Shown here: positions 1 to 64,000 of the stretch, piece by piece | Numbering within the stretch: position 1 is the stretch's first letter | Layout of the letters: each line of letters opens with the position of its first letter | NCBI GenBank assembly: GCA_963922205.1 | Contig: CAWUHX010000015.1 | Coordinates: 992,001 to 1,056,000 of the forward strand | Source: Romanomermis culicivorax | Lineage: Eukaryota > Nematoda > Enoplea > Mermithida > Mermithidae | Direction: 5' to 3' | Length of the DNA stretch: 64,000 bases | Translations under genes and position numbers: made by a program | Notes under the pieces: model-generated | Databases searched by the model: none | Seen by the model: the letters and a program-made list of their open reading frames with translations, nothing else | What the model was told of the DNA's origin: nothing

Positions 1-570
1 TTTTGCGAATCACATTGATTTCGTTATTTACGGCTGAAACCATGATCCTTGTGGGACTTGAACATGCATTTTATCAAAATTCGGTTTTTTTGCATTTGCT
101 CCCTCCCTTGTTGAAGGCCATTTATACTTACCTCTTCCGACGGAACGGAATGCAATTGACGGAACGTAGTTCGGTTGGTGGTTACCGTCGGTCCGTTTTG
201 TTCCGTCGAGAACAACAATTATAAATAACCTTTTACATGTAACTACACACCAGATGAACGTCAGCTGCAGCATTATAGCACACTTTATCAAAACAGACCT
301 CATGACTAATATAGGTTATACAAAACGGAACAGATTTTTAATATTCGACTCATCCGGTTGATATAAAACGACACGTCCATATTAAAATACGCAAAAACCT
401 AAAATCATCACAATATAAAAGAGAAAAAAATAAAATTGCGATAAATCCGAGGCAATGATGGGTCAATATTGCGGCTCCGAATTCAAGTGAGATATTAATG
501 TGTGTGATCGGGCAGTAAAAATTGGAGATCAATAAATAAGTAAATAAAAATCAACAACAAACTGGAATAT
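1..570. other. Non-coding flank
   Basis: No supported gene. It lies just 3' of the stop codon of the minus-strand coiled-coil gene and so includes that gene's 3' untranslated region and polyadenylation region. Around 140-215 there is a short self-complementary stretch built on ACGGAAC/GTTCCGT words; similar words recur near 11550-11600 inside a foldback element, suggesting a repeat fragment. The small open frames here look like chance. Confidence 0.4.
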
Positions 571-3500
571 TCAAGAACAACCGGACGACTGTTCTTCATA
601 ATTCGCGATCAAAGCTTTCAACTTTTTGATTTCGCACTCGGCGTTCGACAATTTCGACCGCAGTCTTTTTAAATCTTCGCCTTGGAATTCACTAAAAACA
701 GAGGAAAAGCTACAAAAAATAAATATACGGATAGGACCCGTTGAACCTATTTTATTCCGGTTTTAGAAACTACAAGATGAATCTGGATCAAGTCACGAAT
801 TGTGTACAGAGAATCTATATTGATAAAGATTACAACTTATTGAGAGGAAATTCTTGGAACAACAAAAATTGAATAGACATAAGAAGCTTTAAAAATCGAT
901 CGCCAAGATCAAATAGAGAACTACAATTAACAAAGCGGAGAATCAAAAACTTGAAATATCAGTAAGAATTTGATCGCATGTTAGGTTCGAAAAAAGCTCT
1001 CAATATTTCATTTTAATCACGTGCCTAGAATTCTTGGCTCATGACTGTTATCAATAAATGAATTTTTTGTCGGTGAGCAGCAAACACAACAGCAGGTATC
1101 GACCCTTTCCCATTCTCATGATGAAATTTAGCGTTTTCCTACAGTATAAAATTTTCTGCTAATTGAGAATTGCGTATGGAATTGAACTTACTTATCTTTG
1201 CTATAGGTTATCATTCTAAATTTAATGGACCATAATCACTTTTTCGATTTCTGAGGGCATCATAAGTGAGATGTACAGATATCCTCGAGAACTGGAGCCA
1301 AGGAACTTTAAAATGAGGCTTCAAAAAGAAAAAACAAAGAAGTAGACACTTACAGTTTAATTTCGTATTCTTTAACCTTTTCTCGTTGTTGTTTCAATTC
1401 GTCGCGACGTTTTTGAGCATCAATTTCGGCTTTGTATTGCGAATCGCGGGCCGATTGTAAATCTTGATCGATCGAAATTACGTTACCGTGTTCTTTCTCT
1501 AATTCTAATTGATAAACTTGCAAATCGCGACCTTGTTCGTCCAATTTTTGCCTCAACTGAATGAAAAAGACAATATTCATTAAAACATGGTGCTGCAATT
1601 GGCAAGTCAGTCAGTTTCATTTTTAAACAAAAATCAAAAAGATATGTTTCAATTCGGAAAAAATTAGGAATCATAAATGAGGTGGCAAGTCTTAATGACA
1701 AAACGTTTCCAAGTCCAAAAGGAAAGATTTTTTAGGTTTTTTAACCTTTTGAATATCGCATTCTTTGGCCGAAATTTCTTGCACCAGATCGAGTTTGAGC
1801 GTATCAATTTTCACCAATTTCTGGCGCGTTTCATGTAGATCTCTTTTCAAATTTTCGTTCTCTTCCGAACATTCTTGAAGATTAATTTGTAGACGATCCA
1901 GCTGTCGTTCGCATTTGCTTAATTGATCGCGTAATAATGATCTATCGCGTTGCAACTGATTCGAAACGGAATAAAAATTAAATTAAAGATCAAAAAGACA
2001 TGGCAATTAAATTCGAACAAAAAATTCAATCTTAAAAGTGGCTCTTCCAATACTTACTTATAGTATTGTTTCTACTATTTTGACGTGCAATTTTCCAAAA
2101 TTCTATATAATATAATCACAGTATCAATAATAAAATTTACAATTTTAATAAGCTGGTATAAAATTTCAAAAACCTGGGTGGAGAAAGCGAAATTATTAAA
2201 AAAAATTAACCATTTAAAAAACGATAGCTAAAATCTGTAAAGAGTCCTACTTTCTCGTTCTCTAATCGTGCATTTTCGGCTTCATCTTTCGCCTTTTGTA
2301 ACTCGTAATATCTGGAATTGGCTTCTAATTTTTGCTGAATGCAACAAAAAATTGATTTACCTTTTTCCTTAATTTTCGGTGGATTGAAAACGTTACTTTA
2401 TCTTCGTTAGAAACGCTTTCGATCTGCGATCGTTTTAATTCGATAGAAATTTCTTTATACCGTTTGAACATGTCGTCCCGCTCTTTTTCCTGGAAATGTA
2501 CAAAATTCAAATTAATCACAATAAAGTAGAATTAATTCTCAAACCGAACCTTATCGTCCAGAAGCTTCTTTAGTGTTAACATTTCGTCGTTGAAAATGCG
2601 CTTTTGTTTTTCTTGTTCATCCAGGCACGCTTGCAATTCTCTAGTCAAAACCTGAAGACTTGATACATACATAAATCGGAATTCAATGAAGAAGACAAAA
2701 TTACGTGCCCATCAAAAGTTGGATCAAACCAATTTTCAAAAACGAATTTATGTGTTTGGAACTTGAAAATATTTTCACCTGATTATGGTCGTTAGTTTCG
2801 TCTAATTTGAATTTACATTTCAGATAATCGTCGTTTAGACGATTTTTTGAAGATTGGCAGTGTTCCAGAGTATTTTTACAAGCGGCGAGTTCCTGTTGTA
2901 GATTGGAAAAATTCGATTCTTGCTCGAAAAGGCATTTTCGAAATTTCCTGAGATTAATTTCAAACAAAAGGCATAATATGTATGTACGCAAATTTAGAAT
3001 TTTTTCTTACTCGTATTCATTTTCCAAATCTCGAATAACGATTTTCAATCGGGAAATATCTTGGTCCTATAAAAATGAGAAACTTTTACTAATATTCATA
3101 GACAGATCGTTCATACGGTTCACTTTTCTACTAATCATTTGTTCATAATCTGAATTTTCCAATTTCTGTTGTTCCAAAATTTCGTTCAATTTGACGCTCA
3201 ATGAATGATTTTCTCTTCGACTAGATTCCAGAAGTCGATTTAAATCATCTAGTACATGGAAAAATTCATTATCAATGATTGATTAAGAACGAATTTATGA
3301 TAAACTTGATTTTCAGACAAATTTATTGATTAAGTTTTGAATTCGTCCGATTTCAAGCCTTAGAATCAATAGACAATCTTTTGAAAATATGATAAAAAAT
3401 TAACAACAGCTTAAAAACTGAAATACAACTCAACAGACGTGCTTCAATTTTCGATACCGCTAGGTCTCCATTATTCATCAAAAATACATAATAACCAAAA

Positions 3501-6500
3501 ATTTCCGATTATTTAAATTATAACCTATCTGCCTATGATAATCTCCTTTATCGTGGTCCAACTTTACGATTTTATTTTTTAATTCTTCTATCGCATACTT
3601 CAGGTTATCGATATCATCGCTACAAAATATATGAATTGATTATACATCGGTAACAATCTATTGGAGTTCACTTGCACTTACTTTTTAAGATTGAATTTCA
3701 AATCTTTCATGAAACTTTCTAAACTTTTCGATAGGTCCGGTTGGCTATTCGTCGGTTTAATTTGATTTAATCGAAAATTTAAATCGTCAATTTTCTGACG
3801 ATACGACGCGTTATCTTGTTCGAGCTGAAATATACGATGATGTAAAAATTGAACCAAAAAATAGCGAGAAAGAATGACAGATTTTTTACCTTTAGCTTTT
3901 GACCGGATAACAAACTTTGATTCGCGTCGTATCTAGCTTTTTCTCTATCTAGTTTCTGTTTTACGCTCTAAATTAATAATTTTTATGCTAAAAACATGCA
4001 AATACACGCGAGAATTTCTATTATGCATGCAACAGCTCATGAGGCTACGGGGATTAGCAGTCATTTTTCGGGAAGAGTCGGCTGATCAGGCTCCTCTGTT
4101 GGAGAAGATTGGTAGCAATCGAAAATGGTGAATTTAGACACAGAAATCTCCAAATGCCCCGAAAATACATTTTCATTCAACGAAATGTCCCGAAGCGTTA
4201 AAACTTTGCCACTTAACACACCTTCCCAGTCAAAATTAACCATTCCAAACTGAACTTTAGTGCATTTATGATAGATAAGATTGGGTTAAAACAGCTGAGT
4301 TTAGGTACAATGTTGAGTTGGCCATTCCAAGGTGGTCACGAATACAATGGTACGTGATGACCTTAGACCAGGGTGACTTTTCTCATATAGCACTCCTGAT
4401 TTTGAAATAAGAGAAATTTTCGTTGGCCATGATAAGAACATTCAAGCGACGATCATTAATTTTTCGACACAATTTCAGATCAATTATTTTTGAATTTTCA
4501 AAACTTGAAAATTCTGCTGCAATATACAAACCATAAATGTAAGAAAATGCATAAATTTGAAGCAATTATAGAAAACATAGGAATTTCTGGAAATTTATAC
4601 ATGTATGTACTAAGCTAAGCTGGAATAATAATTCATAGTATTAAACTAGTTTTCACCTCTATTTCCAATTGTAAGTCACGGTTTTTCTTCCTCAATTCTT
4701 CGTTTTCGTCCAAAATTCTTCTGTCGTTAATGGTTGTAGTCTTCGTACTTTTTATTCTCTTCGGAAAATCGGTTCGGCATTGGCAATGTGCGTCCGGTGC
4801 GCGTTGTTTCAACGACGAATTTTCGATCGTTAAACGACTAATTTCGCTTTTTAACTGAAAGTAAATAAAAATTTGGGCTTGATTCAGAAACACTTCAGAC
4901 TAAAAATTAATAATATATACATTATCAATCGATCGCTGCAGACCGCATTTCTCCGTTTCTAAAACTGCGTTTTCCACTTTTAACTTGTGTAAAGATGATT
5001 TTAGACGTCTAACTTCTTGATTGTCGTGTTGATGCAACGTTACGGGAATTTTCTTGACAGATTCAGGACTAGAATCCTGAAATGTAGAACAAAACGATTA
5101 AAATTGAAAATCAATGAAACAACGTTTTGTCAACTAATTGTACTTACTCTATCCGTATAACCACTGTCAACAGCTGAATCAATGCCCGACTTGACAAAAC
5201 TAACCTATAATTAGGAGGAAAAAATTGATTTGAGTGCAAAAAATCAAACAGCAGAGCAGTCTAGTAAAAGAAAATTTTTGGGAATATTATTTGATGAAGA
5301 TTGCTTACTCACCCACGAGGAAACATAAATGTACTTAATGACTTATGATTGATCTCAGCTTACTCAAGAAACGTGAGAAACTTACATTCAATCGAAAGGT
5401 CATTGTGAATAGCATACCTGTAAGAGATCCGACCAGTTGGGGGAGGGGGGGGGGTAAACCCGAAATTTTGGGGGCGGGGTCGATAAAAAGTCGAAAATTT
5501 TCCCAAAAAAGGCACATTTTGCCAATTTTTTCTAATTTTTTTAAGTTTGGGGAGGGGTTGGGTATAGGGTTAGCCAAGTTGGAGGGTCCCCCAATAACAG
5601 GTATGGTGAATAGTGAAATAATCCTACGTGCAATCGGTCTTCCAAATCTAATATTCTACGATTATAAAATTCCGAATTCCGGTAGGTTTGAACAGCTCTG
5701 AATTAGTGAATACACGAGATCCGTTCATAAGCATAGTGAGTAATTTTAAGTTTTCCTCATGCTGTATCAGATGTAGTTTTCCGCATAATTGTATTATTTT
5801 AGACCAAATTCTAGACGTGCAGAAGAGATAATTCAAAAATGAAATAAATATGAGTTTCCTATCAACCGTGATCATTAAGATTAAACCAAGCTCTAGGACC
5901 CGAAACTGAAATTAGATATTGAACGGTATTTTTCAGGACTAGGACTCGGCAACGATATTGCCAAAATTTTGAACTAGGGTCCAGAATCATCAAAGTCAAA
6001 ATGATTCGGGTCAAGTTTCAATTATTAGCAGACGACATATAGATAAAAAACGCATTTTGGATTATCAAACTCTAAATTTTCCGGCGCTTCGAGCCAGTTA
6101 AGTTCAGGCTTGTAGGCTGGGAGGTTGTGGGGGGGCATGCCCCCCCGAAATGTTTCAAGTGTTAAAAAAAGCAGAGTAGCTTGTTTGGCCTTTTTGGGGG
6201 AAATTTTCGGCTTTTTTCGGTTTAATGGGGACCCCAAATTCTGGGAATTTTGGTACCCTCGGCCAAATGATCGGATCTCTTACAGGTATCATACAAAAAT
6301 GTTACAGGTATGATACAAAAATCTCAGCACGTTACTCGTGATTTGAAAATCGCATAATTTCATTAGAGGATGAAAATTCTACGAAAATGATCGTTTGAAA
6401 CAGAAACACCTTGCGTCGGAAACAATGATTTTGTACATTAATTATATCCACAACCGATTCTTACTCTATCTTTTATTCGACTTTTGTCACGTTTCGTGTT

Positions 6501-8287
6501 ACGGCAGACAGGACAATAAGGATTGGTGATTCGACCAACACCTCCGCCGCCGCTGGTCCTGAAGTCCCCTTTGACACCTAATTTTACACTACTAGCGTAT
6601 AAATCCCGATCGCTGCGCCATTTCAACGGCCGAAAGTTTGACAGGTCATCGCTTTGGCTTTGATGAGAGCGCTTGATAGATTCGATTTCTCGCGATAATT
6701 GTTCGTCTAAGCAAATAAAATTCCCAATTCTTATACATAGAATTTGATTCGGCAATTATCAAATGAAACCAGCTGGAGGCCTAGAAATTTCCATGACGAG
6801 AATAATATTTTCAGAGCCAAAATGTGGTTTTAATTTGCTTTGTAATTCTAGTTTACTCTTCAGCTTCAAATCCGTCAAAGCTTGATGTAGATCTGATTTT
6901 TCTTTCGCATTCTTGTTATATAGGTTTTCGCAACGTAAAAGATTCGTTTCGGCGTTCGACAACTTTTCTTTGAGATCTTCGTTTTCCTGGGAAATTAGAA
7001 AAAATAGTGTTTATTACTTAGAGTAACGTTCACAAAGTCAATACCGTTTTTATTCTTCGTATATCATCTTTTGAACTCGTTTCCTGAAAAGAGCAATACG
7101 ATTTCGATAATGATAATTTTGTTGTGTGGGTGCTCTAAAAGTGGATTAGGAATTTTATTTCCAAGGAAAATTATCATTTTTAATTGCACGGAGAGCAAAA
7201 AAATCTACCTGAAAAGGAGAGCGAATTTCGATTTTTTCGAGCTGATAGGCTCAACAGATCAACTACTCAGAAAAAGATTGGCACGACGATTTGATTGAAC
7301 ATTCGGAAAAATTAAGCTAAGAAAGGAAGTACAAAAAGTTCAAAATAATAACAGGTACAGAACGCAACAAGAATTTCCGAATAGTATTTTTGTTTGAAGA
7401 AAGACTGTCTACATAGATTTTATTTACTTTATTGGAATGCGTTCTCAATTTATCCAAATTTTCGTTTAATCTTCGGTTTTCTTCTTCAAATCCTGCAATC
7501 TTAAAAAACCACTATATGCACTCTGCAATCTGCACATTCTGATTTCTGACCAATATAAGTAAAATCGAATCTTACTCGCCTCTTCAACGATTCGATCTCC
7601 AATTGAGCATCGTTTAATTTTGAGCATTGGCAATCGCGCTTCGTGACATCTTTAGAATTTTCAGTCCGACAAGTCTAAAAACATTCCAAAATAAATAAGA
7701 AGTTGAGAATTTTCTAGGTTTTTACCTTGCACTTGAGTTGTTTGATTTCGTGTTTGACGTCGTAGATTTCTCGCATTAAATTTTTTATTTTCGACCTGCA
7801 AATAAATAACTTGTTTACGATGAAGAATTAAGGACAAATCGTTTTTCGAAGTTTGATATAACAAGACATTTGCATTCTTCGGAAGAAATTCGTGTTTCTA
7901 AGAGGTCCGACTGGTTGGGGGTCAACCCAAATTTGGGTAAAAAAGCATTTTTGTCTCAAAAGTTATCCGCCCAAACTACAGGTTATGACGAAATCATAAT
8001 TTGCTGTTCATGGCGTTGTGACAGGACTTTTGGTCGGAAATAAAATCAAAGAATCACATTTTCCACATCCGCGACGGAATAAGCAAATGATTCCTTTGTG
8101 AAAAAACAAACTTACGAAGCATCGGACGCCTTTGAAGAGACCGGATCATGTTTTTCCAAACGAACGTTATCTAAAAATTGCTTGTTTACATTGTGGAGCG
8201 AAGAACTACGGATAACCTGAGCGATTTGACGGCCCCGATTGGGCAATCGACCTACGTGTGGATGACGAGTTCTCGGATGTTTATCTG
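571..8287 (-). CDS. Multi-exon coiled-coil protein, 5' end missing
   Basis: About 22 exons read on the minus strand, ending at a TGA at 571-573. Exons placed by GT donors and T-rich AG acceptors (approximate): 8115-8287, 7727-7796, 7577-7673, 7430-7488, 7044-7082, ~6800-6986, 6465-6706, 5148-5204, 4921-5076, 4657-4854, 3890-3967, 3682-3824, 3524-3619, ~3130-3248, 3011-3066, 2779-2947, 2550-2651, 2397-2489, 2251-2334, 1746-1955, 1354-1556, 571-691. They encode roughly 900 residues, nearly all Glu/Lys/Leu/Gln/Arg-rich heptad sequence typical of long coiled coils. The exception is a Cys- and Gly-rich insert in exon 6465-6706 (four glycines, then CPVCRN). The first exon seen opens at an acceptor, so the true start is further upstream and was not found. 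A cytoskeletal, centrosomal or ciliary scaffold would fit the composition, but no family signature was recognised. Individual boundaries may be off by a few bases, and those near 3130 and 6800 are weak. Confidence 0.75.
5413..5605 (+). repeat. G-rich foldback repeat, copy A (in intron)
   Basis: A 193-bp repeat in an intron of the coiled-coil gene. It starts CATACCTGTAAGAG and ends ACAGGTATG, so the ends are inverted repeats. It contains two G-rich tracts, one after the start and one near the end, around a T/A-rich middle. Related copies lie at about 6120-6289 (reverse), 9234-9308 (reverse), 9347-9540, 10846-10945 and a more diverged one at 46019-46335. A fragment with only the GAGGTCCGACTGGTTGGGG-type start is at 7899-7921. 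Such short elements without coding capacity are MITE-like. Confidence 0.6.
6120..6289 (-). repeat. G-rich foldback repeat, copy B
   Basis: Reverse-oriented copy of the repeat at 5413. Its right end reads GGATCTCTTACAGGTAT, the reverse complement of the copy A start, and it holds a GGGGGGGCATGCCCCCCC palindrome near 6130-6147. The left boundary is not clear. The right-end tail (ACAGGTAT..ATACAAAAAT) is repeated directly at about 6281-6320. Confidence 0.5.
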
Positions 8288-9230
8288 CAACAGAGAAGCA
8301 ATGTTATAAAATAAAACTATATTTAGTCAAAAACTATCGGAATAAGATGTCGATTTTGAGCGCGATAATTATCAAGAGAATTTTCTTAAAATGCAAATAC
8401 CATTCAAAATGAATTACGATATCGCGTCACTTTACTCTATTTAGACAGATTTCCCATTAAAAAATGATTATTTATTGATGTTTTTTGGAAAAGTTTCTAA
8501 ATTTTCGCCATTCTTGAATTTCAAAAGTCTACTTTAGTGAGAAAACGGTAGACTTAACTTTATCGGAAACTACTGAAAACTTCTTTTGATCTTCTTCAAC
8601 AAAGTGCGCTTCAGCGCGCTGTTTTTTTTCAACATTTGCACTATAACGTGGGAAAAAATCTGGAATGTGGAAAATTTTTTTGAGGTCTCTCCATAAATGT
8701 GGAAGAAAAATTTGGGGTTTTCATATTGAAAAGATGCATTTTGGTGCATTTTAGGAGGTCAAAATCTCAAAATTTATAACTTTTATAATCACTATTATTT
8801 ATTACCAAGCTTAGGCACGGCTTTTAGCATGTCTACCTTCACTTACCATTTAATCTTTAATAGTTATCATCGTTTTAAACGTATTATTTCATGTTTAATT
8901 GGCAATCTTGAATTACATCTTTATATTTAATGAAGATTCGCATTTTTTCCTTCATTTATTTTTTGAGAAAGATCAACACGTCAAATTTCTAAACTTTTTG
9001 AAGCGCTTGTTCCTTTCTTAACGTAAATTCAATTGAAAAGCTTCACAGAAGTATTTTGGAAAATTTGTACAGACTCATAGCTTTTCGGCAAAATTTATGA
9101 AAGGTTACGAACAAATATGGTTTTAAAATTTTTCGAATTATAAATTTCTAGAAATTACGATTATGAACACAAAATATAAATCTAATTTTTGAGATATATG
9201 ATCAGAATGATTATCAGAATGCTTTAAAAA
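8288..9230. other. No gene seen
   Basis: AT-rich non-coding sequence upstream of the last recognisable exon of the coiled-coil gene. No exon with convincing coding character and splice signals was found on either strand. Missing 5' exons of that gene could be too short to recognise or lie further away. Confidence 0.4.
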
Positions 9231-9233
9231 GCT

Positions 9234-10945
9234 CATAAACACTTAAGCTAACCCTGGGTTGTCCAGCCGACCCCCCCCCCCAACTGGTCGGAGGTCTTAC
9301 TACAGGTATGGAAGCTAAGTGTCGAAAAACAATTACAGTTATGATCATACCTGTAAGAGGTCCGAACAGTTGGGGGGGGAGGGCAAATCCGAAATTTTTT
9401 TTTTTGGGGGGGGGGGGGGGGGTCGAAAAGAGTCGAAAATTTTCCCAAAAAAGCCAAAAAACATACACTTTTTTGCAGGGTTGGCAAAAACCAAACTTTT
9501 GAAATTTCGACTTCTTGGGTTTTTTATGGTTTTTTTGGTTTTTCCATGGTTTTTTTTCTGGTTTAATTCTTTAGAATGTTTGGTACATCAAAATAACTAT
9601 GTAAAAAAGTGCTGGAAGCTCCCTGTATCATCTAAGACTAGTTAGGGAGCCGTAAAATGGCAGCTAGAAGTATTAATCTTATCAGAAGTGTCATTATTTT
9701 ATGCTGTAGGAAATCCCTATTTAGCAATAGAAATACAGTAATAGTGGGCACATGAAACAGGAACTATGAGTGAAGAACACAAGAAAAGTAATAATGGAAC
9801 AGAGCATGCGATATGTAAGGGGCAAATTCAAGGAAAAGAAGAAAAATTACGAATGAAGAGAAATATACAATACACAATGTACGTAATCAAAACTCAAAAG
9901 AAATCAACTGCAGAATTGTAACAATGCATCACATATATACATATGCACAGAGAAGTTGAAATGACACAATTTTTAGGCATACCGTTTTCGATAAGAGGGT
10001 TTTAAATTGATAGATTATTACATATGTTATTATTATTACAAACTGAAGTTGAGGGTCACACATAGATATTTCAGATGTTTCCAAATTTTTGCTTTTCAAA
10101 CCTGTCTGCGAGCTATAACTACAGCAAATGGGTCTTATTATATATATACAATTCTCACTTGCGTGATAGATACATATTTTTGTACCATTTTTTCTACTTA
10201 GTAGCGACGTCAAGTCCCATAAAAATGAACCCATTCAAAAGCTCTTCTCTTTGTTAACCTACAGTATGCTTAACTGATCTGTATAAAATTTTATTATTGT
10301 TGTCTCATTTATATTTTGAAATTTCGAGTTAAGAAAATTAAAAAGCTTACCGTAACAATAGATTCAGGATATTAAACACAATCATATTTTATAACATTTT
10401 GATGATGATATGGATCAATGGATGTCGCCCCATATAGTCAAAGTACACTCCATGAAAGATTTCGCATCCATACTTTTTTGTGAGCAAATTATAACAAAGT
10501 TGTCTCATATACTAAATTTGTGGTTGCAAGATAGAAACAAAGGATATCGATTGATTTATATTACATCTTTTGAGTGCGAAATGTATCATAAAAATACGAC
10601 TTTTTTCTACTTTGTAATGAAGTCAATTCAACTAAATTAATTGTTTTGTTGATTTAGATAGACACCAATACATGCCTAGAACATCATCTAATGTGAAAAA
10701 ACAGTTTCCCAATGATTTTGGAAAAAAACCAAAAAAATAAAAAAACCAGAGATTTTTCAATTTTTTGGTTTTTTTTAAAAACCAAAAAAACCAAAAACCA
10801 AAAAACCAAAGCCTTTCCAAGACCCTGCTTTTTTGCAAATTTTTTTAATTTTTTCCAAACTGGGGGGAGGGTTTGGGGTCGGGTATATGGTTGGCTGAGT
10901 TGGGGGGGTCCCCCCAACCACCCCCCCCCCAATTACAGGTATGGT
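9234..10945. repeat. Cluster of G-rich foldback repeat copies
   Basis: Three pieces of the CATACCTGTAAGAG family: a truncated reverse copy at 9234-9308, a forward start at 9347-9540 with a run of about 16-17 Gs near 9405-9421, and a forward end at 10846-10945 finishing ATTACAGGTATGG. The internal CCAAAAAACC/GGTTTTTTGG-rich sequence is shared by 9480-9560 and 10720-10820, so the last two pieces could be the halves of one element split by about 1.2 kb of other DNA. No gene is seen between them. Confidence 0.45.
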
Positions 10946-10974
10946 TATGATTCTTGGCGCTTGTGAAATGCCAA

Positions 10975-12460
10975 TGTTGGAAATTTAGGAATAATTGCGA
11001 CTCAGTGTTTTTTTTGTGCCAAAACATGGTTTTTGGCACAAAAAAATTTGGAATGGCACAAAAAATTTTGAGCGTTTGTGCCAATTGGCACAAAACTTTT
11101 GGCTGTTCAAACATTAAATTTCCTTGATTTTTAAACGATTCAGGGGCCGAAAATGCAAAAAATTTTTGGCGCTTCGCGCCGAGTCTATGAATATAATTTT
11201 ATCTACTCGTAATTGACCCGAACGTGAATGAGTTCTCTTTGAACAGTGTATCAGCATTGTTGCAGCAAAGTTAACAGGCTGTCAATGAATGATGAGATGA
11301 GTGGAAATAAATGGAAATAAAATAAAAGTTGTTTATACTCTTAGCGCATACTCTCAATCGACCTTATAGGTATTAGTGCGCCTGGTGGCCACCCATCTTG
11401 TAACGTGTGTAATGCAAAAGATGCAAGAGGTACCTACAATAACTGGTTATGTCGCGTAATGTAAGGCGACAGTACGAAGCCTGGCTCAGGCTTAGGCTTA
11501 GACTGGCTTAAGCAATCGACTCATGCACAGACAATCAACCCAACGTTACCGAACGAAAGGAAATTTTTGTTCCGTTAGGTTCGGTTGTAGGTTACTGTCG
11601 TCATTTTCTACTATATTGCAGTTATTCTTTCCGATCGAAAGTGGATTTTCAAGCTGAACGTTTCAAGCTGTTGGCGATCAGTTCCGTCGAAAAATCAAAT
11701 ATAAATGACCCTTTAGACTTGGGCCTTATTCAGAAGTGAAAAAATCCTATGATGTTTGTCGTCGACAGTCGGCTATTGCACTGCTAAATTGGACTTTAGG
11801 CTTAAGATACCATTTAGCAGGCACGTTATACCGTTTATGCCTCCTCTCTTCACACATTTTACCCAATTACTGCAGGTACTTTTTTGCATTACACATGTTA
11901 TAAGATGGGTGGCCACCAGATGCACTAATACCGACCTTATATCCCCACTTTTGATCTTTAATTTAGTCGTTCGAATCTTCTAAAATTTATCTTTCACGTT
12001 TATTCATTTTTTCCTCGTTCTCGACTAATTATATTTTGTATTGTAATTTTGCGGTCACTTCGACAGGTAATAAAATCTTTCATTCAGTCTTTCATTCATT
12101 CATATATACTTACATAGATTCGTAGTCGAAAATTTAATCAGTTTGAACATCCTGAACAATCCTAAAGTTATTTAAATTTTCTCAGCATTCTATTTCTTTT
12201 CGAGTCGTCGCGAACTACTTGCACAGTTTTTCCTTATCTCACTGACATGTTTAGCTGAAAAATAGGTTGGACACGATTTCTACAAAAAAATTAATGCGTT
12301 AAACGTTAACTTTTTATCAAAATTTTGGCCTAAAAATTTTCCGCAGTTTTCAGTATGTTTCTAGTAGGAAAAAAATTTTTGTGCCATTGGCACAAATTTT
12401 TTTGGCCTCTTGTGCCTATTGGCACAAATGTTCGTGCACAAAAAAACGCTGTGCGACTTC
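10975..12460. repeat. Foldback element with TTGGCACAAA-type arms
   Basis: The left arm (about 10975-11100) has several TTGTGCCAA/TTGGCACAAA words; the right arm (about 12360-12460) carries the same words in reverse complement, including a TGCGACT...GTGTTTTTTTGTGCC-like outer end. A second inverted-repeat element is nested inside at 11351-11944. No coding frame with recognisable content is present. Confidence 0.5.
11351..11944. repeat. Nested inverted-repeat element, ~90-bp arms
   Basis: The left arm, 11351-11450, and right arm, 11857-11944, are reverse complements over about 90 bp with few mismatches. Shared blocks include CTGGTGGCCACCCATCTT and GTGTAATGCAAAA. The 400-bp centre is non-coding with GGCTTAGGCTTA-type short repeats near 11480-11510. 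Typical of a non-autonomous DNA element. Confidence 0.65.
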
Positions 12461-12978
12461 CGACACACTGGAAGAAAACTCAACAACACATTTTCGTCTG
12501 AATAATTTGGAGAAAAAATAGAAAACAAAATTGTTTACCCATTATTTCTCATCTCTGTTGGTATACTTATTGTTTTGTAACAACGACGAATCACTCAAGA
12601 GTCAAGCAGACGAAATTGTCGAAGGTGGTCGATAGTCAGTAATTACGGCGGAATAATTACTGCTTTGTCTTTTTGTGAGTGATTATAGTTTTCTCCTGCC
12701 TGAACGAACACAGCTGGACGGAACGAGAACGAGATATGGAACGAAAACGAATTTTAAGAAAGTCCTCGACATGAAGACTACAGTAAAGCATTTATAGTCG
12801 TGGAATTACAAACATCATTCAAAACTTGACAAAAAAGCATGGATAGGTCATAATCTCATAAATTCATTATCGCTTTAGAATTGATAAACTGATAGAATGC
12901 AAGAATTTGGGAATATATCTTTCTTCATCCAATATCATAAAATTAGATTAAGGGCATGAATCCATCTTTCCGGGACAT

Positions 12979-14702
12979 AAAATTTCGATTGTGCCACGCT
13001 AGACCCACTGTCCCACTAGGCCCACCAGTTCAGTAAACCCAATGTCTCACTAGGCCCACCGAAAGTGTGTCATTAATCCCACCGGAATTCTCAGTAGACC
13101 CACTGCGTCGATCAGAGGTGTATCACTAGACCCACTACTAAATTTGTTGCGTTATTCCCAATGTCTCACATGGCCCACTAATAAAATTCGAGTAATGCAC
13201 AATATTTTTCAATCTTGGCGAAAAAATGACGTAACGACAGGGTGTGGCGAAGTGATCTGCTCGCTCCGAAAACCGAATTCCACACATGATCACGAACATT
13301 TGTTACCACCATCTTGTAGGGAATTCCATTCTGCGTTGAATGATGTATTTTGCATTACAGAAGTGCAAATATTGCATGTTTTATTGATAAAAAACAAAAC
13401 ATGTCCAGTTTTAGGAATTGTTCATCCTTTGGATCAAATTTGACGGTCTCAACCTTACATTTTATGGTGTTTAAGGTGCTTAATTAAGTTAAGCAATGTT
13501 CGGCAGTGAATGGGGCAATGAAAAAAGTAAAAATTCGCAAAAGTCACATTTTAAATTTTTTAAACATTTTTTCTCCTTTAATTTTTACTTCCTCATCAAA
13601 TGTCTCAGAAAACGGTGAACTACAACTACTACCAAGCATCATTATTCTCTTCTAGCTGCCTTCACAGAACTAAATGAAAGTTTGAAGCTGCATGTTATCA
13701 TTTATCCTGTCGAATTTGATAAATATGCTGAAAAATTGGAAATCTTGACTTCGTGCTCTGTTTTTGATGAAAAAACATTCAATATTTGGACATCTGTAAT
13801 GCCAGCTAAACCATTCAATGCAGAATTGAATTCGCTATAAGGTAGTGGTTACAAATTTTTGCGATCAAGTATGGAAATTGGTTTCTGGAGGGAACAGGTC
13901 ATTTCGCAACCCTTGTATCAATTGAACTGCTAGTCATTCTTGCACTATTGCCAATTTAATGAAACCATCATTGTTTGGTTTGGCATCAACTTTTTTTGTT
14001 CAAATCTGCCTTTTTAACGCATATCAATTAAAATAACTATCCAATTAAATGATACACATAATTCGCGTAATTTTGAATTTCTTCCAAAAGCAAATCATTA
14101 TTTGGATCATTTCCAATCCTATGCCGATTGTTGATGAAACCGGTTTTCGCATTTCTGAGATTTTGGTCAACAATTGCATAACGGCGTAATTCATTGCTAA
14201 TATTACTAACAAACGGATAATTTCGTGAAACTAACAAATAATACTACATCCAAAACTAAACACTACTACGAACATCTTTGTCATACCACGTATTATGCCA
14301 TTTTTGGACATGAGATGCTAAGTTTTTTTGGAAATCTTTTTTTAGATTCCTGACAAAGACCTGATTTGCATATTTGCTCGCTTGTTTCATAATGCTTAAC
14401 TCGTTGATTGTTATATAATGCTGAAACGGTCATGTTCCTTTGTATTTATATAATATTTCACCTGATTGAAAAATATTGCGCATTACTCGAATTTTATACT
14501 AGTGGACCATGTGAGACAGTGGGAATAATGCAACAAATTTAATAGTGGGTCTAGTGAGTCACCTCGGATTGGCGCAGTGGGTCTACTGAGAATTCCAGTG
14601 GGATTAATGACACCCTTTCGGTGGGCCTAATGAGACATTGGGTTTACTGAGCCGGTGGGCCTGGTGAGACAGTGGGTCTAGGGAGACGTTGCCAAAATTT
14701 CG
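12979..14702. mobile_element. DNA element with ~240-bp terminal inverted repeats
   Basis: The left arm, about 12979-13225, and right arm, about 14470-14702, match in reverse complement through the whole arm, for example CTCAGTAGACCCACTG on the left against CAGTGGGTCTACTGAG on the right. Each arm itself contains repeated GGCCCACC/AGACCCACT-type words spaced roughly 20-30 bp. Long arms, a 1.7-kb length and an internal FLYWCH-like fragment suggest a Mutator-like (MULE) or other foldback DNA transposon remnant. No intact transposase was found. Confidence 0.65.
13216..13305 (+). pseudogene. FLYWCH-like zinc-finger fragment
   Basis: The frame starting near 13144 contains a stretch with VTTGCGEVICSLRKPN followed by HDHEH. 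It resembles the second half of a FLYWCH zinc finger: a GEV strand, then N..H-x-H. The first, aromatic-Cys half is not readable here because that part is element arm. FLYWCH domains occur in DNA-transposon proteins and in host proteins derived from them. The fragment sits inside an inverted-repeat element, so it is best read as transposon debris. Recognition is by eye only and rests on about 30 residues. Confidence 0.35.
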
Positions 14703-15019
14703 TATTGAACACTGTTGTTTTGTACTTCACGAATGAAAAGAAATCGAGCACAAACTAAAATTTCCAGTCTGTTTTATTATTTATTGAATTCAGGATATCC
14801 AAATTCTATTATTGATTTTCAAGTATGCTCTGCTCAGCCATTCATGGAAATTATGTCTCAATGCAGTCTTTTAATCAAACGTTTCTAGATTTTTCATTCA
14901 TTACCCATTCGATCATCAACTCTCCATTTTTACTATGATCTATTGTCTTTTTCTTCAAATGCTTGTAATTATTGAGGATGGAAATCAAGTACTATTTCAT
15001 ATTTTTGCCATTTCCAAGT

Positions 15020-15023
15020 ACCC
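15020..15023 (+). repeat. Target-site duplication, left (ACCC)
   Basis: The four bases immediately before the 5' LTR equal the four after the 3' LTR. A 4-bp duplication is within the range for Ty3/gypsy integrases and supports one undisturbed insertion. Confidence 0.7.
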
Positions 15024-15557
15024 TGTCATGTGCCGACGGATTTCGTCGAACGTCATGTGATTCACATCACAATTTTCCATTACGTTTTTCGTTACGTTTT
15101 GTGTTACAGTAATTTACATCAATTTTGCGTTTCGTTTTTATACTTTTTACATGCAATTTATGTGTGTACTTTTTATGTTTATTTCTGTTGCTTTTACGCA
15201 CTCTTATTTCCGTTTCCATTTATTATTTTCAATCGCACACGTAGACTACGGTATGTACCCGCTAGTCAAGAATTTCCGTTAGAGATAAGCTCTCCGAGCT
15301 CATCGCTGTAATTAGAGCACAACGTGCACTTCTTATCAGTAAAAACTAGCGACATTTCGCAACGTGAAATGACTAGTTGGAAATTCTCACTAGTGACGTT
15401 CCTATGTTAAGCATGGAGAGTGAAAACTCGCCCCAATGCTTAACGTTGTGAACTGGAAAATGTCTATGTGATCATAGGCATCTTCTGCAACGATTTCCGC
15501 TGCAGAAGTTAGCTTGGGGAATGTTAACTCTGCCCAAGGCATACTGTAGTTTATGGA

Positions 15558-15572
15558 GCCCTTTAAAAGGGC
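15558..15572 (+). promoter_or_regulatory. Putative LTR core promoter (TTTAAAA in a 15-bp palindrome)
   Basis: GCCCTTTAAAAGGGC is a near-perfect palindrome and is conserved in the 3' LTR at 30357-30371. It contains a TATA-like TTTAAAA. A TCACTCATT initiator-like sequence follows about 25-30 bases downstream. Position within the LTR, about 140 bases before AATAAA, suits a U3/R boundary. Inferred from spacing only. Confidence 0.45.
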
Positions 15573-15698
15573 ATGTTTTGTCTTTTTGTCACTCATTATT
15601 GGGCCTAACTGGTTTTCGTCGTTTTAGCCTTACGTCACATTCGCCGTCGTCGATTTTGTTATATTTTGTTATTGTCAACTGCGTGTTGCCGTACGTCG

Positions 15699-15704
15699 AA
15701 TAAA
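15699..15704 (+). terminator. LTR polyadenylation signal AATAAA
   Basis: AATAAA in the 5' LTR, conserved in the 3' LTR at 30498-30503, where it would act on the element transcript. Confidence 0.5.
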
Positions 15705-16448
15705 TTTACATATTTTCGCCCCGGCCTACATACTCACATCACCTACAGTAACCCGACGGTAGGAACCCATCCCCGTCCCAGTTAATTGTAGAACCCCGTC
15801 GCCCCTTGCCGAGGAAATGTCCGCTACCGCCGCCTGCTGATCAGCAGCCGCCGAATCTCACGCCGAATCGCCCGGATTCCCATTCCCGTACATCACCGTC
15901 CGTAGGACCCCGTTCGACCCTGAACCCGTCGCCCAGCGCCGAGTAATTTGAGAAGAGGTGTCATAAGTCTTCTCAGGGGTTATTGTTGTTGAGGGTATAT
16001 TTGTGGGAGTCTCCCCTAAGCTAGTTTTCCCCCAGAAGGACCCTCAGTTAAGAAAGCCCTCAGACCTTTAAGGTCAGGGCCAATAAGGGGATTTAGGTTA
16101 ACAATCCGGTCCCCTACAGTACGCCATTCTTCGAATGGCACCATCCCCCATTCCGGTGAATGAGGATTAGGGATTGGCACCCCCGACCCGGCGGCGTTGT
16201 CCATTATTCTACAGCATTAACCCTAGGACAAGGCGGAGGTACACCATAGGTTTACCTGTGGTAGTACCAGCTGGGTTGGGTTCCCGAAGTAGATAAACCA
16301 AATGGAGCCACCCAACGGGGTCACAGCATGCCACTTTCAGTGACATGGCCATATTACCTTCGGGATGTGGTATGGGTTTCCCATCAATGTGACTGATCAC
16401 TACTTCGTTCAATGTGACATGGCTCCCCAATTCCTACCTAATGTGACA

Positions 16449-16466
16449 TGGCGAGGCTGGAAAATC
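16449..16466 (+). promoter_or_regulatory. Putative primer binding site
   Basis: Sequence directly after the LTR starts TGGCGAGGCTGG. A TGG immediately after the LTR is what pairs with the CCA end of a tRNA primer. The tRNA identity is not assigned. Confidence 0.5.
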
Positions 16467-17810
16467 GACCTTTAAGTCTGACTTCACAGTCCTTGGGAAC
16501 GAACCTTTTACCCTTTTGAGTGAGCTACCTCTTTCAATTGGGTAAACTTTCGGTTTGAGTGGGGAAACCTCCATCAGATCATGAGAATCACCACTTGAGT
16601 GGGGAAACCTCTCTCAGGTCTGCTGATTCGCATTCCGAGTGGGATCACTGATCCTTAGGATGAAATTTTTGCCCTCATGTAAGTGGATACGCCCGTAAGA
16701 AGGTACACTGCCCCTTAGGTCGGAATAGGCCCTTATATTCGAGTTTAACGCCAACTCAGATAGCACTGCATTTGAGTAAAATTTAATTACTGTAGGTCGG
16801 GATTTGCCCCACGTGTGATTAATTTAATGATTCTTGCGTGTAAATTAATGCCTTATGAGTATAGTAACTCCCTTAAGCTTTAATTCATCAACTGGTGTCA
16901 ATTTTTCCCCAGATTTGATCCCCAAGAGTCATAAAATCCCCAGAGTTGAGTAAATAGAGTATTCTGCCTAAATCTCCTCTGAGCTTTCATTTATTTTTTC
17001 TTTTCATTTTTTCTCAATTTGGGCCGCCATTCACTGTGTGTGATCAATAGGTTACTGTAGCGCCGTAGGCCTTTTGGTTACAGTAGGACTGCGATTTGCA
17101 CGTACTCTAACTACAGTATACCTGGGTACGGGTACTTGAGTATCACAGCCCATGAGGTTTTCACAGCCCCTGAGGGTTTCGGGATCTCCGATCAGGAGAT
17201 ACAGTACACCTTCCACTCTTGATTCTGGACGTCAAGTGTGGTCGTAATTTGTTATCTGTGTCTGGTATGTATGTCAACACACTTTTTCGAAACTTTTTCT
17301 TATCTTCACTGAGCACTTGCCAAGTTGCTCATTTTTCCGGCCAAACAAGCCAAAATTTTACTGTTGACACATATAACACCGTACTTCACATTGCTTATCT
17401 TTCGGGTCTCAAATTTTATTTTATTTACTTTACTTTTTATTTTTCTCGGTCTTCTATGCGGAGCGTGTGACCCAATTATAATAATTTTTCACCCAATAAA
17501 TTTTCTTATCTCAAAAATCAACCCAAATAAAAACTAATAACCCATTTTCCCCCTTTTTCTAACCAAACAAACAAAAAAAAATTTTTACCCTTTTTCCTAC
17601 CAAAAAACACACAAACATTCTCTTTTCTACTTCTATTCAAATTTATCAAAAACCAAAACTTTTTCTTCATTGGTCACACATACATCATAGTTGGCAACCG
17701 TTCAGTAGGTCATTTTTATTATTTTTTCCACTACTGCACGGTTTTCTTTTCTCTCCTTCTCTTCTGCTTCTAGGTAGTTGCACATGGTGGGGATCTTACC
17801 GATCGGGACC

Positions 17811-18660
17811 ACTGACGTCAGCAACAACTACTTATTGGGTTGTTATTATGAGGTGTTGTGTCTTGTGCGACCCCACCTCTGACGTCCGCAACTACCTCAC
17901 ATGCTGCTGTTGCACTGAGGCGTGACTTGCGAGGTCATGCCTCTGACGTCAGCAATGGCCGCATAGCATGTGGCCATTAAGGGGTTGATGGTTCTCCGTG
18001 TCCTCTCCCTCCATCTGCAACAGCTGCATCCCTTGCTGTTGCTTTAAGGGTTGGGTGGCCCTCCGGCTCTACCTCTGGCGTCAGCAATGGCAACGTAACA
18101 GGTTGTTATTGCGGGATGGTGACCGTATGGCACTGTCTTTCTGACGTCTGCAACAGCAGAGGCTCGTGTTGTTGCACTAGGATTGGTCGTCTATTCCGAC
18201 TTCAGTCCTTGACGTCAGAAACAACAATGCACCATATTGTTGTTCAGAGATGTGAGGCCTTACAAACCGCACATCTGGCGTCTGCAACAACTGCATCTCA
18301 TATCATTGTCGTAGGATAACTGACACTCAGCTATTACCTTTTGACGTCAGCAACGGCGATGCTCCGTGTTGTCGTAGCAAGGTTGCTGGCCTAGGGCCCT
18401 GTCTACTGATGTCCACAATGATAAGTCTCTATTCCAGTATCGGAATTAAGACTTTACGGTCTTATTCTGGCGTCAGCAATGGCCATGCCCCGTATTGCCA
18501 TAAGAAGTTTGTAGCCGTAGGCCCTTACTTCTTGGCGTACATACTGCAATATGAGATTAGGGCACACACATCCCAGTCACCTGAGGTCAGCACCGAGTGT
18601 GTGGTGGTGTATATCACATCTTTTGACGTCAGCACCGGGTTACTGTGGGTTTCCAAGATG
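17811..18660 (+). repeat. Tandem array of ~14 hairpin units with covarying stems
   Basis: Units of roughly 60-70 nt start with TGACGTC or a variant (TGGCGTC, TGATGTC), usually then AGCAA, at about 17813, 17880, 17944, 18013 (anchor lost, TCTGCAAC only), 18075, 18142, 18210, 18276, 18342, 18407, 18468, 18532, 18582 and 18623. After the anchor comes an inverted repeat whose sequence varies by unit: AATGGCC/GGCCATT (17954), GCAACAGC/GCTGTTGC (18016), AACAACAAT/ATTGTTGTT (18219), ATGGC/GCCAT (18479), CACC/GGTG (18590). Many units end in a second inverted repeat: GAGGCGTGAC/GTCATGCCTC (17917), AGATGTG/CACATCT (18248), AAGAC/GTCTT (18448), AAGAAGT/ACTTCTT (18502). Stems stay paired while the bases change, the mark of conserved structure. 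The last few units are weaker. Confidence 0.8.
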
Positions 18661-20485
18661 CCACTTGAGTTCTAGGTGTTGATTGGAGTATTACTTTCTC
18701 ACCTACGGCTCTTGTCTGAGGGTTGTGTCTGTGTGTCACTGGTGCCTCGGAAACATCAGTCAACATGCTCACGCAACCTGAGATGCACTCGGTCCGTGAT
18801 ACTGATCAAGTTGTCCGTAAGGGTAGCAGCACTGATGGATCAGCACGTGACTACTCTTTTAAGCTTTAACTGCAGGTTCGAACGGGTTTACACTCGGCCT
18901 CAGCTGGGTTGGTTGTCCAACATACGCAACCATTGGGCATTTGCAGTCAGTACTGCCTGTGTCTAACAACAGCAAGGGTTGACAACCTTCTTGTAAATTT
19001 CTTATCTAAATTTTCGCATTTCTTTCTCATCAATAATCTCCTTTAGTGTCCCCACCAGAATAATTCCTCAGGAATTACGGCACAGCCACTGGTTGGGCCT
19101 GAAGTGTAAAAGACCCCCCTGTATTCTTTTCTTCACACTCAAACGCCTTCATTAGCTGGCCTAATAATGTCCGCACTAGAGTCGCCCTTAATCCTGAGTC
19201 CGCCTCCATTGGTTTGTCCCTTAGCATAATATAACCGCTAGTCCGCCTAAGCGAAGGTGTTCGAGTCCGCCTAAACACATTACAACTAAGTCCACCTTAG
19301 CTCCTCACTTTACACTTATTTATTTGAGACAGACTGTACCCCTGATCTCAAGATGCATTGAGCCTAGCCTGGATTCATAGGAGGAAGCCTGCATTTCCCC
19401 ACCTCCACCTCTGGCACAGCTGGGCCAAGGACCCCCATGCCCTTTTACTGACTGAGTGTGTCAGAATAGCACCTTGGTACCTGGTGCTCTTATATCTCAA
19501 CTGGTGACCTGCGATCCTCACTTCATCTCAGTGAACAGAAACCCGGCCCCCAGCTGTATATAATACTCCTGGAGAGTTCCCGTTCTGTTCGAAACGCGCA
19601 TTCCCGTTTTGGGCACGGTTGTAGCATATACGCGAATGATGTCCTCCCGGGATCCTCCTGTCTAGTCATCACACTTTTCAGAGTTCGCAATTGCTCCTAG
19701 TGAGTGAGGCCGATTGCGTAATAGTGCGTTCCCCTTTGTGTAGTCTGGTTTGTAAACTAATTTTGTCCCTATCTATTAGCACCTACTAAGTTTACTTTAA
19801 GTTGTCCCCCTTTACTTATTAATTCTTAGGCTACTCCATGTGCTACTCCTGGTGAGTAGGACTTTGTCGGTTACGAGCCCTCCCATATCCCAAAGTTTGT
19901 AAACTAGCACACCGGACTTAACCTCCAAATAAAATTCCCTTTTGAGCAGGTTTATCCATACGTCCTCACGTCGATTCCTTAATTTTATGGTTGGAGTTCC
20001 ACCACTTTTATTCAAATTTATTTTACTTTTGGTTCAAATAACTGGGTCTTGCCCCATTCATCTCTAAAGTTTGGGTATAATTTTCCCTCTCTTTACACTT
20101 GGGTTATCCCCTCTTTAACTACGTAGGTGACCAGATAAATTCCCTTCTGAGTCAACCTATCTTTTCTTCTGGCTGTTCAGAGAGCTAAAACCTTGTTCTT
20201 TTCTAGCCCCATCGCTGAGTGGCCGCCAGACATTGTAAAGAACAAAAGTTACAGCCTCAACACGCCGTCGCGCAAACGATCTCGTACTTCCCGCGCTTCC
20301 TCGCCACGCGACTACAAAAGTAACTCTTACTTCACTTCTACAAAATAGAGACACCTAAACGTTCCTGTCGCCTTAGTACTAAGCTTAAGCAGACAAGTGA
20401 GCCCCTCTCTATTCAGTTTGATCGAATAACTTCACAGGCAAGATCATCAGTCTTGGACACCTTTCAGGAAGACGAATTCTCATCT

Positions 20486-21955
20486 ATGAAGTCAGAAATT
20501 GATTTACCTTCACAGATTGAGAATAAGGTCCAAGCTGCATTTGAGAATGCCCTTGGACCACTCAACCAAAAGCTGGAGGCTATGAATGGCAGAAGGCACC
20601 CTCCTGTGTCCAGCTTCATGGCCCCTCCTGCCTTTTCAGGTGCTTTTGGTGAGTCCATAATGGATTTTATATCCCACTTGACCCGTTTCTTTACACTTCA
20701 AGGGGTAACAGAAGCGGATCATGCATGAAAAATTGTGTTCTTGGAGTCTTGCCTCACAGGTCCTGCTCTGGCACCCTACTGGGACTTTAGCAGTGGTACT
20801 CCGCAGCCTACCCGCTACGAAGAGTTCACGGCTTTTCTTAGGAGAGACTTTCCAGTAGGGTGTGACTCAGATCTGCATCAGCAGTTGATTCAAGATCGCC
20901 TGCAGGAGCCGACTGAGTCCGCGATAGTCTACCTTGAGCACCTTAAGTGACTGTCCAGGGTGGCTTATCCGGATCTCACGACTGACGTTAGGGATTCTAT
21001 TAATAAACCTATCTTTCTGAGAGGGTTGAAACCAGTCCTTAGAGATAGTATTAAGTTCAGGGAGTTCACAACTCTTGAAGAGATTCTCAAAGCAGCCTGC
21101 TACGCGGAATCGCAGATTTTTCGGGATGAGATTAGGTATACTGCCCCATCTAATGCTGTTTTCTCTTCAGAACAAAGGACCGCCGACAACGTCAGGTCAA
21201 TGTTGAAGCAAAGGGGCACCGCTCAACATCCGTCGGTAACGCCATCCGATGAAATTCGATGTTTACAATCAGAGATGGCCCGGGTTACTACTCACGTTGC
21301 TCGACTTACGGCTCAGCAATCGGCGCCACCTCCGAGAAATTCGATGCCATCATCGACGCCGTGGACGCATGTCCAGACCGCCGGCGACCGCCCGTCAGGG
21401 GCACATTTACAGATGTGCTCCTACCATGGACGCTGCACCCACAACGACACTAATTGCCGGGCCCAACATCCCGATAGCGCCGGCCCTAGCACCGCCACCG
21501 CCACGGGCGCCAGCCATTGCTATTTTTGTCAAACGAGGGCGCACCCGACCGACCGATGCGACAGATCCTGCCCGCATTGCTGAAAGTTACGAGTGCACCG
21601 GGCTTCGGCCTGCCCAAACCGAAGTTCGACATTGCCTGGTGAGACTAATTGTGGTAATTCTAATTACTCTCCTCAGGGGGCAAGTGGAAATTTTCGGCGA
21701 TATGCTAATCCAACTCTTCACGGGACAGGGAACCAATATCGGTCACCCCCACGGCAAAATAATGCCGTAGGGGCTACCGACGGTCTTCTTCACCCAGATC
21801 TCTTTGATCTGGATGATGAAGTTCTGGCTGAACATCTGGCGGATCACTCACAACTGTGTTATCCTGTCTGTATAATCAGTATTGGGTTTTCAGCTGCCGC
21901 AGTGGTTTCGGCATCGACTCCGTCCTCAGCCTTTCCGCCGCGGCCACCGAAATAG
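20486..21955 (+). pseudogene. gag: gag-like polyprotein, interrupted by stops
   Basis: One reading frame runs through 20453-21955 with TGA at 20726-20728, 20948-20950 and 21581-21583, ending at TAG 21953-21955. The first in-frame ATG is at 20486; the frame is open further upstream without an ATG. The N-terminal part resembles a Ty3/gypsy capsid, with PPAFSGAF, then AFLRRDFP, then AYPDLTTDVRD and FLRGLK. The C-terminal part is Cys/His-rich with two clusters, CSYHGRC..C and CYFCQ...CD..CPHC, continuing past the third TGA to HRASAC; these are probably nucleic-acid-binding zinc knuckles. Each TGA sits where an Arg CGA codon would fit, so loss by C-to-T change is the simplest reading; stop readthrough cannot be excluded. 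The same frame carries on downstream with more stops toward 22148. Confidence 0.75.
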
Positions 21956-22203
21956 GCGACGCCAGTCAATGTAAACCCATCAACGACACCGAAAACGACT
22001 GGCAACATCAGCGTAATCGCGTAGTAGCGACTGACGGAAGGTACACCGGCACCTCCGGCACGTGTTATCAACCAGGGACTGCCGCCCGGAATTCCTACGG
22101 ACTCCGCATTGGAGGTCGTCGGTCAGTTGGAATTGATGAATCTGATAGGTAAACTACCTTCTTTTTCTGAAGTTTCAAATCTGGAAATCAGATGTCCTTA
22201 TAA

Positions 22204-22830
22204 GTCACCGGCTTTAACGATTTCTTGTTTACAGATTCCTCATCCGTCACCGATGTGATGCGGGCTGTTTGGTCAACCGATTTGGACAAAAAGTATCCGC
22301 ACCTCCCCTGGGTGCTACTCAACCAGCCGTTCGAGGTTGAGGCGCTTACGGCGGCTGACGTCATGCTATCGGCGCCAACAGTGTTGCGAGTTTTGGGGCC
22401 CGACGTCGCTTGACGGGCGCTCGAGTTCATCGCTGACGGAACTATTCGGGCCACTCCGGTGGACAAGATCCTGTTGGATGGTGAACCGTTGTCGCCAGCA
22501 GTGGACGCCGTCCGCCGCCCTGTGGAGGAGGCCAGTCGCAACGTGCGGCCCACAGCAGTTGTTGCTACGTCACCGACAACAACGACGACGGGAGCCCAAA
22601 CACTGGCGGCGATTGCGCAACAGCAACCGGTCGCCAACGCCTTCAGAGAACCGTTGCCCGCGGTTAACAACACCGTCAATGTCACCGAGGCATCGCCATT
22701 TCCGACATCAACCGTCCCGCGGTCCCCAAAGATTGGCGTTCTTCGAGAAGTCCACCCGTGCGGAGGCTTGGTCATCGACTTCCCCAGAGAGGAGCCCATG
22801 TCGTCCAACGATGATGACGTCGAAGAATGA
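22204..22830 (+). pseudogene. Accessory frame between gag and env, function unknown
   Basis: A frame distinct from gag and env, open from 22204 to the TGA at 22828-22830 except for one TGA at 22411-22413 (another CGA-like site). The first part looks like a folded segment ([40 protein letters not shown]). The second is Thr/Pro/Ala/Val-rich and ends in an acidic SSNDDDVEE tail. It has no early ATG; its start follows a good acceptor (TTTCTTGTTTACAG, ending 22234), and a matching donor (GATAG|GTAAAC) lies at 22149. Removing those 86 bases would join it to the gag frame. Its end overlaps the proposed env start by 20 bases. No family was recognised. It could be the C-terminus of a spliced Gag product. 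Confidence 0.45.
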
Positions 22831-24685
22831 AGTGGCCCGACGGGTGAAGACTGTAAATTTTGGTGTAAATTTGCAAACACCATTTGTAAATATTTTGTTT
22901 GTAATAAATTGGGCCTTCGTAACACTACTGTTCTTAGGAATGAGCTCTGCAACACATGCTACTCAATACCAATTTTGTGGTCTTTCAAGAAGCGGTCATC
23001 CACTTGAGTTACCTCAAAAAGTTGAATGCAAACCACCAAAATCTTCGTGGAGTCCACGACGCATGAATGTTACAGTATATGTACCTATTTCTGATCCAAT
23101 CACGACTAAAGCATGGAAATGTACCTTGCCAAATCCGAAGGTATGCACAAATACTGGTTTTCTCGGATCTAGGGGCATTACTGCAGACGTCATAACCACT
23201 CAGCATCTCGCGCCTGCAGCGTGTACACTGGCACATCGCACAAAGGTGTTTGGTTTACAAAAGCTCGTGGAAATACGTCCTGGCTTTTATAGCACTAACC
23301 AAACACTGGAGGTGATGTACTCATGGTGCTGCAATGACATCTGCAAGACAGTGACTAACCTCTTCATTGAGGAGGGACAGGTCGCTTCGTGGGATGGCAC
23401 TACAGCTCTAAGTACCTTAGGAGATGTAGGTGGATGCAGTTCCACTGCAGGTCAATGCACTACTCTTGACGGGGTAATTGTTTGGCCTGCCACAAATTTT
23501 ACGGCACTGTGTCATTATCGCCCACAGGGTAATTACACTGCGTCTGTATCAAGGAACCATATCATCATCGATGATTTGCAGGTTGCCCTGAAGATCCTGG
23601 GAGACTCTCGTGTGTTTTGGCTGTGTCCTGACCTCCGGCCGAATACAGTAAGAACGGATCAGGGTCTTCTTCTACGCATCCAGGGAAGATTTAATTTGAC
23701 CCAAAGGTTGTTCGGTTTGGCAAAGGACTCCCGTCCTGACCCCATCAATGCCAAACTGAATTACCTGGCTCAGCAGATCAGAGAGTCGGAAATTAACAAT
23801 TTTCGATTCATGTGGCTAGAGTTGTGTTCTCACGCTCAACGCTACCTTGATCTGACTTGGCAGTTGCTTCGTTTTGACCCTACACTAGGAGCCCGGGCAT
23901 TCCTTCAAAGGAACGATCTGACGGCGGAATTTACGGGTGAAGCACTGACGATATGGCCGTGTCAAGAGGTCAATGCCACTTATGTCTACCATTTGTACCA
24001 AGTGGGGGACACCTGTTACAAGTATCTACCCGTACAGGTTGGTGGTACCGTTTATTTTGCCACCCCCGGTGGCCCAGATCTCACTAAATTTAGCCCAAAG
24101 GTGCTGTGTGACCACCACTTTACAGGGATTTTCCGAAATCGCTCTGGCTGGTTTACCGAGCCTGGCATGGTCCATGTGAGCCACATTCCGCATGAGCTGT
24201 TCTGGAAACAGCGCTTCAACGTCACTCACTTTGACGCGCCTGCGCTCTTCCATGATCAGTTGGCGATGACCTCTTCAAGTTTTGCTTTCTTTAAACAGTA
24301 CATTTAGAAGACCGAGCAAATTGAAGCGGTCTTGAACCGGTTGGTAAATTATACTGCTGGTCTATCCCTCCAACCATATACTATCTATCAAGCGGTTGCC
24401 GGGGTAGGAACTGACATCAAATCCTCACTGGAAGGTGTTGGTCTGGCAGCAAACCATGTGATTACTGGCCAACAGCACAACCTCATGCAGGGCTTACAGT
24501 CTATTTTGAGTGGACCAGTGCAGTTGATCTTTAACACACTCATTGCCCTGGCAATACTGGCTGGTACAGGATTTCTCATCTACGTGGGGATCTCCTATTA
24601 CCTCAGTTACTGCCTGCGGAAAAGACAAGTTCGGTTTGTTAGCCAATACTCTCCATTGAACCTCTTCCTGAAAGTTCAACATTAG
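22811..24685 (+). pseudogene. env: Envelope-like glycoprotein, one in-frame stop
   Basis: The frame from ATG 22811 runs to TAG 24305-24307, then continues in the same frame to TAG 24683-24685, about 625 residues in all. Near residues 20-40 is a hydrophobic signal-like segment ([17 protein letters not shown]). The ectodomain is rich in cysteines, including a CC pair, and has about nine N-x-S/T glycosylation sequons. Past the internal TAG, a single long hydrophobic segment (LIFNTLIALAILAGTGFLIY and on) is followed by a short basic tail. Signal, glycosylated Cys-rich ectodomain, C-terminal anchor and basic tail together make an envelope protein. Which viral fusion-protein class it derives from was not determined. 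The TAG could be a CAG-to-TAG change. The ATG choice is by position after the accessory frame; upstream codons of the frame look non-coding. Confidence 0.75.
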
Positions 24686-25105
24686 GTAGGTTTTCATTAC
24701 GTACAGAACGATGTGCCAACTCAGTTAGACAGGATCACTCAGTGTTTGGTCGTACTAGTTGACCACAAGGAAACTCCTGCTTTCCTTGATACTGGTTGCC
24801 CACGGACTATCATTAGTCAACGCCTTCACAATGCGCTGATCAAAGAGAGTTGGAAGGTGGCGATGGCTTTCCAGCAACATCACGACTTTAACCCATTGAT
24901 GAGTATCAATGGTAAAGTTGTCCATACTCTCCTTTCAGGACCGTACGAGATCATGTTGCCTGGAACCCGTCAGCTACATACAAGAGTGAATATACATCTC
25001 CATGTGTGTAAGACTACGTCTCCTTTCTGGGCACCGGTCGATCTGATTCTTGGATTGGACTTTCTCGAACAATTCCAGAATATTACATTTGTGTCTGTCG
25101 ATTGA
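24686..25105 (+). CDS. First retropepsin-like domain (PR1)
   Basis: The frame continues directly from env (same phase) after its TAG and ends at TGA 25103-25105. It has the retropepsin active-site pattern FLDTGCPRTII about 25 residues in (from the first Leu-rich strand) and the later glycine motif DLILGLDFLEQF near its end, spacing normal for a single aspartic-protease monomer. There is no convincing ATG near its start, so expression would need stop readthrough, splicing or frame use from gag. Its stop overlaps the next frame by four bases (TTGA), where a shift of -1 would continue into PR2. Having a full protease-like domain here and another immediately after is unusual. Confidence 0.65.
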   Translation, partial: VGFHYVQNDVPTQLDRITQCLVVLVDHKETPAFLDTGCPRTIISQRLHNALIKESWKVAMAFQQHHDFNPLMSINGKVVHTLLSGPYEIMLPGTRQLHTRVNIHLHVCKTTSPFWAPVDLILGLDFLEQFQNITFVSVD

Positions 25106-26457
25106 ATGCGGTAGAATTACCCCTCCTTTTGACCACGGCTGAGATTGATCAGGTTGATCCCTGGTGGGAGAACACGCGTTCACTATCAAGGGCCTTGTTC
25201 CAGTCCGGGTCCCGATCAAGATCAAGGACATCGTCCATTTCTCGGCTACCCTCACGAGCTTCCTCCGTTGCCTCATCACCTGGGTCGACCAGAGGAAGCC
25301 GGACTTCTTCTAGATGGGCTAGTGGTCATTTTATGGCCAGGTCAGGATCAAACTGTCCTCGGCCCCCGCCTGGAAATTCTCCAGTTACACTAGAGAAAGG
25401 CCGGTTTCGCGAGCCTAGTGATTCTGATGCACCTGCATCCCCTGTACTAGAGGTGCCACCACTCTCTGATGCTGAGGTCGAATCACTAGGAGCTACTCAG
25501 AGCTCAGGAGAAAGATCAGATCATGTACTCACTGTTCAGGTCAATCCTACTCCTAGGACCAATCCGGAAACATTGGTTGGTTGTGCTCTGGTAGGATTAC
25601 TCAGACGCACTGGTTTGCCGATCCCGAAGCGAACCAATGCCCCAGAGTCGAGCTTTGATGACTCTGTGCCTGACCCAGGTCATGTCGTATCAGCTTTCTA
25701 CCCAACTGAAACGAGGACCCCTCATATCAAGGTTCTACTGAACAATTGGGTAGAGGCCAAAGCTCTAATTGATACTGGAGCAGTTTTCTCGCTCCTGGAT
25801 CACAAGTTGGCGGTCCAGTTACCCAACTTGGTACTCACAGAAACTAGGGCTCGCCCCATAGCAGCCAATGGGTCTCCGATTCTACTGCTAGGCGCTGCCT
25901 ATGTCACGGTGACAGTGGCTGATGTCTCTGAACGGATTCAAGTCCAAGTTCAAGAGAATTGCTCGGCTGAACTAGTCTTGGGGACGAACTTCCTCGGATG
26001 GTTCAATTGTGTCAGTTTGAACTGGGAGAAATCCTTTCTTCAGTTCAAGGAACTTCGAGTTCTGTGTGAAGGCCTCATCCACAATCCACCTTCTGCTCGT
26101 GGGGCACTACCATTGCAGGAATTGATTGTCCTTGAGCCTCGCTCGCTAATGCAATTCACTGCACCTGTACCTTCAATGTATGCAACTGTGCCCGAGGTAG
26201 CTTTCTTTCCTAAGCCTCTTTTGGGACAGCAACGCAATGTATACTTTGTTGGTACTGTGAGTACTGTGACCAATGGTCGCATACCCCTACAAGTAGTTAA
26301 CCCAAGTACACACTCAGTGGTTCTTTACCCCCACACGACCATCGGTCATGTGCAGATGCATACTGATTCCTCACAGGGATTGGCGGTCAAGTCTGATACC
26401 ATCCTTGACCGTAAGTGGGTTGAAGCCAATGCTGTGATATCTTCAGATATCTCCTAA
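25102..26457 (+). CDS. Ser/Arg-rich linker plus second retropepsin-like domain (PR2)
   Basis: A 451-codon frame. Residues about 30-90 are a Ser/Arg-rich stretch (SGSRSRSRTSSISRLPSRAS), followed by an acidic/proline-rich linker. Residues about 220-310 form a second aspartic-protease domain with ALIDTGAVFSLLD and ELVLGTNFLGWF; the second motif has Asn where PR1 has Asp. A roughly 150-residue spacer then leads to pol. The frame ends at TAA 26455-26457, but the same frame reopens at once into reverse transcriptase, so the stop looks like a CAA-to-TAA change or a readthrough site. Two protease domains in one element suggest a tandem duplication or a captured unit; a heterodimeric protease is possible but speculative. 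Confidence 0.65.
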   Translation: MNAVELPLLLTTAEIDQVDPWWENTRSLSRALFQSGSRSRSRTSSISRLPSRASSVASSPGSTRGSRTSSRWASGHFMARSGSNCPRPPPGNSPVTLEKGRFREPSDSDAPASPVLEVPPLSDAEVESLGATQSSGERSDHVLTVQVNPTPRTNPETLVGCALVGLLRRTGLPIPKRTNAPESSFDDSVPDPGHVVSAFYPTETRTPHIKVLLNNWVEAKALIDTGAVFSLLDHKLAVQLPNLVLTETRARPIAANGSPILLLGAAYVTVTVADVSERIQVQVQENCSAELVLGTNFLGWFNCVSLNWEKSFLQFKELRVLCEGLIHNPPSARGALPLQELIVLEPRSLMQFTAPVPSMYATVPEVAFFPKPLLGQQRNVYFVGTVSTVTNGRIPLQVVNPSTHSVVLYPHTTIGHVQMHTDSSQGLAVKSDTILDRKWVEANAVISSDIS

Positions 26458-28130
26458 CAGGATAAAGCAGCGTTGCTCCATCTGCTGGTCGCATTTACTG
26501 ACCTCTACACTGTTGATGAAAAGGACACAAGTTCCACTGACCTTGTGCACCATGAGATCAGTACGGGTGATGCTCCACCAGTCCGCCATTTCCCTTACCG
26601 CACCGCGCCCAAGGAAAAGGATCTCATCATACAAGAGGTCAAGGTGCTCCAGGAAAAAGGTATTATTCAGCCTAGCACTTCTCCCTGGGCTACTAACACT
26701 GTTCTGGTTCGCAAGAAAAATGGGTCACACCGGATGTGTGTTGATTTTCGTGGTCTTAACGAGGTTACGAAAAAGGACGTTTATCCTCTCCCACGGATTG
26801 ATGATATCCTCCACACACTCAAGGGTATGAAATACTTTACTACCCTTGATCAGGCTAACGCCTACTGGTCTATACCTATTGCTGAGGCAGACAAAGAGAA
26901 AATGGCGTTTAATACGCCTATTGGACTCTATGAGTTCAACTATCTGCCTTTTGGTCTTTGCAATGCCCCTGGGACGTTTCAACGCCTCATGGATCTGCTT
27001 CTCACGGGACTGCAGTGGCGCACTGCACTGACCTATCTTGATGACATCTTGGTGTTGGGGAACTCTCACACCCAGATGCTTGAGCACCTGATGGATGTGT
27101 TTACGCATCTCCGTCAGGGTGGAATGAAGCTCAGACTGAGCAAGTGCAAGTTTTCACACTCTGAGGTAGAATATCTGGGGTACCGCATCTCACAGAAAGG
27201 TCTCGAGCCGGATCAAGTCAAATTGGCTGCCGTCCAGGATTTACCCATTCCACAAAACGCTAAAGACATCAAGTCTTTTCTTGGTCTTGTGTCTTATTAT
27301 AGGCGTTTCATCCCTGGTTGCACTTGGCTCAGCGAGCCGCTGACCAAGCTCTTACGGAAGGAAGTTACCTTCCAGTGGTCAAAACCTCAGCAAGCGGCGT
27401 TCGACGAACTCCGAAGGCTGTTGTTGAACCCTCCTGTCCTGCGCCATCTGGACTTTACGAAATCCTTCATACTTCAAACTGATGCAAGTATTTTGGGGAT
27501 AGGAGCAGTCCTAAGCCAGTTAGACGAAAATGGACACGACCATCCTGTTGCGTACGCCAGTAGAGGGTGAACAGCAGCTGAGAAGAACTACACTATTACA
27601 GAGTTAGAGACTCTCCCTGTTGTCCATTTTGTTAAGCACTTTCAGCCTTACCTCTTTCAACATGAGGTGGTCGTCCAGACCGACCACACTGCTGTTAAGG
27701 CTGTGTTAGAAAAACCGAACCCTTCGTCCCAGATAGCTCGGTGGGGCCTCGCGTTAGCTGAATTCAAACTGACTATTCGGCCGCGAAAAGGTCGGTCTAA
27801 TGGTAATGCCAACGCATTATCACGCCTTCCTGATCCTAATTCCCTTGCCGGGGAGAGTATTGACGATATTCCCCTATACAGACCCGAGGGAGAAGTTATG
27901 ATGATATCCGACGGTGCGCAGCACCTGGCGAATTCATCCCAAAGGACCACCAATGGTGTGCAGCACCTGGCCAGGTCTGAGTCTTATGCAGAGATATCAC
28001 AAGATGCGCAGCACCATGACCTTCTCACAACTCAATTTGAGGATCCGGAAATAGCCTCCATTCTTAGGTCACTAAAACCCTACGGTGATCAGAATGATGT
28101 TAATGGCTACCACCTGTTGGATAACATCCT
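26458..28130 (+). pseudogene. pol: Reverse transcriptase - RNase H (pol)
   Basis: Same frame as PR2. RT motifs in order: KKNGSHRMCVDFRGLN, TTLDQANAYWSIPI, YLPFGLCNAPGTFQRLMD, the catalytic YLDDILVLG, then YLGYRIS and the thumb/connection SFLGLVSYYRRFIPG. RNase H follows with ILQTDASILGIGAVLSQ, then TGA at 27568-27570 in place of a residue just before TAAEKNYTITELE, then VVQTDHTAVKAVLE. The order and wording are Ty3/gypsy, not BEL/Pao or Copia. The frame is lost at about 28130, where coding sense moves to another frame by a one-base indel, probably a deletion in the CTTCAAAAGTGG stretch. Confidence 0.85.
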
Positions 28131-29363
28131 TCAAAAGTGGAGTCCAACAAGATTGTTGTCCCTCGATCAATGGTTACTACCATTATTGAGGCTCACCACA
28201 ATGACATTCTTGCTGGACACTTTGGTGCGAAACGTACCGCGAGGCTTATCACCCGCCGGTACCACTGGCCTTCCCTCAGTGCAGACGTCAAGTCCTTTTG
28301 TCAGTGGTGTGATCTTTGCCAACGGAATAAACCCGCAAGACAAAAGACCTGTGCAACTCTGAAACTGATCTCCATTACGGGTCTGTTTCACTGAGTCGGT
28401 GTCGACTGTATGGGACCAATGACCAGTAGTTAAAGTGGAAACCAATTTATTGTAGTCTTTATAGACTACTTTACTAAATGGATCAAAGCTTTCGCTACTC
28501 CGGACATCACTGCGCAAACCATAGCTCGACTCTTTATTACACAAATTGTCTGCAGACATGAGGCACCACAGATTCTTCAGTCTGATCGTGGTACTGATTT
28601 CACGTCCAAACTGATGACTGAAATCACTGCCATTTGTTCAACTAAGAAAATCCACTCCACCGCTTATCATCCCATGACAAACGGAGAAGTGGAGAGAGCT
28701 AATCAAACGCTAGCTACACGGTTACGTATGTATGTCCACCAAGGTCACACTGATTGGGATGAACACCTGCTGTACTCTGTGTTCGCTGTCAACATCAGCA
28801 TGAATGAGTCCACAGGGTATTCACCCTTTGAGCTCATGTATGGTCGTACACCCATGCTCCCTGTTGATGCAGCGCTCTCATTCAACCCTCCGGCTCATAT
28901 CATAGATGTTTCTACTTATGATATGGAGGTCAAACGGCATTTTACAAATGCTCTGACCTTGATCCAGAGCAGAATTGAGAGATCACAGGCGGCTTATGCT
29001 AGGTCCTACGACCGCATGGCACGAGATGTCTCTTACAAAGTTGGGGATCAGGTGCTCAAACTGCCCACCACCGGAAAACGTTTTCTAACGCCCAAACTAT
29101 TGCCCATTTATGATGGACCCTACTTTGTCATGAATGTGGCATATCCCAATGTCACTATTCGACTTGAGACTGAACAAGAAGATACTGTACATGTCAACCA
29201 GCTTAGACGCTGCGTGTCACCTGCTCAGCATACAGAAGAAGATGAGATACCTTCCACTACGAAGGTCATGGAGACGGCACCTTTGTTGATTCTGTCAACA
29301 AATAGAGATTTTACACAAGATCTCATTGACCCACATCTTGATGCAGAGGTCTCCTACTTGTAA
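28131..29363 (+). pseudogene. pol: Integrase with GPY/F-type tail (pol)
   Basis: Continues pol after the shift. The zinc-binding HHCC region includes AHHNDILAGHFG and CQWCDLCQRNK. The DDE core is visible: VDCMGP (first Asp), SDRGTDFTSKL (second Asp), NGEVERANQTLA (Glu). A C-terminal PIYDGPYFVMNVAYPN matches the GPY/F module of gypsy integrases. Stops interrupt at 28392-28394 (TGA, CGA-like) and 28431-28433 (TAA). The stretch from 28434 to 29363 is uninterrupted and ends at TAA 29361-29363. No env gene follows; it lies upstream of protease instead. Confidence 0.85.
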
Positions 29364-29821
29364 TCAAGTAGCTCTTCTCTTCTTTACTTATGGACGGGGT
29401 CGTCCTTTTTCGAAGGACTGCCATGCCCTACAGAGTACCCACTCCTGTCCCATGCTGGGATAGCAGTGTAAAGAAGAGAATGAGCAGCGATCAATGCGTC
29501 TAAACTAGGTATTTCGTCACATTACAGGCACATCCGTGCGATAGCCTATACCTTGCCTCTAAAATTTTTCTTTTAGTCTCGTTTCAGATTTCACAAATCA
29601 ACCGACAATTGGCAACTTCACCGAAGGGATCAAATGACGTCAGCAACTTCACGCATCTCCAACCGACGTCAGCAACTCCACGCAACATTGACACAATTTC
29701 ACAAACCAGAATGCACCGAAAAACCACTGGACCATCGACCGCTCGCCATCACCATCACCTGAAGGTTTGACCCCCACAGACGCGCACAAGGACGAGGACG
29801 CCCTTTTTCGAAGGACCGCCA
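29364..29821 (+). other. Retroelement 3' non-coding tail with repeated leader word
   Basis: Non-coding. It contains TGACGTCAGCAACTTCACGC at 29635 and CGACGTCAGCAACTCCACGC at 29664, the same anchor word that opens the leader hairpin units, but here spaced 29 bp and without the long stems. A second internal repeat, CTTTTTCGAAGGAC(T/C)GCCAT, occurs at about 29407 and 29803, the latter abutting the 3' LTR. These may mark reverse-transcription or packaging signals, or past recombination. Confidence 0.6.
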
Positions 29822-31248
29822 TATCACGTGCCGACGGATTTCGTCGAATGTCACGTGATTCACATCACAATTTTCCATTACGTTTTTCGTTACGTTTTGT
29901 GTTACAGTAATTCACATCAATTTTGCGTTTCGTTTTTATACTTTTTACATGCAATTTATGTGTGTACTTTTTATGTTTATTTCTGTTGCTTTTACGCACT
30001 CTTATTTCCGTTTCCATTTATTATTTTCAATCGCACACGTAGACTACGGTATGTACCCGCTAGTCAAGAATTTCCGTTAGAGATAAGCTCTCCGAGCTCA
30101 TCGCTGTAATTAGAGCACAACGTGCACTTCTTATCAGTAAAAACTAGCGACGTTTCGCAACGTGAAACGACTAGTTGGAAATTCTCACTAGTGATGTTCC
30201 TATGTTAAGCATGGAGAGTGAAAACTCGCCCCAATGCTCAACGTTGTGAACTGGAAAATGTCTATGTGATCATAGGCATCTTCTGCAACGATTTCCACTG
30301 CAGAAGTTAGCTTGGGGGAGTGTTAACTCCGCCCAAGGCATACTGTAGTTTATGGAGCCCTTTAAAAGGGCATGTTTTGTCTTTTTGTCACTCATTATTG
30401 GGCCTAACTGGTTTTCGTCGTTTTAGCCTTATGTCGCATTCCCAATCGTCGATTTTATTATATTTTGTTATTGTCAACTGCGTGTTGCTGTACGTCGAAT
30501 AAATTTACATATTTTCGCCCCGGCCTACACATACTCGTCGCCCTACAGTAACCCGACCGTAGGAACCCATCCCCATCGCCGTTAATTGTAGAACCCCGTC
30601 GCCCCTCGCGGAGGAAACATCCGCTACCGCCGCCTGCCGATCAGCAGCCGCGGAATCTCACGCCGAATCGCCCGGATTCCCGTTCCCGTACATCGCCGTC
30701 CGTAGGACCCCGTTCGACCCCGAACCCGTCGCCCAGTGCCGAGTAATTTGAGAAGAGGTGTCATAAGTCTTCTCAGGGGTTATTGTTGTTGAGGGTATAT
30801 TTGTGGGAGTCTCCCCTAAGCTAGTTTTCCCCTGGAAGGACCCTCAGTTAAGAAAGCCCTCAGACCCTTAAGGTCAGGGCCAATAAGGGGATTTAGGTTA
30901 ACAATCGGGTCCCCTACAGTACACCATTCTTCGAATGGCACCGTCCCCCATTCCGGTGAATGAGGATTAGGGATTGGCACCCCTGACCCGGCCGCATTGT
31001 CCATTATTCTACAGCATTAACCCTAGGACAAGGCCGAGGTACACCATAGGTTTACCTGTGGTAGTACCAGCTGGGTTGGGTTCCCGAAGTAGATAAACCA
31101 AATGGAGCCACCCAACGGGGTCACAGCATGCCACTTTCAGTGACATGGCCATATTACCTATGGGATATGCTATGGGTTTCCCATCAATGTGACTGATCAC
31201 TACTTCGTTCAATGTGACATGGCTCCCCAATTTCTACTTAATGTGACA
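29822..31248 (+). repeat. 3' LTR
   Basis: 1427 bp, direct copy of 15024-16448. The first bases read TATCACGTG rather than TGTCATGTG, so the terminal TG has mutated to TA, while the end TGACA is intact. Upstream there is no long uninterrupted polypurine tract, only the purine-rich AAGGACGAGGACG near 29789, so the plus-strand primer is uncertain. Confidence 0.9.
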
Positions 31249-31252
31249 ACCC
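31249..31252 (+). repeat. Target-site duplication, right (ACCC)
   Basis: Matches 15020-15023. The pre-insertion sequence would have read ...CCAAGTACCCGTACGTCG.... Confidence 0.7.
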
Positions 31253-33382
31253 GTACGTCGCATAGGACTGAGAGGATGAAGAAAAGCAGCATGATTTCAT
31301 AACGTGATATTTATTCTGTTTCAAACACACTTGGCCGTTTAAGCCCGAATCACAGAACTTGTAATAGTGTTATCGGAGTTAAATTCGCCTTATCCCAGGA
31401 TTGAAGTTCCCCATTTAATTCAGCCTCTATCATAGAATGTGGAATTGTTTATCCCTGATAAAATTTTGAGCCAACTTACCTCACTGTTTTATACCTGGTA
31501 GGATGTAGGTTTAAGTTGCGGAAGAAATTGAATTTGTTGATTTTTTCAATTTTTATATTGATTGTCCCTACTCTGCCTGTAATTAAAACACTTAAAAATT
31601 TAAAAAATTTAAAAATATAAAAATAATAAAATAATAAAAAATATATAAAATATGAGAAAAAATTTATACTGACATTAAATTTAAAGACGATACAGATTCA
31701 GCAAAAATAAATTCGGCAAAATAATTGACGATAGTATGGAACGGCTAACAAATTGGCGTTGAACATTATCAGCTCTGATATACGGGTTATTACATATTAT
31801 AATATGATCCGCTGAATTGAGTATTCGACGTTGAGCTACATGGCCATATTCCCTGTTTGCGAGAAGAATAGTAAATACAAGTGAGAAAGTACATACAAGC
31901 TGAACGTTTTTTAAAGACAGAAATGCTGCAGTTTTCGTAAGGTAAAAAAGTTATATCGGACTTATTCCTGGGATATCTATTCTATTCCTGTCCCAAATTT
32001 TGTGATTCGGACATTGCTCTTGTCCCTGGGAACTGTTCCTGGCCTTATCCTATACTCCATTCATCCTGAAAAATGATCGATTAAGCAAGGTCGCAGCCAA
32101 ATTTTAATGGTCATTAATGTTATATTTTTTTATGGATGAGTGATTGAGAGACTTTTTAATCAAGTATTTTGTTGACTATAAGCCAGATTTCTGAATTTTT
32201 CTTGGCCTTAAGCCAATTTTTGCAATTTTTAGGTTATGTTCTTCAGTTAACTCGTTTGATGTCGACCTTCACATACTTTGGATTTCAGAGTAGAATTTTG
32301 AATGCTGAAGTCGTCGGTTTGATGTTGGCTCGCCTTCATCCTTTTTACAGTGATACGAAATTTGGCACATTAATGTCCTAAGATCGTACTTTCTACAACC
32401 CATATATTGCTCCGAATACAAATATAGAATTTCATATAAAATCATAAATCTCAGCATTGATAAAAATCCATAAACTCCTAAAATACCTTTTTTTCCCTAT
32501 GTAATAGATGTATGCATTTTTTCTGGTTCCCGGAAACGTGACCCTGTAAATGCAAAAATGGAAAAAAATCGAATATGGCATGATTCAATTTTGGTAATTA
32601 CATTTCGTAGGAACTATAGTAACAGATTGCATTATTGCACAACCTAATTAAGTCGTCACGATTTTCAAAACCTGGGCATCAAATGGAGATATTCCAGTTT
32701 CCCTGAATGCTATGGCAAGCAATGTGACTTCAGAAACAGGTGTGATGCTGTTAGTATACTCCAATACATGGGTATTTTTCAGCGCTGGTATACACGTGTT
32801 CGATAATTATTTTGTCAATTTTGTCACCGATTAACCATGCCGCCAGTCTTTTCTACTTCATGGTCAAATATTACATCAATTGCAAATGTGACGACCCGAC
32901 AAAGTTGGTCGCATTGAACAAACAGCTCAAAAATCGGATAGGTAACGTGGTCCCTGATTTTTATCGCTTTGTGGCGAGTTTTAACCAATTTTGCCTTATC
33001 AATTTTCGATTTATTGCAACACCGAATCACAAGCTTCACCATTGGTCCCAGCCTTTTGGCCTGTCTTTTTGTTATTTTTACAACATTTATAATATTTATG
33101 TAATTGTCGGTAACGTACAAAATTCATTTTTGTAGGACCATTCCAGGTAATAGCTGAAAATCATAGCTCTGATGGGTGCTGACTAGGGATAAACTGTCAT
33201 AGCTTGCACACAGTGGGACCACTAGCAAATTTGACCAATCAGATCCAAGTAGTCCCCACTCATACTGAACACAGGTGGCATATTTTTAGCAGGCAAGGCC
33301 CTACCTTGATCCTCCAATTCGAATTTATTGTAAAACATTAAATTAGGGTTACTGTAGATGAAATTTCAACAATGATTCAAAA
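31253..33382. other. No gene seen
   Basis: AT-rich non-coding DNA between the retroelement and the 3' end of the UDP-glycosyltransferase gene, including runs of AATAAAA-type low complexity at 31590-31660. Small open frames at 32812-33135 show no recognisable domain or signal. Confidence 0.4.
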
Positions 33383-36300
33383 CTACAATCCACGTACAAC
33401 AAAGTTTCTCAGAAAACAAATCAACAATAATATAGGTATCAATGTTACAGATAGAATATCCAACAAGAAGTATTCTAACAAATTCAGTTTAGACTTTTTC
33501 CTCGACAAAAAGTTTGTGTGCTTGATGACAAATCCGACACTTTTTGCAATGTATGAATCTCGATCAATTTGGTCGTTGACCATTGCCAAATAATTTGCAC
33601 TCTTTTCTGCACTTTTGGCATAGCTAAAGTAGCAAATTTTGGTTGTCTGAAGTAGTGTATCATCAACGCATCAACTTTTTTACCTGATATTGTATAGTAC
33701 TTCAGTTAAAGTATGCACAACATATCGAGGATCTCGAATCCTACGTCTAATCAATTGTATACCAACTCCTCGACTAACAGCATGGCCGACGTTTCTATAC
33801 TGATCCCAAAATAATGGAATCATGACCAAAGGCACTCCGGCCAGGGATGCTTCCATAATGCTGTTGAAACCACCATGTGTTATGAAAGCTTTTACTCTCC
33901 CAGAATCTGAAAGATGGAATATACAAATAATTGTCTCAAAAAATTTGGTCACCTTACTCAACAGCTCTTTTTGTGGCATCCACGATGTTATGACGATGTT
34001 GGAGGGTAAAGTTCTTATGTTAATCTTACCATCAAATTTCCATATAACTGTGAATGTTGGAAATTTAGAGAATGCTTCGATGAATGAATTCTAGAATACA
34101 AAGCTATTCTGTAAGGCTTCACAGTATGGTCGATCACTTTCAGATACCTTCCATTTTTCAGGCATGCCTTCCGTATTGGTAATTGATCCCAAAGAAAATA
34201 GTACTACACCATCAATACTATTATTAACAATATTAGTCCAATAGTCGTCAAGCACATTTGACCAATTTTTCATTCCAATACCCGCAATATGACTAATTTG
34301 GGAGCTGACCGGTCTAGCATAGTCCAAAAATGAGTGACTATTGGTGAAGACATGGGTCACTTTAGATGCTATATCACTGAATAAATCGGGAAATGATGAT
34401 CCATAAATTTTCCTGAAGGCTAGAGTTTGCGGAATGTTAATCGAATATTGATCATATAGATGAAATGATAAATAATGGAATGTATTGCTTAATCTTTCTT
34501 GGAAGGCCATTTTGTCACTAAAAGGTGACAGTAATTGAGGAACATGGCTATACGGTGCAGGTATATTGAGGCTCCATAACTGAAAGAAATCATGTTTAAA
34601 GATACTGTAGTCACAGATGTACATTTTCAACAATTGTTCATTCAGGAAACTAAAGAAATTAAAAATCCAAAAATAAGGAAGTTCATATTAAGTGAACCAT
34701 TTTTTGTTGCAGCATACCTCAGGATCAGTCACATTGAAAATTGTGTTAAAAATCGTTGTGCACTTATTCATAGGTTATACAGTAATGATTACAGGTTGAT
34801 TAGCTACAGTATTCCTTTGATGGACTTGAAAGTGCCAACTCTGTTGGTCAGTAATATACAGTATGCCACTGTAATGGAATCTACGGTGAGAAATTTTGAG
34901 ATTATTGATTTTTTTGTGTCTCAGGTCATATCCGATAGACTCTTGAACAAATCTTAATATTTTGAATTATGAGTTTACAATTATACCTACGGTAACCAAA
35001 AACACTAATTTGTTCCTCTCGAAATTTTGTCTGTAGCTTGTTAACTAGGACTAATTTTCGTTGTAACTTACAAGATCTCATGAATTATGGTGTACCAGTA
35101 ACTTGAAATTTACGGTATGGAATTTTTTGATACTTCATTTTTTCTAAGCCTAGTAAAATTGATTTTGTTTCTGATAAGCTAGCTGACAGTAAGATTTTTA
35201 GAAAGTTAGAAGGCTGAATTGGCTTGAAGCTACAATATGCCTAAAAAATCTTTTGCAAACTTTCCGTTGCGCTGATTCTTTTTCTAAGCCGAGAAGTTGC
35301 ATAAAATGCCTCGAAACACCTGTTGAGTACAGATCAAAAAGGCAATGGAAGAAGATTAGCTGTAAAATTATCCAACCATGAGAATTTGAATTTTTCATTA
35401 TGTTCACTACATGTGTTTGTTCCATGTATTGTTATCTTCCCTGTGACTTTTTGTATTTGTTGCTTTGTTTTTGTTTGTTTTTCTATTTTGTTTTTGTTTT
35501 TTTATTTTTTGTGTTTTGTTGTTTTTTTGTTTTTTGTTATGTTTCTCCGGTTTTTGGCCACATAGATTCTTCTCTATTTTATGTTTCTGTGATTTTTACT
35601 TCACTATACTCTCGGTAAAGTTCAATCTTACCTCATATTCGTTGTTATACTATTTACATATAGTCGTATGTTTTTATCATATTAAACTATTATCCGAGGC
35701 TGTAAGTTCAAACTAAATTAAATATTTGTTTGAATACTTTTTTGTTGTTAATTTCTTCAAATCCACTTGTAAAACAGAGAAACTTGTCTTTTACTTGGAA
35801 AAATAGACAAAAGTACCGACAAAAGCTCGAAGATTGTAACTAACTTGACTGTCGTAAGGTAGACCACTGCTCATCCAAATAATAGTTGATATTTTGAGCA
35901 GATGAGCTAAACCAAATTCACAGAAAGTCGCCATATGTAAAATGGCAGCATCGAAGCGTTGCTCAGTGAGCGAAGACATCAACGACTGATTTTGCACCAC
36001 ATTTTTGCATCCTGCGGCGAAAATTTCTGCATAAAAATTGGCCATTTGTGAGCGAATACCTGAATATGATTAGAAGCCAAACATTGATGGATTGTAGGCG
36101 ATAGAAACCTATGTTTACCTTGAACTTGATATTCATCGTCAAAAATATCGGAGTTTGAAGTGGACAATTTTTGCCAAATTTTTGGATCTTGAATAACGAG
36201 TGCTCGAATTTCTCTCACATTTTTAGGCAAATTAAGTTTTTGGGGTAAATACGGGTGATATTCGGGAACTAAAAACACAATATCGTTATTGCGACCATCC

Positions 36301-36437
36301 GTAGCCAAAGCTTTTGCAACTCGAGCATTGAACATCAAATGGCTACTACTGTGGCCTGGTGCTACATGCAAAATTCTGTAACTATTAATGACTATTGCTC
36401 GAAATAAGAGTATTATAATTATTTGACGCATGGTCAT
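33383..36437 (-). CDS. UDP-glycosyltransferase (UGT family), six exons, intact
   Basis: Exons on the minus strand: 36119-36437, 35845-36059, 34148-34579, 33958-34090, 33684-33906, 33383-33623. They sum to 1563 nt, an exact 520-codon frame plus TAG. Introns are 59, 1265, 57, 51 and 60 nt. The enzyme transfers a sugar from a UDP-sugar to small lipophilic molecules, normally in the ER membrane with a lumenal active site. Visible features: signal peptide (residues 1-19); catalytic-His region APGHSSSHLMF near 25-36; ITSWMPQKELL near 355-365; the UGT signature FITHGGFNSIMEASLAGVPL through WDQYRN near 370-400; a C-terminal membrane helix (YFLLDILSVTLIPILLLICF) near 490-512; and a very short tail without a clear dilysine ER-retention motif. 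Length is normal for the family. The second exon's donor (CAA|GTTAGT) was chosen because it alone keeps phase. Likely a detoxification enzyme; substrate unknown. Confidence 0.92.
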
Positions 36438-36890
36438 GAAAACCTTAGTTAAATTCTTGTCTAGAAAGTAGGAAAATGTTTCCCCTTATCAGTAACATGA
36501 GTAAACAAAATAAGTCATGTCAATTTTAATTCAGTTTTTTGACAATGTCAATACATACATGCAAGGTCGTGATGAAAACAGCTGTGAAAGTGTTTGGAAC
36601 AGCCATACGTGGGATTTATATATGTTACCCGGGGTAACTTACCCCTGACTCTTTGGCTAACCTGCCATGTTGCGAGATCTGCAAGATTCTTACCCGATTC
36701 CATGAGTCATCAATGAAGAATGGCTAATTTTCACTTTGATGTCGAAAAAGTAACCAATCAAATTTCTGGGTACCTGTAGTTGTGAAGTTATCATGCGTCC
36801 TAGCCCTGAAACTCCGACAACTGCATTGATCATTTCAAAATGATTGGAGTATAGTTATAGCTTGTTCCACGTTCTGTGATTCGGCCCTGA
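36438..36890. other. Upstream region of the UGT gene
   Basis: Non-coding sequence 5' of the UGT start, expected to hold its promoter on the minus strand. No clear TATA box or repeated operator was identified. Confidence 0.3.
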
Positions 36891-36894
36891 GTGA

Positions 36895-37165
36895 TTTTCC
36901 AGGCTGGCTCTCCCGACGGGTGTATCACCATTTCCCGAATGTATCTTTTCCCCGAATGTCCCGATTTTCCGAAAGTATCGTTTCCCCCAAGAATGCTTTT
37001 AATGAAACGTTGATTTTCCTTTTCACCGGTAGCCCTTATTCCCCGAAATTGTCAAATCCCGTTCCTCCGAAGTAAGGCTATTTTTAGGTTTCATTTTGTA
37101 AATTGCTAGTTTTCCCGTGGGAACATTGTAAATCACAAGTTTCCCCGAATCAAAAAAAAATTCCC
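36895..37165. repeat. TTCCCCGAA-rich dispersed repeat, copy 1
   Basis: Built from TTCCCCGAA and TTTTCCGAAAG words. It matches 44640-44860 along most of its length: shared blocks include CCCCGAAATTGTCAAATC, AGGCTATTTTTA and GTAAATTGCTA. The words recur, some in reverse complement, at 37680-37905 and 38645-38800. No coding content. Confidence 0.6.
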
Positions 37166-37679
37166 TCGAAAATTCGCACAAAATTTGCACCGTTATAGAA
37201 TATTAGTGTCCGTTGAAGTTTGAATTATTGTACAACAAATAAATTACTAAGATCTTGTTGTTAACTTTGTAACTCGATGGAAGACTATGGTCTACTGACA
37301 TTTTTTCTAACGATGCATCGGAAATCGCCATTACCGAAATTTGAAAATCACTTTTTTATTTTAATGGAATTTTTCTATTGCGATGAACATGAAATCATTG
37401 ATTTCTCTCACACTCATCCTTGTCTAATCTAACACAAATATTTTCTGACTAAAAATTCGAACTGAAAGTAGCTTGCAAAAAGGTCTAGTCTAAAGATTTA
37501 AGTTCTTGCTTCGATTTGTTCATCATTCCAATGACTATCATAATATTTATTGAACATGCTAAGAAATATGAATCCATAAAACTTGATTTTCAAAAATTAA
37601 AAATATATATATACATAATTGTTTATTCACATATATATAGGACCCGTATCCGATTTCAAAAGAGTGGACCCGTCCCATC

Positions 37680-37905
37680 CCTAGTATTCAGTGAATCGGG
37701 ACGTTCGGGGAGTAGGAACTACTGAATCAGGACGTTCGGGGAATAGCGACTTTCGGCGAATCGGGATATCCAGAAAAAAGGGATGTTCGGGGAATAAGGA
37801 CACAATTCTCCTGAAACCCCTCAACTTTGCCTTTCTGATTGTGTCCCTATTCTCCGAAGGTCCCGATTCCCCGAATAATGAATAAAATTCTTGTTTCCCT
37901 AAACA
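37680..37905. repeat. CGGGGAA/TTCCCCG inverted cluster
   Basis: GAATCGGGACGTTCGGGGA-type words on the left half (37690-37800) face GTCCCTATTCTCCGAAGG and TCCCGATTCCCCGAA on the right half (37840-37880), giving an imperfect foldback. It overlaps the start of the duplicated segment described next. Confidence 0.5.
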
Positions 37906-38250
37906 ATGCATTAGTCGCTATTACCCAAACTTCCCAATTACTCCAATACTAGGGATGGGATGGATCTGATTCGGATCCGGATCTAGAAAACTGTAATTGT
38001 CGGATCCGGGTATTAAACAGCAGATCCGGCGGGATCCAGGTCGGATCCGGATCCCGTGTAGCACATATGAGTAATCGTGTATATAATGTTTACTTTTCCA
38101 AAATCAAGTTGTATGAATTCATATTTCTTAGTAGTTCAAGAGTTATTAAGCATTAACAGGAGAACAAATTGAAGCAAGAGCTCAAAATTTTTTGACAAGG
38201 CTTTTTTGCAAGCTTCAATCTGCACCATGCAGGAATGACTGTTCTATCCA
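37825..38250. repeat. Segmental direct repeat, unit 1
   Basis: Aligned with 38645-39080. The two share the TTCCCCGAA cluster, a GGATCC-rich block, AGCAGATCC/AGCAGGTCC, AGCACATATG, a TTCTTAG(T/C)AGTTCAAGAG block and CTGCACC(A/G)TGCAGGAATGA. Divergence by eye is 15-20 percent. The shift of about 815 bp indicates an old tandem duplication or two insertions of one element. Confidence 0.65.
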
Positions 38251-38644
38251 TACTAAAAAGCGGCGACGCGCGGTGCCGCGCGGTACCACTTTTGAAGTAT
38301 GAATTGTTTTTTGTAATTTTTGCGGCGCTGCGCGGCGCTGCCATCAAGTTTCAACTGAAGCGATATTTTCGAACAAGTTATGTGTTGTAAAGTTGCAGCA
38401 TACTGTTGTTGTAACAAATTGTTGCATACTGTGACATCTGTACATGTAGTTGAATCATATTTTTCACTTGAATGGTGAATTCTGACACTTGTCAAATTAT
38501 TTTACCAAATTGATTACAAAATTTTCAATGAAGATTTACTAAGAAGTTGATTACTTTATTTGAAATGAAGACATTAATGTATAAAAATTATGAATATGCA
38601 AAGTAGGTGTAAACATGTTCTTACAGCAAGTGTACTCGCACATT

Positions 38645-39080
38645 TTGATTGTGTCTTTATTCCCCCAACGTTCCTTTTCTGCAGATATCCCGATTGTCCG
38701 AAAGTTCATATTCCCCGTAGGTCCCGATTCCCCGAATAATGAATAAATTTTCTATTTCCCCAAAAAATGCATTAGTGCCTATTCCCTGAACGTCCCGATT
38801 ATTCGAATACTTGGGAAAGAATGGATCGACTTTGAATCTGGGTCCTAAACAGCAGGTCCAACCGGACCCAGATCAGATCTGTATCCTGTATATAGCACAT
38901 ATGTGGATGAATAATCGTGCATATATATTCAATTTTTCACAATCAATTTATATAAATTGATATTTCTTAGCAGTTCAAGAGCTATTAATCGTTGGAATGA
39001 GAAGCAAATTGAAGCGAGAGCCCAAAATCTTTATGCTAGGCTTTTTGCACGCTTCTGTCTGCACCGTGCAGGAATGATTG
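38645..39080. repeat. Segmental direct repeat, unit 2
   Basis: Second copy of 37825-38250 in the same orientation, more diverged in the GGATCC-rich block. The small frames beginning here translate repeat sequence and are not considered genes. Confidence 0.65.
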
Positions 39081-40061
39081 ATTTCATTTTTCTTTTGCGC
39101 TTTTTATTTTTCGATTTCTTTCGTTTTTTTCATCTTTTTCGCATTTTTTGTATTTCGCGTTTGGTACCTCGCGGCGAAGTATGACAGGGCCTTAAGGGTT
39201 AAAAAAATCGAATGGTTGTCAGTCGAAGAAATTTCTTGGGCACAGAAATTCAACGCCATTGTTGATAAATATTATGCTAGTCTTTCAGGAGTTTCGAGAT
39301 TGTATCAATATGCGGGTGATTATACAATTGTAGCATATTCAAAAACGTTCTTAGACCCCTTTTGATCTGATGGTCGTCTGCATTGGACCCTGACGTGAAT
39401 GATCCCAAAAGCGTATATACTTTCCAATAATATTACCTGAATGTCAAAAAAAGACCAACCAAATATCCGTTTAACCTGAATGGCAGATGCTTCAAAATTT
39501 GACCTTCGGACGATCACTGTACTTTATTCATTTTGAAATGGTCCATACAGCGATGCCATGAAAGTAAGTTCAAAAGAGAAAAAAACTTGTGAGCTTAAAA
39601 CTGCATCAATGAAAAAGTTTTTTGTCAGTTGGCGACAAAAAAAACAACGGGAATTTCTTTCAATAACCTGATTAAATGGTCGAAATTTTTCGAGTACTCA
39701 GGTATCGATGCAGTTTAATCCGAATCGGCATTGCGCTTGTTTCAATTATAATATCTTTTCCTATCCTCATGGTGAAATTTGGTGTTTTACAGTATGAAGC
39801 TTTCCACTAAGTAAAAACTGTGCATCGAATTGAGATATTTTTCGTTTTTCGTTGCGTCTGTGATTTTAAACTGTATGAGCTTAATTTGTGCATTCGTTGT
39901 AGACATTTATTTCGACCCAAAGAGTTACAAGATTGCTGACGTCGAACAAAACTTTTTGTCAAATTCACATGTTCTATTAAATCAATAAAATCGCGCGAAA
40001 CGTGAGTTACAGTAAATTTTTCACCGTAAGAGAAGTCGGAGAGCGAAACGACAAAATTAAA
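39081..40061. other. No gene seen; dispersed repeat fragment
   Basis: Non-coding. A block at about 39600-39840 resembles 1040-1190 and more loosely 48190-48345: GTCAGTTGGCGAC...ATCCTCATGGTGAAATTTGG...TTACAGTATGAAGCTTTCC. These look like diverged copies of one interspersed repeat. Confidence 0.4.
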
Positions 40062-42894
40062 TCATTGAATCTTGCAATCATCGACATCTCTCGAGTTTAT
40101 CCGTTCATCGTAGCGACATTTTTGTGGCAGGGCCTGTCCTTGTCCCCGTACTTCTTCAGCAACGTTTTGTGGTTGAATTTCGGCTGAAAACAAAAAAAAT
40201 GTAAGTCGTTGGCAACTTTGTTCAGATCATCAGATCAAAATAAAATGGCACAATTTTGACATTGTTTTTTCCTCGAGATCAGTCATTTAGGTAATATTAA
40301 GAGGAAGGCACTGAAAAAATCGGGTTTGTCTACTATCCAAAAGAAAAATGATTACAGCATACAGAAAGGTAATCTTTTTTTTATCCTGCCAAATTCACAT
40401 AATTGACTGAAAAGCGAGAACCCGAAAAGTAGTGAATTATAGACAGATAGTTTGCTAATATGCAGCGGCCAAACTTTAAAAACAGTGACATTTGTGACTC
40501 ATTGCAAACCGCGCTCTGAAACTTATCATTTTCTTTCCTTTCCTTTCTTCATTTTCTTTTCCTTTACATTTTTCCCTTTTTCTATTTTTTGACGCGAAAC
40601 TTGATAAACGAAACATTTCAACTACGTTGAATTGCATTTATTCTAAACATTTGAAAAAAACGAAAAATCCTGCACCTATGCGTCGTTCGCGTCGTTTGAT
40701 CACCGTTTTACTAGCTTCGCGATCGAATTCCAACATTTTTTCGCGCTTTTTGCGCCATTCTATGACCTCAGCGTAATATCGATCTTTTTCGTCGTCGGCG
40801 AAATCGTAACAAATCTGGTCGAGAAAAGATTTAATTGGACGAAACGCGATTAAAAAACGAAGCTGACCTCCAGCAACAATGAAATCTTGAACCTATGCTT
40901 ACAAATTCTAAAATTTAAATTAAAAAAACTGCTTCGCGGTCATGTGGACGGGATTAAGCGAGATCAACTGATCCAAAAAAGATCGCTTAAACCACGGTCA
41001 GTTATATTACTTGATCTGATTATATCCGCCAATTAATGCTTACAGCAGAAATCAAATTTTCTTCATCTGGTTTGACACTGACAGTCCTACAATTTATTTA
41101 AACTTCCATGAATTGCCTGTTTCCAAATTCGTTACATTTTGATCCAATTCCTCAATTTTTGATATTAGTTTCTTTGTACTGCGTATTTATACTTTTTTAA
41201 CTTGTTTCCAACGATTGCGATTTTTGAACACGAACCCTTTCCAAGTCAAAAACTTCAAGAACTGTTCCTTCAGATGAAGTTCTTCAATTTTTAAAGGTTA
41301 CAAACTTCGACACTGTATTCATAATTCAATTCCTGAAAACTGATTGACATCGAACTCTTCCGGAATTATCTGATTAATGCAATATCGGTGTTCTCCTCTA
41401 AATCAAATTACACTGTTAAAATCAAATTAGGAATTTTGACAGATTTCAAATACTTTCGAGCAACTGTTCTTAAATTGAACGATTGCGATCCTGGATTGAG
41501 GTCCTAGAACTTTTTTTATCAAAATTTCTTTCCCCTGAAAGATAATCTCAATAGCGTTTCCGATTCCTGCCACCTAGCTTAGGGCCAATATGCATCAACT
41601 TAAAAGTTCATAGCTATAAAGTTAAAAAATTCATGAAGACATTTTTTATAAGTCATTTAATCACTATCTCGGAAATACAGACGTACATCAAATATCCTAA
41701 ATAATTCAATTTTTTCACTTGAGAGGTTGGCAGGCAAGCTGATGAATATATACTGAATTCCACAATGAACTATTTCTTGATATCAATATATAGGATCGAG
41801 CAATGGTCTGCTCGTAAGCAAAATATTGATATTTTCAGGATTTTTCCTGTGGTATCTGAATTTCTCAAAACCTTCCAAGTTTTTACTTCAAAGTATGAAA
41901 CCTCTAGGAAACAAAGACTTCAATCAACTCCGCGAAATTCTAACAATTGTCTTTCACAGATGCACATAGAGGGGGTCAGAGGGAGGTAAACCCTGCTACC
42001 CAGACATGCACGGCAAATTTTCCAGAGGGGAGGGTCCTTGGACTCTTTATCCAGGGGGTAGGGACTGGGCGAGTAAAAAAAAGAAGACGCTTATTCTGTG
42101 TTCCCAGAACTTTATTGGCTAGACATTTATTCTGAAAGCTTGTCTTACAAAATATGCACTAATATAATCAAAGAAATTATCTTGAAAAAAGTTCAGGGGC
42201 GGTGTTTGACGATTTTTTCGGCCAGGGGATGTGGCCGGGGTCTCAGGTAAGGGGGTTCACCCGCCTACCCCCTATGTGCATGCATGCTCCTACCTGAGAC
42301 CCTGGGAGATCCTTCCCTGGCCCAAAAAAGTCGTCAAACACCCCCTGAACTTTTTCGAAGGCTGTTTTTTGATGATTTTATGCATATTTTGTATGAAAAA
42401 CATCCTTAGGGAACTTTTTTTGCTCACCCACCAACCCAGCTCGATGAAAGTCCAAGGACCCTCCCCCCTGGAAAATTCTCGCCGTGCATGTCTGTTGTCC
42501 TTCCAAAATACGCTCCTATCTGATCAAAATTCAAGGCAAGTATGACCTTGACGAGAAATTGACGTGTGCATATATGTCAAACATGATTTCCTGATTTTCT
42601 ACTGTAATTGAAACTCCTGTAAAAATATACCCTCACCTGCCTATCTAGCCAGGTCGTGTTTTCGCGCCACATTCGGCCGATGTAGGAATAAATTTGTGGT
42701 TGCGTCATTGACGGGTTATTCTTTTTGATTTGCGGGTAGGTGTTGCGGAAAAAGATGTCGTAACCGGTGACCGGACGTTTGGGTTTAGAGGGCGGGACTT
42801 TTCGACGTTTGAAACGGCTATGACGCATATAAGTTTCTTCCAAAGTGCGATCCGGTGCGCTGGGCCATCGTTCTCCGTCGTCCGGGAGAGCCAT
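40062..42894 (-). CDS. HMG-box protein, three exons
   Basis: Exons 42637-42894, 40676-40814 and 40062-40183 sum to 519 nt, exactly 172 codons plus TGA. The ATG at 42892-42894 has an in-frame TAA just upstream. Residues 1-37 are charged with a basic RFKRRKVPPSKPKRP lead-in; the HMG box follows, with PKRPVTGYDIFFRNTYPQIK (helix 1), SMTQPQIYSYIGRMWRE (helix 2), then DDEKDRYYAEVIEWRKKREK (helix 3) at the start of exon 2. HMG boxes bind and bend DNA, so a nuclear chromatin or transcription role is expected. Between helix 2 and helix 3 there are about a dozen extra residues at the exon junction; either the box has an insertion or the donor is slightly wrong. The third exon (AEIQPQNVAEE onwards, 40 residues) is supported by splice phase only. 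Intron 1 (1.8 kb) holds a long foldback repeat. Confidence 0.7.
42000..42497. repeat. ~500-bp foldback element
   Basis: Outer arms 42000-42052 (CAGACATGCACGGC start) and 42447-42497 (GCCGTGCATGTCTG end) are reverse complements. Inner arms at 42190-42255 and 42286-42360 also pair: TTCAGGGGCGGTGTTTGACG with GTCAAACACCCCCTGAA, GGTCTCAGGTA with TACCTGAGACC. Folded, most of the element forms one long hairpin. It lies in intron 1 of the HMG-box gene, so a transcript would carry a long double-stranded segment. Confidence 0.75.
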
Positions 42895-43129
42895 GTAAAA
42901 GCCGGGGTGGGCAAATTAGTCGTTTGAAAAGTATGAAATCAGTAGTTGCATCAACATAGCAACCATTCGAACCTAACTTCTTCAAGATTCCTAAACTGCG
43001 AAGCGTAGTAACAAATGTAAAGCAGGAAAAAGTGCTCATTGAAAGATTCGACCTTCTGTTTCATTGACCTACGATAAGTTGAAAATTAATTATGTCTGAG
43101 GAAAATGAGATATATTGAGTAATTTTACG

Positions 43130-44212
43130 ATTGTGCCCCACCATACCAATCATCCCACGGTACTAACCGTTTCACTATACCCACTGGCCCACTTCACCAA
43201 CTTTCCCACTTTACGAACTGTAGTTTAGGTACAGTACACTGCAACTAATGAATCAAGCATCGAATGACAAGTGAATCGATAAGAATTGACTTATTTTTTT
43301 AATTTTAGAAGGAATTATTTATGCATATGTGTTGTCAAAGTATTCTTGAGTTGTACGAGTAAATCATCCAAGGTGTAATTATATTCGTATCAACAACATT
43401 TGAATCATTATTTATGACCATACAAACATGCAAACTACAAACTCAATATATGGGGCACACAAATTATTGTAGTCAACTATTAAATCGCTGACGACTCGAT
43501 TATTTCTAATCGTCAACATACATGCACGTGGGGGGTTTGGGGGGGGGGGTTTGAACCCCAGCAGATTCTTGCTGTCCCCCAGTAGATTTGAATTTTCCAG
43601 CAATTATTGAGAAGATGACGAAGGAAAATGAGCAAGAGACAAGAGAAAGTCGTGATAAAAATGGAAATGATGCTGTAGTTTGACAATTTTTCTAAACAAA
43701 TCATACTTGATTAAAAAAGTAACATGAAAACTTGAAATAGTGCTGTAAGCAAGTAATTTAACATATGTGACTAATATACGTTGAAAAATATGCTGCTTAG
43801 ATGTTAGAAGACTTTCTGAGACCTTTCTTTTCGTTATCAAGAACGAAAAAAAATTTTGTATACCACCCCCTGTCCTGGCTGACCCCCAGCAGAACTTCTG
43901 TGCTGTGCATTTATGATCGTCACTGTTCTTTCCGCATCCTAATTTGGTACAATGAATGCATTCGTAACAAGTTGACAGACATTGTTTGGTGCAAGCCGCT
44001 TGGTTTGCGTAGAAAGAAATTTATAAACATTATTCGGAAAACCACGGATTTTACATTCCTGACATCAATGCTAGTTTACATTACCCAACCGTGGGAACGT
44101 AAGCTACGCAAATTTTTATTCACGTGACATACGTATTTCTATTTTTAGTTTTTTTTAAATTTTATAACATTGGTTAGTATTGTGGGACAGTTGGTATGGT
44201 GCGATGGTTGCT
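43130..44212. mobile_element. Inverted-repeat DNA element
   Basis: The left end has GTGCCCCACCATACCAATCATCCCAC-like sequence at 43134; the right end (44177-44208) has its reverse complement, GTGGGACAG then TTGGTATGGTGCGA. Arms contain reiterated CCCAC words similar in style to the element at 12979-14702. An internal frame at 43801-44127 has no recognisable domain. A G-rich/CCCCAG block at 43525-43600 may be another nested repeat. Confidence 0.5.
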
Positions 44213-44225
44213 ATAATGGAACGGT

Positions 44226-44592
44226 TGTTATATAGGGTACAGTCTCACTTTGGCGCCCGTCTCATTTTGGCGCCCGTCTCACATTGGCGCCCATCTCACT
44301 TTGGCGTCCGTCTCACTTAGGCGTCCAACGTTGTAGGCGCCAAAGTGAGACTGCTGTCTTACTATGGCGCCCGTCTCACTTTGGCGCCCATCTCACTTTA
44401 GCGCCCATTGTTTAATAATGACTTTTCTCGGATGTCCTAACCTGGCTTCCGTCTCACTTTAGCGCCCATCTCACTTTGGCGCCCAAGCTGTGCCTCACTT
44501 TGGCGCCCATCTCGCTTTGGCGCCAGTCTCACTTTGGCGCCCGTCTCACATTGGCGCCCGTCTCACTTTGGCGCCAATCTCACATTGGCGCC
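44226..44592 (+). repeat. 17-bp tandem array, GTCTCACTTTGGCGCCC
   Basis: About 15-18 copies of a 17-bp unit, with small variations (CACATTGG, TTTAGCG) and one unit inverted near 44335-44355. The same unit appears in reverse orientation at 45366-45482 and in degenerate form at 62505-62640. GGCGCC is itself palindromic. Confidence 0.85.
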
Positions 44593-44639
44593 TTATCATA
44601 GTCTACTTTTCGGCATTCATGCTGATCATTTATTTGGGC

Positions 44640-44860
44640 GAATCATCAGTCCCCGAAGGTCCAGTTTCCCCGAAATTCCTCTTTCCCCGAAGAATGCTTC
44701 AAAGCTTTTTCTCGAATGTTCCTATTCCTCAAAATTGTCAAATCCTGTTTCTCTAAAAATAGACGAAGGCTATTTTTATATTGCATTATGTAAATTGCTA
44801 ATTTTCCCTGAGAACATTGTAAATTGTAGGATTTCGCATAAAATTCGCATGGTAATAAAA
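44640..44860. repeat. TTCCCCGAA-rich dispersed repeat, copy 2
   Basis: Same family and order of blocks as 36895-37165, for example CCCCGAAGAATGCTT, AAATTGTCAAATCC, GAAGGCTATTTTTA and GAGAACATTGTAAAT. Confidence 0.6.
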
Positions 44861-44878
44861 ATTACTGAAAAATTAGAA

Positions 44879-45061
44879 AAAAAAAATCATTTCACATTTG
44901 ATACGCTTAGCTTCAATTTCGGACAGGGTAAGAGGCACGCAAAGTGGATTGTGACCGTGATCCGGATTTTTGCATTCTGCGCTCATGAACTGTATCATGA
45001 CCCATAGGATTCCCATGACTGTTGCAAGAAGTGCATTCGAAGTACACGACATCATCACCAA
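44879..45061 (-). CDS. Candidate small secreted-protein exon
   Basis: A minus-strand frame from ATG near 45061 (further ATGs at 45052 and 45055) encodes a convincing signal peptide (ALLATVMGILWVMIQFMSAE) followed by a short Cys-containing segment (CKNPDHGHNPLC, then a charged SEIEAKRIKC). It sits between the inverted GGCGCC arrays. It may be a first exon of a small secreted protein, with a possible weak donor inside AAGCGTATC, or a chance frame. No partner exon was found downstream on the minus strand and no family is recognised. Confidence 0.3.
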
Positions 45062-45365
45062 CGATGGCTAATCGTTTCATTTTTTTCTTTTTGAGCAAAT
45101 AAAAATGATCCGGTTTAACTCTATTTTCACAAACAAAAATTAACATTTGACCATGCAAAGATAGGATAAAGCGAGCTTCCTCTAAATCAGCTATTTTAGT
45201 TTCATGAAAGCCTTTTTATTAAGTGAAGTTAAGCAGGATAACTGATTATTTTATTTTCCAATATTTAGAGATAGAGAGCTATTCAGGGTGGCCTGAGCTA
45301 TTTATAGCCACTTGTAAAACAGCGCGTAAAATTTGCACGTTGCTTGTTCATTAGGACATAATGGC

Positions 45366-45482
45366 CAAAGTAGGACGTGTGCCAAAGTGAGACGGGCGCC
45401 AATGTGAGACTGGCGCCAAAGTGAGATGGGCGCCAAAGTGAGACGGGCGCCGAAGTGAGATGGGCGCCAAAGTGAGACACAA
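45366..45482 (-). repeat. 17-bp tandem array, reverse arm
   Basis: About six units of GGGCGCCAAAGTGAGAC, the reverse complement of the array at 44226. The flanks on the outer sides are also alike (GTTATATAG.G.ACAG near 44210 and CGTTATATAGTGGGACAG near 45485), so the arrays look like arms of a single composite structure or a shared insertion. Confidence 0.8.
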
Positions 45483-46018
45483 TCGTTATATAGTGGGACA
45501 GGCCCAGTTTTACACGCTGAGCATCGTGGCAGAATTTATTCCCTATAATAGTTAGAATTAGCATAATTGCGATACTCAGAAGTTTTTAGAATTTTCCCAT
45601 TTTTTGGCATTGTTCGGCCTGTATATGTGCTTCGAAATATCACAGCTCAGAAAAAACGTGGCTCTGTAGCCAAATGTTCATTACATGCAGAAGACCATCT
45701 ATATTCAGATCTATATTTTTTGACATTTTTTTTCTTCATTTCTGTAGCCGCTGATTTCCAACATATTGTGTTAAAATTTCAATCATATCTGTTCACCGTT
45801 TTTGGAGCTGTAAGTGTCTGCACTTACTGAAAAGTGATACAAAATGCTGATAAATCCCGCTAAATACGCCATCAATAAAATGCATGAAATATTTAAAACA
45901 TTCAGACTAGACGAGTAAAAATAAGGTAGATTTGGGCAGAATAACTGGTAGAAATTCAACGACCTACTTATTCAGATTCGAAAACATATTTGAATGACAG
46001 TACAGTGTGTGCAACTCT

Positions 46019-46335
46019 TCATAGCTCCCAAAACCATACATGTAATTGGGGGGGGGGGATGTGCTATGGGAAGCCCCCCCAGAAATCGTCGACCATATGG
46101 CTAGCCATTGGGCGACCCCCTCCTCAGGATTTTCCAATCCCATGGCTAGCGATATGGTAGCCGTAGGAACCCCGATACTTTTGGTCGGAAAAATACTGAA
46201 CAATGTCAATTTGTGAACAAAAATTGGTCAAAAACGTCAATTTTCTCGGCGCCTCGCGCCACGAATACATTTGGCCTAAAAAAGTGGTCCGACCCCCCCC
46301 CCCCAGTTCTCAGGGCCCCGTTACATGTATGTCCA
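46019..46335. repeat. G-rich foldback repeat, diverged copy
   Basis: Starts CCATACATGTAATTGGGGGG and ends CCCCGTTACATGTATG, inverted ends of the same style as the CATACCTGTAAGAG family, with G- or C-tracts at 46028-46040 and 46283-46305. Non-coding. Confidence 0.5.
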
Positions 46336-46499
46336 AAACGGTATGCAAATGTTCTAATAATCCTTATAATTCTAAGCGCTAAATCAGTAAAATTGATGAT
46401 CTTCTGATGTCTGCACATGCGCTAAAGGGGAAATATTTCGAAACATGTAAAAATTTTCATTGAACTTTTGGTCCACGATGAAAGTACGTATTTTATAGT

Positions 46500-47100
46500 C
46501 GAGCACAAATGAGAGCTCATCCATGTCACGCTCATCGTGTCTCCGGAAATACTCTATCCAGGAATTTACTACTTGGACATCATTTTCAAGAAGTCACAGC
46601 TCGCCAGTATTGCTGATTTTGAATAAGCACTGCCAAATCAGAAAAATACAGCTCATGCAGTTATGTTCAGCAGGCTCTCGTTCCTCCGAGAGTTCTCCAT
46701 GCAGGAAGCCAATATCTATTGCTATCGGTTACAAGGAGTCACACTCCAACAGCTTCGCTGATCTTGAAGAAGCGGTACCAAATATAGACTATAATTACTT
46801 AATTTTCAAGAAATGAAGTTACAAATTTATGTCAAAAAATCAGTGGTTTACTGTGAATCCAGCTCATGGTATGGCATAAATAATTTAAAGATGAGAAAAT
46901 ACAGGATTGATGGGCTATTTGATAAATATTTGGTTATGGTTGAACCGTTCAGATTTTAGAGAATAGAGTTTTGTGAAGAAGACGCCAGTTTTTGTATCTT
47001 TTTATTGCTGGCGATATATATACATTCTGATGTACAATAACAGTTGATCTAACTCCACAATTTTTCTTCGGAACTCTGAAGAATGCTTTAACGATTATCT
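46500..47100. other. Non-coding, internal direct repeat
   Basis: Two similar stretches of about 50 bp at 46588-46640 and 46733-46785 share TCACA-CTC-CAG-(T/A)-(T/C)GCTGAT-TTGAA-AAGC. The frame through them (46523-46816) is Ser-rich and has no domain or splice support. It lies downstream of the stop codon of the minus-strand membrane-protein gene. Confidence 0.35.
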
Positions 47101-47174
47101 TGTGAATCATAAAATCCAGTTGATCAATCTGGCGCCAGGAGCAGCTTGTGGAGAAATAAGTTTTTCGATGACGA

Positions 47175-50100
47175 CTAAGAATTCCCGCCGTATTTTGACG
47201 CCAGCAACGTGTCCGGCGATGTGAAATAGGTTTCGATTTGACGATCGGTGCAAAATCTTTGACGTTGAATACTTGTCCACTGATTTTGAACGGTCGGGTC
47301 GAGACGGGACGATGGATCTACTGGCGTAAATTCGGGACACAAAAATGATGTTGACGAAAATGAATTTCGACTATTTTTGTACTGACGACTGCTGTCGAAA
47401 TAATCTTGACCATCATTGAATCTTTGTAACATTTGTTTCACTAATTTCAGACGTTTAATTTTAGCAGATTTTCGCCGTTTTTGGCAGCAAGCAATGACGA
47501 GTAAAATCGTAGCCGATGATGCCAATATGGCCAACAGAGTGAAAATGATGAGTAGAACGGTTTCGGCCAAGTTATTTTTCCTTGTCCATGATCCACCCCT
47601 GATTTTGACAATGCCTGAAAGTACTCAACGTAAAGTTGTTTTTCAATGTCGAGATATCGAATTCTGGTGCAAAAGACAGGGCTAAAAAATTTTCTGCAGG
47701 TTCATGGCTAATTTCTTCCGTTTTTTACCGTCACAAGAGCTCATTGTTTCACTTCTTGTGAAACTTTTTATTATTTTAATGGAAGCTCTTTGACTGATGC
47801 GCATGTGCTAGCCGGAAACTACTGTATGTATTCCACTTAAAACTCTCCCTTAGAATCACCCTCTACTTGAACCCTCGGGTTCTATAAGAATCCAGGCATA
47901 CCTGAATTTCAATATAGGACTCAATGACAAAAATAATAATTATTGTTATGATTCAGTTTCAATTGAAGTTTTGATGTCGATAATGTCCGATTTTTGAAGA
48001 TTTTTGAGTTGAAGTCTACCAAGAATATGAAAAATTAGTGGTACCCTGCTGAATTTTTCAGAGTAGATAATATAATTTTGTTGTACATTCTCCGCCTCAT
48101 CATGTTTTAATCAAATCGTTGGCGGGAAAGAACGTGTGTGGTTTATACTTATTTTAAAATTAATGAGTTCCTTACTGTAGTCATTGACCAAAAACTTTGT
48201 TCCATGCACGGCAAAGGCGCAAATTGATAATATTGGTCAATAACGTGATCAGCTCGTCATAGCCGGATTTACTTGTTCTCTGTATTGTTGTGGAAAAATT
48301 CACTGTTTGCATTACAGTATAAAGTTTCCCACCTAACCAAAATTTTATGTCAACCTGAACCTACCCTTCTTCTTGTTGCACGCTATAATTGATGGATTTC
48401 CTTAGAATTTTGTTAGATTAAGTTGGAGAAAAATGCAAGTCCGTTCAGCGAAATTCGTCTATTTTCTGTCACGTGCTTCGCAAAAAGTAGAGCACTTCTG
48501 TTTCACCAGCGAATCATGAATGCATTTCCTTGAATTTTGTTATCTACCATAATAATCTTACATGACGAGAATTCCGTGGAATGGCTAGTTGATGTGCCTT
48601 GTTTTGAGGAGCGGTCGGGAGCAGTTAATTTGGCATAAATTTCTGCCGAAGACGTGTGGAATAACAGCTCAAAGCATATTCTCGTAAAATGAGTCTTCAT
48701 GACGAGAGACACCAAAAAACAACATTTCCCTACCTTTTTTCTTCAAAATTGATCATTTTTCCAAAAAACATAAATTTTCCCAGAGTTTTATTAGGAATGG
48801 AGTTCAGAAATGCTGCCCTGATTGACGTTGACCTATTCATCCACCACTCTATCCACGAATTCCATGATATGCTGGGGACCGAAAAATACGTTAAACGTCT
48901 ATAATTTGGTTGAAAGAAAAACACTTGAAAAATATAAAGAATAATTGTTTGCAAACCAAAAATTTTGATCTCAAACATTAATAAAAAACGTTGACTTTTT
49001 CAATCTTTGCTCAACGAGATCAACGGCAATAGAGTCTGATTTCCATTTCAATATAACACACGTACTGATGCGTAAAAATTCGCATAGCAGCTATTTACAA
49101 TATTCCTAATTTTGCATCCGGCATTATTTATTATGATTACCAATCAATCAGCATCTCGAGTTTGAAGCTGGCAGATCTCAAAACAATTTAATTTGAGTTT
49201 TGCTCAGATTTCATTTTGATAATATTTCCCTCCTTCTCATACCAGGTTTTGCAGACGTTTGAAAATCTTGCAGCTTCAAATATTGAGGGCGATCGACAAA
49301 TGATTTTTGATCGTTATGGACCGATTGTAGAATCACGTCGTTGATTTTTTGTCGGATGAAGACACCTTCAGCCTCCGAATGCTCCTCCTTGGTAGGCTCG
49401 AGTGCTTCTGACGATGAACTTTTGGTAAATTCTTCTCGTAGAGTCGGAAACGTGTTCGTCTCAGAATTGACAGTGTCTAAAAAACGTGAACTTCTAAGTG
49501 ATCTGACCTGCAATTTTTTGTTGTAAGATGTCGAGACTGCGTCACCATTCAGCAACCGAATTTTCACCCAATGAATCGAGAAAGTTGGTTCACTTGATGA
49601 GCAATATGAGAGATGAGCAAACAGTTTCCAGACTGAACCGCTTAAATATCAAAACGAAATACTCAAAATAAGACAATATCGGGTGATTAAAGACAATTTT
49701 TTTCTGTCATCGAAATAGTTTACATGAAGTTTTTATTGCAGAAACTATTAATTTTTTTTACGTTATGCAGTATGTTCACAAATTTGAGTAGAGGATTGTA
49801 AAATCTGAGATAGTACTTGCTTTCCCCCCTTTTATTATTTTCATGGAACACAAACTGAACTTATTATGCGCGAAGTTTTACTAAAGTTTGATGCAACCCT
49901 ACTTGTGAAACATACCAATAATTGAATTTTTGTCCTGATTGCAGCAAGGCTTTTTGTTTTTGACACATGAGAAATTTTAAGTAATTGAAATAAACAACAA
50001 GATATTCGGGATTTGAAAGAAACTCGAAAATTTAGATGACATCACAATGTAATCAATCATGGATTCTATCTCCGGGAATCAAAACTATGAACCAACTTAG

Positions 50101-51134
50101 CTTCACTTGCGTCACGGATTTGTACATAATCTCTCTATATTTTGACAACTTCTGGCTGCCTAAAATATGCACTAATTTTGCAACATCAGTATTTGAAAGC
50201 CTTAACTTTAAGCAAAAACATAATCCTAAAACCAGAAATTATACGAAATCGTCAGGGAAAATCAAACTGCAGTGAAGCGCTAGACTGCTCTGAAACCGGA
50301 ATTCGATCTGAAAGTTTAGAAGTATTTATGAGCCAAAATTTCATATGTGTTCAAAATCTACAGATTTATCAGATTGCATTTTTGAAGTCATTTCTTTCTG
50401 GTCTTTCACTAATTTTTTTGACTAATTTGAAACAGATACCACCAAAAAATGCTCACTTAACTTTAGAAAAACATGAAGAACATCTTGATAAACGGCAACT
50501 TTAATAGCACTTTTGAACTTAGTTATCACAATGAAAGAGTGCAACTTAGAAACCAGCGGTTTACTGTTAGGGACTACAGCTCAGTATTTACTGTAGCTTA
50601 GTGTATGGAAGTTCGAACAATGGCCCTTTATTAGGAAAATTTCCAGTTCACCCCGTTGTACATAGAAGGTAAACTTATTCTAAATATCTTTTCCCATTAG
50701 AACCAACCCGTTGTTGACGTCTGCAAAATTGTTCTCTGCGTAAACAACTGCGTCACACGTGGTCCTTTGTGAATTTTTTCCAACGCCAGCGTCATCGATT
50801 CGTGCCAAAATTCGAGTTGTTCTTGTCCAGTTGAAGCGATCTTTATGGCTCCAGTTGGAATCGACCTTGCTCGATCTTCGCTCACTGCTGCATTGGGGGC
50901 ATAAGTGAAGGTCAACAATGGTAATTCGGTGGTTGCTGGCTCTGATGTTGGTGAAATTGTAAGAGAATGACTTTGGTCACGAAACTTCTTCCTAATCCGA
51001 CGTTGAAAAGATGATCCGTCGGAATCATGGACAAAAATTCCCGCTGATTTTTGAAACACGATTCCTCTTGACAATTGGCCGTAAATCTGATATGGTGATA
51101 TAAAAGCCGATAAATAAATGACGAATAAAAACAT
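47175..51134 (-). CDS. Putative secreted/type I membrane protein, partial exon model
   Basis: Minus-strand exons consistent with one gene: ~50700-51134 (ATG 51134, signal peptide MFLFVIYLSAFISPYQIYG, then basic and Ser/Thr-rich ectodomain), 49243-49507 (acceptor TTGCAG, donor CCTG|GTATGAG), a piece near 48562-48655 (strong donor CAT|GTAAGA), and the last exon 47175-47614 (acceptor ACTTTCAG). The last exon starts with a short extracellular stretch, then a membrane helix (ETVLLIIFTLLAILASSATI, LLVIACC), a basic KRRKSAKIKRLK stop-transfer and a ~100-residue Ser/Gln-rich tail ending YGGNS. Exon joins in the middle are not solved in phase, so these may be two genes. No domain was recognised; a cell-surface or adhesion role is only a guess from topology. 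Confidence 0.45.
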
Positions 51135-51456
51135 ATTGCCCTAAAACATCGATTTCAATCAATATTTTAATTTGGCGTCAGCAAGATTTTCGCTGGCGAA
51201 TAAAAATTATCGAGGTTTGTACTCGACTGGACAAACTTTGCGAAGGTCTGTGCGGAGTCTCATTTGAAAAAATAGAGTAAAAAACATATCATTTTTGTTG
51301 AACTCATGTCGGGATAGTCGCACCTTCCTTGACATTGGCCACTGGTAGAAGCTACGGCACCGCCTAGGAGTTCCTCAATCATAGAAGCGTCCCCATTTAC
51401 GAAGCAGGCTCCGTCTGAACTTTAACACTACTTGATGCCTAATTCCAACAGTACCG

Positions 51457-51657
51457 TCAATGTTTATCTGTTTCATTCAAAAAAACTTTTGGAATTAACA
51501 ATGTCAGATTGATAGGGAAAGGAAGGGCATTGTCAGAATGAATTACAGAATTACAGTCAACTCTTCTATCTCCACTTATCGAATATCGACGACAAGAAAA
51601 TTTGGGATGGCGAACGTCAGCTCCATTCAAATTTTGCACAAACACGCTGTCGTTCAA
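51457..51657 (-). CDS. Possible exon of an extracellular protein
   Basis: A minus-strand frame with two close Cys residues (FSCRRYSISGDRRVDC) and two glycosylation sequons (NLT, NET), ending at TGA 51457-51459. Composition looks coding, but no acceptor or partner was fixed. It lies upstream of the signal-peptide exon at 51134, so it probably belongs to a different gene. Confidence 0.3.
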   Translation of the reverse strand: MNDSVFVQNLNGADVRHPKFSCRRYSISGDRRVDCNSVIHSDNALPFPINLTLLIPKVFLNETDKH

Positions 51658-51665
51658 TATTGATA

Positions 51666-51951
51666 TCCCGGGGTAGGTTTCTTCAAAAAGACTTAAGCTC
51701 CAGCTGAGCTGCAGCTTAAGCTGTAGCTTAACTGCTATTACATTTGTTTAGGCTATAGCTTAAATATTTATGTTATAACATTAGGTGCAGCTCAGCTGCA
51801 GCTTAACTTTCCCGATATGTTTTGTGTGTATGAGTATAGCTACAGCTGGGCTGCAGCTAAACGGCATTTGTGTAACATATAGAGTTAAGCTATAGCCTAA
51901 GCTACAGCGCAGCTGGAGCTTAGCTCTCTTTGATGAAACCGGCCCCAGATT
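51666..51951. repeat. AGCT-rich foldback MITE
   Basis: Ends are CGGGGTAGGTTTCTTCAAA and TTTGATGAAACCGGCCCC, inverted repeats of each other. Arms of about 60 bp contain repeated AAGCT/CAGCTG/TAGCTTAAG palindromes, and the centre carries more (GTGCAGCTCAGCTGCAGC at 51784). Non-coding. Confidence 0.7.
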
Positions 51952-53185
51952 TTCAAATAATGTTTTCACATAACACTCAACGAGATTTGCATATTTCATA
52001 TCCAGTTTCAAAGAAAGAAAATAGCGCCATGACCATAGAATCTATCAACCCGTGAATAATTTGTTCAGTCTAGACTTATTCTTTTTCTTTTTAATTTTTA
52101 TTTTCTCTCTCTTCGTGGATTACTTTTCGTTCGATCATCAGGAAGTTTCGAAGTTCTTTGATCTATACTGTTCTTTTATAAATATGCTTACTACCTGATA
52201 AAATATCTTTTCTTCCAGAGATATTCCCAAAAAATAGACTGCGTTATGCATAAAACAAATGTTCCACCGTCTCAGGACACTATTTTAAGACTGGACTGAA
52301 ATTCTCAAGACTTCTCTTTCCCAACATTAGAATTAAATTTTCAAGTGAAACGGCAACGGTATCCTAGTCTACCTTCCAACCGACAATTTCGAGAAATTAT
52401 TGCTGATGACCATGAATCAAATCCAAGATTTGCAAATACGCCAGCTTTGGAACATGCGTTTCCTGTTTCGATGGAAATAAAAAATCCGCTCAAGCGTTCC
52501 CCTCTCAGTAATTATAAGTGAAATCTTATTAATTAGCTAATCGAAGAAAATGGAATCGAATAAAAAAATCCATTATTTTCGCACGATAATACGGTAAACA
52601 ACAGAAATTGCGTTTCGGTCGTACGGCCGCAGAATAAACAAACAAGATGAACATGTGACCACTGGTCACTCACTCATACACCGGACTGAACATGCCTCGA
52701 ATGTGGAAAGGAAGAAAAACGTGCCCCGTGATTTACGGTTATTACTATTTTCACCACCACACAAAACCATAATGCATTTTGATTAGACAATAAAAAAGAA
52801 AATTGGCGAACATGTCGGCTCTAGACCCGGTGAGGTGTACTGTAACTCGTAAATGTGGTCTCAAAAATTTTCTTCACCTTCGTGTTTCCGACCTTGCCTC
52901 CTGCGATCTTTTTTACGACGCCAACCACCATTGGACAAAAAGGTATAATAATTATGATGATCGGCCGGTGGTCATTTTTGTAGGGAGAAAAATTTCGGGA
53001 CAGCAGGAAAAGAAGACAAGTGAATGAATGGCAGAGTGGTCGGTAATCACATGATGCATTATAGTAACAAATGACACTGTTGTCACTTTGTTTTATAAAG
53101 TTTTCGTACGAAAATTATTTTGAGAACAATAAGTATAGTCCGCTATACGTCCAAAATTGTTACTCTAGCTGTTACTCTGATGTTA
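51952..53185. other. No gene seen
   Basis: Non-coding by inspection. A frame at 52803-53027 begins ATGTCGGCTCTAGACCCG|GTGAGG, which could be a tiny plus-strand first exon, but no following exon was found. Confidence 0.3.
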
Positions 53186-53445
53186 ATATACTATAGTCAG
53201 TTTTTTGTAAAATGCTTCCAAATAGAAAAGTGACACCAATCAGTACTGTCGTCAAAATCGTTTACATAAAGTTCTTACTGTAAAATTTTTCACTCGAAAA
53301 ATTGATAAAGGTTAAGGCAGTTTGCTCACAAACTTCCAGTCCATCATAATAAATTGTTTATCAGAAAATCGCAAAAATCTGAAATACTACTTGCTTTCCA
53401 CTTTCATTATTTGGAAGCATTTCAAGAAAAACATACTATAAGTGT
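53186..53445. repeat. MITE, copy 1
   Basis: Ends CTATAGTCAGTTTTTTGTAAAATGCTTCCAAATA (first part CTATAGTCAG, inner part AATGCTTCCAAATA) and TATTTGGAAGCATTTCAAG...CATACTATAAG are inverted repeats. About 80 percent identical to 62115-62372. A more diverged relative without clear ends is at 49690-49860. Confidence 0.7.
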
Positions 53446-54453
53446 TATTATACATTGAATTTACAGTGACAAGAACGGACGTCAGCAAACGTGTGTCTCA
53501 GCGCAAGCCCTCTTTATATGTAACATAAATTATGCAGGTTTTTAAACTTGTGTGTCATAAAGCAGACAATTTTTTCTAATTTTGCTAATTTGCGAGACCA
53601 GACGTCTTTTTGTCAAAAAAATCTACAGTTCAACCTTTGTGTAAATAATTTATTAGGTAGTATTATTTTCTGAAAACGTCAAGCTTGAGCTTGATGGGTA
53701 ACAGTAGACGTCCCTTTCATTGATGTAAAAACAGTTCCTTTTTCGGTAATCTATGTTGCAGTTAGTTTCAAGTGGGTTCAGTAGATTTAGTGCATCAAAT
53801 ATTTGTCAGGCTATTATGTATCGTGTGAAAATGCTCCCAATGCTTTCAGTAAACAGGGTCACGCATCTTCATATTCTATAGTTCAGTATGATCAATTTTA
53901 TACCCATTTAGCAGAAAATTCTACTTGTCGGACCAGTTGACACAAGGGTGCGACTAAAACACGGATCCCACCGGGGATCACAGATCCGGATTGGGTACCT
54001 AAAACACGGATTACCACGGATCGACGGATCACCGTGGATGGGATTTTTTCGCCAAAGTTGGTTTTTAGGGCCCCTGAAACACAGATGACCGCGAATCATC
54101 ACAGATCAATCTGGTGATCCGGGTCCTAATGGGTTGTCAATCCCAGAAGTTGCAAAAACTTTACTTATTTACTCCGGCCTCATGTTTTCCATGTCCAAAC
54201 CAATGATCTGCTGGCCTCCAAAACCACTAACTTTTAGCGTTTTGATCATCTCAGTGACCTTATCGATTCAGACCATCTTCGGCTCAATCAATTCACACAG
54301 ATACTGTCCGAAGTTTGTTACCAACCATCTTTTTAACTCGCTGACTCTAATAACGCGTTCAACATTATAGTCTAGAAATTTGAAACAAAAATAAATAACT
54401 TTCACAAAAAAATTATTTACCATAACCAGACAGACAACAGTTAACTTTCACCC
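53446..54453. other. No gene seen; GGATC-rich patch
   Basis: Non-coding. At 53955-54125 the words CACGGATC, GGATCACAGATCC and ATCACCGTGGATGG repeat in both orientations, resembling the GGATCC-rich part of the 38000 repeat. Confidence 0.35.
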
Positions 54454-54663
54454 TCACCACAAACAGTAAGCACAAATAGCAAGCAGGGGAAATATGAAGG
54501 CGCAAAATATATATTGGGTTAGTGTCAGCTGATAGTAAAAGTACAAGTGTGGCCCCAACTTCTGCCTTACTAAGGAGAACATGCACAGACCACCTGTATC
54601 CTCCATCATTTGACTGCTAGCCTTCTCAATCCAACACCCAAAATGATCTATCCAATCGGCCAT
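54454..54663 (-). CDS. Small frame with C-terminal membrane helix
   Basis: A 69-codon minus-strand frame with two Cys-containing segments and a hydrophobic C-terminus (QYIFCAFIFPLLAICAYCLW). It lies 3' of the integrase of the decayed retroelement and could be the tail end of an env-like gene or a chance frame. No sequence family is recognised. Confidence 0.2.
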   Translation of the reverse strand: MADWIDHFGCWIEKASSQMMEDTGGLCMFSLVRQKLGPHLYFYYQLTLTQYIFCAFIFPLLAICAYCLW

Positions 54664-55550
54664 TGAGAATTTTCAAGAATGAACTGAAAATAACTTACCT
54701 ATTTATACAATTTTGAGGAAATTCTTAAAAATTTGAGAGAAAATAAATTCCACACAATTCCAAACAATTTTGAAATTATCTACCCAAAGATGACAATTTG
54801 CTACACTCTACTTCTTCTCCATCATTTAGACGAATTTATTCAATCTGCTAAATGTGTAGGAAAATCGTAAAGTTTTGCATAAAGTTCAAATTTTGCACTA
54901 AGGACAGCTTTGCCAAGACTCATAACAAGTTTGACAGAAAAATTATGTACCAAGTCGTTTTTGAGAATTGTTTAGGCCTTACTTTAGACACCTGTGAGCA
55001 ATGACTTCCTGCCTTGCTCAATTTAGGAATAAAAAATTCAAGTAAATTAAGTTGCTTACCATCAACAAGAAAATACATTTGCAGCAACATTTCTTGTTGC
55101 GTAAATTTGCTTAAGTCAGCACTATCAATTTTGTTAAATTTTCAAATAAATTTGTAAGAGCTGAAAAATTGACTAAGTTTTGGCTTTCACTACTGTTTGT
55201 CTCTTTTCACTCTAAACATGCAAAGTTTTTTCCAATTCTTCCAAATTATTCACAGAATTGAGGCAACATCAGATTGATTCCTCGAAAAAATTAACTGGAA
55301 TCAGAAAAAATGCTGAAAAATAGGCCGCAAAAAAAATTTAAGATTTCGGTTTTTGGGAAAAGTGGTTTTTTACCAAGAATTTTTGAAAATTTAAATATCA
55401 GGTGAAATAAATTTACAAATTAACAATAAATACATCGTAAATATACAAAATAAGCATAAATAGTTACAATTTATACATACTCAGAAAAATTTAGGATGAA
55501 AAATATGGGGGGGGGGGGTAATCACACATTCACACACACCGTGCTATGTG
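54664..55550. other. Non-coding, presumed 3' flank of second retroelement
   Basis: AT-rich. No matching LTR could be paired with sequence upstream of 60400 by eye. A run of ten Gs lies near 55508-55518. Confidence 0.3.
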
Positions 55551-56700
55551 CTATGGCAGTTTATAATTCTGAATTTTCAAAGATACAGTAAACTGTGTGT
55601 CAATCAATGACATGTCACTAGACTGCAGCCATCTACCAGTCTCATAGCAAAAGTGCTTCAATATGCTTGCCCATACAACCTGCTTTTTCAGCGGCTCTCT
55701 CCAGTGTGTGATTGTAAGCACATTATCTGATAATCTACTATTATCAGTTACCACATACAGTCCCTGCCACGGAAGCCCCAGTTTTTTCTGTTTATTAACC
55801 TTCAACAAGACCCAATCATTGACAGAATAATCATGAGCCCTTGCATTTCAATCAAAAAACTTTTTACTAGTTTCTGCAGTCTTTTTGATGTTTTCAGAAA
55901 GAATCTCATAAGTTTGTATTGAACTTTTGGTTAATACATGCTTATAAGCTTCATAGTTCATTGGCAAAACTATATTTCTTGCAACACCAATATTAATGCC
56001 CAAGTTAGTCTCAAGCCCTCTCAACAAAGCAAATGGTGTACACTTTGTTGAGGTGTGGAGAGGGGCATTGTATGCAAAAACGACAGATTGAAGATATCTG
56101 TCCCATTTATCAGAATCCTCAATGGCAACTTTCCTCAACTGCTTAAGGTTTGATTAAACCTTTCAAACATCCCATTTCCTTGGGGATGACATGCAGTGGT
56201 GAAAATTTTTGACAATTGAACAATTTGCAAACTGACATAATCAAATCAGCCATGAAGCATGGACCCTTATCACTCAAAAAATTGATGGGGGTTCCATGCC
56301 TAAACACAATATTTCACAGGAAACTATCAACAATGGTTACAGCAGATTGATCTGGGATCATTTCTGCTTCTACCCATTTGGCGAAATAATCTTGAAATAC
56401 AATCACATAGGTCTCTTTTCACTCATGGGAGAAATTCCTACAATATCTATAGAGACCACGTCAAATGGTCCTCTTGGAATAATAGGGTTCAATAGCGGTA
56501 TTGTAGCCTTTCCAGGAGTTGCAATTTGACATACTGGACAAAAACTAATCCAGCTTCAAGCATCATTTTCAATGTTCGGCCAACAGAATCATTTTTTAAT
56601 AATAACCAGGGTTGACTTGAACCCTTGGTGCATCATCATGACCACACCATGATACTGATGTAAGACAGCTTTATCGAGGACAGAGGGCACAACAATTTGA
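55551..56700 (-). pseudogene. pol: Integrase, multiple stops
   Basis: Reading through stops and frame changes, the zinc region (HQYHGVVMMMHQGFKS, then FCPVCQIA), the DDE core (VSIDIVG; SDKGPCF; CHPQGNGMFERFNQTL) and the FAYNAPLHTSTKCTPFALL segment typical of the core's C-terminal helix are all visible. The 55551-55808 frame supplies a GPY/F-like tail (LPWQGLYVVTDNS). Internal stops occur near 56560-56600, and the frame is lost at about 56140. Confidence 0.75.
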
Positions 56701-56724
56701 TCCTCTGCCTTGCCAATAGTCTCT

Positions 56725-57156
56725 CTATACAGTACTGTTGACACCTATTTTCTCGAAGATCACTTTTAAATTCTGATTCTTTGCTTGCAATTCAGCCATT
56801 AATTCATTTGAGACAAGCCTTTTTGGTCTTTGATCCTCAACTTGAGGGGCTTCCTCAAATTCCTTTTTCTTCAGCTCGAAAATTGACTCCGCCTCTCCTG
56901 ATGGCTTTCTTTGCTCTGGAGGGAGTTCCTTTCTCTCCTGCTGCAAGTTTTTTGCCATCTGTCTCGTGCTTACTGCCTCAATTTCATATTTCTCAGGCAT
57001 TTGATAATTATCAAATTCTGGATAAAGATTAAGTTGAGGTTTGTCTTCTGGACAATAGTTCGAAATTTTTTCAGCTGTGGCCATCTTCACAAAGGTAAAG
57101 ACTCCAACAGCTTCATTCACTTCATCTACTGTGAGTTTCCGAAGTTCGTTAACCAA
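56725..57156 (-). CDS. Unassigned spacer between RNase H and integrase
   Basis: A 143-codon frame, Glu/Lys/Gln-rich (QERKELPPEQRKPSGEAESI) and predicted helical, between RNase H and integrase. Ty3/gypsy elements usually have only a short connection here. It may be coding spacer of the polyprotein in a shifted frame; no domain was recognised. Confidence 0.4.
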   Translation of the reverse strand: MVNELRKLTVDEVNEAVGVFTFVKMATAEKISNYCPEDKPQLNLYPEFDNYQMPEKYEIEAVSTRQMAKNLQQERKELPPEQRKPSGEAESIFELKKKEFEEAPQVEDQRPKRLVSNELMAELQAKNQNLKVIFEKIGVNSTV

Positions 57157-57180
57157 AACTTTATGATTTTGGTTAATAAT

Positions 57181-57915
57181 TTAGTCTTCCGCTAGAGATT
57201 TTGATTCCTCTTTCTGGAATATAAGTTCCCATTTTGGTAGCAATTTTCCTTTTTGCTCATCCGGCTCTTCTTTCCTTGAAAGAAAATCTGCCATGGCATT
57301 TTGCCTGCCAGGCATGTACTCCAATTTCTGAGGGAACTGGCAATTGAATGCACACCGTCTCTTGAGTTTATCATTAGTCTGTGTGTTGACCCTCATTGAT
57401 AGTAAAGGTTTGTAGTCAGTTTGGATAATGACATTTTGGCCCAAAAAATAATGCTTGTAAATTTTAAGGTCATATACTACAGCTAAACATTCCCTTTCAG
57501 TGGTGCACCATTTCCATTCTTCTGCCCGCAATATTCTACTATTGTAGGCTATAGCCCAACATTCTGAGTCATTCTTCTGATATGACTCTGCTCCAAGGGC
57601 AATTCTACTAGCATCTGTTTGGAGAATGAATTGGGCAGATCCATCTAAAATTGGATGTTGCAGAAAAGGAACTGAAGTCAATGCTATTTTGAGCTTCTCA
57701 AATGTGTCATAGTGCTGATCTGTAAATCTCCATGTTCCCTTTTGTTCTGTCAATTTATGCAAAGGTTCAGCTAGTGTTGCCAAATCTGGTATAAACTTTT
57801 TACACCATTGAAGCATACCTAAGAATCTCTGCATTTTCTTAACACAGTCCAGAAATGGAAATTCTATTATAGTCTTAACCTTCTTTGGATCCGGAGAAAT
57901 TCCATTGGCATCCAA
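57181..57915 (-). pseudogene. pol: RT connection and RNase H
   Basis: Continues from RT with QRFLGMLQWCKKFIPDLATL (connection), then RNase H residues: FILQTDASRIALGA (Asp), ERECLAVVYDLKIYKHYFLG (Glu), IIQTDYKPLLSM (Asp), and ending MPGRQNAMADFLSRKE. Uninterrupted for 244 codons, so decay is recent or patchy. Confidence 0.85.
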
Positions 57916-57923
57916 GATGTGTC

Positions 57924-58493
57924 CTAAAAATGGACTTTCTTGGCAAGAAATTCACATTTCTCTGGTTTAAGAGTCAACTTTGCTATTCGCAAAGCCTGTA
58001 ACACCAATGCCAAATTCTCTAAGTGTTCCTCAAATGTATTCGAGAAGATGATTATATCATCAATATACACTAGGCAAATTTTACACACTAAATCTCCAAG
58101 GATTCTTTCCATCATCCTTTGATATTCAGTGGGTTCATTCTTAAATCCAAACAGCATAACTTTAAATTGAAATAATCCTTCCTGACAAATAAATGCCATC
58201 TTTTCCTTGCTCTCTTCATCCAGTGGAACTTGCCAATAGCCTGATTTTAGATCCAAAGTTGTATAAAATTTGGCTTTCCCAGGGCAATCCAAATAATCAA
58301 CCATTCTGGGAATGGGATATTTATCATCCTTACTCACCTCATTTATACCTCTAAAATCAACTATGGGTCTCCTAGTTCCATCCTTTTTCCCAACTAGGAA
58401 CAAAGGCGCAGCCCATGGTGATTTCAAGGGCTCTATCACTCCCTGATCAAGCATTTGTTTAATATGTCCCCTCACTCCAGGCTGACTTAGCAA
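57924..58493 (-). pseudogene. pol: Reverse transcriptase
   Basis: Motifs: PWAAPLFLVGKKDGTRRPIV, VDFRGINEVSKDD, FYTTLDLKSGYWQVPL, and catalytic VYIDDIIIFS. The usual LPFGLxNAP loop reads MLFGFKNEP here, an unusual substitution that may reflect decay. The frame stops at 57924 after KKVHF, and the sequence continues as LGHILDANG in another frame, indicating a one-base indel near 57915-57924. Confidence 0.85.
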
Positions 58494-59276
58494 CTCTGTA
58501 ATATTGCTTCACTACAGGTCTAGTATTCCCAGTATCTATCTTGCAAGTAAAAGCTGGAGTTGTAGTTTCAGGATCATGCAGCAAGCTAAAGACATCTCTA
58601 TACTGCAACAAAGATTCTATAGCTTTCATTTTCTGTTCCTCCGCAATCTTTGCTTTGGATATCATTTTGCATAGTGAATTATAAAATTCAACAGAATCTG
58701 ACCTTGATCCTCTATTCTATTCTTCCTTCACCATACAGGTCTGATACTCCTCCTCTTCCTTTATTTTCTCCATACTCTTTATCATTTTGTAGGTATCATC
58801 ATCTTCAACTGATATTGATTCCATATAGCCAATGATTTGATCTCTCTCAAATCGACAACCAGAACCTGTATTATTTGAGATTAGTACTACAAATGACTCC
58901 TGTGATCTGTCCACTATAGCTTTCTCAATTCTGGATTTGTTTCAGAATCCCTTGATTCCACAATAATTCTGTTAAATGTAGCATCTCTATGTTGATCCCA
59001 TAGTATTGCCTTTATCAAAACATCTGTACCATATGGAATGTAGGTTTTCCCACATGCAACAATGGAAACAGTTGTTTTTAGAAGACAGACTTTCGGATAC
59101 ACACTTTGATTTCTGCTATCACCCAATGCTGCATTAACCTTTGGTGCTTCTTCCACTACCATTTGCACAGTAGTTACAGAAGGCAACTGAACTACATCAA
59201 TCGATTTCTCAATGCATTGTATGATCATGACATTTCTCCTAAAATCAATGATCACACCAAGATCTGGGTGTGCCAA
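58494..59276 (-). pseudogene. Protease region and RT-proximal spacer
   Basis: The frame 58914-59276 begins with HPDLGVIIDFRRNVMII, which resembles the C-terminal half of a retropepsin-like domain (a LGxDFL-like strand followed by hairpin) and continues with spacer of the kind that precedes gypsy RT. Frames 58717-58914 and 58459-58665 carry on, the latter with LLQYRDVFS and a DTGNTRPVVKQYYRV stretch that is the usual lead-in to RT rather than an active site. The protease catalytic motif itself was not found, so it is either in the disrupted 59280 region or lost. Confidence 0.4.
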
Positions 59277-60316
59277 AAACTGGAATCAGGTCTTTGCCTG
59301 CATCTGGCAACACAATAGAATACTTTTTATCAATTTGAGTTACAGCATATGCGAGGTCTTGCCACGTTTTCATCCATAGCAATACGTCCTGCAGCTCCAT
59401 CTGATACAGTGGACTACTTTTATAAATGAAGGCATTAATAATATTCTCCTGCCTGACTTGATCTGCCAGATCTGCATAGACCAGGTCTACATGATTACTC
59501 AATCTCTTTAAAAAATTCTAAAGCCGATTCTCACCCTTCCTGTTTCATATTGAATAGCTCCCTTTTGAGCATCATCGAGTCATAAGTTGGTGCTAGATAC
59601 TTTAAAATATTTATCCACCCTTCTGTATAACTTGCTGATGTTCTTGCTATCCTTCTTCCTGTATTCTGAGACAATCTTCTCAAACTTTCCTTCTCGATCT
59701 TATCAGTAGTGTTTTCCAAAAACTCACTTTCCAGATCAGTAAAGAATTTGAGCACTTCTGTCGGCTTTATACTATCATGTAAAGGTCTACGCTTAAGGGC
59801 CTTCACCACATCTCTAACATCAACTTCTACACTTGAGCTGGAGTTCGTTGTTAATGAACTTCTAGTATCACTCTCTGAATAACGTCTACTCCTAGCTCTA
59901 GATCTATGTGATCTTCTACTACTCTTTGATTTTCTCCTCTTTCTTCTTTCAGGGCTAGGTTCAGCTCTATTTGTGGTATCTCTCCAAGATGTAAGATGAG
60001 AAAACCTGTCCTCTCCTTGGGATGATTCATCACAGATAGTCACCTTTCTTTCCCTAGATTTTTGATTTTCTAAATAACCATAATCATTCAATTGTGCTTG
60101 TCCTGCATTTCTTGAACTTTCTGGCTCCTGACTCAACCTCTTATCTAGAGTAGAATATTTATCTCTACCCTCTAGCAATCTAATACAAATTTCTGACTCA
60201 ACCTCTCTTTTAGGTTGATTTAACCTATCTGATCTTATTTCTGCATAAGAAGACTCACTTATCTTCTTTTGCTGTTCCATTTCATTTTCCTTTTCCGGAT
60301 CCTGGGCATTTTCCAT
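59245..60316 (-). pseudogene. gag: gag-like frame, RS-rich
   Basis: The ATG at 60316 opens a 261-codon frame: charged N-terminus, a strongly basic Arg/Ser block (RRKRRKSKSSRRSHRSRARS) near residues 125-150, then a helical segment (KPTEVLKFFTDLESEFLENT, then ASYTEGWINILKYLAP) that resembles the N-terminal part of a capsid-type domain. It stops at 59531, and a second frame, 59245-59502, continues with FIYKSSPLYQMELQDVLLW-type helical sequence. No zinc knuckle was seen. Assignment as gag rests mainly on position before protease and RT. Confidence 0.5.
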
Positions 60317-61614
60317 AACCTTTATTAATAAGTCGACTTTCCTCTCAAATGCATTAATTCATTGATCCTTCGGGTCAATCTTTTCCTTTTGATCTTTTCA
60401 TTGTGTTCAATTCACCATATCCAATTGGTATCTCCATGGGTATCAGTCGTCCATTAATTTGGCCGGCATGTCCTCATAGTAATCGTCTATATTCATGTTG
60501 GTCAAGTTGGATTTCCACACTGGTCTCCATTTCCATTAACCTCCTCCAGCATCTCCTCCATCAGATAAACAATCTTTGGTGGTGTCATCCATCTTTGCTT
60601 TTCCATTGTTTGCTAACCTTTGACATTTTGGACTACAGTAGCTTCCCTTTCTGCTTGCTTAGCCATTTCAAAGCTAATCATCACTAAATCCTCTTGCGAT
60701 TTTGACATTTTGGCAGTCTTACCTTCCTGTCTCTGTTCTGTCTCAGACACCTGTGTTTGAATCTGTCCTACAGCTGCGTGTTCTTCAGCTGAGTCAAAAT
60801 TTGAAACACTAGGTTCATGAGACCTAGGAGGTGTCCTCAAAGTTTTTCCAAAGGGAACACTCATTATTCTTATCTTACCCATATGTAGCTGCTTTTAGAA
60901 ACCTGGTGGCTTAGTTATTTTCCTGGTGGTTTTCTGATTATCTGTCCTGAGAGGGGTTAAGAGTCCACCACTTGTTAGGCTTCTGTGGGTTTTGATGATG
61001 ATATGACTGACCTTTAGGTTCAGATGAAGGAAGTTGCAACAGTTCTGACCACAGGCTAACAAAATACAAACACACCAGAACTCTCTCACATGGAATCTGG
61101 GATACCCTCACCAGTACTTCTCTAAGTCTCAGGTAGAACACCTTGACATGTACCTCAGGAGATCCTACCCCTGTCTTCAATACTAATCTTAAAAAACATT
61201 CCACTATGCTCTCAAAACAAAACAGGTTACCATGTTGAGCATATATTGGGAAAATAGGGCGACGTCATCAATAATATAAAAATAAATATAACAAGATGAA
61301 TGGGGTGAAGCATACCACTACCAAAAGCTAATAATGAAAAAACACCCAAAACACCCAAAACAGTGGCATCATAAATCCATGTGAATTCATATTTCTTTCT
61401 TGCCACCTTTTGTCCAACGCATGCCCACTGAGGCTGGAAGTTGAACATGTGCACCTACAGTAACCCTGACAAGAGAGCATTTGTCGTAAAATGCTTGCTG
61501 AAGACTTTTCTTAAACAACCTTAAAATTCTAGGCCATCTAATCAGTGGGTTAGGGATTCCATTACAACATCTTTTCCATTTCATTCTATCCAACAAAAAA
61601 TCCAAATACAGTAA
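60317..61614. other. Presumed 5' part of second retroelement
   Basis: No gene supported. Minus-strand frames at 60613-60882, 60938-61204 and 61227-61454 show no recognised domain; the last has a hydrophobic stretch. This region probably includes the element's leader and 5' LTR, but an LTR copy could not be matched downstream. Confidence 0.3.
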
Positions 61615-61862
61615 TTACTTTGAGTAACCAGAAAAATCAAAGGCCTTTATGTTACTGCAAATTACCAGTATTAATTCGTCAATGAACCAAAGTTCTGTTT
61701 GACGAAATCTTTGACAAAATTTCCTCATCAAATTAAAAATAGTTAGAAAGCTTCGGGAAACCCAAAAAATGAGGGTCACAAAATCTTGTCAACAAATTCG
61801 AAAATTTCGCTGATAAAATTTTCGTTAGCTTCAAGAAACCAGCCTGGGGCCAGTTTCTCAAA
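61615..61862. repeat. Dispersed repeat, copy 1
   Basis: Similar to 63437-63662 in the same orientation. Shared blocks: GCCTTTATGTTACTGCAAAT, AGTTAGAAAGCTT/GGTTCAGAAGCTT then GGGAAACCCA, AATTCGAAAATTT and the outer end (G/A)AAACC(A/G)GCC. GACGAAATTTT words are reiterated inside and continue to about 62100. Confidence 0.6.
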
Positions 61863-62114
61863 GCTCCCGAACTTAATTCGTCAGCAAAATTGGCCATTTA
61901 GTGACAAAATTTCCGAACTTCATTAACAAATTTTTTTTTTGGGTTTCCTGAAGAAAATTTTGTTGATGAGATTTTGCTTATGTAATGGTCAGTTTCTTGA
62001 CAAAATATTCCAATTTTTTTCACGAAATGTGGCTTTAAGTTTCTCAAAGATCCCTAAATATATCCTGCCGAAATTTCTAGCTCGTTGACGAAAAAAAACT
62101 AGATAGGTTCAAAC

Positions 62115-62372
62115 CTCTCTATAGTCTGTTTTTTATAAAATGCTTCCAAATAGAAAAGTGACACAAATCAATACTGTCGTCAAAATCGTTTACATAGAGC
62201 TCTTACTATAAAACTTTTCACTCGAAAAATTGTTAAAGGTCAGGTCAGTACGCTCACAAATTTCCAATCCTATATGATACATTGTTTATCAGAAAATCGT
62301 GAAAATCTGAAATACTATTTGCATTCCACTTTCATTATTTAGAAGCATTTCGAGAAAAACAGACTATGAGTG
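62115..62372. repeat. MITE, copy 2
   Basis: Second copy of 53186-53445, same orientation, with inverted ends CTATAGTCTGTTTTTTATAA and GAAAAACAGACTATGAG. Confidence 0.7.
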
Positions 62373-62504
62373 TTTATAAGAGCCGTTTTTTAATGTCATA
62401 GAATAGGACGAAAGTCAATAGTCCTCATTAATTATTCAAATGTATTGATTGATCAATTTTGTAATTTTTTGTCTTCTATATTCCAATGTTTTTTAAAGCA
62501 TTGT

Positions 62505-62640
62505 GTCGCAACTTGGCGCCCTGGGCGCCCGTCTCACTTTGGCGCCAGCTTTACTTCATCGCCTTGTCTCATTTTGGCGTCCAAGCTGTGTCTTCCTTTG
62601 GTGCTGGTCTCACTTTAGTGCCCGTCATGCAAATTTTAGG
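62505..62640 (+). repeat. Degenerate GGCGCC 17-bp array
   Basis: About seven loose units of the GTCTCACTTTGGCGCCC repeat, more diverged than at 44226 (GGTGCTGG, TAGTGCCC variants). Confidence 0.65.
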
Positions 62641-62869
62641 AGCAGTTTTAAATTTTACATTTTGCTTTACACTATAAAATATCTGCTGTACTTTCCTGGT
62701 GGAAAATTATGTACTTAATTATCCACATACTAATTTAAATTATCTGTTCATTATCCATATACTGATTTAAATCATAAAATCAACAGTACGTGGCATGAAA
62801 ATCCTACATTAGAGAAATGATGTGGACACTAAAAAATATTTTGTTAATTCTTTTCCCTTATTTTTTTCT

Positions 62870-63190
62870 GTATAAGGTTTATTTTGTTTCCCTCTCATTC
62901 TTTCCTCTTTTTCAGTTTCTTTCCTTCTATTCTCATCATTTTTAATCACACAATTCTATGTCCCTCTACTTTTCCGTTTATTTTCATATTGTGTTATTTC
63001 TGTTTGTTTCTCTGCTTTTGTTTTCATACATTTTTTCCATTTTATTCTATCCACCATTTCCCTTATTATTTTATATTCGTTTGTATTTTTCTTTTTTTGC
63101 ATTTAAATTTCTGTTTTGTACTTTTTTCTATATAGTTTCTTTTCCTTCTTCGCCTTCCTTCCTCTTTCCCTTTTTTCAAAAACTATTACG
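62870..63190. repeat. Pyrimidine-rich low complexity
   Basis: T/C-rich on the plus strand (TTTCCTTCTATTCTCATC and similar). The Phe/Ser/Leu-rich frames across it are products of composition, not genes. Confidence 0.6.
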
Positions 63191-63436
63191 TTTGGGGCCT
63201 GGTCGTTCACATTACAGTAGTATTTCTCTTATAGTCTGCTAATTTCTGAGCCATCTTTAATTTGTAACAAATCTTTATGCTACATTATGATCTATAGCAG
63301 AGACACGTGATATTTCAGGGCCCCTGCAAAGCAACTTTTACTGATAGGCTTTTTTGGTTTCCTCCACATTCCCAAATTTTTTTCTTCAAAGGCATTCATT
63401 TGAGGGAAAAAAGGTGATGAATAGACGAGGAAAAGA

Positions 63437-63662
63437 AAAAAAATCCAAAGTAATTACTTTGACTAACCAGCAAAATCAAAAGCCTTTATGTTACTGCAAA
63501 TTACATGTATTAAGGGATTTCGTCAATGAATTAAAAATGGTTCAGAAGCTTTGGGAAACCCAGAAATGAGGTTCCCGAAATGTCGCCAATGAATTCGAAA
63601 ATTTTGCTGACGAACTTACTTCGCTGACGAAATTTTCATCAGCTTCGATAAACCGGCCCCTG
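63437..63662. repeat. Dispersed repeat, copy 2
   Basis: Partner of 61615-61862; ends with AAACCGGCCCC, the same end as the AGCT-rich foldback at 51951, so these elements may share a transposase specificity. Confidence 0.55.
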
Positions 63663-64000
63663 GTCTCAAAAAGCCTCAATCAAATCATGGGTTTTAGTTG
63701 TGCTGATCTTTACACCAAACAGTTGAATTTTGGCCTATTTATAAGAGAGAGGTTTCACAATATATTGTGCAAATAACGGTGACAGCCTTCTTTCTGTCAT
63801 ACCCGAAAAATACTTCACCATTTCAAATTCTGCCGTAATGATTTTTACTCTGGCTGGGAAAAGCTTCGCCACTTTGGATTTACTATACTTTATATCATTT
63901 TGACCCAAAAGTTCAAGTCCGAATTGGGTCTAAACGCATAAATAACAGAGAAAATGTGTTATTTAATGGGCAGTTCTGGCTCGATCTCCACCAAAAACAA
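63663..64000. other. No gene seen
   Basis: Non-coding sequence up to the window edge. No exon or repeat recognised. Confidence 0.35.

What the first reader, a model, noticed from the sequence alone, without database searches (positions are those of the whole stretch)
17811..18660. Leader array of tandem hairpins whose stems covary
About 14 units of roughly 65 nt keep a TGACGTCAGC-like anchor (one or two have lost most of it), while the inverted repeat after it changes sequence in step on both arms: AATGGCC/GGCCATT, GCAACAGC/GCTGTTGC, AACAACAAT/ATTGTTGTT, ATGGC/GCCAT, CACC/GGTG. Many units end in a second, equally variable stem, for example GAGGCGTGAC/GTCATGCCTC, AGATGTG/CACATCT, AAGAAGT/ACTTCTT. 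Simple tandem duplication would keep the stem sequence; changing sequence while keeping pairing implies selection for the fold. I know of no described LTR-element leader made of such an array. Possible roles: genome packaging or dimerisation (the anchor is self-complementary), Gag binding, translation entry, or repeated DNA-factor sites, since TGACGTCA is the CRE palindrome.
Basis: seen in the sequence. Interest (0 to 1): 0.88.

Follow-up and report, generated by a model that had tools for sequence, protein, structure and literature searches.

The report
Tandem RNA hairpins in retroelement leader
A virus-like jumping element carries, before its first gene, a row of about fourteen small RNA units whose sequences drift while their folded stems are kept, in four related element families of one genome, so the fold itself appears to matter to the element.

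Summary
Window 17811-18660 carries 14 tandem units (11 well formed, 3 degenerate), each an anchor (TGACGTC-like) plus two short hairpins, A and B. They lie in the 3.9-kb leader of a 16-kb Ty3/gypsy-type LTR element with an env-like gene.

(1) The array is shared: 39 of 39 other scored copies keep it, and so, in length, do 25 of 28 others chosen by flanks. Three diverged families carry it unit by unit. (2) Covariation exceeds phylogenetic nulls: odd-unit A hairpins 0.445 against 0.157 (z 5.7); across families 29 pairs keep pairing through two-sided changes against 16.9 expected (z 3.9).

New: in units 1-9 anchors alternate in two classes (A8 29/29 odd, 2/22 even), a pattern that breaks at units 10-11. 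G-U exceeds A-C in stems, pointing weakly to plus-strand RNA. The array is not coding.

Function is untested. Best guess: a multivalent cis-acting RNA scaffold for Gag binding and dimerisation (0.4). Anchor-anchor pairing lacks covariation support. The listings seen of four literature searches showed no precedent.

The parts
15024..16448 (+). 5' LTR (1425 bp), preceded by target-site copy ACCC 15020-15023
   Evidence: 96% identical to 3' LTR; ends, TSD and CA terminus read
16449..16468 (+). primer binding site candidate, TGG... just after the LTR
   Evidence: sequence; first 32 leader bases 97% identical in three F2 loci
17811..18690 (+). the array: 14 tandem units, each anchor + hairpin A + hairpin B
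   Evidence: no Rfam match inside it
17813..17879 (+). unit 1 (odd, anchor TGACGTCAGC)
   Evidence: counterpart seen in F4 loci, not in F2 and F3
17880..17943 (+). unit 2 (even, anchor TGACGTCCGC); B stem GAGGCGTGAC/GTCATGCCTC
17944..18009 (+). unit 3 (odd); A stem AATGGCCGCAT/ATGTGGCCATT
   Evidence: F2 counterpart GCAACAACAAC/GTTGTTGTTGT
18010..18075 (+). unit 4 (even, anchor degenerate); A stem GCAACAGC/GCTGTTGC
18076..18141 (+). unit 5 (odd); A stem GCAATGGCAAC/GTTGTTATTGC with two G-U
18142..18209 (+). unit 6 (even)
18210..18275 (+). unit 7 (odd); A stem 9 pairs, formed in 100% of cells over 7 sequences with 5 pairs changed on both sides
   Evidence: helix 14
18276..18341 (+). unit 8 (even); A stem imperfect in F1, F2 and F3
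18342..18406 (+). unit 9 (odd); A stem with four G-U pairs
18407..18467 (+). unit 10; anchor class differs between families
18468..18531 (+). unit 11; B stem AGAAGT/ACTTCT against AGGGGT/ACCCCT in F2 and F3; anchor class differs between families
18532..18690 (+). units 12-14, weakly folded, but colinear with counterparts of 50, 45-46 and 66 nt in F2, F3
18699..18998 (+). non-coding leader block more conserved in sequence (0.77-0.84 to F1) than most of the array
19449..19898 (+). second conserved non-coding leader block
19842..19861 (+). splice-donor-like GCTACTCCTG|GTGAGTAGGA, downstream of the array
   Evidence: identical in one copy each of the four families; splicing not tested
20324..21583 (+). 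gag-like ORFs (20324-20728, 20951-21583) with a CX2CX4HX4C motif CYFCQTRAHPTDRC
   Evidence: no Pfam match; pieces 68-93% aa identical in related loci
22259..24685 (+). env-like ORFs, Monjiviricetes_fusion 1e-14
   Evidence: 68-77% aa in F2, F3
24686..26457 (+). protease region (two DTG-type ORFs)
26458..28362 (+). reverse transcriptase and RNase H
   Evidence: RVT_1 4e-35; RT 81-89% aa in F2, F3
28434..29363 (+). integrase
   Evidence: rve 3e-7, 31.1 bits, just under Pfam's cut-off of 32.6
29822..31248 (+). 3' LTR, followed by target-site copy ACCC

Best explanation
The array is a selected, probably plus-strand RNA element in the leader of the genomic RNA of a Ty3/gypsy-type, env-carrying LTR element. 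Each unit folds into two small hairpins behind a self-complementary anchor, and anchors of two classes, alternating in units 1-9, can pair with a neighbour (8 bp, odd GACGTCAG with even CTGACGTC) or with another RNA molecule. I infer that the repetition is the function: many copies of one anchor-plus-fold motif make a multivalent landing site for the element's zinc-knuckle Gag and a set of palindromes for genome dimerisation, so that Gag nucleates on the genomic RNA. Stem sequences are free to drift as long as each pairs with its own partner. Shown: array, conservation, covariation, non-coding nature. Suggested: plus-strand RNA, anchor pairing. Inferred only: Gag binding and dimerisation.
For: Array in 39/39 other scored F1 copies and array-sized spacing in 25/28 other copies chosen by flanks. 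Colinear array in three further families, two of them compared to F1 over gag, env, protease and RT, the third over gag and leader. Covariation above phylogenetic nulls: odd A hairpins z 5.7; whole array z 3.9-4.9; 0/500 shuffles reach four of five measures, and slides of 1-3 columns drop pairing from 82% to 35-51%. Plus strand: G-U 30, A-C 11 in F1 stems found with symmetric scoring; 18/8, 15/9 and 10/5 in F3, F2, F4; A-stem pairing probability .49/.27.55/.37.43/.21 plus/minus in F1, F3, F2. Anchor classes in units 1-9. Not coding: stops in all frames, no clear 3-periodicity. Location between primer binding site and gag; Gag has CX2CX4HX4C. Ty3 genomic RNA dimerises through a short 5' palindrome (PMC11381356, passages read).
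Against: No binding, dimerisation or packaging data exist here. Anchor-anchor pairing: 2 of 37 pairs with two-sided changes, reached by 161/500 shuffles (covariation score 16/500); local folding does not prefer either neighbour (.28 against .29 in F1); and anchor classes break step at units 10-11 in F2, F3 and F4. The array lies upstream of a conserved splice-donor-like site, so it would not by itself mark unspliced RNA. Two other leader blocks are more conserved in sequence and could be the real packaging signal. The covariation score of even-unit A hairpins misses significance (p 0.07). Strand is not secure: even units pair slightly better on minus (.80 against .85), F4 A stems too (.22/.25); projecting F3 folds on F1 gives G-U 21, A-C 21; young F1 copies show G-U 123, A-C 86, so part of the bias may be mutational; minus-strand folds are also stable in places. 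Folds taken from F3 or F2 keep two-sided changes in F1 less often (14/25, 17/31) than folds taken from F1 keep them in F3 (22/30).
Confidence: 0.4

Rival explanations
1. Translation control: the structured leader carries ribosomes past the many upstream start codons to gag (internal entry or shunting).
For: 39 ATGs in the F1 leader, 18 of them in the array, make plain scanning to gag unlikely; the array lies upstream of the donor-like site and so could sit in all mRNAs.
Against: The leader may be spliced or use another promoter; no Rfam family matches the array; 14 repeats are not typical of known IRESs (recalled).
Confidence: 0.2
2. Nuclear export or stability element: repeated hairpins bind a host or element protein cooperatively, in the manner of Rev-response or constitutive transport elements.
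For: Multivalent repeated folds suit cooperative binding (inference); a C. elegans LTR element needs its own protein for export of genomic RNA (PMC10309623, title and start of abstract seen in listing).
Against: No conserved protein site identified; no Rfam match in the array.
Confidence: 0.12
3. DNA-level array of factor sites (bZIP/CRE or insulator-like), as in the Drosophila gypsy insulator with 12 Su(Hw) sites in its 5' untranslated region.
For: Tandem degenerate array in the leader of an env-bearing gypsy-type element; precedent read in PMC2374998 (passages); anchor core is the CRE palindrome (recalled).
Against: The spacers between anchors covary as stems; full TGACGTCA occurs in only 5 of 14 units; a DNA site predicts none of the anchor classes of units 1-9.
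Confidence: 0.1
4. No function: old tandem duplication of an inverted repeat, conserved only by shared descent.
For: All families are in one genome; arms are triplet-like (RRY/RYY), so slipped registers pair by composition; the F4 copy L100 shows no cis preference (A p .48, B p .21).
Against: Between-family two-sided compensated changes exceed phylogenetic nulls that keep column rates; array length is stable.
Confidence: 0.08
5. Decoy or block for RNA decay or silencing (Xrn1-resistant or Dicer-decoy RNA).
For: If anchors pair, each unit pair forms a three-way junction, loosely like flavivirus xrRNA (structural analogy; papers seen in listing only).
Against: No Rfam match in the array; no pseudoknot was looked for; stems of 5-12 bp are short for Dicer (recalled).
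Confidence: 0.05

Closest known systems
Retroviral and Ty1/Ty3 leader dimerisation and packaging signals (HIV-1 DIS, Ty3 PAL6)
   Same: 5' region of genomic RNA near the primer binding site and gag; structured RNA; short palindromes
   Different: One to a few hairpins there (recalled), here 14 repeated units and up to 28 hairpins; palindrome at the unit joint, not in a loop; no functional data
Drosophila gypsy insulator (12 Su(Hw) sites in the 5' untranslated region, PMC2374998)
   Same: Tandem degenerate array in the leader of an env-carrying gypsy-type element
   Different: There clustered DNA sites in AT-rich sequence; here the spacers are covarying hairpins
Multiple packaging signals of single-stranded RNA viruses (PMC3662417, PMC5431903; abstracts in listing)
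   Same: Many short RNA contacts sharing a motif
   Different: Dispersed over the genome there, one tandem array here; contact with Gag unproven
Anakin (chuvirus-glycoprotein BEL-Pao elements of mosquitoes, PMC7642597)
   Same: LTR element with a captured Monjiviricetes-type glycoprotein
   Different: BEL-Pao there, Ty3/gypsy-type here; the word 'leader' does not occur in that paper's main text (passages read)

Membership tests
Ty3/gypsy-type LTR element (Metaviridae) | two LTRs with target-site duplication | tested here: met
   96% identical LTRs, ACCC both sides
Ty3/gypsy-type LTR element (Metaviridae) | PR-RT-RNase H-IN order | tested here: met
   integrase match just under Pfam's cut-off
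Ty3/gypsy-type LTR element (Metaviridae) | phylogenetic placement of RT | not tested
   only domain and homology searches were run
Retroviral-type packaging/dimerisation signal | structured RNA between primer binding site and gag | tested here: met
   covariation; place; that it is transcribed was not tested
Retroviral-type packaging/dimerisation signal | self-complementary sequence | tested here: met
   TGACGTCA in 5 of 14 units (read)
Retroviral-type packaging/dimerisation signal | part of the signal confined to unspliced RNA | tested here: inconclusive
   array upstream of a conserved donor-like site; no RNA data
Retroviral-type packaging/dimerisation signal | Gag binding, dimerisation, packaging | not testable with these tools
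   needs experiment
gypsy-type insulator or CRE array | repeated DNA core with freely evolving spacers | tested here: not met
   spacers covary
gypsy-type insulator or CRE array | factor binding or enhancer blocking | not testable with these tools
   needs experiment
any of 4227 Rfam families, xrRNA and IRES families included as far as curated | covariance-model match | tested here: not met
   no match to E 1 over 16500-32500; over 14500-20500 to E 5 two chance-level matches, both outside the array

The most novel reading that the evidence does not exclude
A modular RNA not described before: a concatemer of odd/even unit pairs (~132 nt each, clearest in units 1-9) whose anchors pair and whose hairpins are kept orthogonal by compensatory drift, serving as a multivalent assembly scaffold in an LTR element's genomic RNA.
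Probability: 0.28. Interest if true: 0.85.

Novelty: new variant of a known kind. Interest (0 to 1): 0.7.

Why it matters
Packaging and dimerisation signals of LTR retrotransposons are poorly defined; for Ty3 the cis signals are 'not precisely defined' (PMC11381356). A multi-unit array that has kept its fold while losing sequence gives, inside one RNA, many natural variants of one motif. It offers a direct way to learn which bases are read and which only fold, and a test case for multivalent RNA scaffolds. It also shows that leader regions can hold large RNA structures under selection.

Tried and rejected
Coding: rejected (stops in all frames; change counts by codon position 76/67/92 in the array F1-F3 against 19/19/53 in gag). 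A relation to 51-nt arrays that share TGACGTCAGCAA (L041, L064, L066, L076-L081): rejected as coding 17-residue repeats, on reading one of them, L079. Three hits of the anchor pattern in viral contigs (L097-L099): isolated single matches on inspection of the stretches around them. RT in viral contigs: 5 pattern matches, none confirmed. Env-like ORF, residues 220-682, against the protein collection: 3814 candidates, none at E 1e-3. Troyka (PMC12440569, parts 1-3 of 5 read): not this element; its LTRs end CG...CG and it has no env. Thermodynamic choice of anchor partner: undecided. Energy of the module pairs alone against the free MFE is not a fair comparison and was not used. Host identity: not settled; searches with a nematode collagen family did not complete. 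A count of an array 22-mer over the genome did not complete; flank-to-flank spacing replaced it. For that I had the exact matches listed: 100 for the pre-array 22-mer (388 counted with up to 2 mismatches) and, for the post-array 22-mer (288 counted), the 64 listed on contigs C1-C111.

Rows dropped before counts: units 12-14 from the unit alignments; also unit 10 of all families and unit 11 of F2 and F3, and F4 there is L073 units 1-6 only; one search left out units 10 and 11 of F2 and F3 and gave 19/19 and 0/16, and the recount over seven loci with those units shown apart is, which replaces it. F2 loci beyond L082, L072, L075 were not aligned. One search leaves out L101 and L073.

Full report
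WHAT AND WHERE. The window lies in an unnamed 359-Mb assembly (G000:C15), taken as eukaryotic from its content. An LTR element of about 16.2 kb spans 15024-31248: LTRs of about 1425 bp, 96% identical, with ACCC target-site copies; gag-like ORFs with a CX2CX4HX4C motif; an env-like ORF matching Pfam Monjiviricetes_fusion at 1e-14; protease, RT, RNase H, and an integrase match just under Pfam's cut-off. The copy is degenerate (frames interrupted by stops). Its leader, from LTR end to the gag-like ORF, is 3.9 kb. The array sits in the middle of it.

THE ARRAY. Fourteen units start at 17813, 17880, 17944, 18010, 18076, 18142, 18210, 18276, 18342, 18407, 18468, 18532, 18582 and 18624. Each has a TGACGTC-like anchor followed by hairpin A and hairpin B. 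Hairpins were located with a search that scores G-U and A-C alike, so that strand is not prejudged. Units 12-14 are weakly folded. Tandem Repeats Finder misses the array.

IS THE PAIRING REAL? Fixed-offset halves of each unit were paired with their own and with other units' halves: own pairing is stronger, A -10.8 against -7.9 kcal/mol (p 0.0012) and B -10.9 against -6.8 (p 0.00005), units 1-11, plus strand; the minus strand gives p 0.0155 and 0.00005. In other families: F3 A p 0.058, B p 0.020; F2 A p 0.028, B p 0.003; F4 copy L100 not significant, A p 0.48, B p 0.21. F4 hits are 80-88% identical to their query copy, against 94-96% in F1 and 92-95% in F3, so decay after insertion is a likely reason, not a proven one.

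RELATIVES. Searching with the array itself, the 40 best of 995 first-look candidates were scored; the window's copy is one, and the other 39 cover at least 833 of the 850 bases at 94-96% identity with few indels. To avoid choosing copies by their array, I paired exact matches to a 22-mer at 17210-17231 with those to a 22-mer at 18777-18798 (lists capped; see Tried and rejected): 29 copies, the window's included, carried both within 4 kb, and in 26 of 29 (25 of 28 others) the spacing is within 65 bases of the window's 1567; three are shorter (1492, 1374, 859). A pattern of two consecutive exact anchors, which the window lacks, gave 369 matches (control 0) and led to three further families: F2 (L082, L072, L075), F3 (L074, L071) and F4 (L073, L100, L101). 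F2 and F3 belong to the same clade as the window's F1: RT 81-89% and env-like 68-71% aa identical over the pieces fetched (L083, L084); gag pieces are 68-93% identical over F2, F3 and F4 loci. For F4 only gag and leader were compared. F1 and F4 (L100) share 14 units; F2 and F3 have 12 recognisable units, colinear with units 3-14, down to the odd lengths of the last ones. Forty scored F3 hits, the query included, span nearly the whole F3 array. Of 40 F4 hits most span query bases 1-577 of 647 at the least, the query copy L073 having itself an internal deletion.

COVARIATION. Unit level: 25 odd units at register i+j=46 give a covariation score of 0.445 against 0.157 +- 0.050 when each column's changes are re-placed on the unit tree (2000 simulations, p 0.0005, the lowest possible); 19 even units at register 43 are far more paired than the null (0.81 against 0.41, p 0.0005) but their covariation score is only suggestive (p 0.07) and their pair types are ordinary (p 0.24). 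Family level: a structure taken from F1 alone (171 hairpin pairs) was counted on seven sequences: 81.8% of 1135 cells pair (shuffles 78.9 +- 0.4), 29 pairs have a compensated two-sided change (17.7 +- 2.6), 47 such cells (23.1 +- 3.8), covariation score 0.232 (0.185 +- 0.007), each 0/500; further pair types are not exceptional (203/500); sliding partners by 1-3 columns gives 35-51% paired and 3-11 such pairs. Against a tree-based null: paired z 4.4, two-sided pairs z 3.9, cells z 4.9. RNAalifold on five sequences (F1, F4 twice, F3, F2) predicts 251 pairs, 44 with two-sided kept changes, though its covariation term is small (-1.76 of -197.8 kcal/mol). With plain MFE folds the result depends on the source: F1 folds keep 22 of 30 two-sided changes in F3, F3 folds keep 14 of 25 in F1, F2 folds 17 of 31. 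Examples: unit 11 B AGAAGT/ACTTCT (F1) and AGGGGT/ACCCCT (F2, F3); unit 3 A AATGGCCGCAT/ATGTGGCCATT within the F1 stem and GCAACAACAAC/GTTGTTGTTGT in F2.

WHICH STRAND? Stems hold more G-U than A-C read on the plus strand: 30/11 in F1, 18/8 F3, 15/9 F2, 10/5 F4 (families are not independent). A-stem pairing probabilities are higher on plus in F1, F2 and F3, not in F4. Against: even units go slightly the other way; projecting F3 folds on F1 gives 21/21; changes between the window and 39 young copies are also G-U-rich (123/86). I take plus-strand RNA as likely, not proven.

TWO CLASSES OF ANCHOR. Over seven loci, units 1-9: position 8 is A in 29/29 odd and 2/22 even units, and the base before the anchor is C in 22/22 even and 11/29 odd units. 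At units 10-11 the step is lost: unit 10 has A8 in 5 of 7 loci (the F2 and F3 ones) and unit 11 has C or T in 6 of 7; only the window keeps the alternation there. A stems pair best at register 46 in odd and 43 in even units. So an odd anchor (GACGTCAG) and an even one (CTGACGTC) are complementary over 8 bp, while two even anchors are complementary over 6. RNAalifold pairs odd anchors with the next even anchor for units 3-4, 5-6 and 7-8. But anchors hardly vary: 2 of 37 pairs show two-sided changes (161/500 shuffles; covariation score 16/500), local folding does not choose between neighbours, and the complementarity is the same for either neighbour or for another molecule. The joint is a hypothesis. 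The classes may also be plain inheritance from a two-unit ancestor.

OTHER LEADER FEATURES. Blocks 18699-18998 and 19449-19898 are more conserved in sequence than most of the array. A 20-mer GCTACTCCTG|GTGAGTAGGA at 19842-19861, identical in one copy of each family, looks like a splice donor. The leader has 39 ATGs.

MECHANISM. Shown: a non-coding, shared, structurally constrained tandem array. Suggested: plus-strand RNA; two anchor classes; anchor pairing. Inferred: a multivalent landing site for zinc-knuckle Gag plus palindromes for dimerisation. Reasons: position between primer binding site and gag, self-complementary joint, repetition of fold over sequence, and the precedent that Ty3 RNA dimerises through a short 5' palindrome (PMC11381356, passages). 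Translation, export, DNA sites, no function and decay decoy are the rivals; each has a stated refutation.

KNOWN OR NEW. Rfam: no match in the array. The listed rows of four literature searches (open-access library only, lists capped) showed no LTR-element leader with such an array. The nearest precedents are the gypsy insulator (DNA sites; PMC2374998, passages), retroviral and Ty leader signals, and multiple packaging signals of RNA viruses (abstracts in listing). It works like none of these for certain and is filed as a new variant of cis-acting leader RNA.

LIMITS. One genome; host unnamed; families counted as four although F1/F4 and F2/F3 group together (tree); tests are not independent; the structure used came from F1, so F1 cells favour it.

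Noticed in passing
22259-24685: Env-like gene with a Monjiviricetes-type fusion glycoprotein match lies between gag and protease in a Ty3/gypsy-type element, an unusual place (recalled); no relative at E 1e-3 in the protein collection and only a weak PDB match (9jli_A, E 0.48).
   Followed up: partly
24686-25105 and 25012-26457: Two ORFs each with a DTG retropepsin-like motif in a row (the first under Pfam's cut-offs); possibly two protease domains.
   Followed up: partly
19842-19861: 20-mer with a GTGAGT donor-like site, identical in one copy of each of four families; acceptor-like TTCTAG near 20206.
   Followed up: partly
19449-19473: Stretch TGACTGAGTGTGTCAGAATAGCACC identical in the four families; with the base before it a small hairpin CTGAC/GTCAG (TTGAC in F3).
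   Followed up: no
18875-18884: GGTTCGAACG (GGTTTGAACG in the other three families), close to a Pol III B box (motif recalled), in a conserved stretch.
   Followed up: no
L079 1404-2255 (also L041, L064, L066, L076-L081): Another multi-copy family with 51-nt repeats in an open frame (17-residue repeats, read in L079) that share the 12-mer TGACGTCAGCAA with the array; taken as coincidence, not proven.
   Followed up: partly
44242-44592 and 45364-45478: 17-bp tandem repeats whose units look related in opposite orientation (GTCTCACTTTGGCGCCC / GCCAAAGTGAGACGGGC).
   Followed up: no
12980-13214 and 14464-14700: Inverted repeat, 207-nt arms 87% complementary, 1.3 kb apart, just upstream of the 5' LTR.
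   Followed up: no
57181-57951 (minus): RNase H part of another retroelement.
   Followed up: no
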